From the NCBI GenBank assembly GCA_017435385.1, contig JAFSFB010000009.1, positions 62,001 to 126,000 on the forward strand: 64,000 bases of DNA, read 5' to 3'. The notes under the pieces are model-generated. The model worked only from the letters and a program-made list of their open reading frames with translations. It ran no database searches and was not told the origin of the DNA. Both the position numbers and the translations under genes were made by a program. Source of the DNA: Clostridia bacterium. Lineage in GTDB: Bacteria > Bacillota > Clostridia > Oscillospirales > Acutalibacteraceae. This document shows, piece by piece, positions 1-64,000 of this stretch (positions are counted from its first letter, which is position 1; each line of letters opens with the position of its first letter).

Positions 1-45
1 TGGATCGAAGATTACCTCAAAGAAGGTTACGCTTCGGTTTCATAG
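1..45 (+). CDS. 3' end of an unidentified gene (partial)
   Basis: The first 45 bases read in frame as 14 codons (ending EGYASVS) and a TAG stop, 34 bases before the next gene. It is probably the preceding gene of the hydrogenase operon, where related bacteria carry a NuoE-like subunit or an ATP-binding regulatory protein. Too little is present to choose between these. Confidence 0.45.
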   Translation, partial: WIEDYLKEGYASVS

Positions 46-79
46 ATAAAGTTTATTATTTAAAGAGAGGATAGATATT

Positions 80-451
80 ATGAAATCATTGGCTGAACTT
101 GCTGCTATCAGAGAAAAAATGAAGGACAAGGTCGTTCTTCGTGAAGGCAGCGGCGACATCAGAGTTGTCGTAGGCATGGCTACCTGCGGCATCGCAGCAG
201 GCGCAAGACCCGTTCTCAACGCTTTCGTTGAAGGCGTCAGCAACGCAGGACTCGCAGACAAGGTTATGGTTTCGCAGACAGGCTGCATCGGCGTTTGCCA
301 GTTTGAGCCCGTTGTTGAAATCTACGAAGCAGGCAAAGACAAGGTTACTTACATCAAGATGACTCCCGAAAAGGCTGCTGAAGTTATTGAGAAGCATCTC
401 AAGGGCGGCGCTCCCATTTCGGAATACACAATCACCAACGCTATCTCATAA
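80..451 (+). CDS. hndB: Thioredoxin-like [2Fe-2S] subunit of the hydrogenase complex (HndB-like)
   Basis: 123 aa. Short electron-transfer subunit of the HndABCD/HydABC type of NAD(P)-linked [FeFe] hydrogenase, a soluble cytoplasmic complex. The sequence has the thioredoxin-like ferredoxin pattern: ATCGIAAGARP near residue 35 and QTGCIGVCQFEP near residue 67, followed by an EP(V)VEIY strand and a C-terminal helix ending EKHLKGG. I count only three cysteines (one plus a CxxxC pair) where classical NuoE-type domains have four, so cluster binding may differ or use another ligand. The start has an AGAGAGGAT ribosome site. It lies 17 bases upstream of the NuoF-like gene and is surely co-transcribed. 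Length matches HndB of Desulfovibrio (about 124 aa), which is the basis for the symbol. Confidence 0.85.
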   Translation: MKSLAELAAIREKMKDKVVLREGSGDIRVVVGMATCGIAAGARPVLNAFVEGVSNAGLADKVMVSQTGCIGVCQFEPVVEIYEAGKDKVTYIKMTPEKAAEVIEKHLKGGAPISEYTITNAIS

Positions 452-468
452 TGGAGGTTTAAAGTAAT

Positions 469-2271
469 ATGATTCGTTCTCATGTTTTGATTTGCGGCGG
501 TACCGGCTGTACTTCTTCAGGCAGCAAGGTACTCATGTCCACCTTCGAGAAAGAGCTTGAGAAAAACGGACTTCAGGACGAAGTCAAGATCGTTCAGACC
601 GGTTGCTTCGGTCTTTGCGCTCTCGGTCCCGTTGTTATCATCTACCCCGAAGGAACTTTCTACAGCAGAGTTGAAGAAAAAGACGTTGCTGAAATCGTTT
701 CCGAACACCTTCTCAAGGGTCGTCTTGTTGACAGACTCGTTTACAAGGATGTTGACGAAAGCATCGTTGAAGAAGCAGGCAAGGCTGTTTCGCTTAACGA
801 CACAAACTTCTATAAGACCCAGAAGAGAGTTGCTCTTCGCAACTGCGGTCTTATCGACCCCGAAAACATTGACGAATATATCGCAATGGACGGTTATGCT
901 GCTCTCGGCAAGGTTCTCACAGAAATGACTCCTCAGGATGTTATCAAGGAAGTCATCGACTCAGGCCTCAGAGGCAGAGGCGGCGGCGGTTTCCCCACCG
1001 GCAGAAAGTGGAGCTTCACGGCTGCAAATTCCGCTGACCAGAAATATGTTGTATGTAACGCTGACGAAGGCGACCCCGGCGCATTCATGGACCGTTCCGT
1101 TCTTGAAGGCGACCCCCACTGCCTTATCGAAGCTATGACGATCTGCGGCTACGCAACAGGCGCAACCGAAGGTTATGTATATGTCCGTGCCGAATATCCC
1201 ATCGCTGTCAAGCGTCTTCAGATTGCTATCGAGCAGGCTAAGGAATACGGCCTTCTCGGCAAGAACATCTTTGATTCAGGCTTTGACTTTGATCTTCACA
1301 TCCGTCTCGGCGCAGGCGCATTCGTTTGCGGTGAAGAAACAGCTCTTATGACCTCGATCGAAGGTAACAGAGGCGAGCCCCGCCCCAGACCTCCCTATCC
1401 CGCAGTCAAGGGTCTTTTCGGCAAGCCCACAACCGAAAACAACGTTGAAACCTTCGCAAACATTCCTCAGATCATCCTCAAGGGTGCTGACTGGTTTGCT
1501 TCAATGGGTACAGAAAAATCAAAGGGCACAAAGGTATTCGCGCTCGGCGGCAAGATCGAAAACACAGGTCTTGTTGAAATTCCCATGGGTACAACTCTGC
1601 GTGAGATCATCTATGATATCGGCGGCGGCATTCCCAACGGCAAGAAGTTCAAGGCTGCTCAGACAGGCGGTCCCTCCGGCGGATGTATCCCTGCAAGCCT
1701 TATCGATACAGAAATCGACTACGATAACCTCACAGCTATCGGCTGCATGATGGGTTCGGGCGGTCTTATCGTTATGGACGAAGACAACTGCATGGTTGAC
1801 ATCGCCAAGTTCTTCCTCGATTTCACGATCGACGAATCCTGCGGTAAGTGCTCACCCTGCCGTATCGGTACAAAGCGCATGATGGAAATTCTCGAGAAGA
1901 TCACCGACGGTAACGGAACTCTTGAAGACCTCGACAAGCTTGAAGAACTCGCTTATTACATCAAGGAGAACTCTCTCTGCGGTCTTGGTCAGACAGCTCC
2001 CAACCCCGTTCTTGCAACTCTCAAGTTCTTCCGTGACGAATATGTTGCTCACGTTGTTGACAAGAAGTGCCCCGCAGGTGTCTGCAAGAGCCTTCTTAAC
2101 TATGTTATTGACGCTGACAAGTGTAAGGGATGTACTCTCTGTGCAAGAAAGTGCCCCGCAGGCGCAATCAGCGGCACAGTCAAGAACCCCCATGTTATCG
2201 ATACAACCAAGTGCATTAAGTGCGGTGCTTGCATTGATTCCTGTAAGTTCGGCGCAATCAGCAAAGCTTAA
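469..2271 (+). CDS. hndC: NuoF-like NADH-binding/diaphorase subunit of the hydrogenase (HndC/HydB)
   Basis: 600 aa. Flavoprotein subunit that oxidises NAD(P)H and passes electrons to the hydrogenase subunit. Domains in order: N-terminal thioredoxin-like [2Fe-2S] domain (residues 1-90; CGGTGC and QTGCFGLC), NuoF FMN/NADH domain (about 130-400) with GLRGRGGGGFPTGRKW and the NADH/FMN loop CNADEGDPGAFMDR, SLBB-like region, the NuoF [4Fe-4S] site ESCGKCSPCRIGT, and a C-terminal two-cluster ferredoxin domain (CKGCTLCARKCPAGA and CIKCGACIDSC, about 545-600). This fused arrangement is normal for HydB/HndC proteins and distinguishes them from complex I NuoF. RBS ATGGAGG lies 10 bases before the ATG. 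The stop is followed after 2 bases by the RBS of the hydrogenase gene. Confidence 0.95.
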   Translation: MIRSHVLICGGTGCTSSGSKVLMSTFEKELEKNGLQDEVKIVQTGCFGLCALGPVVIIYPEGTFYSRVEEKDVAEIVSEHLLKGRLVDRLVYKDVDESIVEEAGKAVSLNDTNFYKTQKRVALRNCGLIDPENIDEYIAMDGYAALGKVLTEMTPQDVIKEVIDSGLRGRGGGGFPTGRKWSFTAANSADQKYVVCNADEGDPGAFMDRSVLEGDPHCLIEAMTICGYATGATEGYVYVRAEYPIAVKRLQIAIEQAKEYGLLGKNIFDSGFDFDLHIRLGAGAFVCGEETALMTSIEGNRGEPRPRPPYPAVKGLFGKPTTENNVETFANIPQIILKGADWFASMGTEKSKGTKVFALGGKIENTGLVEIPMGTTLREIIYDIGGGIPNGKKFKAAQTGGPSGGCIPASLIDTEIDYDNLTAIGCMMGSGGLIVMDEDNCMVDIAKFFLDFTIDESCGKCSPCRIGTKRMMEILEKITDGNGTLEDLDKLEELAYYIKENSLCGLGQTAPNPVLATLKFFRDEYVAHVVDKKCPAGVCKSLLNYVIDADKCKGCTLCARKCPAGAISGTVKNPHVIDTTKCIKCGACIDSCKFGAISKA

Positions 2272-2289
2272 TTGAGGAGGCATAAACTA

Positions 2290-4041
2290 ATGGAAATGGT
2301 AAACATTAAAATAAACAATATGCCCCTGAGCGTTCCCAGTGGCATTACGATCCTTGAAGCTGCAAGATATGCGGGTATCGAAATCCCCACTCTCTGCTAC
2401 CTCAAGGAACTCAACGAGATCGGCGCTTGCCGTATCTGCATGGTTGAGGTTAAGGGCGCACGCTCCCTTGTTTCCGCCTGCGTTTTCCCCGTAAACGAAG
2501 GCATGGAAGTTTTCACAAACACAGAAAAGGTCAGAAAGAGCCGCAAGATGACTCTTGAACTCATCCTTTCTACTCACAGAAAAGAGTGCCTCTCCTGCGT
2601 AAGAAGCGGTAACTGCGAGCTTCAGAAGCTCTGCAAGGACTACGGCGTTGCTGACGAAAAGGTTTTTGAAGGTGCATACCCCGAGTTTCAGTATGACGAA
2701 TCCGCTCCCCATATGATCAGAGATAACAGCAAGTGCATTCTCTGCCGCCGCTGCGTTGCAGCCTGCGACAATCAGGCAATCAGCGTTATCGGCGCAAACG
2801 CAAGAGGCTTTGATACTCATATCGGCTCACCCTTTGAGCTTCCTCTTTATGATTACAGCTGCGTATCCTGCGGTCAGTGTATCGTTCACTGCCCCGTCGG
2901 TGCTCTCTATGAGAAGGACGACACCGCAAAGGTATTTGAAGTAATCAACGATCCCGAAAAGTTCGTTGTTGTCAACACAGCTCCTTCAATCAGAGTTACT
3001 CTCGGCGAAGCTTTCGGCAACGAGATCGGCACAAACGTAACCGGTAAGATGGTAGCTGCTCTTCGCCGCCTCGGCTTCACAAAGGTATTCGATACCGACT
3101 TCTCCGCTGACCTCACAATTCTCGAGGAAGCAAACGAGCTTCTTGACAGAATCAACAACGGCGGAACTCTTCCCCTCATCACATCCTGCTCACCCGGTTG
3201 GGTCAAGTATTGCGAGCATTACTATCCCGAACAGCTTGCTCACCTTTCAAGCTGCAAATCTCCTCAGCAGATGTTCGGCGCTGTTATCAAGACATGGTAC
3301 GCTAAGAAGATGAACCTTGATCCCAAGGACATCGTTGTTGTTTCCATCATGCCCTGCACAGCCAAGAAGTTTGAAACAGGCAGAGCTGACCAGTCCGCAA
3401 GCGGTTATGCCGATGTTGACTATGCTCTGACAACCCGTGAGCTTGCAAGAATGATCGAAACTGCAGGCATCAACTTCAACGCACTTCCCGACGAAGAATT
3501 TGACAATCCCCTCGGCGAAGGCACCGGCGCAGGCGTTATCTTCGGCGCAACGGGCGGCGTTATGGAAGCTGCTCTCAGAACAGCAGTTGAAACTCTCACC
3601 GGCGAAGAACTCAAGAACCTTGAATTCACAGAGGTCAGAGGCACAGAAGGTCTTAAAGAAGCAACTTACACCGTTGCAGGCATGGAAGTCAAGGTTTGCG
3701 CAGCAAGCGGTCTTTCCAATGCAAAGAAGGTTATGGACGACATCAAGGCAGGCAAGTCAGAATATCACTTCGTTGAGATCATGGCATGCCCCGGCGGCTG
3801 CGTAAACGGCGGCGGTCAGCCCACTCAGCCCGCAAGCGTTCACAACTTCGTTGACCTCAAGGCTATCAGAGGACAGGCTCTCTACGAGGCAGACAAGAAT
3901 CTTCCCGTCAGAAAGTCCCACGAAAGCGAAGCAGTCAAGGCTGTTTATGCTGAGTACTTTGAGAAGCCCGGCAGCCACATTGCTCACGAGGTTCTTCACA
4001 CTCATTATGTTGCAAGAGGCATCTATAACGAGAAGAAATAA
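2290..4041 (+). CDS. hydA: [FeFe] hydrogenase catalytic subunit
   Basis: 583 aa. Catalyses reversible H2 formation/oxidation in the cytoplasm. Domains: N-terminal plant-type [2Fe-2S] domain (CYLKELNEIGACRICMVEV), His-ligated [4Fe-4S] (HRKECLSCVRSGNCELQKLC), two-cluster ferredoxin (CILCRRCVAAC, CVSCGQCIVHCP), then the H-cluster domain with all three signatures: TSCSPGW at residue 298, MPCTAKK at 354 and MACPGGCVNGGGQP at 498. The C-terminal small-subunit-like segment is fused (ALYEADK to the end). The start is set at 2290 because GAGGAGG at 2274-2280 sits 9 bases upstream; a longer in-frame reading from TTG 2272 would overlap the RBS. With hndB and hndC it forms a group A3-type, probably electron-bifurcating enzyme; bifurcation itself is inference. 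Confidence 0.97.
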   Translation: MEMVNIKINNMPLSVPSGITILEAARYAGIEIPTLCYLKELNEIGACRICMVEVKGARSLVSACVFPVNEGMEVFTNTEKVRKSRKMTLELILSTHRKECLSCVRSGNCELQKLCKDYGVADEKVFEGAYPEFQYDESAPHMIRDNSKCILCRRCVAACDNQAISVIGANARGFDTHIGSPFELPLYDYSCVSCGQCIVHCPVGALYEKDDTAKVFEVINDPEKFVVVNTAPSIRVTLGEAFGNEIGTNVTGKMVAALRRLGFTKVFDTDFSADLTILEEANELLDRINNGGTLPLITSCSPGWVKYCEHYYPEQLAHLSSCKSPQQMFGAVIKTWYAKKMNLDPKDIVVVSIMPCTAKKFETGRADQSASGYADVDYALTTRELARMIETAGINFNALPDEEFDNPLGEGTGAGVIFGATGGVMEAALRTAVETLTGEELKNLEFTEVRGTEGLKEATYTVAGMEVKVCAASGLSNAKKVMDDIKAGKSEYHFVEIMACPGGCVNGGGQPTQPASVHNFVDLKAIRGQALYEADKNLPVRKSHESEAVKAVYAEYFEKPGSHIAHEVLHTHYVARGIYNEKK

Positions 4042-4059
4042 TCTCATATAACGATCAAT

Positions 4060-4093
4060 CCCCGAAGCACCTGAAGTGCCTCGGGGATTTTTT
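4060..4093 (+). terminator. Terminator of the hydrogenase operon
   Basis: CCCCGA-GCAC stem with a CTGAA loop, closed by GTGC-TCGGGG and followed by ATTTTTTG, 18 bases after the hydA stop. Confidence 0.9.
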
Positions 4094-4098
4094 GCGGC

Positions 4099-4126
4099 AA
4101 AAAAGCGGACTGCCGAAGCAGTCCGC
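4099..4126 (-). terminator. Terminator of the alcohol dehydrogenase gene
   Basis: Perfect 9-bp stem GCGGACTGC / GCAGTCCGC with a CGAA loop. Read on the minus strand it is followed by TTTTTT. It lies just beyond the stop at 4145, back to back with the hydA terminator. Confidence 0.9.
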
Positions 4127-4144
4127 ATAAAGAATTTGTATAAA

Positions 4145-5362
4145 TCAGAAATCAACTCTGAGGTCGTAATAGCAGCACTTGAAGAGCTTTTCCATTTCCT
4201 CAACAGAGGGCTGACGGGGGTTGGAGCCTGTGCAGGCATCGCCGACAGCGTTCTTTGCGATCTCGGGAAGTCTTTCAAGGAATACTTCCTCAGGAACAAA
4301 GCCCTGCTCAGCATAATAGCTGTCTGCACCGTAGTTCTTGATGCACTGAGGAATGTTGAGCTTATCGTTCATGCCTCTGAGATACTGAATGAGGTTTTCA
4401 ACCTTGTCAGCAACTGTTTCGCCGCCAAGACCGATGAAATCAGCGATCTTTGCATATCTCTTTGCTGCGGATTCAACCTTTGCGTTGAACTCGATAACCT
4501 TGGGAAGATACATTGCGTTTGCGGCACCGTGGATGATATGTGCGCCGAAATCGTCAAATGCAGCACCGGTCTTATGAGCCATTGAGTGAACGATACCGAG
4601 AAGAGCATTTGAGAATGCCATGCCTGCAAGGCACTGTGCGTTGTGCATTCTCTCTCTTGCACCGTTGTCACCGTTATAAGAATCAACGAGATGCTCGTCG
4701 ATCATTGAAATTGCGTGGAGAGCAAGGGGATCCGTGTAATCGCAGTTGCAGGTTGAAACATATGCTTCAACAGCATGTGTCATAGCGTCCATACCTGTGT
4801 GAGCAACGAGCTTCTTGGGCATTGTTTCTGCAAGCTCGGAGTCAACGATTGCGATGTCGGGAGTGATCTCAAAGTCTGCAAGAGGATACTTGATACCCTT
4901 TTCATAGTCTGTGATAACCGAGAAAGCGGTAACCTCAGTTGCTGTGCCCGAAGTAGAGGGAATAGCAACAAAGCGAGCCTTCTGACGGAGCTCGGGGATA
5001 CCGAATACCTTGCACATTTCTTCAAATGTGATTTCGGGATATTCATACTTGATCCACATCGCCTTTGCAGCGTCGATGGGTGAACCGCCGCCCATAGCAA
5101 CGATCCAGTCGGGCTCAAATTCCTGCATAACTGCAGCACCCTTCATAACTGTATCAACCGAGGGATCGGGCTCGATTCCTTCAAAAAGCTTGACTTCCAT
5201 GCCGGCTTCTTCGAGATAGGAAACGACCTTATCAAGGAAACCGAACTTCTTCATTGAACCGCCGCCAACGCAAACGATCGCTTTCTTGCCCTTGAGTGTC
5301 TTGAGGATTTCAACTGAACCTTTGCCGTGGTAGAGATCTCTGGGTAATGTGAATCTTGCCAT
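4145..5362 (-). CDS. Iron-containing alcohol dehydrogenase
   Basis: 405 aa. NAD(P)H-dependent reduction of an aldehyde to an alcohol in fermentation. Family III (iron-containing) ADH signs: NAD-binding GGGSPIDAAKAM near residue 95, metal-ligand segment DAMTHAVEAY near 190-200, and HSMAHKTGAAFDDFGAHIIHGAANA, whose histidines complete the Fe site. The full sequence resembles the ADH half of AdhE and butanol dehydrogenases, but there is no aldehyde dehydrogenase domain. The start is placed at the second of two nearby ATGs: AGGAGGA ends 9 bases before it but only 3 bases before the first ATG (5368). It converges on the hydrogenase operon and is monocistronic. The true substrate cannot be read from the sequence. 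Confidence 0.93.
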   Translation of the reverse strand: MARFTLPRDLYHGKGSVEILKTLKGKKAIVCVGGGSMKKFGFLDKVVSYLEEAGMEVKLFEGIEPDPSVDTVMKGAAVMQEFEPDWIVAMGGGSPIDAAKAMWIKYEYPEITFEEMCKVFGIPELRQKARFVAIPSTSGTATEVTAFSVITDYEKGIKYPLADFEITPDIAIVDSELAETMPKKLVAHTGMDAMTHAVEAYVSTCNCDYTDPLALHAISMIDEHLVDSYNGDNGARERMHNAQCLAGMAFSNALLGIVHSMAHKTGAAFDDFGAHIIHGAANAMYLPKVIEFNAKVESAAKRYAKIADFIGLGGETVADKVENLIQYLRGMNDKLNIPQCIKNYGADSYYAEQGFVPEEVFLERLPEIAKNAVGDACTGSNPRQPSVEEMEKLFKCCYYDLRVDF

Positions 5363-5496
5363 TTTCATTTTCCTCCTGTTATCGGCTTCACTTTAAATTA
5401 CGCAAAGCCCAAATTTTTACGATATAATTATATCAAAAAAACTGCAAATAAGTGAAATATAAAAAAAGTATGGCTCTATAAACTTTATGATATAAA

Positions 5497-5533
5497 AGCG
5501 GCGTTTCTGATGTTTTTCTCATGAAACGCCGCT
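5497..5533 (-). terminator. Terminator of the LysR gene
   Basis: 11-bp stem AGCGGCGTTTC / GAAACGCCGCT with a 15-base loop, followed on the minus strand by TTTATATC. It lies 11 bases after the LysR stop. Confidence 0.75.
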
Positions 5534-5543
5534 CGGTAATTAT

Positions 5544-6473
5544 TCAGTTTTCAAGAACATTCTTCCTCGCCTTGCAGACCTCGTCAATGAACATTTTGTC
5601 AAGCTCTGAAAGCTTATAGCCGTTTCTGTAAACAAGAACATCCTTATAGATCTTGCCATTACCCTCGCATTTGAGCTGAACAAGATTATATTTTTCAAGC
5701 AGCTCCTCAGGAATCGGTGAAACCCACATAAACGTTGTGGGAACCTTTTCAAGCAGATCGAACTGACTTCCTCTTTCAAAAACAAAAATATGCTTGTCAA
5801 CCGATTCGGAAAGCTCCGCTCTTTTGACATCGATCATGGGAAGCGAAGGTACATAGGGATCGGCATGAGAAATTTCGATGAAATCCGACAGATCCGAGGG
5901 TTCGATCTTTTCGCAAAGCGCAAGCGGACTGTTTTTGGATACAAGCAGAACATACGAAAACTCATTTATAATTTCATGGGTGAGCTTCTTCTCCCTGAAC
6001 ATCGAAACGAAATATTTTTCAAACGCCGACTGATATCGGATAATTCCGAGATTATAGTCCTCCTTGATAATGTTGTTGATCGTACGCATGGAGTTTGTTT
6101 CTTTATAGAAAATGTCGGCAGGCTGCTCCGTGCTGATATTCTTTGAAAACTCGGTGAACGCTTTGGCAATATAGCTCGCTCTCGGCACACTGACAGAGAA
6201 GCGCTGCTTCGGCTTTTTTCCGTTCTGATAAATAGCCTCGACCTCTTCAACCTGAGAAATGATTCTTTTTGCATAGCGAAGGAACTCCTCACCCTCGGGA
6301 GTGACGGTGATGCCCTTGCTCGTTCTCTTGAATATCGTTATTCCGAGAGCCTCTTCAAGCTCCTTGACGGCTCTGCTGAGGTTCGGCTGAGCCATATAAA
6401 GGTTCTCCGCCGCCTTGCTGATCGACTTCGTTCTCGCTATTTCGACCGCATATTTCAGATGGACTATATTCAT
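5544..6473 (-). CDS. LysR-family transcriptional regulator
   Basis: 309 aa. N-terminal winged helix-turn-helix (residues 1-60; KSISKAAENLYMAQPNLSRAV is the HTH, GITIFKRTSKGITVTPEGEEFL the wing), a linker helix, and a periplasmic-binding-like effector domain from about residue 90. It starts at 6473, 10 bases downstream of the stop of the sugar epimerase gene on the same strand, so the two are very likely co-transcribed. Because LysR proteins usually control neighbouring genes, the epimerase, the divergent radical SAM gene at 7579 and the downstream alcohol dehydrogenase are all candidate targets. The effector is unknown. Confidence 0.92.
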   Translation of the reverse strand: MNIVHLKYAVEIARTKSISKAAENLYMAQPNLSRAVKELEEALGITIFKRTSKGITVTPEGEEFLRYAKRIISQVEEVEAIYQNGKKPKQRFSVSVPRASYIAKAFTEFSKNISTEQPADIFYKETNSMRTINNIIKEDYNLGIIRYQSAFEKYFVSMFREKKLTHEIINEFSYVLLVSKNSPLALCEKIEPSDLSDFIEISHADPYVPSLPMIDVKRAELSESVDKHIFVFERGSQFDLLEKVPTTFMWVSPIPEELLEKYNLVQLKCEGNGKIYKDVLVYRNGYKLSELDKMFIDEVCKARKNVLEN

Positions 6474-6483
6474 TTATCTCACC

Positions 6484-7419
6484 TTATATGTTTGAATACT
6501 GATTATTTTTGATTATCTGATAAGCCTTTTTCAGCTCCTGTATTCCGTCGTCAAGAGAATAAAGAGGTTTCCAGCCGAGCGACTCGAGCTTTTCGTTGGA
6601 AACGATATAGTTTCTCTTGTCGGGATCCTCTCCGACGGGAGCTTCGATATAGACAAACTTTGGAATATGGAGCTTGATTTTTTCGCAGAGCTCGATTTTG
6701 GAAAGGTTGGAATCCGAAAGGCCGCAGTTATGAGTGCCGCCTTCCATCTTTTCAAAATTCTCGATCGCAAACCAGAAAGCGTTTGCCGCATCCCTGACAT
6801 GAAGATAGTTTCTCTTGAAGCTGCCTTCAAAAATGACGATCGTTCTGTCAAAAACCGCTCTGTAAACAAAATCGTTGACCAGCAGGTCTGTTCTCATTCT
6901 CGGAGAAGCGCCGAAAAGAGTTGCAAAACGGAAAGCAGTAGTTCCGCTTTCGCTGAGCACCGCCGCCTCTGCCTCGACCTTGCTTTTACCGTAAATGGAG
7001 ATCGGCTTTATCGGAGAATTCTCCGTGCAGAAATTCTCGCCTTCGCCGAGACCGTAGCCGCTGTTAGTGCAGGGAAAAATAATTCTCTGTCCTTTTTCTC
7101 TTAACCTGAGAATCATTTTCACGGCATCGAGATTGATCGAATAAGCCGAGCATGCCTCTTTGTCACAAATCGGGAAGCCCGCAAGCGCCGCAAGAGGAAT
7201 GATATAGTCCTTGCCCTTCATGGCTTCTCTGACCGCTGATTCATTCCTTGCATCAGCATTGATCATCTCAAAATTTTCGTTTGAGCAGCATTCAAGCAGG
7301 GAATTCTGATTATAGAAAAAATTGTCAAGAACGGTAACTCTGCAGCCCTTTGAAAGAAGAAGAGGAACAAGAACCGAGCCTATGTAACCTGCACCGCCCG
7401 TAACCAGAATGTTAAGCAT
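6484..7419 (-). CDS. NAD-dependent sugar epimerase/dehydratase (extended SDR)
   Basis: 311 aa. Rossmann-fold nucleotide-sugar modifying enzyme. It shows the NAD-binding GGAGYIG at residues 8-14, an acidic residue after strand 2 (VTVLDNF), the AALAG segment, and the catalytic YGKSK (Tyr-x-x-x-Lys) near residue 142. The C-terminal half has a substrate-binding pattern (RNYLHVRDAANAF). RBS GGAAGTG lies upstream of the ATG. Divergent from the radical SAM gene at 7579 and adjacent to a heptose-type nucleotide-sugar operon, so it probably converts an NDP-heptose or related NDP-sugar; the exact reaction (epimerisation, dehydration or reduction) cannot be assigned. Confidence 0.88.
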   Translation of the reverse strand: MLNILVTGGAGYIGSVLVPLLLSKGCRVTVLDNFFYNQNSLLECCSNENFEMINADARNESAVREAMKGKDYIIPLAALAGFPICDKEACSAYSINLDAVKMILRLREKGQRIIFPCTNSGYGLGEGENFCTENSPIKPISIYGKSKVEAEAAVLSESGTTAFRFATLFGASPRMRTDLLVNDFVYRAVFDRTIVIFEGSFKRNYLHVRDAANAFWFAIENFEKMEGGTHNCGLSDSNLSKIELCEKIKLHIPKFVYIEAPVGEDPDKRNYIVSNEKLESLGWKPLYSLDDGIQELKKAYQIIKNNQYSNI

Positions 7420-7515
7420 TTTTTCACTTCCATATAATTAATTACAATATATTTTATCACTTTGTTTTCGGTTAGTCAATGAGGGCTTGAATTTTTATTA
7501 CTCAATGCGGTTTTG

Positions 7516-7544
7516 TTGACTTTAAACCTTATAAATGATATAAT
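7516..7544 (+). promoter_or_regulatory. Promoter of the plus-strand radical SAM pair
   Basis: TTGACT (7516-7521), 17-base spacer, perfect TATAAT (7539-7544), 34 bases before the GTG start. It sits in the divergent gap with the epimerase-LysR operon, a natural place for LysR control. Confidence 0.8.
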
Positions 7545-7578
7545 TATAAGGTTAAATATGATGAAAGGAGCATCGGCG

Positions 7579-9510
7579 GTGAAGAACATCTATTTCGTTC
7601 AGGCAAATAATGTTTACGGTAACGAACGCAGATCCGTCTATATTCCCTATGCCTCGGGCTGCATTGCCGCCTATGCTTTTGACGACGAAAAGATCCGTTC
7701 CGAATGCAGACTTGCAGGCTTTGTTTATACCCATGAGCTTATTGCTCAAGCGGTCGAAAAGCTTGCCGATCCGTTCATCGTTGCGTTTTCCTGCGCTGTC
7801 TGGAACTATGAATATAACAAGGCTCTCGCAAAAGCAGTCAAAGAAAAATATCCCGACTGCGTGACCGTTTTCGGCGGACATAATGTTCTGCGTGATTTCG
7901 GCACTCTCGAGGAATGCCCCGAGGCCGACTTCGTAATCTACCGTGAGGGCGAAGAAGCCTTCCGTGAGCTTGTTCTCTGCCTGCTCGAAAACAAGTCACC
8001 CGAAAGCGTTGCGAGCATCGCATTCAGAAAAGACGGCTCATATTTCAAAACCGAAGAAAAAAGCTTTTGCCTGAGCGAATATCCGTCACCTTACCTTAAC
8101 GGCATCTTCGATTCGATTGCCGACGGCAAGACAAACTTCTCTGCAATCCTCGAAACCAACCGAGGCTGTCCCTTCAAATGCGCATTCTGCGATTGGGGAA
8201 CGCTCGGAAGCCGTGTGCGGCTTTTTCCATTGGATAGAATCAAGGCGGAAATCGACTGGATCTCTGCTCACGGAATCGAATATGTCTACTGCGCCGACGG
8301 AAACTTCGGTCTTTTCGACCGTGACGAAGAAATCGCTGAATATATAATTTCATCAAAAAAATCGACGGGATATCCTAAAAATTTCAGGGTATGCTTCACC
8401 AAAAACCGAACCGAATTTGTCAAAAAAATATGCATGCGCTTCAACGAATTCGGGCTCGACAAAGCTCAGACTCTGTCCTTCCAGACCCTGTCGGATGCCG
8501 CACTCGAAAACATCGGAAGAAAAAACATCTCTCTCAGTCATTTCCGTGAGCTTATGAACGAATACAGCCGATGCGGGATCTCAACCTCATCTGAGCTGAT
8601 CTTAGGCCTTGCGGGAGAAACGAGAGAAAGCTTCACCAAGGGAATATGCGACCTTCTTGAATACGGTCAGCACAAGGCGATTCAGGTCTACACCTGCGAC
8701 CTTCTCCCGAATTCCGAAATGGGTTCTCCCGAATACATCAGAAAATTCGGCATCGAAACTGTCCGGACTCCGTTCTTTCAGGCTCATTGCAAAGCATCGG
8801 AAAAGCATGAAATTCAGGAATATAACACAGCCGTTATCAAAACCGATTCACTCAGCACCCGTGACTGGATTGACTGCGTTGCGTTCGCCTGTCTGATTCA
8901 GGCATTCCATAACATCGGCTTTTTCCGCACCGTTACGCTCTTCCTCAGAAACGGACTCGGCATAAGCTATTATGAAATCTATTCGCTTATTGCGGAATAC
9001 TCTGAAAAGAACAAAGCCTCCGCTTGCGGCAAAGTTTATTCGCTGATAACCGAATTTGCCAAGGGCATGACTCAGGGCAAAAATGCATGGGCTGTCGCCT
9101 GCGATTCACTCGGAGATATCTGCTGGCAGTTTGACGAGATTTATTTCCTGAAGGCTCTCGAAAACGCCGACAGGATATACGAGGAGCTTGAAAAGCTCTT
9201 TTCGGAAAAATACGGCTCATCCGATGAGCTTTCAGCCGCATTCGATTATCAGAAAAAGATCCTCAAACGCACAAGCACGGGCGGAGAAATAACAATCTCC
9301 TCCGAATATGATTTTTATACCTATTGCAAAAATATTTACGACGGATGCACCTCCCCTCTCAAAAAGAAGAAAACGGTTATCAGGGTAACGGACAACGATC
9401 CCTGCACCTCGCTTTTTGACTATGCCTGCTCCGTCGTATGGTACGGCAGAAATCAGTCTGCAGCGCTCTACACCTCGGACTGCTATTCACCGGAATTAAT
9501 TACAGAATGA
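7579..9510 (+). CDS. Cobalamin-binding-type radical SAM protein, paralogue 1
   Basis: 643 aa. Layout: an N-terminal alpha/beta domain (1-150) with the pattern of B12-binding domains (VTVFGGH at 95-101, YREGEEAF at 121-128; no classic DxHxxG), a radical SAM barrel with RGCPFKCAFCDWG (Cys197, 201, 204 for the [4Fe-4S] cluster) followed by a CADGNFG segment, and a C-terminal domain of about 230 aa shared by all six paralogues, ending in a WYGRN-type motif. The start is the GTG at 7579: AAAGGAG lies 9 bases upstream, and MKNIYFVQ matches the starts of paralogues 3 and 6. Family knowledge says such class B enzymes often methylate unactivated carbons or rearrange carbon skeletons. The substrate here is unknown; context suggests a glycan or lipid-linked sugar. 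Stop overlaps the next gene region. Confidence 0.88.
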   Translation: MKNIYFVQANNVYGNERRSVYIPYASGCIAAYAFDDEKIRSECRLAGFVYTHELIAQAVEKLADPFIVAFSCAVWNYEYNKALAKAVKEKYPDCVTVFGGHNVLRDFGTLEECPEADFVIYREGEEAFRELVLCLLENKSPESVASIAFRKDGSYFKTEEKSFCLSEYPSPYLNGIFDSIADGKTNFSAILETNRGCPFKCAFCDWGTLGSRVRLFPLDRIKAEIDWISAHGIEYVYCADGNFGLFDRDEEIAEYIISSKKSTGYPKNFRVCFTKNRTEFVKKICMRFNEFGLDKAQTLSFQTLSDAALENIGRKNISLSHFRELMNEYSRCGISTSSELILGLAGETRESFTKGICDLLEYGQHKAIQVYTCDLLPNSEMGSPEYIRKFGIETVRTPFFQAHCKASEKHEIQEYNTAVIKTDSLSTRDWIDCVAFACLIQAFHNIGFFRTVTLFLRNGLGISYYEIYSLIAEYSEKNKASACGKVYSLITEFAKGMTQGKNAWAVACDSLGDICWQFDEIYFLKALENADRIYEELEKLFSEKYGSSDELSAAFDYQKKILKRTSTGGEITISSEYDFYTYCKNIYDGCTSPLKKKKTVIRVTDNDPCTSLFDYACSVVWYGRNQSAALYTSDCYSPELITE

Positions 9511-9521
9511 AGGGATGTGTT

Positions 9522-11447
9522 TTGCCTGTGAAGAAAAATGTCTATTTCGTTCAGGTTGACGTGTCATCGGGCAAAGATTCCAGAGTTGTTTATCTGCCGT
9601 ATACGGCAGGCGTTATCATCGCAAATGCTTTCTGCAACGCAAAAGTCACAGCTTCGTATGAATTCAAGGATTTTATTTTCATAAGAAAGAATATCGAAGA
9701 TGTCGTCAGCGAAATGGAAGACCCCGCCGTTGTCGGTTTCTCCAATTATTGCTGGAACACCGAATATAACCTTGCTCTTGCAAAAGAGATCAAGAAAGCT
9801 TATCCCGACTGTGTAACCGTTTTTGGCGGTCATAATATTCCGCAGACCACGGCTTTCCTTGAAAAATATGAGCAGACAGATTTTCTCTGCTTCGGTGAAG
9901 GCGAGGTCACCTTCGGCAACCTCCTTGCCGCCCTTGCCGACGGAAGCGTTGAGGATACAGCGAATATCGCTTACAGAAAAGACGGCAGATGCTTCCTGAG
10001 CGAAACGAGATCGATCTGCAAAAACGATTATGCTTCTCCGTATCTTGACGGATGGTTCGATAAGGTTCTTGAAAAATATCCGCACATCGAATTCAACACC
10101 ATTCTTGAAACATCAAGGGGCTGCCCGAATTCCTGCGCATATTGCGATTGGGGACCGCTTAAAGAAAGAACCCGATTTTTCCCTCTCGAAAAAGTTCTCG
10201 CAGAAATCGATTGGATCGGCAGAAACGGAATCCGCTTTGTCTGGGGTGCCGATGCAAACTTCGGTATCGGCAAAAACGATCTTGACATCGCAGATGCTCT
10301 TGTTGCCGCAAAAGAAAAATACGGCTATCCCGAACGAGTCCGCATCAACTATTCCAAGGGCAATTCCGAGCGGGTGCGTGAAATCGTGCGCCGTTTCAAC
10401 CGCAAGGGTATCGATCGGGAGGGTGCAACCCTCTCTCTCCAGAGTCTTTCGCCCGTTGTTCTCGAAAACATCGGCAGAAAAAACATGTCCCTTGAGCGTC
10501 TGAGTGAGCATTTCAGCGTTTACCACGAAGAAGGTCTGCAGGTCTATTCCGAGCTTATTCTCGGTCTCCCCGGCGAAACCTATGACAGCTTCGTTGACGG
10601 CATCTGCAAGCTTTTTGAGATCGGACAGCATTTCATTTTTGAGGTCTATCATTGCATCGTGCTTCCCAACTCTCTTCTCGGTCAGCCCGAATATATGGAA
10701 AAGCACGGAATTAAAACCTCACGCTGCGAAATAGTCCGTTTTCACTGTACCGCCGATGCATACTACATTCCCGAAAAAATCGATATCATAACCGAAACAG
10801 CAACGATGCCGTGTTCCGATTGGCAGAAAAGCTCTCTTTTCGCCGCATTCACTCAGGCAATGCATGCCTGCGGACTTCTCCGCTGCTTCTCGGTTTATGC
10901 GTTTAACGAGCTCGGAATCGGCTACAGAAGCTTTTACGAGGGAGCCATGAAATATATCGAATCGGGTGCCGCTCCCTACACAAACTCTCTCTATCAGAAT
11001 GTCAAAAGCTCCTTTGCGGAGCTTGCAAAGGGCATCAATCCGAGATTTTATGCTCCCCATGTCGGCAACCTCGTATGGGACCATTATGAATATATGTTTC
11101 TTGATATCAGCGCAAATCCCGATAAATTCTATTCGGAGATGATGCCTTATCTGCGCACCGTTATCAAAGACGAAAGCATTCTTTCTCAGCTTGCCGACTA
11201 TCAGAAAGCAATCCTCAGAAGACCGAATGAAGAAAAATCCGAATGCGAGAGCGAATATAATTTCCATGATTATTTCAGCGGCATTTATGTCGGCAGGCAT
11301 CCGACTCTCGAAAAGGGTCGATTCAGAACGGTTTTCACCGATTCCAACCCTGTCAACAGCTGGGAAGGCTTCGGAAAGTTCGTTGTCTGGTACGGAAAAA
11401 TGGGCAGCAAGTCCTATAAGAATTCAGTTGAAGTTATCAAAAACTGA
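9522..11447 (+). CDS. Cobalamin-binding-type radical SAM protein, paralogue 2
   Basis: About 641 aa. Same architecture as paralogue 1: FGGHNI and FGEGEVTF in the N-terminal domain, RGCPNSCAYCDWG cluster motif near residue 200, GADANFG, LSLQSLSP and NIGRKNMS in the barrel, SELILGLPGETYDSF, and the shared C-terminal domain ending VVWYGKMG. The start is uncertain: ATG 9507 overlaps the previous stop, TTG 9522 has AAGGGA 6 bases upstream and gives a start aligned with the other paralogues, and GTG 9528 is also possible. Almost certainly translated from the same mRNA as paralogue 1. Followed by a strong terminator shared with the convergent operon. Confidence 0.87.
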   Translation: MPVKKNVYFVQVDVSSGKDSRVVYLPYTAGVIIANAFCNAKVTASYEFKDFIFIRKNIEDVVSEMEDPAVVGFSNYCWNTEYNLALAKEIKKAYPDCVTVFGGHNIPQTTAFLEKYEQTDFLCFGEGEVTFGNLLAALADGSVEDTANIAYRKDGRCFLSETRSICKNDYASPYLDGWFDKVLEKYPHIEFNTILETSRGCPNSCAYCDWGPLKERTRFFPLEKVLAEIDWIGRNGIRFVWGADANFGIGKNDLDIADALVAAKEKYGYPERVRINYSKGNSERVREIVRRFNRKGIDREGATLSLQSLSPVVLENIGRKNMSLERLSEHFSVYHEEGLQVYSELILGLPGETYDSFVDGICKLFEIGQHFIFEVYHCIVLPNSLLGQPEYMEKHGIKTSRCEIVRFHCTADAYYIPEKIDIITETATMPCSDWQKSSLFAAFTQAMHACGLLRCFSVYAFNELGIGYRSFYEGAMKYIESGAAPYTNSLYQNVKSSFAELAKGINPRFYAPHVGNLVWDHYEYMFLDISANPDKFYSEMMPYLRTVIKDESILSQLADYQKAILRRPNEEKSECESEYNFHDYFSGIYVGRHPTLEKGRFRTVFTDSNPVNSWEGFGKFVVWYGKMGSKSYKNSVEVIKN

Positions 11448-11462
11448 CCTAAAACAAGCAAA

Positions 11463-11490
11463 AGCCTCACGCCGACAACAGCGTGAGGCT
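11463..11490. terminator. Bidirectional terminator between convergent operons
   Basis: Perfect 10-bp stem AGCCTCACGC / GCGTGAGGCT with an 8-base loop. T-rich tract ATTTTATTTTTT on the plus side and TTTTGC on the minus side, so it can end both the plus-strand radical SAM pair and the long minus-strand operon. Confidence 0.9.
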
Positions 11491-11494
11491 GATT

Positions 11495-12226
11495 TTATTT
11501 TTTCAGAATCTTTTCCTTTGGCATAAATCTTATGTGCAGTGCGGTTTTCAGATATAGCGGAATCTGAAGAGCGGAATTGTTTGCCTTTCCCTGCTTGCGT
11601 GAATGGCAGTCCGTCGGGAGCTCCTTGATCTTGCAGCCGAGCCGAACGGGCTTTAACACCATTTCAATAAAAATCGGAAAACCCGTTTCCTCAAAATTGA
11701 TTTTTCTGAGCAGGTCTGCGGAAATGATCTGAAACGGTATGGTGAAATCCGTCAGATCGCTTGAATAAAGAACTGCAAGAAACTTCTGCGAGAAGAAATT
11801 GAGAAGCTTTCTGAATTTGTTATAGCCCTCAAACTCACTTCCGCCAAGCCATCTCGACGCCGAAAAGATCGTGTCGGGTTCTTTTTTTGCGCATTTTATC
11901 ATCTGAGGGATCAGATCAAGGTCAAGAGCCATGTCCGAATCAACGGTTATAACATGCGAACCCTCCGCCATATCGAACGCCTCGGTCAGAAATCCGAGCT
12001 TAGGTCTTTTCTGAAGAAAGATATGAACGGGCACATCGCTTTTCATCGTTACAAGCTCATTGATAACCCCGAAGCATTCCTCTGTTACACGATCGGGGTA
12101 GCCGATGATTATTTCCTTCAGATCCGAGTGGTCGCAGTTTTCGAGAATATAGTTCACGGTATACCGAAGGGAATCCGTTTCCGTGACGGCTCCCGTCACT
12201 ATCGAAACGCCCGTGAATTCATTCAT
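11495..12226 (-). CDS. Family 2 glycosyltransferase
   Basis: 243 aa. GT-A fold glycosyltransferase: GVSIVTGAVTETDSL start strand, donor-binding IIIGYPD, and the metal-binding DSDMALD near residue 93 (DxD). The central ASRWLGGSEFEGYNKF and later FTIPFQIISADLLRK, GFPIFIEM resemble the dolichol-phosphate mannosyltransferase/undecaprenyl sugar transferase type, but no membrane segment is present, so it is probably cytoplasmic or peripherally membrane-bound. It is the last gene of the minus-strand operon, 13 bases after paralogue 3, and is the natural candidate to transfer the sugar made by the heptose enzymes. Confidence 0.88.
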   Translation of the reverse strand: MNEFTGVSIVTGAVTETDSLRYTVNYILENCDHSDLKEIIIGYPDRVTEECFGVINELVTMKSDVPVHIFLQKRPKLGFLTEAFDMAEGSHVITVDSDMALDLDLIPQMIKCAKKEPDTIFSASRWLGGSEFEGYNKFRKLLNFFSQKFLAVLYSSDLTDFTIPFQIISADLLRKINFEETGFPIFIEMVLKPVRLGCKIKELPTDCHSRKQGKANNSALQIPLYLKTALHIRFMPKEKILKK

Positions 12227-12239
12227 TAAAACGCACTCC

Positions 12240-14165
12240 TTAAATATATTCTACACTCAGACCGGGGTTGAGCGTAATTCCGTTGCTGCCAAACCAGACC
12301 GCTTCAAGAGCATATTCCTTCCAGTTGGTTCTGTGAACCTCATTGTTCACGCTGATTCTGTTTCTCTTTTTTTCAAGCGGCTTGGGATCTCCCGAAAGAG
12401 CGCTTGTAAAATACTTCGCCCAGTCATATTCAAACTCAACCGAATAATTATTCTTGAACGGAAGCTTCAGAACGGTTTTCTGGAATTCAAGCAATTCCTC
12501 GAGAATATCGTCCTCAACCCCAAGATATCTGAGCGAAGGCTTGATCTCCCAATAAAACTCATCAATGCGGTAGATCGTTGCAAGGTGTGCCGCTTTTTTA
12601 GGCACCCAGGTTATATCACCGAAAATGGGATTGGAATAGAGCTCTATCGGCTTTTCTTCCGATATCGCCTTATAATAGTTATAGAGGAAATCGTATGCGG
12701 GTCTGAGAACCGATTCGATGTTCTTTTTTGCATAACGGATAACCATGTTGTAAATTTCATCGTACGGGATGCCTTTTTCGTTATGAAGATATACCGCAAT
12801 ATATTTCATGATTCCGTGATGGTGCAAAGACTCCTCCATGCACGCAAAAACATTGCAGGCGATCCAATCCTCCGTGCTCAGAGTGTTTGTTCCGATAACA
12901 TAGACGGTTTTTTCTTTAACCTCATCATCGACCTCGCTGTGAGCAGTCAGAGCTTCAATTTCAGCTGTTCTGATCCCGTGCTTCTTCATATATTCGGGCT
13001 GAGCCATGGGCGAATTGGGAAGAAGCTCGCAGTTATAGGTGGTAATCAGTCTGTGCTGACCCGCATCGAGAAGCATTCCTATGCCCTTGCAGAAGCTCTC
13101 ATAGGTTTCGCCGGGCAATCCGGTTATGATCTCCGAATAGGTGGTTATGCCCTCTTTTCTGTAAAGAGAAAGAAGCTCGCTGAACTTATCCATGCTCATA
13201 TTCCGTCTGCCGATGTTTTCAAGAACAACGGGAGAAAGGCTCTGGAAGGAAAGCGTTGCGCCCTCCTTGCTCATGCCGTATTTTTCGAGCTTACAGCTTA
13301 TCTCAAAAACTCTCTCGGGCTTATCCATGGCATAATTGATGCGAAGCCTTTCGGGACAGCCTGTCTTCTCTCTCTTGTCAATAAGATAATCGACAATATC
13401 CATATCCCTCTCAGCCGCACCGAAATTGGAATCCGCACCCCATATAAACTTGACTCCGTGGTCGCTCATCCAGTCGATCTCGGCAAAAATTCTTTCCGTC
13501 GGGAAGAATCTGATTTTAGAGCTGTTGCAGCCCCAGTCGCAATAGGCGCAGCTTCTCGGACAGCCTCGGGAGGTTTCGAGAATCGCATCAAGCTGCATTT
13601 CGGGGTTTTCTTCAAAAATGCTGTCAAACCAGCCGTTGAGATACGGCGACGGATAATCGGTCCTGCAAAGAATCTCTGTAGGAGTCTTTCTGAAGCCGTT
13701 TTCCCCGTCACGGTAAGAAATGTTGGAGATCTTTGAAAAATCCTTTTCTTCCTTGCAGAATTCAAGCAAAAGAGCCTTGAAAGCTTCTTCTCCCTCGCCG
13801 TGAATAAGATAGTCTATGAAGGGATATTTCTCGAGAAACGAATTATCGGGCGGAACATTATGTCCGCCGAAAATAACAACGCAGTCAGGAAAAGCCTTTT
13901 TAACCTTTTCCGCAAGAACAAGGTTATACTGCGTGTTCCAGATATAATTTGAAAAACCGATGACTGCAGGGGCTTCAAGACTCTGCACCGCCTCATCGGT
14001 TTTTTCTCTTGTAAAGATGAACCTCTTGAAGCTGTAATTGCTCTTCACCCGTTCATCCTCAAACGCATATGCCGCAAGAAGGCCGACCGCATACGGAAGA
14101 TACGCCGCTTTAAAGCCTCTGCCTACATAGGTATTTGATGCCTGCACCAAATACAAATTTCTCAT
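12240..14165 (-). CDS. Cobalamin-binding-type radical SAM protein, paralogue 3
   Basis: 641 aa. N-terminal domain with VIFGGHNVPPDNSF and IHGEGEEAF, cluster motif RGCPRSCAYCDWG near residue 200, then FIWGADSNFG, SFQSLSPVVLENIGRRNMS, and SEIITGLPGETYESF. C-terminal shared domain contains NVFACMEESLHHHG and ends AVWFGSNG. The start is the internal ATG at 14165 because AAGAGGT is 6 bases upstream; the extra 7 residues upstream have no ribosome site. It is preceded by a 144-base gap, the longest inside this operon, that is very AT-rich and may hold a secondary promoter. Barrel motifs are closest by eye to paralogue 2 (GADxNFG, SLSPVVLENIGRKNMS). Confidence 0.88.
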   Translation of the reverse strand: MRNLYLVQASNTYVGRGFKAAYLPYAVGLLAAYAFEDERVKSNYSFKRFIFTREKTDEAVQSLEAPAVIGFSNYIWNTQYNLVLAEKVKKAFPDCVVIFGGHNVPPDNSFLEKYPFIDYLIHGEGEEAFKALLLEFCKEEKDFSKISNISYRDGENGFRKTPTEILCRTDYPSPYLNGWFDSIFEENPEMQLDAILETSRGCPRSCAYCDWGCNSSKIRFFPTERIFAEIDWMSDHGVKFIWGADSNFGAAERDMDIVDYLIDKREKTGCPERLRINYAMDKPERVFEISCKLEKYGMSKEGATLSFQSLSPVVLENIGRRNMSMDKFSELLSLYRKEGITTYSEIITGLPGETYESFCKGIGMLLDAGQHRLITTYNCELLPNSPMAQPEYMKKHGIRTAEIEALTAHSEVDDEVKEKTVYVIGTNTLSTEDWIACNVFACMEESLHHHGIMKYIAVYLHNEKGIPYDEIYNMVIRYAKKNIESVLRPAYDFLYNYYKAISEEKPIELYSNPIFGDITWVPKKAAHLATIYRIDEFYWEIKPSLRYLGVEDDILEELLEFQKTVLKLPFKNNYSVEFEYDWAKYFTSALSGDPKPLEKKRNRISVNNEVHRTNWKEYALEAVWFGSNGITLNPGLSVEYI

Positions 14166-14309
14166 TATGTTACCTCTTACCCTCAATAAAATCAGACAAA
14201 AACAATATAATGTCTGTTTTTTATTTTAATACCATTAAAGAAAATAATCAATAGTATTTTTCGATTTTGAACATATAGAGAAACAAGTGTATATTTTTAC
14301 AGCATCAAA

Positions 14310-16238
14310 TCAGTTTGCATATTCAATTTTAATATTTTCTCTGCCGTTTGTGCAGATCGTTGCGCTTCGTCTTTTTCCGAACCAGATAATCTCTCTTGCA
14401 TATTCAGCCCAATCGGAGATCTTCTTTTCGAGCTGTATCGTAAGCTCCGTTCTGACCTTTTTCAAAGGCTGATATTCATCATCATATATTCCCTGAAAAT
14501 AGCTGTAGAAATCATATTCCGTCGAAATGCTGACGGTTTCCGTTTCGGGTAAGCGAAGAACGGATTTCTGATATTTCAGAAGCTCACCGTAAATCTCATC
14601 GTCAACGCCGAGCGACTCGATGAAAGGAGCGATATCCTGCCAGAAAACCTCTCTGTTGTAAATAAGGTCAAGGAAGATTCCCTCCTCGAAATACCATCCG
14701 ACCTTGCTGAAGATATCCTTCTGATAGCACCAGTCGGAAACCTCCGTATTTTCGGTCTTCCAACGGATCTCCTCAAAAAGCTTATATATATATTTCGATT
14801 CGTCGCTGAAAATATAATCAAGCAGACGGTTATAGAATTCATAATAGCTTATGCCGAGCTCGTGCCTTGCATAGATAGCAAAGCAGCGGAGCAGACCGAG
14901 ATGGTGGAAGCTCTGAAGGCAGACGGAAAACATGTTTGCCTTCACCCACATCTCCTTGCTCATATCCTTTGTTTCAACAACAACATCGTAATATTCCTGA
15001 ACGCCGTTGAAGTTTGCGGGATAATGTATTCCGTGAAGCGGCTGACGCTCCCAGCGGATTTTATATTTGTCGACCATTTCCCTGCTTGCTATCGGAGCAT
15101 TGCAGTAAACCTGACAGGTGTAGACGGTCATCGAATTATGCTGTCCGTTTTCAAGCAATCTGCAAAGCCCGTTGCAGAAGCTGTCATAGGTTTCTCCCGG
15201 CAAGCCGAGAATCAGCTCCGTATAGGTCGGAATTTTTTCCTCTGCGTATTTTGCGGTCAGCCCCGAATAATGCTCAAGAGTCAGATTCTTTCTTCCGATG
15301 TTTTCGAGAGTCTGCTCATCGAGCGACTGATATGCGAGCGTGACGCCTTTGTCAATTCCGCTGTGATTAAGGATCCTGCCGATCTCAAAAACGGTTTCGT
15401 CGCTGTTCTTGGCATAGCAGGGCTTGAACACCTGCGGATAACCGTTCTTCCGATTGACCTCCAGAACATATTCCGCCGTTTCGATATCACGCTTCTCGAT
15501 GCCGAAATTGGCATCGGCGCAATAGCAATAGGGTATTTTGTGCTCGGATATCCAATCGATATCCTTTTTGATCCTCTCCATCGGAAAGAGCCTTATCCTC
15601 TTTGTGAAGCACCAATCGCAGAAGGCGCAGGAATACGGACATCCCCTGTTTGTTTCGAGAGTTGCATGGAAAGTGATATCGGGATATCTTTCGAGAATGG
15701 GGTCAAAAATCTTCTCTGCATACGGCGACGGATATGAGGTTATGTCATAAACACGCTTCTTTTCTGTCGAAACGAAACCGCCGTTCTGCCTGAACGAAAT
15801 GTCGGGAATGTGCGAAAAACCGTTTCCGTCATTGACCGCTTTGAGAAGCATTGCAAAAGGCTCTTCGCCCTCAGAATGCATCAGAACATCAATGAATCCG
15901 TGCTTTTCGAGAAGAGAGGTATCGTCGGGAACATTGTGACCGCCGAAAACAATAATACACTCGGGATATTTTTCCTTTATCATCCGTGCAAGGCGCAGAT
16001 TATATTCCATGTTCCACACATAGCATGAAAAACCGACAACGGAGGGATCTTCAATTTTTGCAAAGGTTTCTCCGAGCTGATGTCGGATGCACAGAATATC
16101 CGAAAGCTCCCAGCTCTGCTTTATCTCGTCGTCGCTGAAAGCATATGCGGCAAGGCAGCCCGCAGCATACGGAAGATAGGCTATCGTTTTGCTGTAGGTT
16201 ACATTGATCTGAACAAGATACAGTTTCTTTCTGTCCAT
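14310..16238 (-). CDS. Cobalamin-binding-type radical SAM protein, paralogue 4
   Basis: 642 aa. FGGHNVPDDTSLL and HSEGEEPF in the N-terminal domain, cluster motif RGCPYSCAFCDWC near residue 200 (a fourth cysteine follows the DW), YCYCADANFG, AYQSLDEQTLENIGRKNLT, TELILGLPGETYDSF. The C-terminal domain has MFSVCLQSFHHLGLLRCFAIYA and ends IIWFGKRR. The true start is the ATG at 16238 (MDRKKLYLVQ), one base after the stop of paralogue 5, with GGAG 10 bases upstream; the longer open frame upstream lies inside paralogue 5. By eye it is closest to paralogue 6. Confidence 0.88.
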   Translation of the reverse strand: MDRKKLYLVQINVTYSKTIAYLPYAAGCLAAYAFSDDEIKQSWELSDILCIRHQLGETFAKIEDPSVVGFSCYVWNMEYNLRLARMIKEKYPECIIVFGGHNVPDDTSLLEKHGFIDVLMHSEGEEPFAMLLKAVNDGNGFSHIPDISFRQNGGFVSTEKKRVYDITSYPSPYAEKIFDPILERYPDITFHATLETNRGCPYSCAFCDWCFTKRIRLFPMERIKKDIDWISEHKIPYCYCADANFGIEKRDIETAEYVLEVNRKNGYPQVFKPCYAKNSDETVFEIGRILNHSGIDKGVTLAYQSLDEQTLENIGRKNLTLEHYSGLTAKYAEEKIPTYTELILGLPGETYDSFCNGLCRLLENGQHNSMTVYTCQVYCNAPIASREMVDKYKIRWERQPLHGIHYPANFNGVQEYYDVVVETKDMSKEMWVKANMFSVCLQSFHHLGLLRCFAIYARHELGISYYEFYNRLLDYIFSDESKYIYKLFEEIRWKTENTEVSDWCYQKDIFSKVGWYFEEGIFLDLIYNREVFWQDIAPFIESLGVDDEIYGELLKYQKSVLRLPETETVSISTEYDFYSYFQGIYDDEYQPLKKVRTELTIQLEKKISDWAEYAREIIWFGKRRSATICTNGRENIKIEYAN

Positions 16239-16239
16239 T

Positions 16240-18174
16240 TTATGAATTACTCCGTTTCGAAATTGCTTGTCTGAAATGCGTACTGTTTCCGTCTTTTCTG
16301 CTGAACCACGCAACGACCTCGGCAAACCTTGCCCATGAATCGAACCGTTCCGCCTTGACAGACACAGTATTGTCAGCCTTTTCAAGCGTTGGCTTTTCGC
16401 CGTCAACTATCCTTCTGAAATAGTCAAGGAAATCATATGAAAGCTCAAACTCTGCCGTCACATTGAAAGGATGCTTTGTTATCCCTCTCTGGAATTTCAT
16501 CAGCTCTTCGGATATTTCTCCGTCAATGCCGAAGCCGTCAATAAACTCTTTAAGCTCGGCATAGAATTCATCTGACTCGTATGTCAGACAGAGGAAAAGA
16601 TATTCCTCAAAAGTCCACAGTATATCGCCGAAGCGTGAGTCACAGATGCTCAGAGTGCCCTTTTCGGCAAGCACATCATCAAGCTTTTCCTCAATTCGGT
16701 GCAGCGCTCTGCCGACCGGGCTCTCATGCCTCGGATAAAAATAATCAACAAAGGAGCAATAGAAATTCTTGTAGCTGCTCAGACCCTCGTTATAAAGATA
16801 GAGCGCAAAGAACTGCATAAGTCCCATATGGTGGCATGCCTGAACGACCGCCGAAATAATATTCATCAGCTTCCAGTCCTCATTCGTCATGGAATAAGTC
16901 GAGGTAATGATTGACGAATATTCGGGTATCTCATCGATATCCGATGCGCTTCTGTGAGGCTGATTAAGGGGGATAAGCGATTTTTGGATTTTATACCGTT
17001 CAATATAATCCTTCTGCCCCATTATCGAGCAGGGAAGCCATTCGCAGTTATGAATATAAATCGAGTTATGCTGTCCGAGGTTGAGCAGGCTGTCAAGCGA
17101 ATCAACGAAGCTCTGAACGGTTTCACCGGGCAGACCGAGAATCAGCTCCGTATATGTTGCAATGCCTGCTTCATTATAAAGATTCATCAGCTCCGAGAAA
17201 AACTCCGTGCTGATATTTTCTCTTCCGATGTTTCTGAGCGTTGTTTTGTCCATAGACTGAAACGAAAGCGTAACGCCCTTGCTCAAGCCGTTTTTTTCAA
17301 GCTTCAGCCCGATATCAAAGACCTTCTTGCTGCTGTTCTTCTCGTAAGAAGTCTGGAACTTGACAGGGTAGCCCGTTGCTTTTTTCGTTTCAATGATCTT
17401 GTCCGCAATCTCACCGTCACGGCTGAACATTCCGAAATTTGAGTCCGCAGAGCCAAGACCGAAAATTCTGTTCTTTCCCATCCATTCAATTTCGCCGTAA
17501 ACCCTTTCGATCGGAAATTTACGGATCTTTGATTTCATGCTGCTCCAATCGCAATAAGCGCACGAATTCGGACAGCCTCTTGAAGTTTCGATAAGTGCCA
17601 TAAAAACGAGGTCGGGATTCTCCACGAGGATCCTGTCAAAATATCCTTCAAGATAAGGCGACGGAAAATCGCATTCGCAGGCAACTGCCTCGGGAGTTGT
17701 CAGAATTCCGTTTTCTGTACGCACGGATATTCCAGGAATATCCTCCGCTCTGTCAAGCCCTATAAGAGCCCTCAGAAGGCGGCGGAAGGTTACCTCTCCC
17801 TCACCGTGGAGAAGATAATCGATCTGCGGGCATTCTTCAAGAAGACCTCCGCCGGGGGCAACATGATGCCCTCCGAAAATAATAACGCAGTCGGGATATT
17901 TTTCTTTTATGCGTCTTGCCGCCTCTTTGTTATAATTGCTGTTCCAGAGATATGTTGAAAACGCCACAACACTCGGATCATCAATTTTCTCAAGCAGAGA
18001 ATCGATCGGTTCACGCAGAAAGAATATGCGTTCAAGAGAATAATTCTCCGCAACATCTTTATCTGCAAACGCATAGGCGGAAATCTGACCCGCCGTATAT
18101 GGAATATGAGCAGATTTTCCGTAAATATAATTAACCTGCAGGAAATAGAGTTTTCGTTTCAAGGGGAATTTCAC
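16240..18174 (-). CDS. Cobalamin-binding-type radical SAM protein, paralogue 5
   Basis: 644 aa. FGGHHVAPGGGLL and LHGEGEVTF in the N-terminal domain; cluster motif RGCPNSCAYCDWS near residue 200; GSADSNFG, SFQSMDKTTLRNIGREN, TELILGLPGETVQSF. The C-terminal domain ends VVAWFSRKDG, so it is the only copy lacking the Trp-Tyr/Phe-Gly form of the end motif. The start is taken as GTG 18174 (MKFPLKRKLYFLQ), 20 bases after the stop of paralogue 6, with GAAAGG just upstream; the spacing is short, so the start is less certain than in the other copies. Confidence 0.86.
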   Translation of the reverse strand: MKFPLKRKLYFLQVNYIYGKSAHIPYTAGQISAYAFADKDVAENYSLERIFFLREPIDSLLEKIDDPSVVAFSTYLWNSNYNKEAARRIKEKYPDCVIIFGGHHVAPGGGLLEECPQIDYLLHGEGEVTFRRLLRALIGLDRAEDIPGISVRTENGILTTPEAVACECDFPSPYLEGYFDRILVENPDLVFMALIETSRGCPNSCAYCDWSSMKSKIRKFPIERVYGEIEWMGKNRIFGLGSADSNFGMFSRDGEIADKIIETKKATGYPVKFQTSYEKNSSKKVFDIGLKLEKNGLSKGVTLSFQSMDKTTLRNIGRENISTEFFSELMNLYNEAGIATYTELILGLPGETVQSFVDSLDSLLNLGQHNSIYIHNCEWLPCSIMGQKDYIERYKIQKSLIPLNQPHRSASDIDEIPEYSSIITSTYSMTNEDWKLMNIISAVVQACHHMGLMQFFALYLYNEGLSSYKNFYCSFVDYFYPRHESPVGRALHRIEEKLDDVLAEKGTLSICDSRFGDILWTFEEYLFLCLTYESDEFYAELKEFIDGFGIDGEISEELMKFQRGITKHPFNVTAEFELSYDFLDYFRRIVDGEKPTLEKADNTVSVKAERFDSWARFAEVVAWFSRKDGNSTHFRQAISKRSNS

Positions 18175-18194
18175 TAACCTTTCGGGTAATTCTG

Positions 18195-20084
18195 TCAGCT
18201 CAGGCTGTATAAAGTTGCGCCTTTGCGTCTGCCGTACCAGACGATTTCCTTGGCAAAGCACGGCCAGTCCTCATATTTTTTTGCGGCGGTGAATTCAAAG
18301 CTTGTCCGCACCGCCCGAAGCTCCGCAGTTTTATCGGCTCCGATCTTTTCAAAATATGATGCAAAATCATAGTCGCATTCAAAGGTCTTTCCGCTTTCAA
18401 ACGGGCGTCTGACCGCATTGAGCTGGAATCTGAGAAGCTCTTCATAGACCTTTTTATCCTCAACGAGAGGCTTCACAAAGCCGTCAACAAGTCTTTCAAA
18501 TTCATCGAAATTATATAAAAACTCAAGGAATAAGCCTTCCTCGAAAAACCATGTTACATTACCGAAAACCGGATTGCTGTGGTTCCATTCGCCTTCAAGA
18601 GAGCCGTCAAGCTTTTTCTTGATCTCTCTGAAAAGTTTTCCCGTCAATCCGCTGTCCTCAAGGCAGTAAGAAAGCAGCGACTTATAGAAATCATAATAGT
18701 CAATTCCGAGCTCATAATATGCATAGATCGCAAAATATCTCAAAAGCCCGAGGCTGTGAAAGCATTGAAGGCAGATCGAGAAAAGATTGGCATAAACCCA
18801 TCCGTCACGGGTAAGCGTGTTCGTCGAACGGACAAGATACGAATATTCGGGAATGCCGTCTTTTTTGCCGCTTGCCGAATGAATGTGATTGAATTTGACC
18901 TTCATCGGCTCGATCTCAAACTTCTTCATATAATCGGGATCGCACATCGGTGCATTCGGAAGAAGCTCGCAATAATAAACGCTGATCGAATTATGCTGAC
19001 CCGCTCTGAGAAGCTTGCAGAGTCCTTGGCAAAAGCTCTCCGCCGTTTCGCCCGGCAAGCCGAGAATCAGCTCGGAATAGGTCGGGATCTTCGCCTCGGT
19101 ATAGCTTGCCATGAGATCGGAGAAATGCTCCATGGTCAGATTTTTTCTGTTGATATTTTTAAGTGCATCGTCGCAGAGAGTCTGATAAGCCATTGTTGCG
19201 CCCTTATCAAGCCCCCTCGAGTTGAGAGTTTTCGAGATGTTGAAAACTCTTTCTGCACTGTTCTTTTCATAACACGGTCTGAACACCTTGGGAAATCCCG
19301 TTTTTTTGTTAAGCTCCACGATATATTCCGCAATTTCGACATCTCTGTCAAACATTCCGAAATTCGCATCTGCGCAGAAGCAGTATTCGATCTTATGCTC
19401 GGAAAGCCATTTCAGCTCACCTCTGACCTTTTCCATGGGGAAAAGTCTGAGCTTCTTATGGTTGCTCCAGTCGCAGTAAGCGCAGTTATACGGACAGCCT
19501 CTGTTCGTTTCGATGATCGTGTCAAACATCGTGTCGGGATTTTTTTCGATTATCGGATCGAAAACACCCGTCAGATACGGCGAAGGATAATCCTCGACCG
19601 ACTCGGGACAATTCGGAGCGGTGAGTATCTTGCTTCCGTCGGAATCTCTGAATGCTATTCCGCAGCAGTCACTCAGGTCAGCATTGTCCCTGAGAGCCCT
19701 GAGAAGATTCGCCGTGACCTCTTCGCCCTCTCCGAGAGTCAGAATGTCGATATAATCTTTTTCAAGGAATTCCATTCTGTCCGAAACGCTGTGTCCGCCG
19801 AAAACGATTATGCAGTCGGGATATCTTTCCTTGACCGCCCTGGCAAGAGCTTTGTTGAACTCAACATTCCAGACATATGTTGAAAACGCAGCGATATAAG
19901 GCGATTCCATTCCGTCAACGATTTTTTCAATATCATCTCTGCGGAAGATAATCTCCTTGAAGTCATATTCGGCTGCAATATCAGGCTTGCTCCTGCAATA
20001 GGCAACGATAGTGCCTGTCGCATAGGGCAGATAAACGGACTTGTCAAACGCAAATCCTACCTGAATGAAATAAACGTTTTTCAA
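18195..20084 (-). CDS. Cobalamin-binding-type radical SAM protein, paralogue 6
   Basis: 629 aa. FGGHSVSDRMEFL and TLGEGEEVT in the N-terminal domain; cluster motif RGCPYNCAYCDWS near residue 195; YCFCADANFG, AYQTLCDDALKNINRKNLT, SELILGLPGETAESF. The C-terminal domain has LFSICLQCFHSLGLLRYFAIYA and ends IVWYGRRKG. Start codon is TTG with AGGTG 9 bases upstream, 2 bases after the stop of the heptose enzyme gene, so translation of the two is likely coupled. This direct junction is the best evidence that the radical SAM enzymes and heptose-type enzymes act in one pathway. Confidence 0.89.
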   Translation of the reverse strand: MKNVYFIQVGFAFDKSVYLPYATGTIVAYCRSKPDIAAEYDFKEIIFRRDDIEKIVDGMESPYIAAFSTYVWNVEFNKALARAVKERYPDCIIVFGGHSVSDRMEFLEKDYIDILTLGEGEEVTANLLRALRDNADLSDCCGIAFRDSDGSKILTAPNCPESVEDYPSPYLTGVFDPIIEKNPDTMFDTIIETNRGCPYNCAYCDWSNHKKLRLFPMEKVRGELKWLSEHKIEYCFCADANFGMFDRDVEIAEYIVELNKKTGFPKVFRPCYEKNSAERVFNISKTLNSRGLDKGATMAYQTLCDDALKNINRKNLTMEHFSDLMASYTEAKIPTYSELILGLPGETAESFCQGLCKLLRAGQHNSISVYYCELLPNAPMCDPDYMKKFEIEPMKVKFNHIHSASGKKDGIPEYSYLVRSTNTLTRDGWVYANLFSICLQCFHSLGLLRYFAIYAYYELGIDYYDFYKSLLSYCLEDSGLTGKLFREIKKKLDGSLEGEWNHSNPVFGNVTWFFEEGLFLEFLYNFDEFERLVDGFVKPLVEDKKVYEELLRFQLNAVRRPFESGKTFECDYDFASYFEKIGADKTAELRAVRTSFEFTAAKKYEDWPCFAKEIVWYGRRKGATLYSLS

Positions 20085-20086
20085 AA

Positions 20087-21328
20087 TTATAACACCTGCT
20101 CCAGTTCAAAAAGGCTTTGGTAATGCGCCGAAGCGATCTCGGCAGCATCGGGCTCGTCTGAACCGATGAGAATAATATTTTTTATACCTGCATTGATTCC
20201 CGCAAGCAGATCCGATCGGCGGTTGCCTGCAAGAACTGAGTTTTCCAGATCAATTTCAATTCCGATCTTTTCAAAATCCGAAACCGCATTCAGGATGAGC
20301 CCCGCTTCGGGCTTGCGGCACGGACACACCGCCCGATATTCTTCCAGCACGGCATCGGGATGATGCGGACAGTAATAATACCCGTCGGCAACGACCGCAT
20401 GCTTTTCAAGAAGCAGAGAATCGATATATCCGTGAAGAGCATCGACATCCTCGGGCTTATAAAGGTTTTTCGCTATTCCTGCCTGATTGGTGACAACGAT
20501 AACAAGACAGCCCTTTTCCTTCATTCGGGCAACCGCTTTGTCCGCATCGGGCAGAAACTCAAAATCCTGCGTGCGGTAAAGATGACCCGTGTCAACATTC
20601 AGCGTTCCGTCACGGTCAAGAAAAACCGCTTTTCTTTTTCTCCTTGATTTCAGCATTCCGCTTTCTGCGTTTGCTCTGGCAAACTCCTCGGGAATGCCGA
20701 TATCTATGAAATATGCATCGCTTTCACAAACCCTTACGGGCATGAGAAGCTTTTCAAGCACCTGCTTTTCAAACGAAAATTTTTCTTCGTGTATTCCGTC
20801 AAGTGCGTTTTTGTCAATAAAGTAAATACCGCCGTTTATCAGACCTTCTCCCGAAACGCCCTTTTCGGCAAAGCCGCTGAGCCGGCCGTTTTTAATCTCG
20901 AGAAATCCCGAGCGTTTAACATCAGGCAGTTTTTTTGCCGCAAGAGTTATCGGACAGCCCGAGGACTCATGAAGCCTCTGCATTTTGGAAAGGTCAACAT
21001 CATAGAAGGTATCACCGTTGATGACCGCAGCATATTTTCCTCTGCACATTCCGAGAGCTTTTTTAATCGCTCCGCCCGTGCCGAGGGGGTTTTCTTCACG
21101 GCAATATGCAACCGTCATTCCCCGATATCGGGCTCCGAGGGCTTCTTCGATTTTTTCGGACATATATCCCGTCGAGATAATCGCTCTGTGAACTCCGTTT
21201 GCGTAAAGATAATCCAGAAGATAGGTCAGAAACGGTCTTCCGTTTATCGGAGCAAGGGGCTTTGGCAGGTCATCAACGCACGGTCTGAGCCTTGTTCCGA
21301 ATCCGCCTGCAAGAACGATCGCCTCCAT
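20087..21328 (-). CDS. Bifunctional sugar-phosphate nucleotidyltransferase / heptose-bisphosphate phosphatase
   Basis: 413 aa. Two enzymes fused. Residues 1-225 are a nucleotidyltransferase (AIVLAGGFGTRLRP, PKPLAPINGRPFL, NGDTFYDVD) of the HddC type, which in known pathways makes GDP-D-glycero-alpha-D-manno-heptose from heptose 1-phosphate. Residues 232-413 are a HAD-superfamily histidinol-phosphatase/GmhB-like phosphatase (KRKAVFLDRDGTLN with the DxD nucleophile, VVTNQAGIAK, CPHHPDA and CPCRKP zinc-loop cysteines) that removes the 7-phosphate from heptose 1,7-bisphosphate. The two steps are consecutive around the 1-phosphate intermediate. Flanked by the kinase and the cupin gene. No GmhA isomerase is in the window. 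Nucleotide specificity is not readable. Confidence 0.9.
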   Translation of the reverse strand: MEAIVLAGGFGTRLRPCVDDLPKPLAPINGRPFLTYLLDYLYANGVHRAIISTGYMSEKIEEALGARYRGMTVAYCREENPLGTGGAIKKALGMCRGKYAAVINGDTFYDVDLSKMQRLHESSGCPITLAAKKLPDVKRSGFLEIKNGRLSGFAEKGVSGEGLINGGIYFIDKNALDGIHEEKFSFEKQVLEKLLMPVRVCESDAYFIDIGIPEEFARANAESGMLKSRRKRKAVFLDRDGTLNVDTGHLYRTQDFEFLPDADKAVARMKEKGCLVIVVTNQAGIAKNLYKPEDVDALHGYIDSLLLEKHAVVADGYYYCPHHPDAVLEEYRAVCPCRKPEAGLILNAVSDFEKIGIEIDLENSVLAGNRRSDLLAGINAGIKNIILIGSDEPDAAEIASAHYQSLFELEQVL

Positions 21329-21330
21329 TA

Positions 21331-21693
21331 TCAGTTACCCTCCGCAATAATATCCTTTGTTCCGTCGGGAAGCTCAACTCCCCTGTCATAAAACGAAACG
21401 AGGACCGTGTCCTCTTTATAGTCAAAAGTATGAACAACCTTAGGTTCAATGAGAAACATATCTCCCTTGCCGAAGCTGAAAAGCTCTTTTCTTCCGTCAA
21501 GGCTTGCCTCAACCGTAAACGAGCCTTCAACAACATAAAAGCCCTCCCTGTTGAGAGCGTGATAATGCCTTCCCCTCTCAAAGCCTGCCTTTGAAACAAC
21601 AACATTTATCTGCTTGTAGCCCTCTCTGACAAGCTGAACAAGGCTGCCTCTTTCATCCTCGAAAACAAAATCGGGTTTTAAAATCTTAATCAT
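21331..21693 (-). CDS. Cupin-fold protein, WxcM/FdtA-like sugar isomerase or binding protein
   Basis: 120 aa. Single-domain double-stranded beta-helix: GRHYHALNREGFYVVEGS is the first cupin motif (two His, Glu) and FLIEPKVVHTFDY the second (His). Among sugar pathways, small cupins of this form are nucleotide-sugar ketoisomerases or epimerases (FdtA/WxcM type). It sits 2 bases from the bifunctional heptose gene and 11 bases from the kinase gene, so a role on the same nucleotide-heptose is likely. A purely regulatory or sugar-binding cupin cannot be excluded. Confidence 0.78.
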   Translation of the reverse strand: MIKILKPDFVFEDERGSLVQLVREGYKQINVVVSKAGFERGRHYHALNREGFYVVEGSFTVEASLDGRKELFSFGKGDMFLIEPKVVHTFDYKEDTVLVSFYDRGVELPDGTKDIIAEGN

Positions 21694-21704
21694 CGTGTGC
21701 TCCG

Positions 21705-22682
21705 TCAGTCGTTACATATTATCTGCGTTCCGTCATTTTCAAAGCGGAACCTGACCTCATGCATTCCCGAAAAAACTCTTCGCACGCTTTCGTGGTTCTC
21801 CTCGGGAACATAAAACAGAAGGCATCCTCCGCCGCCTGCGCCGAGAAGCTTTCCGCCGAGAGCTCCTGCGTTCATCGCTTTTTCGTAGCATTCATCTATA
21901 TAATCCGTTGAAATTTTACTGCTTATGCTTCTTTTGAGAAGCCATGTTTCATTCAGAAGCCTTCCGAAATCCCCGAGCGGACACTTCGGATCAATGAGGA
22001 TCTTCTCCGCAGCGTCAACCATTTTCAGCATTTCCGTGAGCTCGTTTTTCTTTCTGCTCATAGCTTCTCTGGTTGTTTCCTGAATTTCAAAGGAATATCT
22101 TGAAAGCCCCGTAAAAAACATCAGAAGATTTGAATTCAGCCTCTGTTTTCTCTCTTCGGGAATTTCAAGCGGTCTGACGGAATATCCGTCTGCGCTGAAA
22201 TCGATTCTGTTGAAGCCTCCGAATGCCGCCGCAATCTGATCCTGAATGCCTCCCGCTTCACCGCAGAGAACACGCTCCAGATATATCGCATCGTCGGCAA
22301 GCTCACGCCTGGTCTTGGATATGCCCTGCATGGTATAGAAAGCGTTCAGCATCCCAACGGAAAATGAGCTGCTTGTTCCGAGCCCTGTTTTTGACGGAAC
22401 ATCCGCATCATAGTTCAGAGCTATTCTTTCAAGACCCAGCCATTTCATCGCATTCCTTATAGCGGGATGCTTTATTTCATCGACTGAATTGACTCTTTCC
22501 GTCTGAGCATAAGAAAGCTGAGTTTTATATCCGAACAGATCGGGAAGCTCTCTGACATTAACATGACAGTATTTATCGAATGTTGTTGAAATGACCGCAC
22601 CGCCATGCTCACGGTAAAACTCGGGAAAATCCGTGCCTCCGCCAAAAAACGACATCCTCACGGGAGTTTTTGAGATTATCAA
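21705..22682 (-). CDS. hddA: GHMP-family heptose 7-phosphate kinase (HddA-like)
   Basis: 325 aa. GHMP kinase: N-terminal ISKTPVRMSFFGGGTDFPEF, ATP loop PSKTGLGTSSSFSVG near residue 100, CGEAGGIQDQIAAAFGGF, and the C-terminal LLGAGGGGCLLFYVP motif. The GGGTD start and the AGGIQDQ segment are characteristic of D-glycero-alpha-D-manno-heptose-7-phosphate kinase (HddA), which phosphorylates C1. The start is TTG 22682, since GGGAGG lies 8 bases upstream and the family begins with IISKTP; the GTG at 22691 overlaps that ribosome site. L-fucose/arabinose-type kinases of the same superfamily are alternatives, but the GmhB-like and nucleotidyltransferase neighbours favour heptose. Confidence 0.85.
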   Translation of the reverse strand: MIISKTPVRMSFFGGGTDFPEFYREHGGAVISTTFDKYCHVNVRELPDLFGYKTQLSYAQTERVNSVDEIKHPAIRNAMKWLGLERIALNYDADVPSKTGLGTSSSFSVGMLNAFYTMQGISKTRRELADDAIYLERVLCGEAGGIQDQIAAAFGGFNRIDFSADGYSVRPLEIPEERKQRLNSNLLMFFTGLSRYSFEIQETTREAMSRKKNELTEMLKMVDAAEKILIDPKCPLGDFGRLLNETWLLKRSISSKISTDYIDECYEKAMNAGALGGKLLGAGGGGCLLFYVPEENHESVRRVFSGMHEVRFRFENDGTQIICND

Positions 22683-22724
22683 CAGCCGCACCTCCCGCTT
22701 ACAAATTCAGAATATGTTCCTCGA

Positions 22725-23789
22725 TCAGGAACTGAAATATGCCGCAAAGCCAAACACTTTATTCGGCGATACAAAAGACATTGTATGGCATCCTATCCAG
22801 ACAATCGCCGCAAGAGCAACGGCAGGATGCTTTTTCGCAAAGCCGCAGACATCTCCGAGCGCACCGACAACCGCCTTGTTTCCGCTCACTGTCAGAGCAA
22901 AAATAACTGCAAGCGGTGCAAGCATAAAGCCGGTTACGCAGCCCGTACCGAAGCATATCGCAGAAGCCGCAGCCGAACCGACAAACGGAAGAATAACTGC
23001 CGAAGCCGTCATTATTCTTGCCGCAACGGAGCTTTCCTTATCCGTTACAGCCTTCACGGCAACATAAACCGCAAATGCAACAAACGGAAGGCATGCCGCA
23101 AAAACCGAACTGAACTGAGCGAAGATATCTCTCATGGAAAAAGCATATTCAAGTCTGCCTGCCGAAAGAGCATGGCTTTCGGTTCCGCCGAATCTGTTGA
23201 TTATCTTCATGAATTCGGGCTCAAGCCTGAGATTGCCCGAGGAAAGGACGGCAAAAAGCGATGCCGAAGCAGCCGATGCCGCTCCCGTAACAGCTTTTGA
23301 CAGCATATTACCCGAGTCGGAAATAACCGCAACAAGAATGCCTGCAACGACAAAAGTCAGCGCCGCACAAGGCATTATGAACGAAATGACCGCCGCCGAA
23401 ACAACCGAAACAATCGCAACGGCGATTCTGTTTTTAACCTTGATGCTGACGATTATCCACACAAGAGTGATTACGAGCGCAAGTGCATGGAAAGGATTTC
23501 TGACAGTAACCGTCACCAGCGGATCTGCAACAGCAAAGACTATAAACAACGCAGGTATCTCCCCCGCCTTGCCGACAGTCTTTGTCAGCAGAAGTGAATA
23601 GAGCACCGAAAAGATCAGCATGCAGACTGCAACGAAAGCGCCGCCGAGGATGTCCGTTACCTTCATATTTCCGATGATAACGGAATAAATGTTTTCAAAA
23701 AGCGGAAGAACGAACAGTGCTTTTATGAACATGACCGCCGCAGGAATGAGCCATTCATTCTTTTTTGAAACAATCGATTTTTCTTTCAT
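22725..23789 (-). CDS. Multi-pass membrane protein of the heptose/radical SAM operon
   Basis: 354 aa, very hydrophobic, about 9-10 predicted membrane spans separated by short loops; Ala/Val-rich. I see no known catalytic motif. Residues 190-225 (LRLEPEFMKIINRFGGTE...) form the largest polar loop. Start at ATG 23789 is preferred because AGGGAT lies 6 bases upstream. It lies 24 bases from the next membrane protein and 42 from hddA in the same operon, so it may be a sugar transporter, flippase, polymerase or GT-C-like transferase. None of these can be chosen from sequence alone. Confidence 0.8.
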   Translation of the reverse strand: MKEKSIVSKKNEWLIPAAVMFIKALFVLPLFENIYSVIIGNMKVTDILGGAFVAVCMLIFSVLYSLLLTKTVGKAGEIPALFIVFAVADPLVTVTVRNPFHALALVITLVWIIVSIKVKNRIAVAIVSVVSAAVISFIMPCAALTFVVAGILVAVISDSGNMLSKAVTGAASAASASLFAVLSSGNLRLEPEFMKIINRFGGTESHALSAGRLEYAFSMRDIFAQFSSVFAACLPFVAFAVYVAVKAVTDKESSVAARIMTASAVILPFVGSAAASAICFGTGCVTGFMLAPLAVIFALTVSGNKAVVGALGDVCGFAKKHPAVALAAIVWIGCHTMSFVSPNKVFGFAAYFSS

Positions 23790-23813
23790 GTTATCCCTCA
23801 TTTCTTCGGGTAA

Positions 23814-25046
23814 TTAGTGATTGATAATAAATATTGCAACATACGAAACCGCCGCAGCCGCAACGGCAACATGCTTTTTGCAGAAATCTGCGATCCTTCC
23901 CGTTACGGTAACGACCGCCTCATTCTTCCTTGCAAGGAAATAGAGAATAAGCCCGAGCTGAACAAGGAAGCAGAAAGATATATATCTCGTGAATGTCCAT
24001 GCCGCAAGAACGGTGAAAACGAGTGCCGCTGCCATGGTTGCTCCGCAGAGGAAGAAAACGAACTTTCCGAAGCCTTTCTTCTCCTCCTTGATAACGCTTT
24101 TCCAGAAAATGCCGAAAAGCACCATTGCGGGAGCCGAGAAAAAGAGAGCGTTGAACAGCATTTTGACGCCGTTTCCCCAACCTATCAGATAAAGCGGAAT
24201 CTGCTCCGAGAAAATGAACTCAGCGGATTTATCCGTGAAATAGTCCATCAGATAGTTATCTGCAAGGTCTTTGAGAATGTAGTCTGCAACGGGTTCGCTG
24301 TAACGGGAGAAAAAGTAGCTTGCCATTTCATGCGCATCCGCAAAGCCGTGGGTAATAACCGCAACATCGTAAACTCCGATGACTATCATTGCAATATAAG
24401 AAACAGCACAAACGATTATGTGCTTTGCCGAAAATCCGCTTTCATAGCATTCATTCAGAAGCACGATTGCAACAAGCAGCATGCTTCCGAGAAGGAAAAG
24501 AGGATTGATGAGCGTCGCAATAACACACAAAACGGGAACGAGCAGTATTCCGATTTTCTTCTGAGAAAGAAAAACCGCAAGCAGAGCAATAGCCCAGAAA
24601 AACTTGTCAACCGCAACATCTGTAAGATATGTCTTGAATGAAAACGGAAGAATACACAGAAAAACGATCAGAACGGCTGCATTTCTGTGAAGCCCGGGGT
24701 TATCCCTTGTCTTATCAAGCACCGAGCCGAGGCAAAGGCTCGCCGAAACTATCAGGAACAAAGAGCCCAGAAATGAAACCACATCAATAACAGTCGGCGT
24801 TACCGTATCAACAAACCAACTGACAACCTCACCGACGAGGGCTCTTGAAACAAAGCCTTTGTCGTAGTTCATGAGATAGTACATCGTGTAGTAATAATCG
24901 TGTGTCTGCATCTTGTTGGCTGCCGTCACATAAATAAGATACGCAGTCAGGGCAGCAAACGGAGCGAGATAGCAAAAAAGCCTTGAATGAACAAAGCTGT
25001 CAAGCCCGGTTCTGTTTACGGATATTTTGCTTTGATTGTTTTGCAA
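23814..25046 (-). CDS. Multi-pass membrane protein, first gene of the operon
   Basis: 410 aa with about 10 membrane spans. N-terminal soluble stretch, first span near residues 28-46, then a conserved-looking outer loop HDYYYTMYYLMNYDKGFVSR with several aromatic residues and an Arg. The DKGFVSR-type loop resembles uncharacterised exopolysaccharide-locus membrane proteins (EpsG/GT-C-like), but I cannot name a family with confidence. Start codon TTG 25046 with GGAGGTG 8 bases upstream. It is the promoter-proximal gene of a ten-gene minus-strand operon running to 11495, so it and the next gene probably handle export or lipid-linked transfer of the product. Confidence 0.8.
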   Translation of the reverse strand: MQNNQSKISVNRTGLDSFVHSRLFCYLAPFAALTAYLIYVTAANKMQTHDYYYTMYYLMNYDKGFVSRALVGEVVSWFVDTVTPTVIDVVSFLGSLFLIVSASLCLGSVLDKTRDNPGLHRNAAVLIVFLCILPFSFKTYLTDVAVDKFFWAIALLAVFLSQKKIGILLVPVLCVIATLINPLFLLGSMLLVAIVLLNECYESGFSAKHIIVCAVSYIAMIVIGVYDVAVITHGFADAHEMASYFFSRYSEPVADYILKDLADNYLMDYFTDKSAEFIFSEQIPLYLIGWGNGVKMLFNALFFSAPAMVLFGIFWKSVIKEEKKGFGKFVFFLCGATMAAALVFTVLAAWTFTRYISFCFLVQLGLILYFLARKNEAVVTVTGRIADFCKKHVAVAAAAVSYVAIFIINH

Positions 25047-25115
25047 AATAAGCACCTCCGGATATGTTTCGGCTCTTTCTGAAAAAAGAGCCTATTTCAC
25101 CTATATTATCAATTC

Positions 25116-25144
25116 ATTATACCAAATGCATATATAAAAGTCTA
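25116..25144 (-). promoter_or_regulatory. Promoter of the heptose/radical SAM operon
   Basis: On the minus strand TAGACT, 17-base spacer, TATAAT, about 70 bases before the first gene of the operon. -10 is perfect, -35 fair. Confidence 0.65.
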
Positions 25145-25169
25145 TACTTTTTTAGAATATATAATATAA

Positions 25170-25205
25170 ATAAAAGAGAGGCTTTCTCACGGCGATGAAA
25201 AAGCC
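25170..25205 (-). terminator. Terminator after the small membrane protein gene
   Basis: Minus-strand hairpin GGCTTTTTCA / TGAGAAAGCC with a six-base loop followed by TCTCTTTTATTT, 11 bases after the stop at 25217. It separates that gene from the operon promoter. Confidence 0.75.
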
Positions 25206-25216
25206 CCTTTTCGGAA

Positions 25217-25636
25217 TCAGTACATGGTTTTTGAGAGAATGAAGCATACCCAGAGAGCAACAACAAAAAGCGACTCGGCGGGTATTGCAAGTTTCGTGTA
25301 AGGACACTTCCAGCCTTTATCAACGAAAAGAAAAACTGTTCTTGTCACGAGAACGGTCGTTGAGAAAAACAGACCGCCAACAAGGGAATAGACGGGAGTT
25401 TTCAGAGCGATCGTAAGGTAAAGAAGAAATGCGCCCAGCGCAAACGAAATGCCGCCGTAATAGACTCTGATCTCCGTTTTGCCCGCATTGTCAACGGGCT
25501 TTACGGAAAAGCTCTCCGCATTTTTGATCGGACTTGTGATGAACACGATCGCCATTCCGAAAAAATAAAGCACCAGACCGATGACCGCAACGCTTGCGGG
25601 AATATTGACAGCGAGAATTTCTTTTAAAGCCTCCAT
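25217..25636 (-). CDS. Small four-span membrane protein of unknown function
   Basis: 139 aa with four predicted spans (about 14-36, 60-80, 83-103, 118-137). The segment YYGGISFALGAFLLYLTI resembles DUF4345-type membrane proteins; the assignment is tentative. Strong RBS GGAGGCG. It has its own terminator, so it is probably not part of the downstream heptose operon. Function unknown. Confidence 0.75.
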   Translation of the reverse strand: MEALKEILAVNIPASVAVIGLVLYFFGMAIVFITSPIKNAESFSVKPVDNAGKTEIRVYYGGISFALGAFLLYLTIALKTPVYSLVGGLFFSTTVLVTRTVFLFVDKGWKCPYTKLAIPAESLFVVALWVCFILSKTMY

Positions 25637-25714
25637 AAAACGCCTCCGTATGTTTGATGCCGCTATTATACCACAATCCGTATAATTAGTCTACAAAAAC
25701 AATTCAACAAAATA

Positions 25715-25743
25715 TTGAAATCGGAAAAACGCTGTGGTATAAT
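25715..25743 (+). promoter_or_regulatory. Promoter of nanE, implying a leaderless mRNA
   Basis: TTGAAA (25715-25720), exact 17-base spacer, perfect TATAAT (25738-25743). The nanE ATG begins 7 bases after the -10 box, so the expected transcription start coincides with the start codon. No Shine-Dalgarno sequence is present. Confidence 0.8.
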
Positions 25744-25749
25744 CGTGGT

Positions 25750-26457
25750 ATGGAAAAATTAACTAACGCTCAGATTCTCGAACAAATCAAGGGCGGACTC
25801 ATCGTTTCCTGTCAGGCGTTATCAACAGAGCCGTTATATGACAGCTATATTATGAGCAAAATGGCTTATGCCGCATCCCTCGGCGGTGCCGTGGGCATCA
25901 GGGCAAATACTGTTGTTGATATTCTCGCCATCAGAGAAAGAGTCAGCCTGCCGATAATCGGCATTATCAAGGAAGTTTATCCCGACAGCGATGTTTACAT
26001 CACCCCCACCATGAAAGAGGTTGATGCACTCGTTGAAATCGGCTGCGAAATCATCGCCGTCGATGCAACCAACCGCACCCGACCCGGCGGAGTTTCCTTT
26101 GAGGAATTCTTCAGAGAGGTCCGTGCAAAATATCCCGATCAGCTCTTCATGGCTGACACAAGCTGTTTTGAAGAGGGCAAGCTCGCTCTTGAGCTCGGCT
26201 TCGACCTTCTCGGAACAACCATGAGCGGCTACACTCCCTATACCAAAGGCACCTCCCTGCCCGATTTCACCCTCATGAAACGATATAAGGAAGAGCTCGG
26301 TGCAACGGTTATCGCAGAGGGCGGTATATGGGTTCCCGAACAGCTCGTTGAGGCGTTTGCAAGCGGTGCTCATGCGGCTGTTGTCGGAACTGCGATCACA
26401 AGGCCCATGGACATAACAAAGCGTTTTGTGGCTGCACTCGAAAACTCAAAAAACTAA
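25750..26457 (+). CDS. nanE: N-acetylmannosamine-6-phosphate 2-epimerase
   Basis: 235 aa. Converts ManNAc-6-phosphate to GlcNAc-6-phosphate in sialic acid catabolism; cytoplasmic TIM barrel. Signatures: GGLIVSCQALSTEPLY, GAVGIRANTVVDI, GIIKEVYPDSDVYITPT with the catalytic Lys, AVDATNRTRPGG, ADTSCFEEG, and the C-terminal AEGGIWVPEQ and AAVVGTAITRP phosphate-binding loops. Full length for the family. The first codon must be this ATG because the GGLIVSCQA strand begins only 14 residues later, yet it lies directly on the predicted transcription start. Followed by a ROK sugar kinase in the same operon. No NanA lyase is in the window. Confidence 0.95.
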   Translation: MEKLTNAQILEQIKGGLIVSCQALSTEPLYDSYIMSKMAYAASLGGAVGIRANTVVDILAIRERVSLPIIGIIKEVYPDSDVYITPTMKEVDALVEIGCEIIAVDATNRTRPGGVSFEEFFREVRAKYPDQLFMADTSCFEEGKLALELGFDLLGTTMSGYTPYTKGTSLPDFTLMKRYKEELGATVIAEGGIWVPEQLVEAFASGAHAAVVGTAITRPMDITKRFVAALENSKN

Positions 26458-26460
26458 GAT

Positions 26461-26486
26461 AAACGGGCGGCTCATGCCGCCTGTTT
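26461..26486 (+). terminator. Hairpin between nanE and the ROK kinase
   Basis: 11-bp stem AAACGGGCGGC / GCCGCCTGTTT with a TCAT loop, followed by CATTCTG. It lacks a proper T-tract, so it is more likely an mRNA-stabilising or partial attenuation structure than a full terminator. Confidence 0.55.
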
Positions 26487-26511
26487 CATTCTGAAAAATC
26501 GGAGAAGCAAA

Positions 26512-27387
26512 ATGAAAATTCTTGTTTTCGATATCGGCGGAACGGAAATCAAATATGCTCTTTGCGACGGAAATTTCACTCTGACCGAAAAAAAATCCGT
26601 TCCCACCAACGCTCACGAGGGCGGAAAACGAATCGTCGAAAGAGTTGTTGAAATAGCCAAAACCTTTGACGGCATTGACAGAATAGGCATTTCAACCGCA
26701 GGTCAGGTCGACAGCGAAAAAGGCATGATAGTCTATGCGACGGACAGCATTCCCGGCTATACGGGCACGCAGATAAAAAGCATCGTCGAAGCCGAAACGG
26801 GCATACCGTGTGCAGTTGAAAACGATGTCAATTCCGCCGCTCTCGGCGAAGCATATTTCGGTGCCGCCAAAGGCGAAAAGAACTTTATCTGCCTGACCTA
26901 CGGCACAGGCATCGGCGGAGCGATCTTCCTTGACGGAAAGCTCTTCAAGGGCTGCGGCTGCTCCGCAGGCGAATTCGGTCATTTCGTTACCCACGCAGGC
27001 GGAAAGCCCTGCACCTGCGGCGGCTCGGGATGCTATGAGGCATATGCCTCGTCAAGCGCTCTTGTGCGTGCCGTTACCGAAAAAACGGGCAGAAGCCTCA
27101 ACGGCAGAGAGATTTTTGCCGAGTTCGATAACCCCGAGATCCGATCGGTCATCGACGGATGGATCGACGAGATCGTTGTCGGTCTTAAAGGACTTGTTTA
27201 TATTTTCAATCCCTCGCTCATCGTTGCGGGCGGCGGAATCATGAACGAGAAATATATCACCGACGAAGTCAACAAACGGCTTCAGACTCAGCTCATGCAG
27301 AGCTTCCGCTGTGTCAGAGTCGAAAAAGCTCTTATGGGCAACGACGCCAACCTTCTCGGTGCGGCATATATTGCCTCAAACATATAA
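26512..27387 (+). CDS. ROK-family sugar kinase (N-acetylmannosamine kinase candidate)
   Basis: 291 aa. ATP-dependent sugar kinase: phosphate-1 loop FDIGGTEIKYAL at residues 5-16, catalytic ENDVNSAALGE near 104, TYGTGIGGAIF, the ROK zinc motif CTCGGSGCYE with the preceding GHFVTH, and adenosine loop VAGGGIMNE. The CxCGxxGCxE form is shared by NanK and glucokinase-type ROK proteins. Pairing with nanE points to phosphorylation of ManNAc, but glucose or another hexosamine is possible. RBS GGAGAAG. Ends at a strong terminator. Confidence 0.9.
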   Translation: MKILVFDIGGTEIKYALCDGNFTLTEKKSVPTNAHEGGKRIVERVVEIAKTFDGIDRIGISTAGQVDSEKGMIVYATDSIPGYTGTQIKSIVEAETGIPCAVENDVNSAALGEAYFGAAKGEKNFICLTYGTGIGGAIFLDGKLFKGCGCSAGEFGHFVTHAGGKPCTCGGSGCYEAYASSSALVRAVTEKTGRSLNGREIFAEFDNPEIRSVIDGWIDEIVVGLKGLVYIFNPSLIVAGGGIMNEKYITDEVNKRLQTQLMQSFRCVRVEKALMGNDANLLGAAYIASNI

Positions 27388-27393
27388 AAATAT

Positions 27394-27425
27394 GCCTGTA
27401 CGGAAAACCCGTACAGGCTCTTTTC
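27394..27425. terminator. Terminator between the ROK kinase and the lipoprotein gene
   Basis: GCCTGTACGG / CCGTACAGGC stem with an AAAAC loop; CTCTTTTCATTTT follows on the plus side and ATATTTTTA on the minus side, serving both convergent genes. Confidence 0.85.
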
Positions 27426-28098
27426 ATTTTGTTCTGTCAATCACTCTGCCGAACTCATCTATCCAAAAAGTTGAAGTGCAATGCGTGGTATAAAGCACTA
27501 CCTTCCATAGCGGTTTTCCGTTTTCATCCTTTACGATCTCCTCTTCAAAATCGTAAATTATATCCTCATCATGATAACCGCCCTCGTAAAAGCTGTAATA
27601 CGCAACCATAAGATTCTCGTCGGATGCAATATTTATGTCGCAAAGCTGGGGAAACCAGAACTCCGTCGACTTTTTCTCACCCTCCGACCATGTGCTCAGC
27701 ACCTCACCCGATTCGTTGACCACAGCAACGAAATCCCCCTTCGAGGTTTCTATATGAAACCGTCTGCACGGCTCACCGTAAATTTCTCCGAGCTCGAGAA
27801 CCTCTTTGTTTTCAACGGTTGCACCGCCGAATCTTTCGTTCATCGCCCGATAAGCGGAGCGGAGCATTACGCTTTCGGCATCCGTCGGCATGAGCGGCAC
27901 GGAGCAAAGATATTGGTCTGTTTCTTGTTCAATATCAATGCCTGATATCACTGTTTGCGTTTCGGGATCATTCTCGACGGGATGCTGAATATCGGCAGCC
28001 GATGTTGTCGTTTCCGTTTCTGTCACATCATCCTTTGAGCAGCCGAAAAATGCCGTCGCCATTGCCAAAGCGAGCAAAATGCAGGTGAATTTTTTCAT
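27424..28098 (-). CDS. Predicted lipoprotein of unknown function
   Basis: 224 aa. Signal peptide MKKFTCILLALAMATAFFGC ending in a lipobox (AFFGC, Cys20), then a Thr/Glu-rich linker, so it should be anchored on the outer face of the membrane. The rest (about 50-224) has alternating beta-strand patterns (CRRFHIETSKGDFVAVV, PLWKVVLYTTHCTSTFWIDEFGRVID) resembling small PepSY/NTF2-like substrate-binding domains, without a recognisable active site. Monocistronic, convergent with the nanE operon. I do not recognise a family. Confidence 0.75.
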   Translation of the reverse strand: MKKFTCILLALAMATAFFGCSKDDVTETETTTSAADIQHPVENDPETQTVISGIDIEQETDQYLCSVPLMPTDAESVMLRSAYRAMNERFGGATVENKEVLELGEIYGEPCRRFHIETSKGDFVAVVNESGEVLSTWSEGEKKSTEFWFPQLCDINIASDENLMVAYYSFYEGGYHDEDIIYDFEEEIVKDENGKPLWKVVLYTTHCTSTFWIDEFGRVIDRTK

Positions 28099-28136
28099 AT
28101 TGTCACGCCCCTTTCACCATTTATTCGCAGAAAAAA

Positions 28137-28480
28137 GAAAAAACCCTCATACGAGGGCTTTTTCATCTTGTCGAAAACTTGTTTTTCGGCAAGATGGTGA
28201 CTGTTGAGAAAGGAAGCTGAATGGCTGCCTCCCCTGTAGGGGAGGTGCTGAACGAAAGTGAAGCGGAGGGGTTAATCTTCGACCGAAGGCGTACAAAGGT
28301 ACTCCGATGGGATAAAAAACATCAAATAAACGAAAAGGTATGATGCGGGATGAGGGCATCTGCCCTACTCCTATATCGCTGTTACTACGGGTCATCGGGT
28401 CGCCGACCCCTGCATTTTATTTCGTTTATGTTTCAGCAACTTTATCGACAGTCAAGAAAAACCCTCATACGAGGGCTTTC
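28137..28480. repeat. Repeat-rich intergenic region with a 23-base direct repeat
   Basis: The sequence AAAAACCCTCATACGAGGGCTTT, which forms a CCCTC/GAGGG hairpin, occurs at 28139-28161 and again at 28457-28479 in the same orientation. Between them are two more hairpins: CATCTTG...CAAGATG at 28164-28197 and CCTCCCC-TGTA-GGGGAGG near 28231-28248. No gene is seen in 28099-28680. It looks like a dispersed, non-coding repeat of the kind common in Oscillospirales genomes. Confidence 0.6.
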
Positions 28481-28680
28481 TGATGATGATAAAGGCTGAC
28501 CTTGCCCGAGAATATCCGGGAAACGATTGCCGCCGCAGAGAGAAAAACGAAGCCGTTTTGTTTTCCTTCGGACAGCTTCAGTTTTATAATTTCTTTCCAA
28601 AATAACACCCTAATACAAAATTTTCCATATTATATCACAGTATAGCGAAAACTTCAATAAAAACTGTTGCCGATATGCGG

Positions 28681-28709
28681 TTGTTTTCCGCTCGGACTTA
28701 TGATATAAT
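28681..28709 (+). promoter_or_regulatory. Promoter of the hydrolase/DUF1349 pair
   Basis: TTGTTT (28681-28686), 17-base spacer, perfect TATAAT (28704-28709), about 57 bases before the start codon. Confidence 0.7.
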
Positions 28710-28766
28710 TTTATCCGATAATTACATTCGGCAGCTGAACAACCGCCGATGAAAAGGAGCTTTAGC

Positions 28767-30683
28767 GTGGCGAAAACCGGTCTGAAAATTAATTACAACC
28801 GCAAAAACGGAAACTACGAAATCATCCATAACGGATTTTCGTGGGTAAGCGACGGCAGAAAGCCGTATATCACAATCAGAAAAAAAGACGAGAAAGGTAA
28901 ATATACCAGCGTATCCCGCTCTTTCCGCTCGGCGCAGAAAAAGCACACGGAAACAAACGGAAACAAAACAATAACTTACTTTTCGGATTTCGTTGCATTC
29001 GGCAAAAAGCTTCCGTTCACCCTTATCTGCACCGCCGAAGCAGTCGATGAAAACACAGCCGTTTTTTCCCTGAGAGCCGAAAACGAAACCGATTATGACA
29101 TTGAGGCCGTATATTTCCCCGCTCCGTTCAATTCAAAGCGCAGGGGCAAAAACTCATATCATGTCGACCCGATGCGTCAGGGATTTATCCTGCCTGACGG
29201 TCAGATAAAATATATTATTCCCATGATAGGTTATACACATATCAAACGCCCGATTAACTCGGGAGAGGTGTATATGCCCGTATGGGGCAGAGTCTGCGAT
29301 AACCGCTCTTTTACCGCCATTGTCGAAACACCTTATGATGCTTCGATGTATTCCTCATTCGGGAAGCACGGTGCGTTCATCAACTCCGTTTATTGGCTTT
29401 CTTCTCTCGGCAAATTATCCTATGAAAGGAAGATCCGTTTTATCTTCCACGAAAACGGCGATTACAACACCGTTGCAAAGGATTACCGCAATTATCTGAT
29501 TGAAAACAATCAGCTTGTAACAATTGATGAAAAAATCGCAAAGAATCCGAACATAAAAAATATTATCGGCGCGCCCGTTCTTCATCACAAAATCTTCTCT
29601 AAAATCAATGAGAAATCGCAGTTCTATGATAAAAACGGCTCTAACGAAATTCTTTGTGCCACATTCTGTGAAAGAGCTGAACAAATCAAAAAGCTTAAAT
29701 CACTCGGGCTCGAAAAGCTGTATATACACACCGACGGTTGGGGTAAAGACGGATATGACAATAATCATCCGTATATTCTTCCTCCCTGCGAGCAGGCAGG
29801 CGGATGGAACGGCTTTAAAGAATTTTCCCGTGTCAGCCGTGAGCTGGGGTATGTTTTTGCTCTCCACGACCAATACAGAGATTATTATTATGACAGTCCC
29901 GTGTTCGACAAAAACAAAACCGTAACAAATATTGACGGTTCAAATCCTTACTGTTCGATCTGGGACGGCGGTGAGCACAGCTATCTCTGCTCATGCTTTG
30001 CACTCGATGCCGTCAAGAAGACCTATGCGGAGCTTGAAGAAAACGGCGTGGATGTTCAGGGTGCATATCTTGATGTTTTTTCAATCATGCCCGGTGACGA
30101 ATGCTTCCACAAAGACCACAGGATCACAAGAGAAGAGAGCATGAAGCTTCGGGGAGAATGCTTCGATTATCTTAACGGAAAAGGCTTTGTTATGTCATCT
30201 GAAGAACCCGGAATGCAGCTGCTCAATCATCTTGCACTTGTTCACCACGGACCTCACGCCCTCATTCCGCAGGAAAACGGCAAAGCTGTCGGAATCCCCG
30301 TTCCTCTCGGCAACCTTGTTTATCACGACTGCATAATGGTGCCCTGGAACTGGTTCAATAACTGGGGTATTCCGAAGGGTGATGACGGCGATCTATACGG
30401 TGCGCTCAACGCAGGCATGCCGTACATTCATCCATACGGCAACGAGCTGCGCAAAATAGGCACGGACAACCGAACCGCCGATGTCGAAATGATGAGCGAC
30501 GAAGAACTGAAAAAGGAATTGGAGCGAATCAAGCCCCTTTGTGAATTGCAGGCAAAGCTTTACAATAAAGAAATGGTGAAGCACGAATTTCTCGGAAGCT
30601 TCCGCAAACAAAAAGCGACTTATTCCGACGGCACTTCGGTTACGATCGACCTTGACAAAAACACATATGAGGTATCTGTATGA
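28767..30683 (+). CDS. Putative glycoside hydrolase (TIM-barrel-like), unassigned family
   Basis: 638 aa, no signal peptide, so cytoplasmic. The N-terminal third is beta-rich (FSWVSDGRKPYITIRKKDEKG...). The middle reads like a barrel of a retaining hydrolase: LEKLYIHTDGWGKDGYDNNHP near residue 320, GYVFALHDQYRDYYYDS, VDVQGAYLDVFSIMPGDECFH with an Asp suited as nucleophile, and GFVMSSEEPGMQLL with an acidic pair. The pattern recalls DUF5696-type and GH36/GH101-like barrels, but I cannot name the family. The start is GTG 28767, because AAGGAG lies 7 bases upstream while the ATG at 28749 lies before that ribosome site. Overlaps the DUF1349 gene by 4 bases (ATGA). Confidence 0.75.
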   Translation: MAKTGLKINYNRKNGNYEIIHNGFSWVSDGRKPYITIRKKDEKGKYTSVSRSFRSAQKKHTETNGNKTITYFSDFVAFGKKLPFTLICTAEAVDENTAVFSLRAENETDYDIEAVYFPAPFNSKRRGKNSYHVDPMRQGFILPDGQIKYIIPMIGYTHIKRPINSGEVYMPVWGRVCDNRSFTAIVETPYDASMYSSFGKHGAFINSVYWLSSLGKLSYERKIRFIFHENGDYNTVAKDYRNYLIENNQLVTIDEKIAKNPNIKNIIGAPVLHHKIFSKINEKSQFYDKNGSNEILCATFCERAEQIKKLKSLGLEKLYIHTDGWGKDGYDNNHPYILPPCEQAGGWNGFKEFSRVSRELGYVFALHDQYRDYYYDSPVFDKNKTVTNIDGSNPYCSIWDGGEHSYLCSCFALDAVKKTYAELEENGVDVQGAYLDVFSIMPGDECFHKDHRITREESMKLRGECFDYLNGKGFVMSSEEPGMQLLNHLALVHHGPHALIPQENGKAVGIPVPLGNLVYHDCIMVPWNWFNNWGIPKGDDGDLYGALNAGMPYIHPYGNELRKIGTDNRTADVEMMSDEELKKELERIKPLCELQAKLYNKEMVKHEFLGSFRKQKATYSDGTSVTIDLDKNTYEVSV

Positions 30684-31288
30684 AATTTTCAGTCAATGAA
30701 TTCAAATGGACAAGAGAGCCTGCGGCTTATTCCGCAAGCGATGACAAAATCGAGATAATCACAGCTCCGCATACGGACTTGTGGCAGAGGACATATTATC
30801 ATTTCAGGAATGACAATGCTCCCGTTTTTCAGACCGAAACGGAAGAAAAGTTTTTCTCCTTCGTTGTCAAAACGGAATTTGAAAGCAAGCACCGCTTCGA
30901 TCAATGCGGAATCGTTATGTATCTTGACAGCGAAAACTGGCTCAAGGGCTCGATCGAGTTTGAAAACGAGAGATTTCAGCATCTCGGCTCGGTCGTGACA
31001 AATAACGGCTATTCCGACTGGGCAACGACCGAGATCGCCGCAGACATAAAATCCATGTGGTACAGATTCAGCCGCAGAGAAGACGATTACTGCATCGAAT
31101 GCTCCGACGACGGCGTGACCTTCAGGCAGATGCGTGTCTGCCACATGTTCAACGGCGGCGGAAAAATCCGTTTCGGCATTTATGCGTGCAGCCCTGAGGA
31201 CTCCTCCTTCAGAGCAACCTTCACCAATATGGAAATAACGGACTGCAAATGGCTCGCCCACAACGGTCAGCAGCCCGACTCGGATTGA
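30680..31288 (+). CDS. DUF1349 (concanavalin-like) domain protein
   Basis: 202 aa. Matches the DUF1349 beta-sandwich pattern: WQRTYYHFRNDNAPVF, FDQCGIVMYLDSENWLKGSIEFEN, SDWATTEI, MWYRFSRREDDYCIECSDDG and RFGIYACSPEDSSFRATF. Such proteins have a lectin/laminarinase-like fold and often accompany carbohydrate enzymes. It is translationally coupled to the hydrolase (ATGA overlap), so it probably acts on or binds the same sugar. No signal peptide. Confidence 0.88.
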   Translation: MKFSVNEFKWTREPAAYSASDDKIEIITAPHTDLWQRTYYHFRNDNAPVFQTETEEKFFSFVVKTEFESKHRFDQCGIVMYLDSENWLKGSIEFENERFQHLGSVVTNNGYSDWATTEIAADIKSMWYRFSRREDDYCIECSDDGVTFRQMRVCHMFNGGGKIRFGIYACSPEDSSFRATFTNMEITDCKWLAHNGQQPDSD

Positions 31289-31301
31289 TAAGCTTTCATC
31301 A

Positions 31302-31336
31302 AAAAAGCAGACAGTACGGTGTACTGTCTGCTTTTT
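31302..31336. terminator. Bidirectional terminator
   Basis: Perfect 16-bp stem AAAAAGCAGACAGTAC / GTACTGTCTGCTTTTT with a GGT loop; T-tracts on both sides. It serves the DUF1349 gene and the convergent beta-helix gene. Confidence 0.93.
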
Positions 31337-31342
31337 CGATTA

Positions 31343-32980
31343 TTATGATGCGGTAACTTCGCAATATCTTCCGATTTTGAAAAACGCTTTCGGGAACGCC
31401 CGGCGTTTTCCGCATACGGAAATATTTTCAAGCTCGACCTGAACGGTATTTGTATCGCTGTCCGTGCCCGCTATTTTCGGCTTCATATATGAGGTATAGG
31501 ATATATTCCTGAAAACAATATTCTTGATTTCAAAATTCTCCGCTTCCTCATCGTAAACCTTCACGAGAATCGGTCTGCCCTCATCACGGAAGATCTCAAT
31601 GTTTTCAAAAAGAACGCCGTCAATGCCACCCTCGGTCTGCTCCGCAACAACAACGAGCGAACCGATCCTGTCGTTGTCCCATATGCCGTCACGGTAAATC
31701 ACGGCGCAGTCACGGAAGGTAACATCCGAAATCTTCTTGTTGACCTCGCCCGTTATTCCGAAGCATCTCGCATAGCCTCCCCATGCGATGCAGTCCGAGA
31801 AGGTGATATTTCTGCTGTCCATCGTTCCGCCGAGTGCCTTGACCTCAAAGGTATCGTCGGCTACTCTCGCAAAGCAATTGTCAACCGTTACATTATGGCT
31901 GTTGCAGATCGCAAAGCCGTCGCAGTTTCCTCGGTTGCCGATGATATCGACATTGTCGATGCTGACATCGGTGCAGGAATAAGAAATGAATGACCATTCG
32001 GGCGAGTTGATGATTTTTATGCCGCTGACATTAATGTTGCTGCAGCTTGTGAAAACAACGCCTCTTCTCTCTCTTCTGTCAAGACGGGTAAGGTCAATTA
32101 CCCCTCTGCCCGTAAGGGTTATGTTGTTGCAGTTGAAGAAATTCAGGAAAGGATATCTCGTGAGTCCGATCGAATTATCATACCATGCGGTATCTTCAAA
32201 ATACTTGTTCTCGTCCTCGGCGCAATCAATATCGTAAAGATGGGTTGCGATAACATAGGCACCTTCTCTGAGATAGATAACCTGATTGTTCTGCGAAACG
32301 AAGTTGACATAGTCATATTCATAAACGCCTCTGTCAAGAACGATTACGTTCTCCTCGCCGTATTCCGCAACATATTCTGCAATTTCGGCATCCTCGTCGA
32401 TTTTTTCTCTGACAATAAGAGTGTAGCCGTAATACTGATTTGCGTTGTTGAAAAGGAAGGTGTAAATGCCCGTTTTGTTGATCGATGCGGTAACCGTGTT
32501 GTTTTCGCAGCGGGCTTTCACGCCGTGAGATTCGGGCAGAACAATGGCATTTTCAAGAGCTACATCCGCACCCGTTATTTCAATGTTGAACGAAAAATCA
32601 GAGTCGGGTTCAACATAAATTTCAGAAAACGAATGAAGCGTTCCCGTGTCATCGACACGGATAAAAACCACCGATGCATAAACGGGAATTTCCGTGCCGC
32701 TCACCTTTGCGGTATAATACGGAGAAATTATAATTCCGTTGATGTCCTCATATCCGCCCGACTGAACATATTCGGGAAGCAGAGCCGATGCCCTGCCCAC
32801 AAGCTCCTGCTCGGTGAGTCCCGCTTCTTCAAGAGTAACTATCGCCTCGTCGGGATAACTGAGGAACGAAAAATCGAAATTCCCGCTTTCGGGGAAAACA
32901 GGTGCAGGCGAAACCAGATTAGTCCAGAGAATTGAAAGCGTTGTGAATATTGTGAACAAGAATTTTACAAAACCTTGCAT
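31343..32980 (-). CDS. Secreted right-handed beta-helix protein, GH28-like
   Basis: 545 aa with an N-terminal signal peptide or anchor (FVKFLFTIFTTLSILWTNLV). Residues about 190-530 are parallel beta-helix coils resembling polygalacturonase-type GH28 enzymes: ITLTGRGVIDLTRL, NINVSGIKIINSPEWSF, NCDGFAICNS and VADDTFEVKALGG carry the Asp positions of the GH28 NTD and DD motifs; the usual GHG histidine motif is altered (ARCFGITGEV). The N-terminal 180 residues are an extra beta domain. Likely extracellular, acting on a plant or host polysaccharide. 20 bases downstream of the GH98-like gene and probably co-transcribed. Confidence 0.82.
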   Translation of the reverse strand: MQGFVKFLFTIFTTLSILWTNLVSPAPVFPESGNFDFSFLSYPDEAIVTLEEAGLTEQELVGRASALLPEYVQSGGYEDINGIIISPYYTAKVSGTEIPVYASVVFIRVDDTGTLHSFSEIYVEPDSDFSFNIEITGADVALENAIVLPESHGVKARCENNTVTASINKTGIYTFLFNNANQYYGYTLIVREKIDEDAEIAEYVAEYGEENVIVLDRGVYEYDYVNFVSQNNQVIYLREGAYVIATHLYDIDCAEDENKYFEDTAWYDNSIGLTRYPFLNFFNCNNITLTGRGVIDLTRLDRRERRGVVFTSCSNINVSGIKIINSPEWSFISYSCTDVSIDNVDIIGNRGNCDGFAICNSHNVTVDNCFARVADDTFEVKALGGTMDSRNITFSDCIAWGGYARCFGITGEVNKKISDVTFRDCAVIYRDGIWDNDRIGSLVVVAEQTEGGIDGVLFENIEIFRDEGRPILVKVYDEEAENFEIKNIVFRNISYTSYMKPKIAGTDSDTNTVQVELENISVCGKRRAFPKAFFKIGRYCEVTAS

Positions 32981-33000
32981 GAAATCATCTCCCGATTATT

Positions 33001-34950
33001 TTATCTGATCGATATTCTGACCTCGCCGTTTGAAACAACGGTCAGCGTCAGAGTCTTTGTTTCTTCGTTCCATTCAGCCTTGCCCTTTGCTCCGTTTGAG
33101 CCCGTGCCGATGATCTCCGTCGGCTGTGCATCAAAGCCCGATATCTCAATAACGGAGGTCCTGAAATCTCTCGGATTATCCATTTTTCCGCCTGCGGCAT
33201 AAGCACGCATAAACTGGTCCTCGTTTTCAAGACCGTTGCAGACTGCATCGGTATCAAGGCGGAGATTGCAAAGGTCGATGTCTGTCTGCCCTTCGCTCTC
33301 TTTGATTATCGCATAGGTATGCGCAACGAAATCCGTTCTGATGTTTCTTCCGCTCTTCGGCAGAGTATAGCTGACGGTCTGATTGCTGTCAACCGTCTTG
33401 TTTTCGTTGCTGTTGAAGATATAAACATAATCGTTGATATCAAACAGCACTCCGTCGCCCTCATAGGTTTCTTTATAATATTTGTTGAAGAATTTCACCT
33501 TTATGGGATTGATGAAAAGGAGGTTAAAGAAATAGCTGAAATCGTTGAGGATCCTGCTTTCGGGCAGTATCTCTTCGGGATTTGAATAGATCGGCAGAAT
33601 CGGAATGATATAATATCTTCCCGTTGACGGCACCCATGTCTTTGTGCAGTCAAAATAAGGAGTGATATCAAGCTTCTCCTGAATGAAGCTGAAGGTATCG
33701 CAGTATAGCCCCTGAAGAAGATGGGCATCGTTGCCGCTGAGAGCGTAGGTACGGGGCATTTTCATTTTATATGCAACCCTGATATTCTCCTTGACCTCTT
33801 CCTGTGACGGTACAGCACCGTTGAGGATCATCTGATAAATCGGATAAAGAACATCGTAGAAGGTCGGTGTCAGAACAACCTCGCCGTCAACAAAATGATA
33901 AAGGCCTCCCCTGCTGAATGTTCCTTCGATCGCATAAACCGTTGCGCCGCCGACCATATCGGCTATCATATCGATGCCGTAAAGTGCAGGCGGATATTTT
34001 GCGGTCGTTATGGGATCGGGTTCATTGGGAGCAACGCCGATGCTGTCATATTCGATGAATCCCTCTTCATACCAGAGGAAGTTTTCAAGATTGACGCCCC
34101 AGTTGCCGCAAACATCATCAAGCCAGCAGCCGAGAATGTTCGACTGGGAAGCGAAATGTCTGCCGTGACCGTTGTGCTTATCCATTATGACAATGTTCTC
34201 GGTGTTTGCCTTGAGAAGATCGTAAAGCTCTCTGTCCTCGAGGATCTGATTAATGTAGTTTGCTTTTTTGAAATAAATATACTCCATGTCCTGCCAGATG
34301 AAAAGTCCGCCGTTTTCGGCGCAGGCTCTGATGCAGGATTTGAGTCTTGCAAGGATATTTTTATTGACGCCGTTATCCTCGGTCACTTCGTCATAAGCGA
34401 GCTTTTCGTTCGTAACGCCGTTTGTCGAAAGCTCAACCTGAACGAAGCCGATGAGAGAAGGATGCTCTTTGAAAACTGCGGAAAGCTCCTCCTGCGTGAA
34501 AGGATCACGGGTTTTGTTTGTGCAGAAGCATTCGGACTGACAAACGATCGGAACATCAGCCGCATCGGTTATCGTCAGCAGCTCGTCCCAGAATTCGAGC
34601 TGACGGGCAGGAGTCATGTCCGTTGTGCCCTCGTCAATGTAAATGACGGCAAAATTTCTGATATCCTCGGGCAAAGCGTTGTAGGTCTTGATCGCATATT
34701 CCGCAAAGGCTTCGCCCGTCTGCGGGCCGCCCCATATCGGGCAGTTTCTTATCATGAACAGCGGATTCTCTTCGTCAACATACATGCGCAGTCCGTCAAC
34801 CTTTTTGCGGGTGCGGATCTCGGTCGGTGCGTTCGATTTTTCGGGAAGAAGGATCAGATCCGTTTCTGCGGAATTGCCCTGCGCCGTAACCTCAGGCGGA
34901 ACAATGAATATCATTGAGATAATCAAAAGAAAGCATATAATTTTTTTCAT
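33001..34950 (-). CDS. Secreted GH98-like glycosidase
   Basis: 649 aa with a signal peptide (MKKIICFLLIISMIFIVPPEVTA). The order of motifs resembles the GH98 catalytic barrel: LRMYVDEENPLFMIRNCPIW, PEDIRNFAVIYIDEG, VPIVCQSECF, HPSLIGFVQVELS, NGGLFIWQDMEYIYF, NILGCWLDDVCGNWGVNLENF. GH98 enzymes are endo-beta-galactosidases that release blood-group A/B antigens from host glycans. The catalytic pair is not proven here, and some positions differ from family members I recall, so this is a family-like call. The C-terminal 140 aa are beta-rich (DFVAHTYAIIKESEGQ, WNEETKTLTLTVVSNGEV). RBS AAGGAG. First gene of a two-gene operon with the beta-helix protein. Confidence 0.6.
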   Translation of the reverse strand: MKKIICFLLIISMIFIVPPEVTAQGNSAETDLILLPEKSNAPTEIRTRKKVDGLRMYVDEENPLFMIRNCPIWGGPQTGEAFAEYAIKTYNALPEDIRNFAVIYIDEGTTDMTPARQLEFWDELLTITDAADVPIVCQSECFCTNKTRDPFTQEELSAVFKEHPSLIGFVQVELSTNGVTNEKLAYDEVTEDNGVNKNILARLKSCIRACAENGGLFIWQDMEYIYFKKANYINQILEDRELYDLLKANTENIVIMDKHNGHGRHFASQSNILGCWLDDVCGNWGVNLENFLWYEEGFIEYDSIGVAPNEPDPITTAKYPPALYGIDMIADMVGGATVYAIEGTFSRGGLYHFVDGEVVLTPTFYDVLYPIYQMILNGAVPSQEEVKENIRVAYKMKMPRTYALSGNDAHLLQGLYCDTFSFIQEKLDITPYFDCTKTWVPSTGRYYIIPILPIYSNPEEILPESRILNDFSYFFNLLFINPIKVKFFNKYYKETYEGDGVLFDINDYVYIFNSNENKTVDSNQTVSYTLPKSGRNIRTDFVAHTYAIIKESEGQTDIDLCNLRLDTDAVCNGLENEDQFMRAYAAGGKMDNPRDFRTSVIEISGFDAQPTEIIGTGSNGAKGKAEWNEETKTLTLTVVSNGEVRISIR

Positions 34951-35088
34951 TTTATCCGCTCCTTGCTTGTCAGCATTTCGTAGAGATTATAACACATGCA
35001 ATCCGATGTATCAAGAGCGGATTGCGTAACGGGCTTTGACTTTTCTTTTCCTCTCGAACCCCTTCGGATGCAATTGTACCAAAGAAAA

Positions 35089-35114
35089 AAGACGGCTTTT
35101 GCCGTCTTTTTTTT
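35089..35114 (+). terminator. Strong hairpin terminator in the intergenic region
   Basis: AAGACGGC / GCCGTCTT stem with a TTTT loop and eight T residues. No plus-strand gene ends here now, which suggests that a gene was lost or displaced when the island entered. Confidence 0.75.
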
Positions 35115-35365
35115 GGTATGAATGATGACAACGGATTTGTTGATGATTTGCTTCAAATGAAATAATCCTTACGGATTGTGAAATTTAATGCTGACGTATT
35201 AAGTGAAATTAAATCTACTCACCGCCGCAGCGATTTCACCCGAACAAAGCGAGAATTTCACATTGCGAAGCAATATTTCATCCAACCGATAGGGTGGATT
35301 TAGTTAAAAAAGCACTTGCTGTTGCAAGTGCTTTTTCTGGTATGAATATGGATAACGGATTCAAT
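35111..35365. repeat. Non-coding repeat unit with duplicated flanks
   Basis: A hairpin-rich AT-rich stretch with repeated GTGAAATTTA/AATTTCAC inverted motifs (35179-35275) and a terminator-like hairpin GCACTTGC-TGTT-GCAAGTGC with T5 (35311-35336). The sequence GGTATGAAT...GA(C/T)AACGGATT occurs after both hairpins (35115-35136 and 35339-35360), giving an imperfect direct duplication. It marks the boundary between the GC-richer glycan genes and the AT-rich island. It resembles a dispersed palindromic repeat; no protein is encoded. Confidence 0.55.
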
Positions 35366-35427
35366 ATAATAAGTGTTTATTGGCATAGACATACATATTC
35401 TATAATTTCAGTGAATTGCAAACAAAT

Positions 35428-36552
35428 TTAATTGCCTATATAGTCAAAATCATTTTTTCTATTCAAATATTTTTCACAACTTTCAACACAATCAAATTCA
35501 TGCATGTATTCAGGACTTGTTAATCGAAATGCTTTTGCAAGAACAGAACAGTATGGAAGGTTATTAGACTTCTGTTGTCCGCTTGTTGGAAAAACATAGT
35601 TGAATCCCATTTCAGAAGCTTTTATCGAAGCACACGAAAAATATCGTATGCCAATCAACTGATCATATTCTTCCCCTTTGTTTGCACCTATTTTAGAGCG
35701 AACCCATTGCATAAGTAATTGGGGAATTATGTATTCGGCAGCAAAAGGATCGCTTTTATTTGTTCTAATGTAAGAACATGATGCAATCAAAGGATACCAA
35801 AGCAAATATGCTGATTTAGTTTTATTCTTTTCTAATAAGTGGTGCGATATTCTTCTTTTGTTGTTTTCATCATTTTCATTTATTGCTATAAAATCTTGCG
35901 GTTTAACACCCAATTCGATAACCTGTATGTTTGTGTTAGTGTATTCAAGATTTCTTTCCAATTTAAACTTTGAAGCAAGTGCGAAGTTTTTGTGAGGGTT
36001 CATATGAATTTCTTCACAACACAAATTTAACGATGTGCCTAAATAAAGGCTTGGGTATCCTGCAATGCTATATCTGCTGGTTGAAACTTTAGATCTCAAG
36101 TTGTATGGTGTATGAAAAACACGAACTCTTTTGTATGGTTTGATGTCATCAACATTGACAACTCTGTAAAGTTTGAGTTTATCATCGTCAATATTGTTCA
36201 TCGAATTACCAAATTGCTCCATGACACTTTTTTGATATATTTCTAAAGGTGTTACCATTAAGATATCCATTACAGACTCGAATTTTTCATAGGCCATTGA
36301 AGGAAACCCGTTTAAATAATGGTTAACAACTTTAACTAGTAGGCCACATACGCGTTTTATGTCATCAAGATTTATACAAATGTTTTTAAAGTGATTATTT
36401 TCGTGTTCTGTTAACTCTATTTGCTTTATATAATCCATAAACAAATAGTCTAAAGTAGATGAAAAATCAGAACCGTCCCAACGGATAGGCAAAAAAAGAT
36501 TTTTGTTTTCTAAGATTCTTCTAAAAGATTCATTGGAAATATCTATTATCAT
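35428..36552 (-). CDS. RES-domain-like protein associated with a Thoeris cassette
   Basis: 374 aa. The C-terminal two thirds match the RES fold pattern seen in RES-Xre toxins and related defence proteins: LYRVVNVDDIKPYKRVRVFH near residue 145 (Arg, binding NAD), then STSRYSIAGYPSLYLGTSLN followed by LCCEEIHM (Tyr and Glu of the ADP-ribosyl/NADase-like site), and a later GIRYFSCASIKASEM segment. RES toxins degrade NAD+ or ADP-ribosylate targets. The N-terminal 140 aa are alpha-helical and unrecognised. RBS AGAGGA. It is the third gene of the minus-strand ThsA-ThsB operon, 18 bases after thsB. I infer an NAD-directed effector or modulator; activity is not proven by sequence. Confidence 0.7.
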   Translation of the reverse strand: MIIDISNESFRRILENKNLFLPIRWDGSDFSSTLDYLFMDYIKQIELTEHENNHFKNICINLDDIKRVCGLLVKVVNHYLNGFPSMAYEKFESVMDILMVTPLEIYQKSVMEQFGNSMNNIDDDKLKLYRVVNVDDIKPYKRVRVFHTPYNLRSKVSTSRYSIAGYPSLYLGTSLNLCCEEIHMNPHKNFALASKFKLERNLEYTNTNIQVIELGVKPQDFIAINENDENNKRRISHHLLEKNKTKSAYLLWYPLIASCSYIRTNKSDPFAAEYIIPQLLMQWVRSKIGANKGEEYDQLIGIRYFSCASIKASEMGFNYVFPTSGQQKSNNLPYCSVLAKAFRLTSPEYMHEFDCVESCEKYLNRKNDFDYIGN

Positions 36553-36570
36553 ATTATAATCCTCTTTAGT

Positions 36571-37182
36571 CTATCTTAAATTCTTGAGTTTGATGTTATC
36601 TGAAACATCAGCATTGCGTTTGTCAAATGCTTCATCAATATAAATACTCGGAGACTTTTTAAAATCATCCCATTTAACCAGAACGCAATAACGGTCTTCT
36701 TCTTTCCAAGCACAACCGCTATGCGGTTCACAATAGTAATTAACACTAAACTCTCTAATTACTGTGCCGTCATTAACAGCAACATGATTATGATTGCCAC
36801 CACATGTACTACATTTATATGTACCCTTATAGACGTAATCATACATTTCGGGTAACACAATTCCCAAAATACCATTACGGGTATTGCCTTTACCGTTAAA
36901 TAACGATGCTTGTAATTCGCGTTTTATAAAATAGTTCTTATCTCGACCATATATGTCTGTACCTTCGTTTTCAGAAGAATGTAAGCCGATAATAAAAATT
37001 GTTACTGTTGAGTCACAAAGATAGTCTTCTCGAATTACTTGCATAATGTAATCACCATTTTCACTATCTATTACTCTATCAAGTGATTTATCAATATAAT
37101 TTTCCTGACCAAGCAAATCAATAACGGCTTTACGGTATTCTTTATCCTCTTTTTTATAACTAATAAAGCATTTGTGTCCCAT
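36571..37182 (-). CDS. thsB: TIR-domain protein (ThsB-like, MTH538/DUF1863 type)
   Basis: 203 aa. TIR-like fold: KCFISYKKEDKEYRKAVIDLL (first strand and helix), SENGDYIMQVIREDYLCDSTVTIFIIG, then YFIKRELQASL, whose Glu is the expected NADase catalytic residue. The second half has a CSTCGG...CEPHSGC cysteine pattern that may bind zinc and a C-terminal WDDFKKSPSIYIDEAF. In Thoeris, ThsB senses phage and makes an ADP-ribose-derived signal. The start is ATG 37182: GGAGG is 6 bases upstream, and the GTG at 37194 overlaps it. It lies 23 bases after thsA. Confidence 0.85.
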   Translation of the reverse strand: MGHKCFISYKKEDKEYRKAVIDLLGQENYIDKSLDRVIDSENGDYIMQVIREDYLCDSTVTIFIIGLHSSENEGTDIYGRDKNYFIKRELQASLFNGKGNTRNGILGIVLPEMYDYVYKGTYKCSTCGGNHNHVAVNDGTVIREFSVNYYCEPHSGCAWKEEDRYCVLVKWDDFKKSPSIYIDEAFDKRNADVSDNIKLKNLR

Positions 37183-37205
37183 ATAATCCTCCACTTTTTC
37201 ATTTG

Positions 37206-38108
37206 TTATAGACCATATATAGATACTTCTGATTTTTGACCCGAATATACTACGATATGAATATCTGTATTTATAAGATGCTCATTAAAACGTAAACTGT
37301 TAACCATAAACTCCAACAACTCACGCTCACTTTTCTTATTATCAAGTCCGTGTGTACCTATAATTGGAATATAAATCGGTAGCTTTTGAGATCTTAAATG
37401 ACAATATTCTATTAAAGATTGTATAGTTATCATATATTCTTTATCGGTAGTTTCCGGGTGCAAATTACTATTAAATGCAGACATTCCAAGAAAGAAGTAT
37501 GTTGTTTTATCGTCAGGCTGTTTTTTAAATTCGGCTATACTTCCAACAGGATAACGTTTTAAGTTGCCTTTTCGTTTGTTCTTTTTCAACAGTATTTGTT
37601 GCGGTTTTATTTTTTTAATTTCACACAAATCATTCTGCAATGCTTCATTAAGCATTTCTGCACTATAAGAGTCAGAACATATTTTATTTACGATTTTACC
37701 GTGAATTGTTTCTCTTGAAATTAAATCATTATCTACAATTGTATCGAAACATCTGTTTACAGTAACAACCACATTTTTACTTTCATCGCTGTCTGCAAGT
37801 AAATCACCGTATTCAACAAAGACGTGATGACCGTTTTTAGCATCAATAACGGCAATACTTTCATTTCTCAAAACGATTATACAATATATAACACACACTA
37901 TTAACCAAATAACAGCGACAACGGCAGCACTTACAAGTAAACGCTTTATAAATATCCAATCTTCAGGGAAAATGTCATTGAAATCTGGTAAAAACCCGAT
38001 GGTTTGCGATATCGCAATAATTGAGCTTGTCCAAATAGTTGAACACTTTGCTATGTATTTTAAATTGATTTTTATCTGTTTCAAAACTGATAATATTTTC
38101 TTTATCAA
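37206..38108 (-). CDS. thsA: Type II Thoeris ThsA-like protein: two TM helices plus macro domain
   Basis: 300 aa. Two membrane helices (about 24-40 and 56-79) followed by a cytoplasmic macro-like domain (about 90-300) of the ThsA-macro/DUF6430 type: IAVIDAKNGHHVFVEYGDLL, NVVVTVNRCFDTIVDNDLIS, RYPVGSIAEF, TTYFFLGMSAFNSNLHPET and IYIPIIGTHGLDNKKS fit its ADP-ribose-binding loops. Type II Thoeris ThsA senses a TIR product (His-ADPR) through the macro domain and then acts on the membrane. Start TTG 38108 with AGGGATG upstream. First gene of the three-gene defence operon. Confidence 0.82.
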   Translation of the reverse strand: MIKKILSVLKQIKINLKYIAKCSTIWTSSIIAISQTIGFLPDFNDIFPEDWIFIKRLLVSAAVVAVIWLIVCVIYCIIVLRNESIAVIDAKNGHHVFVEYGDLLADSDESKNVVVTVNRCFDTIVDNDLISRETIHGKIVNKICSDSYSAEMLNEALQNDLCEIKKIKPQQILLKKNKRKGNLKRYPVGSIAEFKKQPDDKTTYFFLGMSAFNSNLHPETTDKEYMITIQSLIEYCHLRSQKLPIYIPIIGTHGLDNKKSERELLEFMVNSLRFNEHLINTDIHIVVYSGQKSEVSIYGL

Positions 38109-38202
38109 AATAACATCCCTACCTATAAATCCTTATTAATATCATAATATAATAATTCGAATTCGATATTTCAGCAACGGATTGTGCAAAAATGCAGCTT
38201 TT

Positions 38203-38209
38203 TTCGACA
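38203..38209 (-). promoter_or_regulatory. Spo0A-box-like site upstream of tnpV/thsA
   Basis: GTTTTTGTCGAAAAAA on the minus strand contains TGTCGAA, the core of the Spo0A binding box. It lies in the divergent gap between thsA and tnpV. Binding is inference. Confidence 0.35.
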
Positions 38210-38254
38210 AAAACGCTTATTTTTTGCATTGATTATAAAAATCAATTCACACAT

Positions 38255-38283
38255 TAGACATAAATAACGCCTTCTTGTAAAAT
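38255..38283 (+). promoter_or_regulatory. Promoter of tnpV
   Basis: TAGACA (38255-38260), 17-base spacer, TAAAAT (38278-38283), 32 bases before the ATG. Confidence 0.65.
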
Positions 38284-38314
38284 GGAATTACCAAATTACA
38301 AGGAGGCTAAATTT

Positions 38315-38692
38315 ATGCAGAAAACATCATTTGAACAGAACGGCGGCACATACAGAACAGTCGAAGATTACAGGATACCAAACATCACATTACCTGCCGA
38401 AGCAAAAAAAGCCATCGGCGTATGGGGACTAAAACGCAAAGATCATCTTATGAAACATAAACGAGTTCAGTTCAACATTATGCTTATGAACGGCACATTG
38501 TGGACTCATCTTGCAGAGGTTGATGACCAAGCATCAGATATGTTCTCTCGGCTGGTAGAACAGATGAAGGTCAATGAGAGCATCACCGAACATCTCAAAA
38601 CAGAGAATCAAATGGAGTGGGTTGCCCGTATGAATAACATTGAAGCACGGGCAAGAGAAATTGTTAATCATGAGCTGATTTTCACAGCATAA
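38315..38692 (+). CDS. tnpV: Transposon-encoded protein TnpV
   Basis: 125 aa. Very close to the TnpV family carried by Tn4451/Tn6218-like elements of Clostridia: FEQNGGTYRTVEDYRIPNIT at the N-terminus, LPAEAKKAIGVWGLKRKDHL, RLVEQMKVNESITEHLK and the conserved end WVARMNNIEARAREIVNHEL. Exact role in transposition is unknown in the family. ATG 38315 is chosen because AAGGAGG is 8 bases upstream; the open frame continues upstream to 38282 without a ribosome site. It marks this region as transposon-derived and is followed by a terminator. Confidence 0.92.
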   Translation: MQKTSFEQNGGTYRTVEDYRIPNITLPAEAKKAIGVWGLKRKDHLMKHKRVQFNIMLMNGTLWTHLAEVDDQASDMFSRLVEQMKVNESITEHLKTENQMEWVARMNNIEARAREIVNHELIFTA

Positions 38693-38710
38693 TCATTTCT
38701 AAAAAACATA

Positions 38711-38757
38711 ATCAGGTGCAACGGGGCATACTCCTGCTGCACCTGATTTTCTTTTTC
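38711..38757 (+). terminator. Terminator after tnpV
   Basis: 10-bp stem ATCAGGTGCA / TGCACCTGAT with a 17-base loop that itself contains small pairings, followed by TTTCTTTTT. Confidence 0.85.
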
Positions 38758-38806
38758 GTACTTTTATTTTTTCTTCGGGGTGTAAGGGGTGAAAATCCCT
38801 GAATTT

Positions 38807-38842
38807 CGGATTTGTACACACAAATCCATTGCTCGCTAAGAC
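38807..38842 (-). repeat. Inverted copy (L) of the 40-base repeat found near the parB-like gene
   Basis: The reverse complement starts GTCTTAGCGAGCAATGGATTTG and contains the hairpin GGATTTG-CAAATCC. It matches repeat R1 (57853-57892) at nearly every position and lies 19 kb away in opposite orientation. The homology continues beyond the core: both copies are followed by a TTCAGGGA / TCAGGGA sequence. Confidence 0.8.
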
Positions 38843-38899
38843 AAATGCCAAACAATTCTGAATTTAAAATCAACACTTTTGCATCGTAACTGAAAACGG

Positions 38900-38928
38900 T
38901 TGACAAATTATTCTTATATTGTTACAAT
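38900..38928 (+). promoter_or_regulatory. Promoter driving the leader peptide
   Basis: Perfect TTGACA (38900-38905), 17-base spacer, TACAAT (38923-38928). One of the strongest promoters in the window and the apparent start of the 39-50 kb operon. Confidence 0.85.
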
Positions 38929-38959
38929 GTAGAAAATTACTGAAAGGCAGGTGGACAAG

Positions 38960-39016
38960 ATGACAATGATGATTAAAACAACGAATAGGAGAGCCGTTTT
39001 GTCCGTTTGCAAATGA
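38960..39016 (+). CDS. 18-residue leader peptide (putative attenuator)
   Basis: Short reading frame MTMMIKTTNRRAVLSVCK, beginning about 25 bases after the expected transcription start and ending 26 bases before a terminator hairpin. A GGTGGACAAG ribosome-site-like sequence precedes the ATG. This promoter-leader-terminator order is that of translational or transcriptional attenuators of antibiotic-resistance genes (erm, cat, msr types). The peptide has an Arg-Arg pair, and basic residues are common in drug-stalling peptides. No mutually exclusive antiterminator was identified by eye, so the mechanism is inferred. Confidence 0.55.
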   Translation: MTMMIKTTNRRAVLSVCK

Positions 39017-39042
39017 TGTGATTTATTTTCTGTGAACTGCAA

Positions 39043-39078
39043 GGCATCTCCGTTTCGGAGGTGCCTTTAATTGTTTTT
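39043..39078 (+). terminator. Leader terminator (attenuator)
   Basis: 9-bp stem GGCATCTCC / GGAGGTGCC (one G-T pair) with a GTTTC loop, followed by TTTAATTGTTTTT. It stands between the leader peptide and the 39.2 kb operon. Confidence 0.75.
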
Positions 39079-39197
39079 GAAAAGATCTAATTGTTTAAAT
39101 TTATAAACACTTATACATCATTTAATTTTAATAGAATCTGATATTAAATCAATCTGCATTGCAAAAATGTATTGATTTTTTGCAAAAATGCATATTT

Positions 39198-39204
39198 TGT
39201 CGAA
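39198..39204 (+). promoter_or_regulatory. Spo0A-box-like site before the histidine phosphatase gene
   Basis: ATTTTGTCGAATA contains TGTCGAA 28 bases before the ATG. The preceding TGCAAAAATGCA also occurs next to the site at 38203. Confidence 0.3.
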
Positions 39205-39232
39205 TATTAGTTGCTATATTGGAGTTTTTACA

Positions 39233-39802
39233 ATGACAAAAGTTTATTTCGTCAGACACGCTGAACCGAATTATAATAACCGTGATGATATGTCAAGAGA
39301 ACTGTCTGCCAAAGGAATGGTTGACAGAGAACTTGTTACGCAGTTTTTGACGGATAAAAATATTGAGGTCGTTTTATCAAGTCCATTTAAAAGAGCATTT
39401 GATACTGTTGTACACTTTGCCGACAGTAAAGGTTTGAACATAGAAATAATTGATGATTTCAGAGAACGCAAGGTGGATAGCATCTGGATTGAGGATTTTG
39501 TATCTTTTAGTAAATCTCAATGGGCAGATTTTGACTATAAACTCTCTGACGGCGAAAGTTTGAATGAAGTTCAAAGCAGGAATATTTCCGCATTAAATAG
39601 TGTCCTTGAAAAACACAAAGGCAAAAACATTGCAATCGGCAGCCACGGCACAGCTTTGAGTACAATAATCAACTATTATGATAAATCATTCGGATATGAA
39701 GATTTTGAAAGAATACGCACTGTTATGCCGTGGATTGTTGAATTCACATTTCAAAACGACGAATGCATTTCAATAAAATATGTTGATTTGTTTTCACTTT
39801 AA
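39233..39802 (+). CDS. Histidine phosphatase family protein
   Basis: 189 aa. Phosphoglycerate mutase-like/branch 2-type phosphatase: KVYFVRHAEPNYN (catalytic RH), VVLSSPFKRAFDT, and the second His in NIAIGSHGTALS. Substrate unknown; related small enzymes act on phosphosugars or cofactors. ATG 39233 has TTGGAG 8-12 bases upstream. First protein-coding gene after the leader attenuator and head of a run of 17 plus-strand genes. Confidence 0.88.
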   Translation: MTKVYFVRHAEPNYNNRDDMSRELSAKGMVDRELVTQFLTDKNIEVVLSSPFKRAFDTVVHFADSKGLNIEIIDDFRERKVDSIWIEDFVSFSKSQWADFDYKLSDGESLNEVQSRNISALNSVLEKHKGKNIAIGSHGTALSTIINYYDKSFGYEDFERIRTVMPWIVEFTFQNDECISIKYVDLFSL

Positions 39803-39833
39803 TCAAAATCATTTCTGTTAAGGGGATGACCTT

Positions 39834-40199
39834 ATGTATAAATCCAAATTCTGTGAAGTGTATTACAAAGAAAACTACAATGTAGTATTTGTGAAATGGA
39901 AAAAGTTTTGTTCTCACGAAAACTACCGTGAGCCGCTTTTATACGCTCTTGAAATAATCAAAGAGCATAAGTGCGACTATGTTGCAGACACACGCTCAGG
40001 GTTTGAAAATCATCCCGACGATACAAAATGGGTTGCAGATGTTTTTATGCCGACAGCGGCAGAATACGGATGCAAAACAATATGGTTCATCATTGATAAA
40101 GAAAACTCTTTGAAAGAAGAACTTGAAGGTCAGGAAAGCGATTCTTCCGACAAAATTGCATTCAGATATATTTACGGCTTGGATGAGGTTGCAAAATGA
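39834..40199 (+). CDS. Small STAS/SpoIIAA-like protein, unknown function
   Basis: 121 aa. Pattern YNVVFVKWKKFCSHENYREPLLYALEIIKEHKCDYVADTRSGF and the later MPTAAEYGCKTIWFII fit the small alpha/beta SpoIIAA-like (STAS) fold found alone in many bacteria. No catalytic residue is evident. RBS AGGGGATG. It overlaps the next start by 4 bases (ATGA), so the two are coupled. Confidence 0.65.
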   Translation: MYKSKFCEVYYKENYNVVFVKWKKFCSHENYREPLLYALEIIKEHKCDYVADTRSGFENHPDDTKWVADVFMPTAAEYGCKTIWFIIDKENSLKEELEGQESDSSDKIAFRYIYGLDEVAK

Positions 40200-41026
40200 A
40201 AATCATCAACACTTGCGATAAAATAAAAACATTTTTCTCAGGCAGCTTTGATGTGACTGTATGGAGAAAATATGCAGGTGAAATATCAAAAGAGTTGCCG
40301 TCAAAATGCGAAAACGATGCAAAAGAATATGATTTCGATAAAGCTATTCTTCCTGTTCTTGAAGCTGCTTTAAATGAAGAAAAACTTGATTTTGTGAGCA
40401 GGAATTTTCAGACTGTAATTGATACGCTGAATAATAATTTGTCAATACTCTTTGATACTGAACCTGATATAAACATTATTCTTTATCTCGGACTTTGCAA
40501 CGGTGCAGGTTGGGCAACTACACTTGAAGGCAAGAACACCGTTCTTCTCGGAATTGAGAAAATAATCGAGCTGGATTGGGGCGACGAAACAAATATGCGC
40601 GCCTTGATTCTGCACGAAATCGGTCACTTGTGGCATAAAATGAATGGGCATTTGTATATCCCCGATTTCACAAAACGAAGAAAAGCCATACAGCAACTTT
40701 ATCAAGAAGGGGTCGCTATGGTTTGTGAGCATATTCTTTGCAGTGGTAATGACTTTTGGCATCAGGATAAAAACGGTTGGCTTGATTGGTGCCGTGAAAA
40801 TGAAGCTGAAATCAAAAAGGAATATCTCCGCCGTCTTGACGCCAAGGAAAGTGTTCAGGACTTTTTCGGTGATTGGTGTTCGTATAACGGATATTCCGAC
40901 GTCGGATATTATCTCGGTTGTCGGTTTATCGAGCATCTTATGAAATCATATTCATTAAAAGAAATCGCAAAATTTTCTTTCAGTAAGATAAACAAAGAAT
41001 TTAAAGATTACGCCCGACAGAGGTGA
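40196..41026 (+). CDS. Putative zinc metallopeptidase (HExxH)
   Basis: 276 aa, no signal peptide. RALILHEIGHLWHKMNG near residues 138-154 is a gluzincin-type HExxH helix, with a Glu in the later QEGVAMVCEHI helix as a plausible third zinc ligand. The C-terminal part (SDVGYYLGCRFIEHLMKSYSLKEIAKFS) is typical of DUF2268/DUF5700-like peptidases, where this helical segment closes the active site. Translationally coupled to the upstream gene. Substrate unknown. Confidence 0.72.
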   Translation: MKIINTCDKIKTFFSGSFDVTVWRKYAGEISKELPSKCENDAKEYDFDKAILPVLEAALNEEKLDFVSRNFQTVIDTLNNNLSILFDTEPDINIILYLGLCNGAGWATTLEGKNTVLLGIEKIIELDWGDETNMRALILHEIGHLWHKMNGHLYIPDFTKRRKAIQQLYQEGVAMVCEHILCSGNDFWHQDKNGWLDWCRENEAEIKKEYLRRLDAKESVQDFFGDWCSYNGYSDVGYYLGCRFIEHLMKSYSLKEIAKFSFSKINKEFKDYARQR

Positions 41027-41029
41027 ATT

Positions 41030-41824
41030 ATGATACTAAAAAACTACGGTATGCCCACATTGATCGAAACAAGCACACTTGAAGATTGTGCAAAGCTGTG
41101 TGCTGAATCGGGACTTGATTTCATCGAACTCAATATGAATATGCCGCAATATCAACTTGATAGAATTGACGTGGAATATTTCAAGCGTGTTGCAGACAAA
41201 TATGGTATTTACTATACCATTCACCTTGACGAAAATCTGAATGTGAGCGATTTCAATCCTTATGTTGCAGAAGCTTACATAAAAACCGTTGCCGATACAA
41301 TTGAAATTGCAAAACAGCTTGGTGTTAGAGTGATTAATATGCATATGGCGAAAGGTGTTTATTTCACCCTGCCCGACAGAAAGGTTTATCTTTTCTCGGA
41401 GTACAAAGAGCAGTATCTCAAAAGTATTACTGCGTTCAGAAATATGTGTGAAAACGCTATTGGTGATGCCGATATTAAAATCTGTATCGAGAATTGCGAC
41501 GGCTACGAAGATTTTCAGAAAGAAGCTGTTGAACTTCTTTTGGAAAGCAATGTTTTTGCTTTGACTTTTGATGTGGGACACAATCACGGCATTGGCGGAA
41601 CAGACGAAGAATTTATTATTAAACACAAAAACCGCTTGCATCATATTCATCTGCACAATGCAAAAGGCAAGAAAAATCATCTCGCACTCGGTACGGGTGA
41701 AATGGATATTGAAAAATATATTAACTTAGCAAAAGAGCAAAACTGCCGTGTGGTTTTGGAAACAAAGACCGTTGACGGATTGAAGCAATCTGTGGAATGG
41801 TTGAAAGGATATAAAAATGGATAA
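41030..41824 (+). CDS. Sugar phosphate isomerase/epimerase family protein (AP-endonuclease-2 fold)
   Basis: 264 aa. TIM barrel of the xylose isomerase-like superfamily: CAESGLDFIELNMNMPQY, YYTIHLDENLNVSD, VINMHMAKGVYF, ICIENCDGYEDF (metal Glu), LTFDVGHNHGIGG, HHIHLHNAKGKKNHLALGTGEMD and RVVLETKTVDGL (final metal Glu). All metal-binding positions seem present, so it should be active on a sugar or sugar-like substrate. RBS GAGGTG. Overlaps the next gene by 8 bases. Confidence 0.88.
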   Translation: MILKNYGMPTLIETSTLEDCAKLCAESGLDFIELNMNMPQYQLDRIDVEYFKRVADKYGIYYTIHLDENLNVSDFNPYVAEAYIKTVADTIEIAKQLGVRVINMHMAKGVYFTLPDRKVYLFSEYKEQYLKSITAFRNMCENAIGDADIKICIENCDGYEDFQKEAVELLLESNVFALTFDVGHNHGIGGTDEEFIIKHKNRLHHIHLHNAKGKKNHLALGTGEMDIEKYINLAKEQNCRVVLETKTVDGLKQSVEWLKGYKNG

Positions 41825-42713
41825 AAACGCAGCAATTAACTTTGTTTTACAAAATGCTCGACCCCTTGAGTTGGCAGTTTACAAATATTTCTTTGAAAAC
41901 GCATCAAATCAAGTGGTTGTCGATGAGCTTTCAAAATTTCAAAATTCCGACGGCGGTTTTGGCAATGCTCTTGAACCTGATTTTTTCAACCCCAATTCAA
42001 GTCCTATTGCAACAAATGATGCTATAATCACTCTTTACCGTGTAAACGCACTTAACAAAGACTCGGATATTGTAAAAGGAATTGTCAGATATCTTGAATC
42101 TCATGATTCTTTTGATGAAGATAAAAAACGTTGGTTGTTTGCGATAGACAGCAACAAGGATTATCCGCACGCGATATGGTGGCAGAAAAAAGGTGACGGT
42201 ATCAGCGGATTTAATCCGTCAATATCTTTGGCGGCATTTTTGATTTGCTACGGTAATCGCACTTCTCTTTCTGAAGAAATAATAAAAGAGGGTTTTGAGT
42301 ATCTTGAAAATACCGAAGAAATAAGCGGAGATTCATTGAAAAGTTTTCTGCTTACATATGAGCTTTTGAAATCAAATAGCATTAAGGATATAATTGATTT
42401 GAAACATTTCAGAGTTTTGTTATGCAAAGCTGTTGACAATTCCATTTGCAAAGATATTTCAAAATACGGAGTTGAATATGTACCTATGCCATCCGACTTT
42501 TTCTCCGGCTCATATTTGGAATTCATCACGCTTGAAACAGAAACGCTGATAGCCACAGAAAAAGATATTTTAGGCAAACTGCAAATGGAAGACGGTGGCT
42601 TTGATATTACTTGGAAATGGTATACACCGTATCCCGAATTTGAAAAAGCAAGAGCTTGGTGGCGCCCTCGCATTACTATAGAAAAGCTTCTTTTTAATGA
42701 GGTGCAGATATGA
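41817..42713 (+). CDS. Terpenoid-cyclase-like (prenyltransferase/squalene oxidase repeat) protein
   Basis: 298 aa. Has two QxxDGGFG-type repeats (KFQNSDGGFGNALEPDF near residue 40 and KLQMEDGGFDITW near 263) that mark the alpha/alpha-toroid fold of squalene cyclases and prenyltransferases, with LRPRI-like WWRPRITIEKL at the end. Too short for a full cyclase. Homologues are found as solitary accessory proteins of unknown function. Overlaps both neighbours by a few bases, so it is firmly within the operon. Confidence 0.72.
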   Translation: MDKNAAINFVLQNARPLELAVYKYFFENASNQVVVDELSKFQNSDGGFGNALEPDFFNPNSSPIATNDAIITLYRVNALNKDSDIVKGIVRYLESHDSFDEDKKRWLFAIDSNKDYPHAIWWQKKGDGISGFNPSISLAAFLICYGNRTSLSEEIIKEGFEYLENTEEISGDSLKSFLLTYELLKSNSIKDIIDLKHFRVLLCKAVDNSICKDISKYGVEYVPMPSDFFSGSYLEFITLETETLIATEKDILGKLQMEDGGFDITWKWYTPYPEFEKARAWWRPRITIEKLLFNEVQI

Positions 42714-43498
42714 AACCTGAAATATTAAAACAAAATGAAAACAGTTGGAATGCGTTGGCTGAAGATTTCTTCGGTGTAACATCTTTGCCTATACTTGGCT
42801 GTTCAATTCCGACAGAGGATGAACTGCACCTTTTTCCTGACCTTAACGGCAAGGCTGTATTTGAAATGGGCTGCGGCAGCGGTCATTCGCTCAAATGGTG
42901 CGCAGAACACGGTGCAAAAGAGCTTTTCGGTCTTGATATATCCGAAGAACAACTTAAAACAGCAAAGAAATTGCTCGGCGAAAACGGGTATTCCTGTACA
43001 CTCTTTCATCAGCCTATGGAAGATAACACAAACATTCCGCAGAATTATTTTGATGTTGTGTATTCAATCTACGCTATCGGTTGGACAACAGACCTTAAGA
43101 AAACAATAAAAAATGCTGCATCTTATCTGAAACAAGGCGGCACATATATTTTCTCTTGGGATCATCCGCTGTTGCATTGTGTTGATTTGGAGAGCGTTGC
43201 TATTTCGGGCGGTAACAGAACGGTTGCAACCGAAGAACGCATAATTTTCAGCGGCAACTATCTCGAAGAAGATTATTACACTTTCGAGAAATATGGTAAT
43301 CCTCTTACTCTGCAAAACCGTAAACTTTCAACATACATAAACACCCTTGCTGATGCAGGCTTTGCTGTTGAAAGAGTTATTGAAGAAACAAGTGAAACTG
43401 TTCTTGAAAAGTCAAAGGACTTCAGTTCGGGTTATTATGCCGATTTCAAAGCGAAACATTTTCCTCTATCAATTGTTATTAAGGCAAGAAAGCTATGA
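42710..43498 (+). CDS. Class I SAM-dependent methyltransferase
   Basis: 262 aa. SAM-binding motif I VFEMGCGSGHSLKW near residue 46, motif II GLDISEEQLKTAKKLL, motif IV YFDVVYSIYAIGWT and motif VI QGGTYIFSWDHPLLH. Resembles UbiE/Methyltransf_11 enzymes acting on small molecules. The acceptor is unknown. ATGA overlap with the upstream gene. Confidence 0.88.
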   Translation: MKPEILKQNENSWNALAEDFFGVTSLPILGCSIPTEDELHLFPDLNGKAVFEMGCGSGHSLKWCAEHGAKELFGLDISEEQLKTAKKLLGENGYSCTLFHQPMEDNTNIPQNYFDVVYSIYAIGWTTDLKKTIKNAASYLKQGGTYIFSWDHPLLHCVDLESVAISGGNRTVATEERIIFSGNYLEEDYYTFEKYGNPLTLQNRKLSTYINTLADAGFAVERVIEETSETVLEKSKDFSSGYYADFKAKHFPLSIVIKARKL

Positions 43499-43514
43499 TT
43501 TTTGAGGTGTAGAA

Positions 43515-43952
43515 ATGTTTGAACTTGAACAAGTTTGCAATAAAAATATGTCACATTACAGCGAATATGAAAAAGTATTTGAAACTGATTTGAAGCAGTA
43601 TCAATCAAGAATTTATCCGTCTGAAAATGCGGAAGTTTTGTGTTGGTATCACATAAAAGCAGACGGGAAATATATTGGTGCAATTTGGTTGGAGAAGAAT
43701 GCCAACGACGATTTCGCTGTTTTAGGTGTTTTCATAGCAGATGAACTTTACAGAAATAAATGCATCGGTAAATCGGCGGTTGAACAAATAGTCAAAAATG
43801 ATTTTCAGTATATGAACACAAATAAAATACTTCTTCGTGTCCGTGAAGAAAACGAAAGAGCAATCAGATGTTACAAATCGGTTGGATTTAAAGAAAATCG
43901 CAGATTCAGAAAAAATGATTTGAATGTTATTGAAATGACATATGAGGCTTGA
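43515..43952 (+). CDS. GNAT-family N-acetyltransferase (1 of 7)
   Basis: 145 aa. GNAT fold: GAIWLEKNANDDFAVLGVFIADELYRNKCIGKSAVEQIV contains the strand-4 and acetyl-CoA loop (RNKCIGKS in place of the usual R/QxxGxG/A), and NERAIRCYKSVGFKENRRF is the C-terminal NxxA...Y...GF motif. Substrate unknown. RBS GAGGTG. Confidence 0.83.
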   Translation: MFELEQVCNKNMSHYSEYEKVFETDLKQYQSRIYPSENAEVLCWYHIKADGKYIGAIWLEKNANDDFAVLGVFIADELYRNKCIGKSAVEQIVKNDFQYMNTNKILLRVREENERAIRCYKSVGFKENRRFRKNDLNVIEMTYEA

Positions 43953-43954
43953 TT

Positions 43955-44380
43955 ATGATTTACAGAAAATATGAAAGCAGGGATATTTCTGCAATACGAG
44001 ATATTCTCGAAAATGATTTAGGCTATAACTGTAAACTTGAAAACCTAAATAATCGTATTAATGAAATGATGAAACGGGGCAATTATCAGATTTTTGTTGC
44101 CTGCGACGGTGACAAAGTTGTCGGTTACATAGGCTGTGTAAATTACCTTGCGTTTGAACTTGAAAATGAAGGTATGAAGATAATCGCTCTCGCAGTTTCA
44201 AAGGAATATCGTAGAAAAGGTATCGGCACAGCATTGCTCAAAACTGCAGAGCAATGGGCAAAAGAAAATAATATTGAAGTTATACTTCTCAACAGTGGTT
44301 TACCCAGAGAAGATGCACACGCATTTTACGAATCACAAGGCTATTTCAAAAAGAGTTATGGGTTTATAAAGAAGATATAA
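43955..44380 (+). CDS. GNAT-family N-acetyltransferase (2 of 7)
   Basis: 141 aa. Clear acetyl-CoA loop EYRRKGIGTALLKTAEQWA after the MKIIALAVS strand, and DAHAFYESQGYFKKSYGF at the C-terminus. The fold and length resemble aminoglycoside or ribosomal-protein-type acetyltransferases, but no substrate can be assigned. ATG 43955 is 2 bases after the upstream stop. Confidence 0.88.
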   Translation: MIYRKYESRDISAIRDILENDLGYNCKLENLNNRINEMMKRGNYQIFVACDGDKVVGYIGCVNYLAFELENEGMKIIALAVSKEYRRKGIGTALLKTAEQWAKENNIEVILLNSGLPREDAHAFYESQGYFKKSYGFIKKI

Positions 44381-44396
44381 CAACGGAGAAAAGTTT

Positions 44397-44831
44397 ATGA
44401 TTAAGAAAGCAAAGCAAAACGACACAAGTATATTGGCAGAATTAGCAATACATATGTGGAGTAATCACACATTGGCTGACCTTGAAGCAGATTTCACTGA
44501 AATTATCCGCAATAATGATGCGGTATGCTTTATTAAATATGTTGATGATATCCCCGTTGGTTTTGCACAGTGCCAGCTTCGCCACGATTATGTTGAGGGT
44601 ACACACTCCTCTCCCGTAGGTTATCTCGAAGGGATATTTGTCGTTTCCGAATGTCAGCATAAAGGCTATGCCAAAGAACTGTTGCACGAATGTGAATTAT
44701 GGGCGAAAGAAAAAGGCTGTACGGAATTCGCAAGCGACTGTGAGCTTAACAACACAAACAGTTTTAACTTTCATATGGCAATGGGTTTTCAAGAAGCAAA
44801 CCGTGTTATATGTTTCAAGAAAGAGTTATAA
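44397..44831 (+). CDS. Aminoglycoside 6'-N-acetyltransferase-like GNAT, AAC(6')-I type (3 of 7)
   Basis: 144 aa, the length of AAC(6')-I enzymes. Several diagnostic stretches agree with that family: a start IKKAKQNDTSILAELAIHMW, LRHDYVEGTHSSPVGYLEGIFV (the EGT..SPVGFLEGIYV block), acetyl-CoA loop QHKGYAKELL, ELWAKEKGCTEFASDCELNN and HMAMGFQEANRVICFKK. These enzymes inactivate tobramycin, amikacin and similar drugs by 6' acetylation. Similarity is by memory of the family, so resistance is predicted, not shown. It sits inside the enzyme run downstream of the attenuator-like leader. Confidence 0.85.
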   Translation: MIKKAKQNDTSILAELAIHMWSNHTLADLEADFTEIIRNNDAVCFIKYVDDIPVGFAQCQLRHDYVEGTHSSPVGYLEGIFVVSECQHKGYAKELLHECELWAKEKGCTEFASDCELNNTNSFNFHMAMGFQEANRVICFKKEL

Positions 44832-44847
44832 ACAGGAGTAAGTAAAA

Positions 44848-45498
44848 ATGCTTGAAAAAATGAATGATTTTTTTGATAAACGGTTAGACGGTTACGATGA
44901 ACATATGATGACCTGCATTGAATCAGCAGAAGAATTTTATCCTTATACCGCCGAGCTTTTACCACAAGCCAACGGCGCACAAATCCTTGACTTGGGATGC
45001 GGTACGGGTTTGGAATTGGAGCATTATTTCAAACTCAACCCTTCGGCAAAAATAACCGGTATCGACTTAACGGAATCAATGTTGAACGCATTGAGAAATA
45101 AGTTCCCTGAAAAGAATTTGACATTAATATGCGGCTCATATTTCGATGTTCCGTTTGAAGAAAACTCTTTTGATGCCGCAGTTTCTGTTGAATCTCTGCA
45201 CCATTTCACAAAAGATGAAAAAATTCCGCTTTATGCGAAACTCTGCAAGTCATTAAAAGGCGGCGGATATTTTATTCTTACCGATTATTTTGCTTTGTTA
45301 GATGAAAATGAGAAAACATTCCGAAACGAGTTGCTCCTTCTTAAAAAGGAACAAGGCATTGATGACAATGAGTTTTATCACTATGACACCCCATTGACAG
45401 TTGAACACGAAACTGAAGCGCTGCTCGAAGCAGGCTTTTCTTGCGTTGAGGTTCTTAATAACTGGGGCGCAACATTCACATTAAAAGCAAATAAATAG
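44848..45498 (+). CDS. Class I SAM-dependent methyltransferase
   Basis: 216 aa. Motif I ILDLGCGTGLELEHYF near residue 50, acidic end of strand 2 ITGIDLTESMLNAL, FDAAVSVESLHHFT and GGGYFILTDYFALLDE. Methyltransf_25/11 type. Acceptor unknown. RBS AGGAG 10 bases upstream; 16 bases after the AAC(6')-like gene. Confidence 0.88.
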   Translation: MLEKMNDFFDKRLDGYDEHMMTCIESAEEFYPYTAELLPQANGAQILDLGCGTGLELEHYFKLNPSAKITGIDLTESMLNALRNKFPEKNLTLICGSYFDVPFEENSFDAAVSVESLHHFTKDEKIPLYAKLCKSLKGGGYFILTDYFALLDENEKTFRNELLLLKKEQGIDDNEFYHYDTPLTVEHETEALLEAGFSCVEVLNNWGATFTLKANK

Positions 45499-45506
45499 GT
45501 GTAAAT

Positions 45507-46274
45507 ATGACGAATCAAGAAATATTTCAAATCGCATTACAGCAATCGGCGTATGATTGCAACTGCAACGCAGAGGATTTTCTTTCGTCTGAAAACAAGG
45601 TTGTTTTATCACAGAAGAATGAAAAAGCAAGGGTGTATGTGCCCTTGCCACTTGAATGTGATTTGGTATCATACGGAAACAATATCGTGGCACAAGTCAG
45701 TCCGAGAATGAAGGAAACCGTTGAATGGTACATAGGCAAATATGCCGTTGAGCATTGCTTTGAAGCCCCCAATGTTATTGCACTCAACGAGAAATTGGCG
45801 CTGTTTGGTTATAAAGTCTGCTTTATGGCGGAATACTTTTTGCCCGATGTCAACGAACGCAAAGAACTGCCCTGCGATTACGAGATAAGAGTTTTACAAC
45901 CCGAAGAATTTGAGCAGTATTACACCGCTGAATGGGGCAACGCTTTGTGCAAAAGCCGAAAGCATCTTGATAAACTCGCTGTCGGTGCATTCGATAACGG
46001 CAAACTCATAGGACTCGCAGGCTGTTCTGCCGATTGTGAAACGATGTATCAGATTGGTGTTGACGTTCTGCCCGAATACAGAAGAAAAGGTGTTGCATCC
46101 GCAATCACAAGCAGACTCGCTCTTGAAACATTGATACTCGGTAAAGTACCGTTTTACTGTGCCGCTTGGTCGAATATCAAATCTGTCCGCAATGCTATCA
46201 GAAGCGGATTCAGACCTGCGTGGGTAGAGTTGACAGCAAGAAACAGCGAATTTGTTGATGAGATGAATAAGTAA
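45507..46274 (+). CDS. GNAT-family N-acetyltransferase with N-terminal extension (4 of 7)
   Basis: 255 aa, longer than the other six. N-terminal domain (1-130) resembles a degenerate GNAT half; the C-terminal half has LIGLAGCSADCETMYQIGVDVLPEYRRKGVASAITSRLA, with the RRKGVAS acetyl-CoA loop, and SNIKSVRNAIRSGFRPAW. This two-part layout is like FR47/GNAT proteins of the GCN5 zinc-independent type. Substrate unknown. Confidence 0.83.
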   Translation: MTNQEIFQIALQQSAYDCNCNAEDFLSSENKVVLSQKNEKARVYVPLPLECDLVSYGNNIVAQVSPRMKETVEWYIGKYAVEHCFEAPNVIALNEKLALFGYKVCFMAEYFLPDVNERKELPCDYEIRVLQPEEFEQYYTAEWGNALCKSRKHLDKLAVGAFDNGKLIGLAGCSADCETMYQIGVDVLPEYRRKGVASAITSRLALETLILGKVPFYCAAWSNIKSVRNAIRSGFRPAWVELTARNSEFVDEMNK

Positions 46275-46311
46275 TCACCATATTTTTATTAAATGATTTT
46301 GGAGAACAAAA

Positions 46312-46746
46312 ATGCAGTACAGAAAAATGATAGAAGATGATATTCAAAATGTTGTGCCGCTTTATATTGAATATTACAACAACAAAGAAGAGGGAGAATG
46401 GACAACCGAAACTACATACAAACGTATTCATCAAGTGTGGAGCCGTGAAGATTCATATTGTTTGATTTCGGAAGAGGACAACTCAGTTATAGGCTTTGCA
46501 ATGGGTTATTTTGAGCAGTATGATGATTGCTTTGCTTATGATTTGGTTGAGATTGTTGTTTCAACCAAACTTCAAAATCGAGGTATTGGCACAAAGTTTA
46601 TGAACGAACTTGAGAAACGGGTAAAAGAAAAAGGTGCTATGCTGATACAGTTGCAAGCCGTCAATGATGAACACCACAACCATTTTTATGGCAAACTTGG
46701 TTACAAAGATGCAACAAATCTGACACTTAAAACTAAGATATTGTGA
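46312..46746 (+). CDS. GNAT-family N-acetyltransferase (5 of 7)
   Basis: 144 aa. DLVEIVVSTKLQNRGIGTKFMNELEKRV is the strand-4/CoA loop (QNRGIG) and HNHFYGKLGYKDATN the C-terminal motif. RBS GGAG. Substrate unknown. Confidence 0.86.
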   Translation: MQYRKMIEDDIQNVVPLYIEYYNNKEEGEWTTETTYKRIHQVWSREDSYCLISEEDNSVIGFAMGYFEQYDDCFAYDLVEIVVSTKLQNRGIGTKFMNELEKRVKEKGAMLIQLQAVNDEHHNHFYGKLGYKDATNLTLKTKIL

Positions 46747-46756
46747 GATCAAAAAA

Positions 46757-47356
46757 ATGATAGACAGAAGTATTCCTTATTACAATTTAATCTTAAAATG
46801 TGACAAAGTCCATATTACCCCTATTTCATTACCGAAAGGCTATCATTTCAAAATTTTTGAAGTTGGTGATGAAAAGTTTTGGTCGAAACTTGAATATGAA
46901 ATCGGCGATTTTTCTTCTATTGAAGAAGCCAAAGTATATTTCAAAACAAATTATTGCAACCAAATTGATGAACTGAAAAAGCGTTGTGTTTTTGTTGTGG
47001 ACGATAAAGGTAGTGTTGTAGGCTCCTGTATTGCTTGGCACAATTTAAAAGACAAGGATACAGTCGCTTCTCTGCACTGGCTCGTTGTTTCACCGAAACA
47101 TCAAGGCAAACATATAGGTTTGGCACTTTGTCAAAAGGTAATGGAGATTTTTAAAGAATTCGAAGAAGCTCCTATATATATCCATACACAACCGTGGAGT
47201 TATAAGGCTATATTTCTCTATACAAAACTTGGCTTTAAAATTCAGAAAACAGATACTTTTTCACATTATGAAAACCAGTACGACAAAGCTTTAGAAACAT
47301 TAAAAAGCATCTTAACTGAAAGACAAGTCAATCAGCTTATTTCATATTCAGAGTAA
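46757..47356 (+). CDS. GNAT-family N-acetyltransferase (6 of 7)
   Basis: 199 aa. SLHWLVVSPKHQGKHIGLALCQKVMEIF carries the CoA loop (QGKHIG), and WSYKAIFLYTKLGFKIQKTDTF the C-terminal motif. The first 90 residues (PKGYHFKIFEVGDEKFW) are an N-terminal extension seen in mycothiol-synthase-like GNATs. Weak RBS (GAGATC). Confidence 0.85.
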   Translation: MIDRSIPYYNLILKCDKVHITPISLPKGYHFKIFEVGDEKFWSKLEYEIGDFSSIEEAKVYFKTNYCNQIDELKKRCVFVVDDKGSVVGSCIAWHNLKDKDTVASLHWLVVSPKHQGKHIGLALCQKVMEIFKEFEEAPIYIHTQPWSYKAIFLYTKLGFKIQKTDTFSHYENQYDKALETLKSILTERQVNQLISYSE

Positions 47357-47376
47357 AAACATTCGGAGATATAGGT

Positions 47377-47844
47377 ATGAACATTGTCAGAAAACTTAAA
47401 ACAAGCGAACTTCCAATACTTACAGAGCTGTTCAACTATAAAGATGTTGATGATATGATTGCCGAAAACACTCGCAGCATCAAAAATAGTATCGTTGATA
47501 TTTTTGCTCTGTTTGATGATAACAAACTGATTGGTGAGCTTCATGTGAAATATGACAATGAAGATAAAGACTTCGCCGAAAAAGGGAAACGAGCATATCT
47601 GTTTGCATTCAGAGTTCATAAAGACTATCAAGGCAAAGGATTAGGCTCATATCTTCTTGAAACCGTTATTGACGAACTCAATGCCAACGGCTATCACGAA
47701 CTCACCGTTGGTGTTGAAGATGATAACCTCCGAGCAAGATATATGTATGAAAAACACGGTTTCATTCAACCCATCTCCCGTATAAAAGAAACCTACCAAG
47801 GCGACAGTTATGAATATGATTTATTGTTGAGAAAAGATAATTAA
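47377..47844 (+). CDS. GNAT-family N-acetyltransferase (7 of 7)
   Basis: 155 aa. AYLFAFRVHKDYQGKGLGSYLLETVIDEL with the QGKGLG loop and ELTVGVEDDNLRARYMYEKHGF at the C-terminus. RBS GGAG. The last acetyltransferase of the run. Substrate unknown. Confidence 0.87.
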   Translation: MNIVRKLKTSELPILTELFNYKDVDDMIAENTRSIKNSIVDIFALFDDNKLIGELHVKYDNEDKDFAEKGKRAYLFAFRVHKDYQGKGLGSYLLETVIDELNANGYHELTVGVEDDNLRARYMYEKHGFIQPISRIKETYQGDSYEYDLLLRKDN

Positions 47845-47889
47845 CTACGGTTATTTATGCAGTCTCCTAAATTAGTAATGAGGTGAAAC

Positions 47890-48846
47890 ATGGATTGGAT
47901 AGATGATTTTATCAAACTGTATTCTTCTAAGGAAAAGGGCGATTTTACTAAAGCTCTTGAATTAAAAAGAGAACATATACCGAATAAATTATACCGATAT
48001 AGAACTACTGGAAATTTAGAGTATCTAAAAGGAGAAATATGTGACGGTGAAATTTTCTTATCTTTACCTTCCGAAATGAACGACCCTTTTGATTCTCACT
48101 CTGTATTAGGCGAAAAGCACCCTGCTCCATATATTCAGTCGAAAGACGAGTATATGTCAAGATTCAAAGATATCATGGATAAGGATACCTTTGATAAGAT
48201 TTTTGATGACGATAATTGGTTTGAGCTGATGTCACTTTTTACAGCTGAAAATTCCGGTTCTTCGCACAATGTTAACGCTATAAAAGAAAGCATTATTTAT
48301 GCAACTATGAAAATGCTTGAGGATATGAATACAACCTTGAATGATACCATTAATAAATCATATCGTTTTGCTTGCTTTACAGAAAAATCAACAAATCTGC
48401 CTATGTGGAACCATTATGCCAATGAACATACAGGTGTATGTTTAGAGTATGACATTAGTACAATTTATGATGTTTTCATAATAAACAGATTGTTCCCAAT
48501 TAAATATACTGAAAAACTTCCAGATGGCACATTATTGGCAACACACCACAAGATTAACGAATTCGCTTTCTTAGACTATTTTCTTATGCACAAATTAAAA
48601 GATTGGAGTTATGAAGCTGAGTGGAGATTAATTCTTAGTCCCGGCACGTGGTTTAATAGTTTAGGTGAAGTACCTAAAGACTATTGGCATAAAGGAAAGA
48701 AAATAAAATTTGCCGTTCCATCGAAGGTCATATTAGGAACCAAAATAAAAGAATTTGATGAAGAAAAAATCCGAAAATGGTGCAAAGAACATAATATACC
48801 AGTACAAAAAATGAAGTGTACCGAATATGGTTTGACTGCAGAATAA
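47890..48846 (+). CDS. DUF2971-domain protein
   Basis: 318 aa. N-terminal NKLYRYRTTGNLEYLKGEICDGEIFLSLPSEMNDPFD is the DUF2971 signature, and FACFTEKSTNLPMWNHYANEHTGVCLEYD the second conserved block, followed by LKDWSYEAEWRLILSPG. The family is common in defence islands and near mobile elements, with unproven biochemistry. RBS GAGGTG. In this context it is more likely related to defence than to the acetyltransferases. Confidence 0.88.
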   Translation: MDWIDDFIKLYSSKEKGDFTKALELKREHIPNKLYRYRTTGNLEYLKGEICDGEIFLSLPSEMNDPFDSHSVLGEKHPAPYIQSKDEYMSRFKDIMDKDTFDKIFDDDNWFELMSLFTAENSGSSHNVNAIKESIIYATMKMLEDMNTTLNDTINKSYRFACFTEKSTNLPMWNHYANEHTGVCLEYDISTIYDVFIINRLFPIKYTEKLPDGTLLATHHKINEFAFLDYFLMHKLKDWSYEAEWRLILSPGTWFNSLGEVPKDYWHKGKKIKFAVPSKVILGTKIKEFDEEKIRKWCKEHNIPVQKMKCTEYGLTAE

Positions 48847-48928
48847 TATAAAGAATGGTTTAAACTATTCTTTACATATACACCTATTAAGTCACCGTGA
48901 TACAATGAGTGAAAAAGGAGAAAACACT

Positions 48929-49456
48929 ATGAAACCCACAAAAAAGTTACCTTTGTTTTGTATCACGGGAGCTTCGTGTGCAGGTAAAACAACCGTGTGT
49001 AACGAACTTTTCAAAAATGAAACAGACTATATTGTTCTTGAAAGCGACATAACTTGGAACGATGTATACAACACACCTGAAGATAATTACAGAGCCTATC
49101 GCAGAATGTGGATGAAGCTTTGTGCCAACATTTCACAAATTGGTAAGCCTTGTGTTGTCTGTGGGGCTTGTACCCCGAAACAGTTCGAAAATCTACCTGA
49201 AAGAGAATTGTTTTCTGATATGTATTACCTTGCTATAGTTTGCGATGACGAAACTATAATGCAAAGAATGACTGTCGACAGAAAGGTCACAGATGAAATT
49301 TGGGTTGCTTCTTCAATGCAGTTCAATAATTGGCTGAAAGAAAATCACGATAAAACTGAGCCTAATATTGACTTGCTTGATACCTCAATTCTCACTCCCG
49401 AGCAAGCAGCGAAATATGTTGACAGGTGGATAAAATCCAAACTCACAAAGGATTGA
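48929..49456 (+). CDS. P-loop kinase-like protein
   Basis: 175 aa. Walker A loop FCITGASCAGKTTVCNELF at residues 8-26, then an acidic VLESDITWND and an Arg-rich lid region (MTVDRKVTDEIW). Resembles small AAA/uridine kinase-like ATPases that phosphorylate small molecules (for example chloramphenicol or nucleoside kinases). ATG 48929 has AAAGGAG 8 bases upstream; the longer frame from 48905 starts before that site. Substrate unknown. Confidence 0.82.
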   Translation: MKPTKKLPLFCITGASCAGKTTVCNELFKNETDYIVLESDITWNDVYNTPEDNYRAYRRMWMKLCANISQIGKPCVVCGACTPKQFENLPERELFSDMYYLAIVCDDETIMQRMTVDRKVTDEIWVASSMQFNNWLKENHDKTEPNIDLLDTSILTPEQAAKYVDRWIKSKLTKD

Positions 49457-49461
49457 AAACA

Positions 49462-50190
49462 ATGAATTACGAAAACGCCGCAGATATATTACCGGAAGAC
49501 TTGCTCAAGCGAGTGCAGAAATTTGCCGCAGGTAAGCTGATTTATGTGCCTGAAACAACAAGCAAACGCTCTTGGGGTGAAACATCGGGATACAAACGGT
49601 ATCTTGAAGAAAGAAATCAAGAAATTAAAGACAAGTTCACAAAAGGTGAAACCATCGAAACCCTCACAAGTGATTATTCACTATCCATTGAATCGATTAA
49701 GAAAATTGTTTACAGCAAAGGTGAGAACAAAGAACTGAAATACAAGTGTTCTTTATCATCAGCAAAAGAATTCTCTGAAGCAGACAAGCTTGAAGATTGG
49801 GTGCATTTGTTTTTGCTTTCGGATGGTCACAACAAAGTTTTTTCTGACGGTCTGAAACTGATTAACAGATACTATTTAGGCCCAATTACAATGCCGTTGT
49901 CATTGTTCACCCGTTGTTGTGGTCCGGAAGATGATATGAAATATCAGGTCAATGCAGAGTGGTTTGAAAAAAGAGTGCAAGCATTAAAGAAAACACTTCA
50001 ATCAAATGATGATATGCCGCCGTTGATAGTGCATTATGTTGACCATAACTTTGAACTCTGTGACGGTAACCATCGCTTTGAAGCACTAACTCAACTCGGT
50101 GTGAGAGAATATCCTGTTATCGTTTGGATAACGGAGAAAGACGAGTATGAGGAGTTTGTTGAAAGATATAGAACATATCTAAATGAATAA
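49462..50190 (+). CDS. CD3324-like HTH domain fused to a ParB-like nuclease domain
   Basis: 242 aa. N-terminal 90 residues (YENAADILPEDLLKRVQKFA...SYSLSIESIKKIVYSKGE) match the CD3324-type HTH/Mor-like protein of Clostridia. The C-terminal part has a ParB/sulfiredoxin-type motif PPLIVHYVDHNFELCDGNHRFEALTQLG near residue 190, with the GNHR active-site loop. The fusion suggests a DNA-binding enzyme, perhaps regulatory or nuclease. Overlap-free, 5 bases after the kinase stop. Last gene of the 39-50 kb run, followed by a strong terminator. Confidence 0.75.
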   Translation: MNYENAADILPEDLLKRVQKFAAGKLIYVPETTSKRSWGETSGYKRYLEERNQEIKDKFTKGETIETLTSDYSLSIESIKKIVYSKGENKELKYKCSLSSAKEFSEADKLEDWVHLFLLSDGHNKVFSDGLKLINRYYLGPITMPLSLFTRCCGPEDDMKYQVNAEWFEKRVQALKKTLQSNDDMPPLIVHYVDHNFELCDGNHRFEALTQLGVREYPVIVWITEKDEYEEFVERYRTYLNE

Positions 50191-50204
50191 CTAAATAAAA
50201 TTTG

Positions 50205-50250
50205 CAACCCGCATCGTAGCAGAATAGCTATGGTGCGGGTTGTTGTTTTG
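50205..50250 (+). terminator. Terminator of the 39-50 kb operon
   Basis: CAACCCGCA plus TCGTAGC pairs with GCTATGG plus TGCGGGTTG around an AGAATA loop, followed by TTGTTTTGTT. Confidence 0.88.
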
Positions 50251-50272
50251 TTCAGTGAGTTTTGTGCGTTTT

Positions 50273-50279
50273 TGTCGAA
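50273..50279 (+). promoter_or_regulatory. Spo0A-box-like site before the PRTase-TIR gene
   Basis: TTTTTGTCGAAAAAC contains TGTCGAA; it lies 165 bases before the start codon of the large defence-like gene. Confidence 0.35.
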
Positions 50280-50444
50280 AAACACAACATTTTTGTAAGT
50301 AGCATTGAACTAATTAAAAGTTAAGTATACATTCATATATAGGAGTATTCTTATTCAAACAACATAAAAAACTGTGAGTTAAAGAAGAACAAATTTGGTT
50401 TCGTTTTGTGTCGCTTTAATTCATATGAGGACAAAGGAGTTAAT

Positions 50445-53400
50445 ATGAACAAACATGAAATTTTGAATTATTCATTTGATGCAGAAACAAGAGACTGTAT
50501 CATAGATTTTGCCCAAAAAATTACAGAATCAAATGCCGATATTTACATTATTATGTCTAGAAAAGCAGCATGTTTTATAGATTTTTTAGAAAGATATGAT
50601 TATATTAGTTTTTCCGGACAAGTATTTACAGATAGAATTCTAAATTACGATTGTTCTTGGATGAAAGGAAAAAAAGTAATAATAATTGACGATGTTATTG
50701 TTTCTGGTACAACAATATATACCGTCATAAATAAACTTAAAGATTTTTTTGTTAATGATATAAAAGTAATGGTTTTAGGCGTTGATAAACCTTATTGTAG
50801 TTTGCAACTTTTTAATTATTTGGATTCAGAAGGAAATATACAGAATTATTTACAATCACCATATTTGCTTTTATCTGATGAAGGGTGTATGAGGATTTGC
50901 TCAAACATTGTATCCCTTTTTGCACTAGATATTGCTCCCTATGATGTGGATTTCCCCAAACATAATAGATTGTCTGTCTCTAATAAAAAGTTAGAATATT
51001 TAATATCAAATTCAGATTGGATATCATATGACGTTTCTTCAGACTTGCAGGCGGAAAATAATATCATAAATGTAACTCTGCTTCCTACTATATATATTAA
51101 AAGTACGATTGATAATAAACTAGGCTTTCCGTTATCTAAACTAGGTTTTTTTAAAATACGTATTTTTGCAAAACCTAGCTCAGGTAAAAAAGAAAAGTAT
51201 AGCGTTAATATCGTGCCGTACTTTATGTTTAATGAAATTTGTGAAGAAGATATCAATTATCTCTTTTCTAAAATTTTTAAAGATAAATATTTAGAATTAG
51301 GTGCCTTATCAAAAATTAGAATTCTACAATATGTATTCGCAGAAAAGCTATTTAATTTTTGGAACGACTCTATCAATAAATCTACAAACACTGAGTATAA
51401 ATGGGTTCTTGATAAAAACTATTTTTGTAGGGTTTTTCCGGCTGAATATTGGAGTATAATTAATCAATCAATTGAAGAGTATATCGAAATTCCTAATAAG
51501 CAAATAAAAAACATTAATTATGAGTACAAAATAACTGATTTTGACTCGAAAATACAGATTCAAAAGGATCAAAATGATAATTTTGCAGTTTTACAAAGTA
51601 AACTTGTTGAACCCTTTACAAATTTATATTTAACTAAAGAAAAGGATTCAAGAAACATAGTTTTAAAACACGGAAAAAAAGCTTTTGAAATGAAGGAATA
51701 TAAAAGCATTATTGATAGGTTGAATCATGGCTTTTCAGTAAATAACCTTATAGAGCTTTTATCTGATTTTCCTGACGTGTTTGATAAGGAAACTACTGTT
51801 TCATTGTTTGTAGATGAGGCTTTGGATGCCGGTGTGATAGTTCCGATAATTGCAGAAGAAACAATTGATAATAAAAAGATTTTTTATAGAGCATTTAGAC
51901 ATGGCGAAGATGTTCCGTTTGGAGAATTACAGGAAAAATTATGTTCCGTTATGCTAGAGAATTATTATAAAGTTGGAGGTAAACAAATATTAACAAAATT
52001 ACGAGTAGAAAAAATGTTAGTTTTGTTTATTAAAATTGGATTAAATCAAAAAATATTTAAGCCTAGTCCGCAGGATAGTATTTACTATCAAGTTAACATA
52101 GATGCATATATCCATGGTAACATACCTACAGCAGAAAAATACAATTCTCCACATCCACGGCATTATTTAAAACATCGTACGGATGCGTGTTGGTTGTCAG
52201 ATATTTTAATTGATAAAGGAATAATCGAAACACAGGTGAAAAAAGCAGACTCTTATAACGGTGTATCTCCAAGCGAAGTATTTGAACAAAGTAGTTTTAC
52301 ATCAGATTTAGAATACACGGGTATAAATAATTGCATAGATATACCAATCGATAGAGCAACACAAGCTAAGGCTGCAGCTATCGGACAAACATTTGCAAAG
52401 CTTTATAACAATTCTAAAGATAAAATGGAACCTTGTGTAAATGATGAAGATTTGGTTATGTTTTCTACATGTTTATATCCAACCGATCTGGTGAACGCAC
52501 TTGCTGCTGAGCTGGCTATTTTTTGTGATCGATGGCAACGCAAAAACAATAGAATAAAAAGTGATATTTCTAACCGGAAATATGCTGAATTGTTTAAACA
52601 TTTTAATTCTGGAGATTTATATAGAAGTATAAATAGCGGTCAAAATAAATTCATAAAATTTCAGCAAAAGCATCCTCAAACAAGGATTGATGAAATATCT
52701 GAACAATTAATAAATAGTCCTGAATTAAGCATTTATGCAACTCAATGGGATCAGTTCTGGTCAGAAAGCAGACATTGGAGCGAAAATTCAATCGATAAAA
52801 CCTTGTATACAACAATAAGAGAAGAAGGTAAAATACTATTTGCCTTAAATATTCTTTTTCGATTAATGCTTATATGCTGTACTACCGATGCAAAAAGACA
52901 AGAAGAGATTTCGCAACAAATAAATACCATAAAAGAAACGTTAAAAGGATTTTCACTGGATTCAATTCCCGATTTGAAAAAGGTTGTTTCATACTCAAAT
53001 ATAATACCTGCTAAAATCAGTAACAATGAAATAGAAGAAAAAGATTTGCAAACTATTTATAATGCTATTATATTTTATACAAAAAGAATTCCATCACTCT
53101 TAACAGATGTGGAATTATTAGTCAACAAACATGGAAAAATTTGCAATATCAACAGATATAATAATGCAATACACATTGAAATGTCGAGCTACCTTTTTGA
53201 TGATCTAACACAAAAAATGCGTACATATTTAGAGGGTCAAGAAGTAGATTATAAAGTGTTTCCAATTGCAAATCCGTCTGATATTTTTTCGAAATCTGGG
53301 GTATGGTTATTTGTTAAAAACAATTCAGGAATTCAAAATATCAAAAATATCATTTTATATATCTTGAATGACACAAAATTTGTAAACGCAATAACTTATA

Positions 53401-54188
53401 TTGATGTTTTCCTGAATTTATCAGAAAATCTCAAGTTAAAAGTTGCTACTGATTGTAATTCACGCTTTAGATTCGGTAGTTTTAGTTCGTACTCGAAAAA
53501 AGTCTTAGAAACAAGAGAGCAGTTTAATTGTTCAAACAAGCCATCAATTTTTTGGATAATTGAAGATTGTCAAAAAAATAAAATACTAATTAGAAACATC
53601 AAAAACACACTTAATAATGAATTAACCGTTACTAATATTACAGAATTGGAGTATGAAACTACAGTTTCAAGCAAAACAAAAATAATTGTGTCCAATAAAA
53701 CTGCAAAAAAGGATTTGTTAAGAAAGGATTATAAAAACATGAATAAAAAATGCGAAATATTTGTTTCATACACTGAAGGTAATAAATTACACTTTGAGCG
53801 AATAAACACAATAGTCAAGCGTCTGAAAGAAGAAAATTTTATAGTGCATTTTTATGAAGATGCTCCATTAGGTACTGATATGGTTAGATTTATGCGAAAA
53901 ATAGAATCTTCCGATATTATTTTATTAATTGGCTCTTCGGATTATAAAGAGAGAGCATACTTTAATGATGGGAGCGGTGTTTCTTTCGAGGACAGATTAA
54001 TTAGTGGTGTGTTTTCTTCTGTTGATCGAACTAAGATTGTTCCTGTTACATTTGGTGAAATCAACGATTGTATTCCATCACCTTTTAATAGACTTAAAGG
54101 AATGGTTTTTAAAAAATTTAATGAAGAAGAACTTGATCTTTTTATTGTCGCACTCATCAATAAATTCAAAACAAGTAGTGTTGATTAA
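50445..54188 (+). CDS. Very large protein: N-terminal phosphoribosyltransferase-like domain, C-terminal TIR-like domain
   Basis: 1247 aa. Residues 1-150 are type I PRTase-like: SRKAACFIDFLE, then the PRPP loop KKVIIIDDVIVSGTTIYTV (78-96). Residues about 430-560 have a winged-helix look (LIELLSDFPDVFDKETTVSLF...YRAFRHGEDVPFG). The middle is unrecognised, rich in Asn/Ile/Lys. Residues 1100-1245 are a TIR/SEFIR-like domain: KCEIFVSYTEGNKLHFERIN, FYEDAPLGTD (Glu1138), ILLIGSSDYKERA, GVSFEDRLISGVFSS with Glu1182 at the expected NADase Glu position. ATG 50445 has AAAGGAG 5 bases upstream; 13 extra residues upstream are unlikely. I infer a NAD+/PRPP-linked antiphage effector that senses through its long middle region. 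It is a monocistron. Confidence 0.8.
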   Translation: MNKHEILNYSFDAETRDCIIDFAQKITESNADIYIIMSRKAACFIDFLERYDYISFSGQVFTDRILNYDCSWMKGKKVIIIDDVIVSGTTIYTVINKLKDFFVNDIKVMVLGVDKPYCSLQLFNYLDSEGNIQNYLQSPYLLLSDEGCMRICSNIVSLFALDIAPYDVDFPKHNRLSVSNKKLEYLISNSDWISYDVSSDLQAENNIINVTLLPTIYIKSTIDNKLGFPLSKLGFFKIRIFAKPSSGKKEKYSVNIVPYFMFNEICEEDINYLFSKIFKDKYLELGALSKIRILQYVFAEKLFNFWNDSINKSTNTEYKWVLDKNYFCRVFPAEYWSIINQSIEEYIEIPNKQIKNINYEYKITDFDSKIQIQKDQNDNFAVLQSKLVEPFTNLYLTKEKDSRNIVLKHGKKAFEMKEYKSIIDRLNHGFSVNNLIELLSDFPDVFDKETTVSLFVDEALDAGVIVPIIAEETIDNKKIFYRAFRHGEDVPFGELQEKLCSVMLENYYKVGGKQILTKLRVEKMLVLFIKIGLNQKIFKPSPQDSIYYQVNIDAYIHGNIPTAEKYNSPHPRHYLKHRTDACWLSDILIDKGIIETQVKKADSYNGVSPSEVFEQSSFTSDLEYTGINNCIDIPIDRATQAKAAAIGQTFAKLYNNSKDKMEPCVNDEDLVMFSTCLYPTDLVNALAAELAIFCDRWQRKNNRIKSDISNRKYAELFKHFNSGDLYRSINSGQNKFIKFQQKHPQTRIDEISEQLINSPELSIYATQWDQFWSESRHWSENSIDKTLYTTIREEGKILFALNILFRLMLICCTTDAKRQEEISQQINTIKETLKGFSLDSIPDLKKVVSYSNIIPAKISNNEIEEKDLQTIYNAIIFYTKRIPSLLTDVELLVNKHGKICNINRYNNAIHIEMSSYLFDDLTQKMRTYLEGQEVDYKVFPIANPSDIFSKSGVWLFVKNNSGIQNIKNIILYILNDTKFVNAITYIDVFLNLSENLKLKVATDCNSRFRFGSFSSYSKKVLETREQFNCSNKPSIFWIIEDCQKNKILIRNIKNTLNNELTVTNITELEYETTVSSKTKIIVSNKTAKKDLLRKDYKNMNKKCEIFVSYTEGNKLHFERINTIVKRLKEENFIVHFYEDAPLGTDMVRFMRKIESSDIILLIGSSDYKERAYFNDGSGVSFEDRLISGVFSSVDRTKIVPVTFGEINDCIPSPFNRLKGMVFKKFNEEELDLFIVALINKFKTSSVD

Positions 54189-54390
54189 TGTATTTTGTAC
54201 ATATTGATTTTACATGCGAAAATTGAGGTTCGCTGATTTTTTCTAAATCTTCTTTTAAGATATATAAAATATCTTTCTCGATATCGTTTGCACAGCACTG
54301 CAAAGCTATAGTTATATTTTCAATTGTAGCTTCTAATGAGTCGCAAATGAAAATCTGAAGCACAGTAACAGTTTCTTCGTTTAATGTCAT
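54166..54390 (-). CDS. Small protein of unknown function, convergent with the TIR gene
   Basis: 74 aa, mainly helical and acidic (EETVTVLQIFICDSLEATIEN, DIEKDILYILKEDLEKI). ATG 54390 has GAGGTG 7 bases upstream; the GTG at 54399 overlaps that site. Its last 23 bases overlap the end of the PRTase-TIR gene in antisense. It could be a small regulator of that gene or an unrelated protein. No family recognised. Confidence 0.5.
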   Translation of the reverse strand: MTLNEETVTVLQIFICDSLEATIENITIALQCCANDIEKDILYILKEDLEKISEPQFSHVKSICTKYINQHYLF

Positions 54391-54495
54391 ATCAACCACC
54401 TCATAATTTATATTATCTTTAGTATAACATAAAAAGTAATGTAATTTGTTACTGCATGTCGTTTTGGTTTTTGAAAATCAAAAAATGTTTTAAGA

Positions 54496-54513
54496 TGTAA
54501 CATTAATGTTACA
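54496..54513. promoter_or_regulatory. 18-bp perfect palindrome, putative operator
   Basis: TGTAACATTAATGTTACA in the divergent gap between the small minus-strand gene and the LytTR gene. A second, imperfect inverted repeat AGTAA-TTACT lies at 54435-54453. Both have the GTAAC core, so they look like binding sites of one regulator. Confidence 0.5.
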
Positions 54514-54589
54514 ATGATATTCTCGTTTTTGCATTTGATATGACATTTCTTTTGTGTTGTGATTGTGTACAAATTAACAGACTCGCTTT

Positions 54590-54596
54590 TGTCGAA
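54590..54596 (+). promoter_or_regulatory. Spo0A-box-like site before the LytTR gene
   Basis: TTTTGTCGAAAACA contains TGTCGAA, 107 bases before the LytTR start. Confidence 0.3.
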
Positions 54597-54702
54597 AACA
54601 GAGAAAGTCAGAAAAAACAAAAAATTTTCCGTAACATTTTGCGATTTTCGTCATTTATATATAGAAGTTCATTTCTGTATTATGGATGAGGAAGGTATTC
54701 TT

Positions 54703-55206
54703 ATGGATTCATTAGTATGCAATGCGGCAGAAAAGGAAGCAACCAAAGCTAAATTGATTGAATTTATGGAGCAAAATGATATTGCATATAATCTGCTCGA
54801 GTGTTGCGGCTGCGACAGGTTTTGTATTGGTTTAAGTGGTGAAGAAAACACTTGTAAAAGGTATTGTTGCAACTCTGGGATTATTGTGCAAACAAGCAAT
54901 AAAGATGTTTGCAGAATTTATCCGCACGAGATTCTTTACATAGCAATCGAGGATAGAAAATCAGTACTGTATCTGACTGACAGAAAAATTGAAACCAACT
55001 ACCGCCTTGAGCATTGGAAAAGTATTCTCGATCTCAAGACTTTCGCTCAACCACATCACAGCTTCATAGTAAATCTCAATTATGTTGATGAAATTACTAA
55101 AGAGTGGGTTAAAGTAAAATACAGAGGTGTAAAATACCCGGTTTACACATCTTCACGCAAAATAGGTGCATTTAAAAAAGCATTCTTAAAATTCGGAGAA
55201 AGATAA
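54703..55206 (+). CDS. LytTR-family DNA-binding regulator with Cys-rich N-terminus
   Basis: 167 aa. The C-terminal 100 residues are a LytTR domain (VCRIYPHEILYIAIEDRKSVLYL, HHSFIVNLNYVDEI, VYTSSRKIGAFKKAFLKF). The N-terminal 60 residues carry eight cysteines (LLECCGCDRFCIGLSGEENTC...CC), which may bind a metal cluster or sense redox. The start is placed at ATG 54703 because GAGGAAGG is 7 bases upstream; an open frame continues upstream to 54559 without a ribosome site. A TGTAACATTAATGTTACA palindrome lies 190 bases upstream. Confidence 0.78.
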   Translation: MDSLVCNAAEKEATKAKLIEFMEQNDIAYNLLECCGCDRFCIGLSGEENTCKRYCCNSGIIVQTSNKDVCRIYPHEILYIAIEDRKSVLYLTDRKIETNYRLEHWKSILDLKTFAQPHHSFIVNLNYVDEITKEWVKVKYRGVKYPVYTSSRKIGAFKKAFLKFGER

Positions 55207-55214
55207 TATAACAA

Positions 55215-55248
55215 ACATCACCTTAGTCATATATGGCTGAGGTGATGT
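55215..55248 (+). terminator. Terminator after the LytTR gene
   Basis: Stem ACATCACCTTAG / CTGAGGTGATGT with a TCATATATGG loop, followed by TGCTTTATTC. Confidence 0.75.
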
Positions 55249-55329
55249 TGCTTTATTCAGACAGTTAATGTATAATGGCTTTATAATAATTGCGAAGATA
55301 AAGCTATGAGAATCTGTCAGGTGATAATT

Positions 55330-55905
55330 ATGAGAAATTATGATGTAATTGATTTAATCAAAAATAAATATCTAAACCACAATAAGGAAGATGTCCTGAA
55401 ACATGTTGAAAATGTGGCAGAGATAGCTGTCGAGTTAGCAGAAGCATATAATCTTGATGTTGATAGAATAAGACTTGCAGCTTTACTTCATGATATCAGC
55501 GGAATTATGACCCCGCAAGAAATGTACGATTTTGCAAAATCACGTAGTTTGAAGATAGACCCTGCAGAAGAAAAGTATCACGCTCTGTTACATCAAAGAG
55601 TTTCGAGGATAATTGCACAAGAAGATTTTGATATTACCGATTCGGATATTTTGAATTCGATTGAATGTCACACAACTTTAAAGAAAAATGCAAGTGTGTA
55701 TGATAAGGTTATATTCATCGCAGATAAAATATCTTGGGACCAAAAGGGTGTGCCTTCGTGCGGTGATTTGTTAAAAAGTGCAACAATAGAAGCATTGGAT
55801 GAAGCTTGTTACCTTTATATCAAATATCAATTTGATAACAACTTGTTGGTGATGCCTCATCAATGGTTGATTGAGGCTTATGAGGATTTGAAGAAAAATT
55901 TATAA
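55330..55905 (+). CDS. yqeK: HD-domain phosphohydrolase (YqeK-like)
   Basis: 191 aa. HD-domain pattern: LKHVENVAEIAVELAE (first His), LAALLHDISGIMTPQEMY (HD), HALLHQRVSRII, IECHTTLKKN and IFIADKISWD (Asp). This order matches bis(5'-nucleosyl)-tetraphosphatase (symmetrical) YqeK, which hydrolyses Ap4A, a stress alarmone. ATG 55330 has AGGTGAT upstream. Its usual chromosomal neighbours (nadD, rsfS) are absent, so this may be a second, island-borne copy. Other HD hydrolases remain possible. Confidence 0.82.
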   Translation: MRNYDVIDLIKNKYLNHNKEDVLKHVENVAEIAVELAEAYNLDVDRIRLAALLHDISGIMTPQEMYDFAKSRSLKIDPAEEKYHALLHQRVSRIIAQEDFDITDSDILNSIECHTTLKKNASVYDKVIFIADKISWDQKGVPSCGDLLKSATIEALDEACYLYIKYQFDNNLLVMPHQWLIEAYEDLKKNL

Positions 55906-55985
55906 ATCCGATTACTATTCGCACATAATAACGGGAACTTTTTTAAGCCTTCTGATAGAATCGAATCAAACAAGGAGGGATAAAT

Positions 55986-56897
55986 ATGGATTGGATTGTC
56001 GGAATACAACGGGCGATAGATTATATTGAAGATAATCTGACTGAAACGATTGACTATGAAGAAGCGGCAAAGAAATGCTTTTCTTCAAGCTACCATTTTC
56101 AGCGTGTGTTCAGTATTCTTTGCGGCTTCACTCTTGGCGAATATATCCGTAACCGCAGGCTGACTCTTGCCGGCAGAGAGCTTGCAACCACCAATGCAAA
56201 AATAATTGATGTTGCACTGAAATACGGTTACGAAAGCCCCGACAGCTTTGCAAAAGCGTTTCAGAAATTTCACGGAATATTACCTTCACAGGCTCGAAGT
56301 AACGGCAGCAATCTCAAATCCTTTTCCCGTCTTGTACTGAAATTTTCTTTGGAAGGCGGTACAACAATGAAATATCGTATTGAAACCAAACCTGCACTGA
56401 CGCTTTTGGGCTACAAAAAGCGCTTCAACGGAACACCGTACGATTCTTTAAGACAGCATCAGGAAGGTGATTTCTTTGCTTCGACAAGAGCATTTCAATG
56501 GATGCTTAAAGGAATGACCAACGATAAGCTGTCGGATTATTGCGTTCTGTCGGATTTTGATGATGACGGCTATGATTTTTATATTGCAGTTACAACAGAT
56601 AATTATGAGCGCAATAATTTATACAACAGCGAAGTAACGGGAATTGATTTTATGGAAAAGTTTGGGTTTGAGGAAATCGTTGTTCCCGAAAGAACTTACC
56701 TTATATTTGAAACAGAAAAAACAAAAATGCCTATTCCCGAATACTTTGTTATGCGTAAGCAAATAGCAGCTGAGTGGTTATCCAATAACGATTATCAGAT
56801 AATCAATGCTCCCGAACTTGCGGTTTACCATTGGGGAATCGTTGGAGGATATAACGGAAGAACAATCGAAATATGGATTCCAATTGAAAAGAAATAA
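55986..56897 (+). CDS. AraC-family regulator with GyrI-like effector domain
   Basis: 303 aa. N-terminal AraC double HTH (1-105; YEEAAKKCFSSSYHFQRVFSIL and VALKYGYESPDSFAKAFQKFHGILPSQA). From residue 125 a GyrI-like/bacterial transcription activator effector-binding domain (MKYRIETKPALTLLGYKKRF, YLIFETEKTKMPIPEYFVM). Such proteins resemble Rob/SoxS-type or drug-sensing regulators. RBS AAGGAGG. Could respond to a small drug-like molecule, which fits the resistance-type enzymes nearby. Confidence 0.9.
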   Translation: MDWIVGIQRAIDYIEDNLTETIDYEEAAKKCFSSSYHFQRVFSILCGFTLGEYIRNRRLTLAGRELATTNAKIIDVALKYGYESPDSFAKAFQKFHGILPSQARSNGSNLKSFSRLVLKFSLEGGTTMKYRIETKPALTLLGYKKRFNGTPYDSLRQHQEGDFFASTRAFQWMLKGMTNDKLSDYCVLSDFDDDGYDFYIAVTTDNYERNNLYNSEVTGIDFMEKFGFEEIVVPERTYLIFETEKTKMPIPEYFVMRKQIAAEWLSNNDYQIINAPELAVYHWGIVGGYNGRTIEIWIPIEKK

Positions 56898-56904
56898 AAA
56901 TTTC

Positions 56905-56935
56905 TGCTCTCACGAAAGTGAGAGCATTTTCATCT
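56905..56935 (+). terminator. Terminator of the AraC gene
   Basis: Perfect 9-bp stem TGCTCTCAC / GTGAGAGCA with a GAAA tetraloop, followed by TTTTCATCTT. Confidence 0.88.
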
Positions 56936-56949
56936 TCAGAAAGTATTTT

Positions 56950-57022
56950 ATGACGTCATATCTGCCGTCAACTCACCGAGAACTCAGATTTTTTGGAATG
57001 ATGACGTCACTTCCGCCGTCAA
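56950..57022. repeat. Two direct repeats of an ATGACGTCA-type site
   Basis: ATGACGTCATATCTGCCGTCAA at 56950-56971 and ATGACGTCACTTCCGCCGTCAA at 57001-57022, each with a palindromic TGACGTCA and a GCCGTCAA tail, 51 bases apart. They sit immediately upstream of the promoter at 57052, so they look like operator or protein-binding sites. Confidence 0.55.
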
Positions 57023-57051
57023 ATATAATTTGAAAATTTTTACAAAGTCTA

Positions 57052-57081
57052 TTGACAAACAAATGTTCTGTGTGGTATAGT
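57052..57081 (+). promoter_or_regulatory. Promoter of the structured RNA/57.5 kb gene
   Basis: TTGACA (57052-57057), 18-base spacer, TATAGT (57076-57081). Confidence 0.75.
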
Positions 57082-57088
57082 AAATTAA

Positions 57089-57353
57089 ATTTAAATTTGA
57101 CAATTGAATAACGATGTGATTGATTGCGGATATGAATCCGCCTAAGGCTAGCGATATGCTAAGAGAAAATTATTGCACTCCTCACCTTTGTTGATACTGT
57201 ACGTGGCGAATGTCTCTGGTGATGTGAGATTAGAAAACAGTATGCCTTTGAGATTATTTTAAATTTCAAAGCCGTTACATAAGACATCATTTGTAAAAGC
57301 GAGAGCAATGCTCCCGCCGATTGATGCTGTCTGTGTGACGGCTTTTTTGTTTT
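57089..57353 (+). ncRNA. Candidate structured RNA or leader ending in a terminator
   Basis: No protein is seen. From the promoter the RNA would carry, in order, hairpins GCGGAT-ATGA-ATCCGC (57127-57142) and TAGC-GATAT-GCTA (57149-57161), a longer CTCAC...GTGAG stem (about 57180-57227), a stretch able to pair AGCCGT...ACATAAGACATCA with TGATGCTGTCTGTGTGACGGCT, enclosing GCG-GAGC-AAT-GCTC-CGC (57299-57317), and a final T-run TTTTTTGTTTT (57344 on). The last long stem with the T-run is a terminator. It could be a riboswitch-like leader of the 57.5 kb gene or an independent RNA. Confidence 0.5.
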
Positions 57354-57537
57354 GCTCGAATTAATTTCAGAACTGTAAAAAATGCAGAAATCAAATTGGA
57401 GTGTGTTTGATTTATATCTGCATCGTTTCAAAAATTTCTGTCGGATGAAACCTGCTTTTTACAGTTGTTCACCTACGAAAAATAATTCAAAAAAGCCGCC
57501 TTTTGAAAAATAATTTTTGGGAAAGGAGGTTTATGTT

Positions 57538-57843
57538 TTGAAGACAGGATTAAAGAAATATCAAAAGACAACTGAGATATTTTTTGATGAAGCAAGTCCG
57601 ATTATCACTGTATCAACCTACAACACGGATTTGAAAAATCGTTTGTCGGCTTATTCGGAAAAACATCCGGACTTGTGTAAGCTGGTTGACGATTCCGAAG
57701 ACGGAAGACTGATGTTTGAGATTGAGAAGGGAAGATTTTGTTTCAGACTCACAGAGCCGTACCGTAAAGAGCGACGCTCTGCTGCAAGTGAGTTTGCGAA
57801 GAAACAAAAACATAAGTTGCGAAACCGCAACAGTAAAAATTAA
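57538..57843 (+). CDS. Small conserved-looking protein upstream of the parB-like gene
   Basis: 101 aa, basic C-terminus (KEQRRSAASEFAKK-type, KQKHKLRNRNSKN). The sequence KTGLKKYQKTTEIFFDEASPIITVSTYNTDLKNRL reads as an alpha/beta protein without a family I can name. TTG 57538 has AAAGGAGG 8 bases upstream, so it is the preferred start. It lies between the structured leader RNA and the repeat/parB region, in the same strand as the transposon genes. Unknown function. Confidence 0.65.
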   Translation: MKTGLKKYQKTTEIFFDEASPIITVSTYNTDLKNRLSAYSEKHPDLCKLVDDSEDGRLMFEIEKGRFCFRLTEPYRKERRSAASEFAKKQKHKLRNRNSKN

Positions 57844-57852
57844 ATGGCATCT

Positions 57853-58010
57853 GTCTTAACGAGCAATGGATTTGTATATTCAAATCCGCTTGCCAAGACT
57901 TTTTGAAGCCGTGTCATCAGTCTTAGCAAGCACTGAATTTGTAGCCACAAAAAGGCTTGTTTTGACTTGAGTCTCAACAAGCACTGAATCCGTACGGACA
58001 AATTCGCTTG
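57853..58010. repeat. Three 40-base imperfect direct repeats (R1-R3)
   Basis: R1 57853-57892, R2 57920-57959 and R3 57971-58010 share GTCTTAACGAGCAATG-type starts, a GAATTTG/GGATTTG core and a CGCTTG/GGCTTG end, each exactly 40 bases. R1 contains a perfect GGATTTG-TATATT-CAAATCC hairpin. They lie 61 bases upstream of the parB-like gene. An inverted copy is at 38807-38842. Confidence 0.75.
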
Positions 58011-58070
58011 TCAGGGAGAATTCCCTGAAACCCTTGAAGAAATAATTAAACAAAGAAAGGAATTATATTT

Positions 58071-58964
58071 ATGAAAATGTTTGAAACCAAAGTAACAATG
58101 GACAATGTAAAACTTAAATTGATTAAACCAATGACCAACTCTCCGTTCACCGTTAAGGATGATGAAGATATGCAGAAGCTTCGTGAGAGTATCAGTCAAT
58201 TTGGTTTACTCAGCCCGATTGTCATAAGACAACTGCCCGACACAAACGAGTATGAGATTGTCTGCGGCAACCGTCGTCTGCAAATTCTCAACGAGCTCGG
58301 TTATGAAACTGTACCCGTTATCATCAACAACTTATCCGATGATGAAGCCCTGGTTGCGATGATTGACTCTAATCTTTGCCACCGTGAACATATCCTGCCG
58401 AGCGAAAAAGGCATCGCTTACAAATTGAAACTCGATGCGATGAAACGACAAGGTTACCGCACTGATTTGGATGAGCCAACTTCTGCAACAGTGTTGCAGA
58501 AGTTAAAGGGTGAAACATCAATTCAAAAGTTATCCGAGCAAAGCGGTGACAGTCGAGAAACAATCCGCCACTATATCCGTCTGACATATCTTATCTCTGA
58601 ACTACTTAATCTCGTTGATGAAAACAGAATTGCAATGCGACCTGCGGTTGAACTTTCGTATCTGACAACTGAAGAACAGCAGATGGTTTATGCGATGTAT
58701 GACAGCGATGAGGTAACGCCTTCGTACTCGCAGGCAAAGCGTATGCGTAAACTTTCAGAAGAAGGAGAACTAAACCAGGATAAGCTGTTTGAAATTTTAT
58801 CAGTGCCCAAGCCCAATCAAAAGCCGATGTTGAAATTATCTGTTGAACGATTGCGAAGTATCGCACCAAAGGTTAATGAAGCAGAACTTGAAAACTTTGT
58901 TATCAAGGCTTGCGATTATTATTACAGACATCTTATGAAAGTGAGAGGCAGGGATTCAAGATGA
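58071..58964 (+). CDS. ParB/Spo0J-like partition protein
   Basis: 297 aa. ParB N-terminal domain: KLIKPMTNSPFTV, LLSPIVIRQLPDTNEYEIVCGNRRLQILNELGYETVPVII (the GNRR nucleotide/DNA loop), then the HTH IQKLSEQSGDSRETIRHYIRL near residue 160, and a long helical C-terminus. Length suits small ParB proteins of conjugative or transposon elements. RBS GAAAGGA 8 bases upstream of ATG 58071. Located beside 40-base repeats and tnpW/recombinase, so it likely acts in maintenance or regulation of the element. Confidence 0.88.
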   Translation: MKMFETKVTMDNVKLKLIKPMTNSPFTVKDDEDMQKLRESISQFGLLSPIVIRQLPDTNEYEIVCGNRRLQILNELGYETVPVIINNLSDDEALVAMIDSNLCHREHILPSEKGIAYKLKLDAMKRQGYRTDLDEPTSATVLQKLKGETSIQKLSEQSGDSRETIRHYIRLTYLISELLNLVDENRIAMRPAVELSYLTTEEQQMVYAMYDSDEVTPSYSQAKRMRKLSEEGELNQDKLFEILSVPKPNQKPMLKLSVERLRSIAPKVNEAELENFVIKACDYYYRHLMKVRGRDSR

Positions 58965-59239
58965 GAAACTTTTGGGAAAAATTAAAATTACGATTTGTTG
59001 AAACGATAAGTAACACCTGTGCTGAATTAAAACTCAACAAAGATGATGACGCAAATGAATATGTCATCAACGGTGTCCGGTATATTGTTTCAACCCGTTT
59101 CAGCAAAACAGAAAACAAAACTATGAAAGAAAAATTATCAGAATTTATCGGTAGCGATTTCGCACATTTGACAACCACCGAAGATGAAAATACAATACAA
59201 GCGGAATATGTATGTTCGACTGCCGGAAAGGAGGACTAA
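58961..59239 (+). CDS. Transposon protein, TnpW-like
   Basis: 92 aa. Contains the TnpW-type stretch NEYVINGVRYIVSTRFSKTENKTMKEKLSEFI near residues 26-60. Family members are small accessory proteins of Tn4451-like elements. ATG 58961 overlaps the parB-like stop (ATGA) and the stop overlaps the recombinase start, so the three genes form a tight operon. The first 20 residues (NFWEKLKLRFVETISN) are not typical of the shorter TnpW, so naming is moderate. Confidence 0.7.
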   Translation: MRNFWEKLKLRFVETISNTCAELKLNKDDDANEYVINGVRYIVSTRFSKTENKTMKEKLSEFIGSDFAHLTTTEDENTIQAEYVCSTAGKED

Positions 59240-60948
59240 TGCAGTCAAACAATGTAGGAATTACTGCTCTCTATTGTCGTCTTTCCAGAGATGACGGCAA
59301 CAAAGAAAATGAGAGTAACTCCATCGAGAATCAAAAAATCATGTTGGCGAGGTACGCTCAGGAAAAGGGCTTTGAGAACACACGGTTCTATGTTGATGAC
59401 GGTTTTACAGGAACAAACTTCAACCGACCTGACTTCAAACGAATGATGGGGGATGTAGAAGCGGGATATATCTCAACCATTATTGTTAAGGATATGTCCA
59501 GATTCGGAAGAAACTATGTTGAGGTTGGTCTTTACACAGAATCATACTTCCCCGAAAACAATATCCGCTTCATCGCCATTACAGATTTGGTTGACAGTGC
59601 TGACGGTGAAAATGAAATCATCCCGTTCAAAAATGTTATGAACGAGATGTATGCAAGAGATATTTCAAAGAAGGTACGCTCAGCAAAAAGAATCAGAGGT
59701 AATATGGGTGAGCCGTTATCTCAACCGCCTTACGGATATATGAAAAGCCCTGAAAATCCTAAAAGATGGATAATAGAACCGGGTGCTGCAGCAGTTGTCA
59801 GAGAAATATTCAGGCTTTATCTTGAGGGCTACGGTCAGGACAAAATTGCGAGAACATTGCAGGACAGAGAAATCAAAAACTGTACCGCATATTGGAAAGA
59901 CAGAGGTATCGGCAGAGGCGGTAAAAAGGTACAGCCCAATCCGTACAAATGGAAAAGCTCAACTATCGGTCAGATTTTATCCCGCCAAGAATACTGCGGA
60001 GATGTTATCAATTTCAAAACATACTCAAAATCTTTCAAGAACAAAACAAGACACCTGAATCCTGAAGAAAATTGGAAGATTTTCAAAGATGTTCACGAAC
60101 CGATAATTGACCGTGAGACCTTTGAGAGGGTACAGCAGCTTGTCAAGAAATGCAAACGACGAGACCCTAAACCTGAGAACGGTGGCAAGAACATATTTTG
60201 CGATTTTCTGCGGTGTGCCGATTGCGGTAAAAAACTATGGTTTCATGTGAATACACGAAACAAGGATATCCACTATTTCAGCTGTTCCAACTATTACAAG
60301 GATTACAGAGGCAGTTGCAGAAGCAGGCATTATGTCAGAGCAGATTCGATTGAGCAAATTGTAATGCTTGAACTTAAAAAGATGGTATCGTATCTGAAAT
60401 ATGACGAAGAAGCCTTTGCGGAAATACTGTCACAGAAAACCAACAAGGATATACTTACGGAACAAAAGTATTTGCAGAGTGAACTGCAGAGATGTCTGTC
60501 AAGGCAGGAAAAGGTAGCAAGTCTGTATGAAAAGCTCTATGAGGATAACGCAAGCGGCAAAGTAACAGATGAATGGTTTATGCATATGTCACGCAAATAT
60601 GAGGTTGAGAGAGCAGAACTGAAAGTCAGAATTTCCAAACTGCGTGATGATATTCTTCTCCTAAAAAACAAAGAGCAGGACAAAGAAACCTTTGTTTCAG
60701 CAATACGAAAGTTTATGCGGATGGAAACAATAACTGCGCCGCTACTTCACGAACTCATAGACCATATTGATGTTTATGAAACAGAAGGAACGGGAAAAAA
60801 CAAAACGCAGAGAATAGTAATTTACTACCGATTTGTGGGTTATATTGAATTGCCCATACAGGAAGAAGAACTGTTTAGTAATGATACCCGTCAGGGAGTA
60901 GCGGTGACTTATATACCAAAGGCATTACCTGAAAGCATAACAGCATAA
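59239..60948 (+). CDS. Large serine recombinase (TnpX-like)
   Basis: 569 aa. Catalyses excision/integration of the element. Resolvase domain with YCRLSRDDGNKENESNSIENQ (catalytic Ser in RLSRDD), FYVDDGFTGTNFNRPDF, IIVKDMSRFGRNYVEVG; recombinase domain to about residue 290; zinc-ribbon CADCGKK...CSNY; coiled-coil region KVASLYEKLYEDNAS near 420-490; C-terminal DUF4368 (IRKFMRMETITAPLLHELIDHIDVYE). RBS AAGGAGG at 59228-59234 gives ATG 59239, overlapping the tnpW stop. This is the last gene of the island before the host tRNA operon. Confidence 0.95.
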   Translation: MQSNNVGITALYCRLSRDDGNKENESNSIENQKIMLARYAQEKGFENTRFYVDDGFTGTNFNRPDFKRMMGDVEAGYISTIIVKDMSRFGRNYVEVGLYTESYFPENNIRFIAITDLVDSADGENEIIPFKNVMNEMYARDISKKVRSAKRIRGNMGEPLSQPPYGYMKSPENPKRWIIEPGAAAVVREIFRLYLEGYGQDKIARTLQDREIKNCTAYWKDRGIGRGGKKVQPNPYKWKSSTIGQILSRQEYCGDVINFKTYSKSFKNKTRHLNPEENWKIFKDVHEPIIDRETFERVQQLVKKCKRRDPKPENGGKNIFCDFLRCADCGKKLWFHVNTRNKDIHYFSCSNYYKDYRGSCRSRHYVRADSIEQIVMLELKKMVSYLKYDEEAFAEILSQKTNKDILTEQKYLQSELQRCLSRQEKVASLYEKLYEDNASGKVTDEWFMHMSRKYEVERAELKVRISKLRDDILLLKNKEQDKETFVSAIRKFMRMETITAPLLHELIDHIDVYETEGTGKNKTQRIVIYYRFVGYIELPIQEEELFSNDTRQGVAVTYIPKALPESITA

Positions 60949-60958
60949 AACACAAAAA

Positions 60959-60986
60959 GGTCGCAGACCGTAAAAAGTCTGCGACC
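60959..60986 (-). terminator. Second terminator of the tRNA operon
   Basis: 10-bp stem GGTCGCAGAC / GTCTGCGACC with a T-run TTTTTG on the minus side. It stops transcription entering from the tRNA operon; there is no T-run for the recombinase direction. Confidence 0.65.
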
Positions 60987-61010
60987 AATAAAAAATATGA
61001 TTTTCAGCAA

Positions 61011-61051
61011 AGAAAAAGAGTGTTCACAACTTGAATCCGTTATGAACACTC
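61011..61051 (-). terminator. Terminator directly after tRNA-Gln
   Basis: Minus-strand stem GAGTGTTCA / TGAACACTC followed by TTTTTC. Five bases after the CCA end of tRNA-Gln. Confidence 0.8.
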
Positions 61052-61055
61052 GAAA

Positions 61056-61130
61056 TGGCTGGGACGGCTGGATTCGAACCAGCGAATGACAGAGTCAAAG
61101 TCTGTTGTCTTACCGCTTGACGACGCCCCA
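61056..61130 (-). tRNA. tRNA-Gln (anticodon TTG)
   Basis: Cloverleaf on the minus strand: acceptor TGGGGCG pairs with CGTCCCA (G-T pair), loop CTTTGAC gives anticodon TTG, T-loop TTCGAAT, encoded CCA. Fourth and last of the tRNA operon. Confidence 0.93.
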
Positions 61131-61189
61131 AAATATTGAATTGATATTAAAATACGCAAAGCCGAAAAGCTTTGCGTAGAACTTTTAAA

Positions 61190-61267
61190 TGGGGTGGTTG
61201 ATGGGAGTCGAACCCACGACCTCCAGGGCCACAACCTGGCACTCTAACCAACTGAGCTACAACCACC
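61190..61267 (-). tRNA. tRNA-His (anticodon GTG)
   Basis: Acceptor GTGGTTG / CAACCAC with the extra G(-1) opposite C73, anticodon loop GGTTGTGGC giving GTG, T-loop TTCGACT, encoded CCA. Confidence 0.93.
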
Positions 61268-61300
61268 ATATTTTCGGCTGCAGATTTCTCTGCAGCCTTT

Positions 61301-61377
<77 letters not shown>

Positions 61378-61388
61378 ATTCAAAAAAA

Positions 61389-61462
61389 TGGAGCGGGTGA
61401 TGGGAATCGAACCCACACAACCAGCTTGGAAGGCTGGGATTCTACCATTGAACTACACCCGC
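61389..61462 (-). tRNA. tRNA-Gly (anticodon TCC)
   Basis: Acceptor GCGGGTG / CACCCGC, anticodon loop CCTTCCAAG giving TCC, T-loop TTCGATT, encoded CCA. First tRNA transcribed. Confidence 0.93.
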
Positions 61463-61480
61463 ATATTCGGAACGAATGAT

Positions 61481-61509
61481 ATTTTATCATAACTGCTTTG
61501 AATTGTCAA
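61481..61509 (-). promoter_or_regulatory. Promoter of the minus-strand tRNA operon
   Basis: On the minus strand TTGACA, exact 17-base spacer, TAAAAT, ending 18 bases before tRNA-Gly. Confidence 0.85.
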
Positions 61510-61560
61510 TAGAAATATCGGCTTTTTTTCTGTGCATTTTTACAAAGATATTTTAAGGTA

Positions 61561-61590
61561 AAGCGGCGGAATGTGTTTATCCCGCCGCTT
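61561..61590 (-). terminator. Terminator after the alpha/beta hydrolase gene
   Basis: 9-bp stem AAGCGGCGG / CCGCCGCTT, with a short T-rich tail TACCTTAAAA on the minus side. Confidence 0.65.
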
Positions 61591-61594
61591 TTGA

Positions 61595-62551
61595 TCAACC
61601 AATGTATTTATCAATAAACGAATTGATTCTCGCTTCGTATTCCTTGCTCTGAACGGGATAGCTTTCCGCATGAGCCGCATCGGGAGCGATATAAAGCTCC
61701 TTATGCTCGCTGCCGCAGAAGGCATAGAGCTGACTGCCCATACAAGTCGGAACAAAATCGTCTTTCGCTCCGTGAATGAAAAGCATGGGTAGCTTCGCTC
61801 TGCTGACGGCATCTTTTGTATCGGTATCCCTGAAATCAAAGCCGGAAATGCGTTTGTTGAAGAAATTGGCGGCATAAAGAACCGGAAAAACAGGAGCATG
61901 CATGCTCTTGAAATTATGCGAAAACTGATTCCACGCCGAGGTATAGCCGCAGTCGGCAACGGTAAATTTCACATTTTCGGGAAGAGCTTCGTTCCCGCTC
62001 ATGAGCATAACGGTTGCACTTCCCATCGAAACGCCGTGAAGGATTATCTGTATATGTTCGTCGAAGGTTTTCTTCATGAAATCAAGCCAGAGCAATCCGT
62101 CACGGGATTCATGATATCCGAAGCCGATATATGTTCCCTCGCTTTCACCCGCCGCCTGATGGTCGATCATAAAAACATTATAGCCTTTGTCGTGGTAAAA
62201 TTTTGCCATAACATTGAATTCGCCTCTGCCGTGATTTCTGTAGCCGTGGCTTGCAAAAACATAAACATCCGAGGGGTCATCGGCTCTGAGAAGGTGAGCC
62301 CTCAGCTTCAGACCTCTTGAATTGACGATTTCAAAGCTCTCGAATGTCTGCTGTTCAAACCATATCGCTCTTTCATCATGAGCGGCGTCAAAGGCAGGTG
62401 CGGTTTCATCCTTTTTGTTGATTATCGAACTCAGCTTTTCGGGAAGAGTTGCGTTTCTGTGCATTATCTCACGGAACACGGTATAGCCTGCACCGCCGAT
62501 AAAGCCCGTAACGGCGGCAGTTGCGGCGATAATTCTTCCTGTTTTTTTCAT
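61595..62551 (-). CDS. Alpha/beta hydrolase, membrane-anchored or exported
   Basis: 318 aa. One N-terminal hydrophobic segment (IIAATAAVTGFIGGAGYTVF) that anchors or exports it. Then the hydrolase fold: VFASHGYRNHGRGEFN (oxyanion loop), HGVSMGSATVMLM (nucleophile Ser in GxSxG), IHGAKDDFVP (acid Asp) and DAAHAESYP (His). Resembles the BAAT/serine aminopeptidase-type hydrolases; substrate unknown. RBS GAGGGAT. Monocistronic. Confidence 0.88.
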   Translation of the reverse strand: MKKTGRIIAATAAVTGFIGGAGYTVFREIMHRNATLPEKLSSIINKKDETAPAFDAAHDERAIWFEQQTFESFEIVNSRGLKLRAHLLRADDPSDVYVFASHGYRNHGRGEFNVMAKFYHDKGYNVFMIDHQAAGESEGTYIGFGYHESRDGLLWLDFMKKTFDEHIQIILHGVSMGSATVMLMSGNEALPENVKFTVADCGYTSAWNQFSHNFKSMHAPVFPVLYAANFFNKRISGFDFRDTDTKDAVSRAKLPMLFIHGAKDDFVPTCMGSQLYAFCGSEHKELYIAPDAAHAESYPVQSKEYEARINSFIDKYIG

Positions 62552-62731
62552 TCCGACATCCCTCTCTGTTTTGTATATTACATATTAAATTTATCACGGT
62601 TCGACATTGCTGTCAAGAAACCGTCTGTTTTGCGGTGAATTTTGGAGAAAAACAATTATTTTTCAAAAAAGTCTTGCTTTTTCGGCAAATACAAGTGATA
62701 ATAATAAAAAATAAATGAAAGGATGATATTT

Positions 62732-63445
62732 TTGGAAGCTATACTTAACTTTGATCTCTCGATTTTTACATTTTTCCAGACATATCTCATGAATCCCGTT
62801 CTGGCATTCATCATGAAGGTTATAACAACTCTCGGCGATGACGGAATATTTTTCATCATTCTCGGTCTTGTTATGATTTTCTTCAAGAAAACACGCAAGG
62901 CGGGCGTTGTTGTTCTCGGTTCTCTGCTTGTTATGACTCTTCTCAATAACGAGCTGCTCAAGCCCATCATTGAACGCCCCCGCCCCTATAACCTCACAAG
63001 ACTTCCCGAGGCTGCCGCAGAAGCCGCCGCTGCAGGTAAGGACTTCGACTGGGTCGGTCTTTTCGGAAAGATCGACTGGACAATCGACAGATTCCCCGGA
63101 CTTGCCGAAAAATGGAATGCAGGCTATGCCTTCCCCGAGGTTGTTGAAAGAATGAAGCCCACATCGCTCTCATTCCCCTCAGGTCATACCTCATCGGCAT
63201 TCACATTCGCCATGGCTCTCACAATGGTTCTCAAGAAGAAGGGTCCCGCAATCGCATCGTTTATCTTTGCGTTCCTTATGGGTATTTCGAGAATCTATGT
63301 CGGCGTTCACTATCCGACAGACGTTATCATGGGCGCATTTGTCGGCATTCTCTATGCCGTTATCGGTTACGCTATCTTCTCAAAGCTTTACGATGTTGTT
63401 TATCCCAAAATCGAAAAAGCAATCGCAAAGAAAAAGGCAAAGTAA
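62732..63445 (+). CDS. PAP2-family membrane phosphatase
   Basis: 237 aa, about five membrane spans. All three PAP2 signatures: LLKPIIERPRPYNL (KxxxxxxRP), SFPSGHTSSAF (PSGH) and GISRIYVGVHYPTDVIMG (SRxxxxxHxxxD). Dephosphorylates lipid phosphates, such as undecaprenyl pyrophosphate or phosphatidic acid. TTG 62732 is preferred as start: GAAAGGA ends 9 bases before it, while the ATG at 62723 directly abuts that ribosome site. Ends in a basic tail (KIEKAIAKKKAK). Confidence 0.92.
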   Translation: MEAILNFDLSIFTFFQTYLMNPVLAFIMKVITTLGDDGIFFIILGLVMIFFKKTRKAGVVVLGSLLVMTLLNNELLKPIIERPRPYNLTRLPEAAAEAAAAGKDFDWVGLFGKIDWTIDRFPGLAEKWNAGYAFPEVVERMKPTSLSFPSGHTSSAFTFAMALTMVLKKKGPAIASFIFAFLMGISRIYVGVHYPTDVIMGAFVGILYAVIGYAIFSKLYDVVYPKIEKAIAKKKAK

Positions 63446-63458
63446 AACAAGCTTATCG

Positions 63459-63489
63459 CAGGCTGCATTTTGCAGCCTGTTTTTCTTTT
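63459..63489 (+). terminator. Terminator of the PAP2 gene
   Basis: 9-bp stem CAGGCTGCA / TGCAGCCTG with a TTT loop and TTTTTCTTTT. Confidence 0.88.
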
Positions 63490-63541
63490 AGAATAATAAG
63501 GAAAGAAAAATAAAAATCTGCAAAATTTTTTAAAAAATGAC

Positions 63542-63570
63542 TTGACAAGGCATTCTTTTTATGATATATT
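63542..63570 (+). promoter_or_regulatory. Promoter of tRNA-Thr/tRNA-Tyr
   Basis: TTGACA, 17-base spacer, TATATT, 16 bases before tRNA-Thr. Confidence 0.8.
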
Positions 63571-63585
63571 AATCGAGCGTTCCAC

Positions 63586-63661
63586 GCTGGTGTAGCTCAG
63601 TTGGTAGAGCAGCTGATTTGTAATCAGCAGGTCGGGGGTTCGAGTCCGTCCACCAGCTCCA
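63586..63661 (+). tRNA. tRNA-Thr (anticodon TGT)
   Basis: Acceptor GCTGGTG / CACCAGC, anticodon loop ATTTGTAAT giving TGT, T-loop TTCGAGT, encoded CCA. Confidence 0.94.
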
Positions 63662-63689
63662 GACCTGATTTTCAGGCAATTTAATAATC

Positions 63690-63774
<85 letters not shown>

Positions 63775-63782
63775 CATTGGAG

Positions 63783-63830
63783 AAATCCGAACTTAATGCC
63801 AATCGGCAATGGGTTCGGATTTTTTGTTTT
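63783..63830 (+). terminator. Terminator of the Thr-Tyr tRNA operon
   Basis: Stem AAATCCGAAC / GTTCGGATTT around a loop that itself contains GCCAATCGGC, followed by TTTGTTTTT. Confidence 0.85.
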
Positions 63831-63861
63831 TATTCGGGATATTTCATTTTGAGGTTGTAAC

Positions 63862-63893
63862 AAAAAAGCAGGCGGGACTTCCGTCTCGCCTGC
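63862..63893 (-). terminator. Terminator of the gene running off the right edge
   Basis: Minus-strand stem GCAGGCG-AGAC / GTCC-CGCCTGC with a GGAA loop, followed by TTTTTTG. Confidence 0.8.
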
Positions 63894-63922
63894 AGCTGTC
63901 TTACTCATTCTTCAGCAGTCTG

Positions 63923-64000
63923 TTAATATTCCCTGAGTTCCCGCTGTCCTTCCTCGCTTTCAAAATATTCCTGCATTATAGGAAGTAAGCATCTTGCAAT
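63923..64000 (-). CDS. 3' end of an unidentified gene (partial)
   Basis: The minus strand is open from the window edge for 25 codons (CLLPIMQEYFESEEGQRELR near the end) to a TAA, 30 bases before a minus-strand terminator. The frame and terminator together support a real gene. The end is too short to identify. Confidence 0.55.
   Translation of the reverse strand: MARCLLPIMQEYFESEEGQRELREY

Follow-up and report, generated by a model that had tools for sequence, protein, structure and literature searches.

The radical SAM array and its neighbours

The DNA analysed here, referred to below as the window, is a stretch of 64,000 nucleotides (positions 62,001 to 126,000 of the forward strand of contig JAFSFB010000009.1, assembly GCA_017435385.1) from a Clostridia bacterium (Oscillospirales; Acutalibacteraceae). 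Between positions 7579 and 20084 are six genes, P1 to P6, that encode cobalamin radical SAM enzymes, surrounded by genes of sugar metabolism and membrane proteins (Table 1). None of the six ORFs is truncated or interrupted, and aligned end to end they are 37-40% identical to P1 (the reference) with approximately 100 invariant columns, which bears out an earlier note, made from the sequence alone, that had described six diverged full-length paralogues of one such enzyme in a single locus. The FGGH, GEGE, RGCPxxCAxCDW and ADxNFG segments listed in the note are likewise invariant or nearly so, as is the common C-terminal domain, and the Cx3Cx2C cluster motif is invariant in all six; the C-terminal domain, though present throughout as claimed, is one already known from TokK and CysS. 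The Pfam Radical_SAM domain scores above its cut-off in every paralogue, and the B12-binding domain in five, with P6 slightly under (30.9 versus 32.1 bits). The genome has no full-length family members besides these six; the next match (E 3e-43) is on a different contig.

Table 1. Features of the radical SAM locus, in window coordinates.
Feature	Position	Strand	Remarks
NAD-dependent sugar-nucleotide dehydrogenase/epimerase	6484-7419	-	53% identical to PDB 6vo6 over 308 residues
Promoter-like site, dehydrogenase gene	7479-7451	-	consensus match only
Promoter-like site, P1-P2	7516-7544	+	11/12, extended -10; consensus match only
P1	7579-9510	+	643 aa; cobalamin radical SAM enzyme, TokK/CysS type
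P2	9528-11447	+	639 aa; cobalamin radical SAM enzyme
Two-way terminator-like hairpin	11463-11490	.	between convergent operons
GT2 glycosyltransferase	11495-12226	-	weak similarity to dolichol-phosphate mannose synthase (5mlz, E 6e-6)
P3	12240-14165	-	641 aa; cobalamin radical SAM enzyme
P4	14310-16238	-	642 aa; cobalamin radical SAM enzyme
P5	16240-18162	-	640 aa from TTG start; cobalamin radical SAM enzyme
P6	18195-20084	-	629 aa; cobalamin radical SAM enzyme; paralogue tied to sugar module
HddC-like sugar-1-phosphate nucleotidyltransferase fused to GmhB-like HAD phosphatase	20087-21328	-	both parts below curated cut-offs
Small cupin, possibly keto-sugar isomerase/epimerase	21331-21693	-
GHMP sugar kinase, HddA-like	21705-22691	-	best PDB matches 4usk, 3k85, 4n3o
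Polytopic membrane protein, unknown family	22725-23801	-	about 10 predicted TM segments
Membrane protein, GT-C glycosyltransferase fold	23814-25055	-	structure model
Promoter-like site ahead of ten-gene operon	25144-25116	-	consensus match only

Most joints between the minus-strand genes are gaps of a few to 33 bases (144 between P4 and P3), and this short spacing, with the promoter-like site upstream and the hairpin downstream, suggests a ten-gene operon (25055 to 11495) that faces the plus-strand P1-P2 operon, in agreement with the two opposed operons proposed earlier. There is no cobalamin riboswitch in the window, which speaks against control of the locus by such an element; two are found elsewhere in the same genome.

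The dehydrogenase is similar over its full length to a solved enzyme (6vo6), which we take to be Cj1427, the GDP-manno-heptose C4-dehydrogenase. The solved structures nearest to the kinase are HddA-type heptose kinases (E 1e-37 to 8e-33), and it scores 138.7 bits, below the curated heptose-family cut-off. The nucleotidyltransferase and phosphatase parts of the fusion protein score 199.3 and 142.5 bits, both below curated cut-offs, the latter narrowly. There is no GmhA in the locus, and the best GmhA-like gene of the genome, which encodes a SIS protein on contig 19 (105.6 bits), is also below the curated cut-off. With four curated cut-offs missed, a strict heptose assignment was downgraded, and these similarities point to heptose as the candidate sugar. 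No C4-reductase was found within the 64-kb window. The model of the membrane protein at 23814-25055 (pLDDT 88.1) has a GT-C fold (Z 13.2, rmsd 5.7 Å over 306 residues); its best 45 fold matches are oligosaccharyl-, mannosyl-, arabinosyl- and related transferases or GT-C-like subunits, and the protein is a putative glycosyltransferase with a GT-C transmembrane fold.

Enzyme type and cofactor residues

The best NCBIfam match of all six paralogues is the KedN5 family (NF033712), at 219-263 bits versus a curated cut-off of 700; thus membership is ruled out, and they are relatives of KedN5. A profile of the six matched TokK with E 3.7e-138 (positions 19-585) and CysS with E 4.7e-78. For P6, a structure model built from 64 homologues (mean pLDDT 92.6) matches TokK with Z 40.0 and rmsd 2.0 Å over 612 residues (32% identity) and CysS with Z of about 33, and has the domain order of TokK: a cobalamin-binding Rossmann domain, a radical SAM barrel and the C-terminal domain. 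Tryptophan is found in all six paralogues both under the cobalt (equivalent to TokK W76 and CysS W75) and two residues past the last cluster cysteine (equivalent to TokK W215), residues with described roles (PMC13331322, PMC12846815, PMC9692996). Structure prediction, which the earlier note had proposed as a check of the B12-type N-terminal domain, thus agrees with it. Classification of P1-P6 as cobalamin radical SAM enzymes of the TokK/CysS/KedN5 kind is well supported by the modelled fold and the conserved tryptophan under the cobalt, and given the TokK-like profile and fold and the invariant tryptophans, cobalamin-dependent radical methylation is the best prediction of their reaction.

TokK and ThnK, the C6 methylases of carbapenem synthesis (PDB 7kdx, 7kdy), share with P1-P6 the full-length fold, the cofactor tryptophans and the Cx3Cx2C motif, but identity is about 32%, and each is a single methylase acting iteratively on a pantetheinylated carbapenam rather than part of a paralogue set at a sugar locus. 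CysS of the cystobactamid pathway (PDB 9n1b) shares the fold and the tryptophan under the cobalt, and its pocket positions can be mapped onto P1-P6, although its substrate is aromatic and carrier-bound and most of its pocket residues are replaced in the six.

Age and conservation of the six paralogues

Of 45 genomes in the genus (the window's own included), 27 have strong family matches, at least 3-8 in each and often in arrays. Some near-complete genomes of the genus lack the family, indicating a variable trait. In a set of 33 regions of the genus, made up of the window and 32 from relatives, each window paralogue has its own orthologous group, and in four genomes (G017, G023, G028 and G042) every one of the six groups is represented exactly once. 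In a quick tree with a single model, the groups form six fully supported clades with about one member per genome in each. Identity is approximately 58-85% within groups, the low end representing more distant members, and 36-49% between them, and recent duplication as the origin of P1-P6 is ruled out by the orthologue tree and these identities. The order nucleotidyltransferase-P6-P5-P4-P3-GT2 is kept, as is the dehydrogenase gene divergent from P1 and P2, while the outer flanks vary by lineage; thus, the locus behaves as a unit. Between close species pairs, dN/dS is 0.05-0.13 for each of P1-P6. The six orthologous groups are therefore under purifying selection across an uncultured genus of ruminant-gut Clostridia.

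Substrate pocket

Positions fixed within the groups and differing between them number 84, of which 47 lie among the 261 positions of P6 residues 180-440. The substrate-facing residues named for CysS (PMC12846815) include five that vary here and can be aligned, and all five are on the group-specific list. From P1 to P6, the equivalents are S/N/D/H/M/D for W188, Y/W/W/Y/G/F for F238, R/R/R/K/Q/R for W271, V/I/I/P/T/P for L272 and C/N/N/C/S/C for S273; a sixth named residue, W206, corresponds to the invariant tryptophan after the cluster and was put with the cofactor set. The chance of finding all five on the list is about 2e-4 if positions are independent, which overstates the case because three of the five are adjacent. 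With every compared contact group-specific, P1-P6 likely have six separate specificities, and the pattern is the one expected of enzymes acting on different substrates or positions. Of the earlier suggestion of six successive or position-specific reactions on a repeating or complex product, the separate reactions agree with the orthology, purifying selection and pocket residues, whereas a repeating product was not established.

Linkage and distribution

Of the 33 regions, 15 hold P6, the dehydrogenase, the nucleotidyltransferase-phosphatase fusion and the kinase together, and the rest hold none of the four; the cupin is in 14 of the 15, and P6 adjoins the nucleotidyltransferase in 13. Since the regions were picked for holding family members, these counts show pairing of the paralogue with the module, not genome-wide linkage. 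Genes of the P1-P5 types are also found in loci without the sugar module. Thus the co-occurrence with hddA/hddC-like genes anticipated by the earlier note holds for P6 and is looser for the other five. In other arrays of the wider family, a bifunctional GHMP kinase/fucose pyrophosphorylase (GDP-fucose) replaces this sugar module, which again points to GDP-sugars. The loci of relatives encode extra kinds of radical SAM protein, one of about 493 aa with B12-binding and radical SAM domains and another of about 611 aa with a radical SAM domain and no B12 domain detected by Pfam, and there are up to 11 such radical SAM genes per locus in G042 and G023.

Strong matches were found in 44 of 395 sampled genomes and 15 of 107 genera of the same taxonomic family. 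The order-level sample added one genome from another family, and the phylum-level sample none except the window's own. The named matches are uncultured Clostridia, mostly from ruminant guts. A wider P6 clade in other genera is weak (support 40) and was left out of our claims. Plasmid-borne spread is not supported, the plasmid matches being only distant (all below 60% identity). Copies per locus range from one to seven within the flanks examined, and most examined loci have at least two; strictly single occurrence, which would have weakened the pathway idea, is thus not what is seen.

The description of class B enzymes as usually single in a pathway needs amendment, as three are encoded in the asparenomycin cluster (PMC8992657) and two, GenD1 and GenK, take part in gentamicin synthesis (PMC12689558); six in one locus exceeds any described number that we found. 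The gentamicin pair, which as class B radical SAM enzymes methylate carbons at defined positions of a sugar, are likened to P1-P6 by predicted function, not sequence, and differ in belonging to an aminoglycoside pathway rather than a GDP-sugar/GT-C cassette. The capsular GDP-heptose pathway of Campylobacter jejuni comprises HddA, HddC, Cj1427, Cj1430 and Cj1428 (PMC10680097); its kinase, guanylyltransferase and C4-dehydrogenase set resembles the locus, but as described there it has no radical SAM enzymes, and the present locus differs further in the fusion of its nucleotidyltransferase to a GmhB-like phosphatase and in having neither GmhA nor a C4-reductase. No described counterpart of the six-paralogue layout was found in the literature searched, as the earlier note had supposed, though this is weak evidence because most subscription papers lay outside the search. 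The kind of enzyme is known; six non-redundant paralogues together with one sugar pathway look new.

Proposed pathway and alternatives

We propose, with a probability of roughly 0.6, that the locus is a cassette for building a GDP-heptose-type sugar, methylating carbons of the sugar or of a glycan containing it at several positions, and attaching the product outside the cell. The kinase and the nucleotidyltransferase-phosphatase fusion would produce the GDP-activated heptose-type sugar, which the Cj1427-like dehydrogenase, with the cupin, would oxidise or isomerise. Each of P1-P6 would add a methyl group to a carbon of the sugar or the glycan, at a position or stage particular to that enzyme: one SAM would methylate cob(I)alamin, a second would give rise to the 5'-deoxyadenosyl radical that abstracts hydrogen from a substrate carbon, and the carbon radical would receive the methyl group from methylcobalamin. 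The most likely substrate of P6 would be the heptose-type intermediate, with later intermediates left to P1-P5. The GT2 protein may load the sugar onto polyprenyl phosphate, from which the GT-C membrane protein may pass it to a surface acceptor. Confidence decreases from methylation as the reaction, through heptose as the sugar, to lipid-phosphate transfer, and the steps are given in the order that we infer. Several observations count against the cassette: the substrates of TokK and CysS are pantetheine-linked and not sugars, the resemblance of the GT2 protein to dolichol-phosphate mannose synthase is weak, the window has no recognised C4-reductase, P1-P5-type genes also occur without the sugar module, and all four heptose-family matches fall below curated cut-offs.

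The most serious alternative, although a doubtful one, is that some of P1-P6 do not methylate and catalyse a different cobalamin radical reaction, for example C-S bond formation or ring contraction. ThnL, of the same class, forms a thioether and does not methylate, and ring contraction is the reaction of OxsB (PMC13331322). Pocket residues also differ strongly among the six groups. OxsB, however, has an asparagine-water arrangement below the cobalt (PMC13331322), where all six paralogues keep the tryptophan of the methylases TokK and CysS. That the product of the array is a small secreted compound, a carbapenem-like or glycoside antibiotic of which the sugar is only one part, seems unlikely: the characterised close relatives (TokK, ThnK, CysS and KedN5) all belong to antibiotic pathways, and a Streptantibioticus cattleyicolor protein, probably ThnK, shares 37% identity with P6, but the locus has no recognisable polyketide, nonribosomal peptide or beta-lactam genes and has a GT-C-fold protein and a GT2 protein instead.

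Less likely still is that the enzymes modify no sugar and have a ribosomal peptide (RiPP) or a lipid as substrate. Hopanoids are known to be methylated by other cobalamin radical SAM enzymes, and one extra radical SAM type of the relatives' loci (c17) is closest to the RiPP-maturation family TIGR03975, albeit at 103 bits versus a cut-off of 282. No short ORF is conserved across the arrays except among near neighbours, and with no widely conserved precursor ORF found and family scores below cut-off, a RiPP system is improbable. Redundancy, in which the six are kept for dosage or antigenic shuffling and catalyse one common reaction, appears the least probable of these explanations, and very improbable: it would fit the single fold, the single locus and a copy number that varies among species, but not six old orthologous groups with one member each per genome in complete loci, nor substrate-contact residues that are fixed within groups and different between them.

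Implications for gut Clostridia

The C-methylating sugar cassette, if correctly predicted, would mean that common ruminant gut bacteria apply the radical methylation of rare antibiotics to surface sugars, on an unreported scale. A further possibility, offered tentatively and against the odds, is that six distinct C-methylations, or in relatives up to eleven cobalamin-type radical reactions, on one heptose-based glycan yield a densely C-alkylated, hydrophobic surface polysaccharide, of no known kind, and that the enzyme set acts as a strain-variable glycan code. With around a hundred sequences across their orthologous groups, the six natural paralogues are a ready set for the study of substrate choice in enzymes of the TokK/CysS type. 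The locus suggests a heavily carbon-methylated surface glycan, seemingly undescribed, whose C-methylated sugars might withstand ordinary glycan-degrading enzymes and could change phage binding, immune recognition and interactions within the rumen community.

Further radical SAM families and a second conserved site

Two additional radical SAM families, one of about 493 aa with a B12-binding domain and the other of about 611 aa, are interspersed among KedN5-like genes (the family of P1-P6; best NCBIfam match NF033712) at loci of the relatives G042 (L120-L121), G023 (L122-L123), G037 (L114-L115) and G008 (L129). A second conserved site, found in four genomes (L135, L138, L140 and L150), carries one or two diverged P1/P2-like copies within a set of flanking genes that is shared by all four and includes, by eye, an acyl-CoA-synthetase-like and a branched-chain-aminotransferase-like gene; the sugar module that accompanies P6 is absent from this site in each of these loci.

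Other features of the window

Sequence matches indicate that the minus-strand genes at 36571-38108 are likely a Thoeris-type defence pair. The neighbouring ORF resembles a RES-domain protein by eye, and no defence-system match was found for it. The only PADLOC match of the 1260-aa protein, to ShosT, is marginal (E 0.002). Beyond the GNAT run lie the serine-recombinase-like gene and also a tRNA cluster.

Features located in the window
Feature	Position	Strand	Basis
Gut-1 small RNA (RF01706)	35228-35306	-	score above gathering score
RES-domain-like ORF	35428-36552		by eye
ThsB-like TIR protein	36571-37194	-	E 1e-16
ThsA-like macro-domain protein	37206-38108	-	E 3e-49
GNAT run: six acetyltransferase-like genes with one methyltransferase-like gene among them	43515-47844	+	by eye
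1260-aa protein, phosphoribosyltransferase-like start, TIR/SEFIR-like end	50406-54188	+	both ends by eye
Serine-recombinase-like gene	59212-60948
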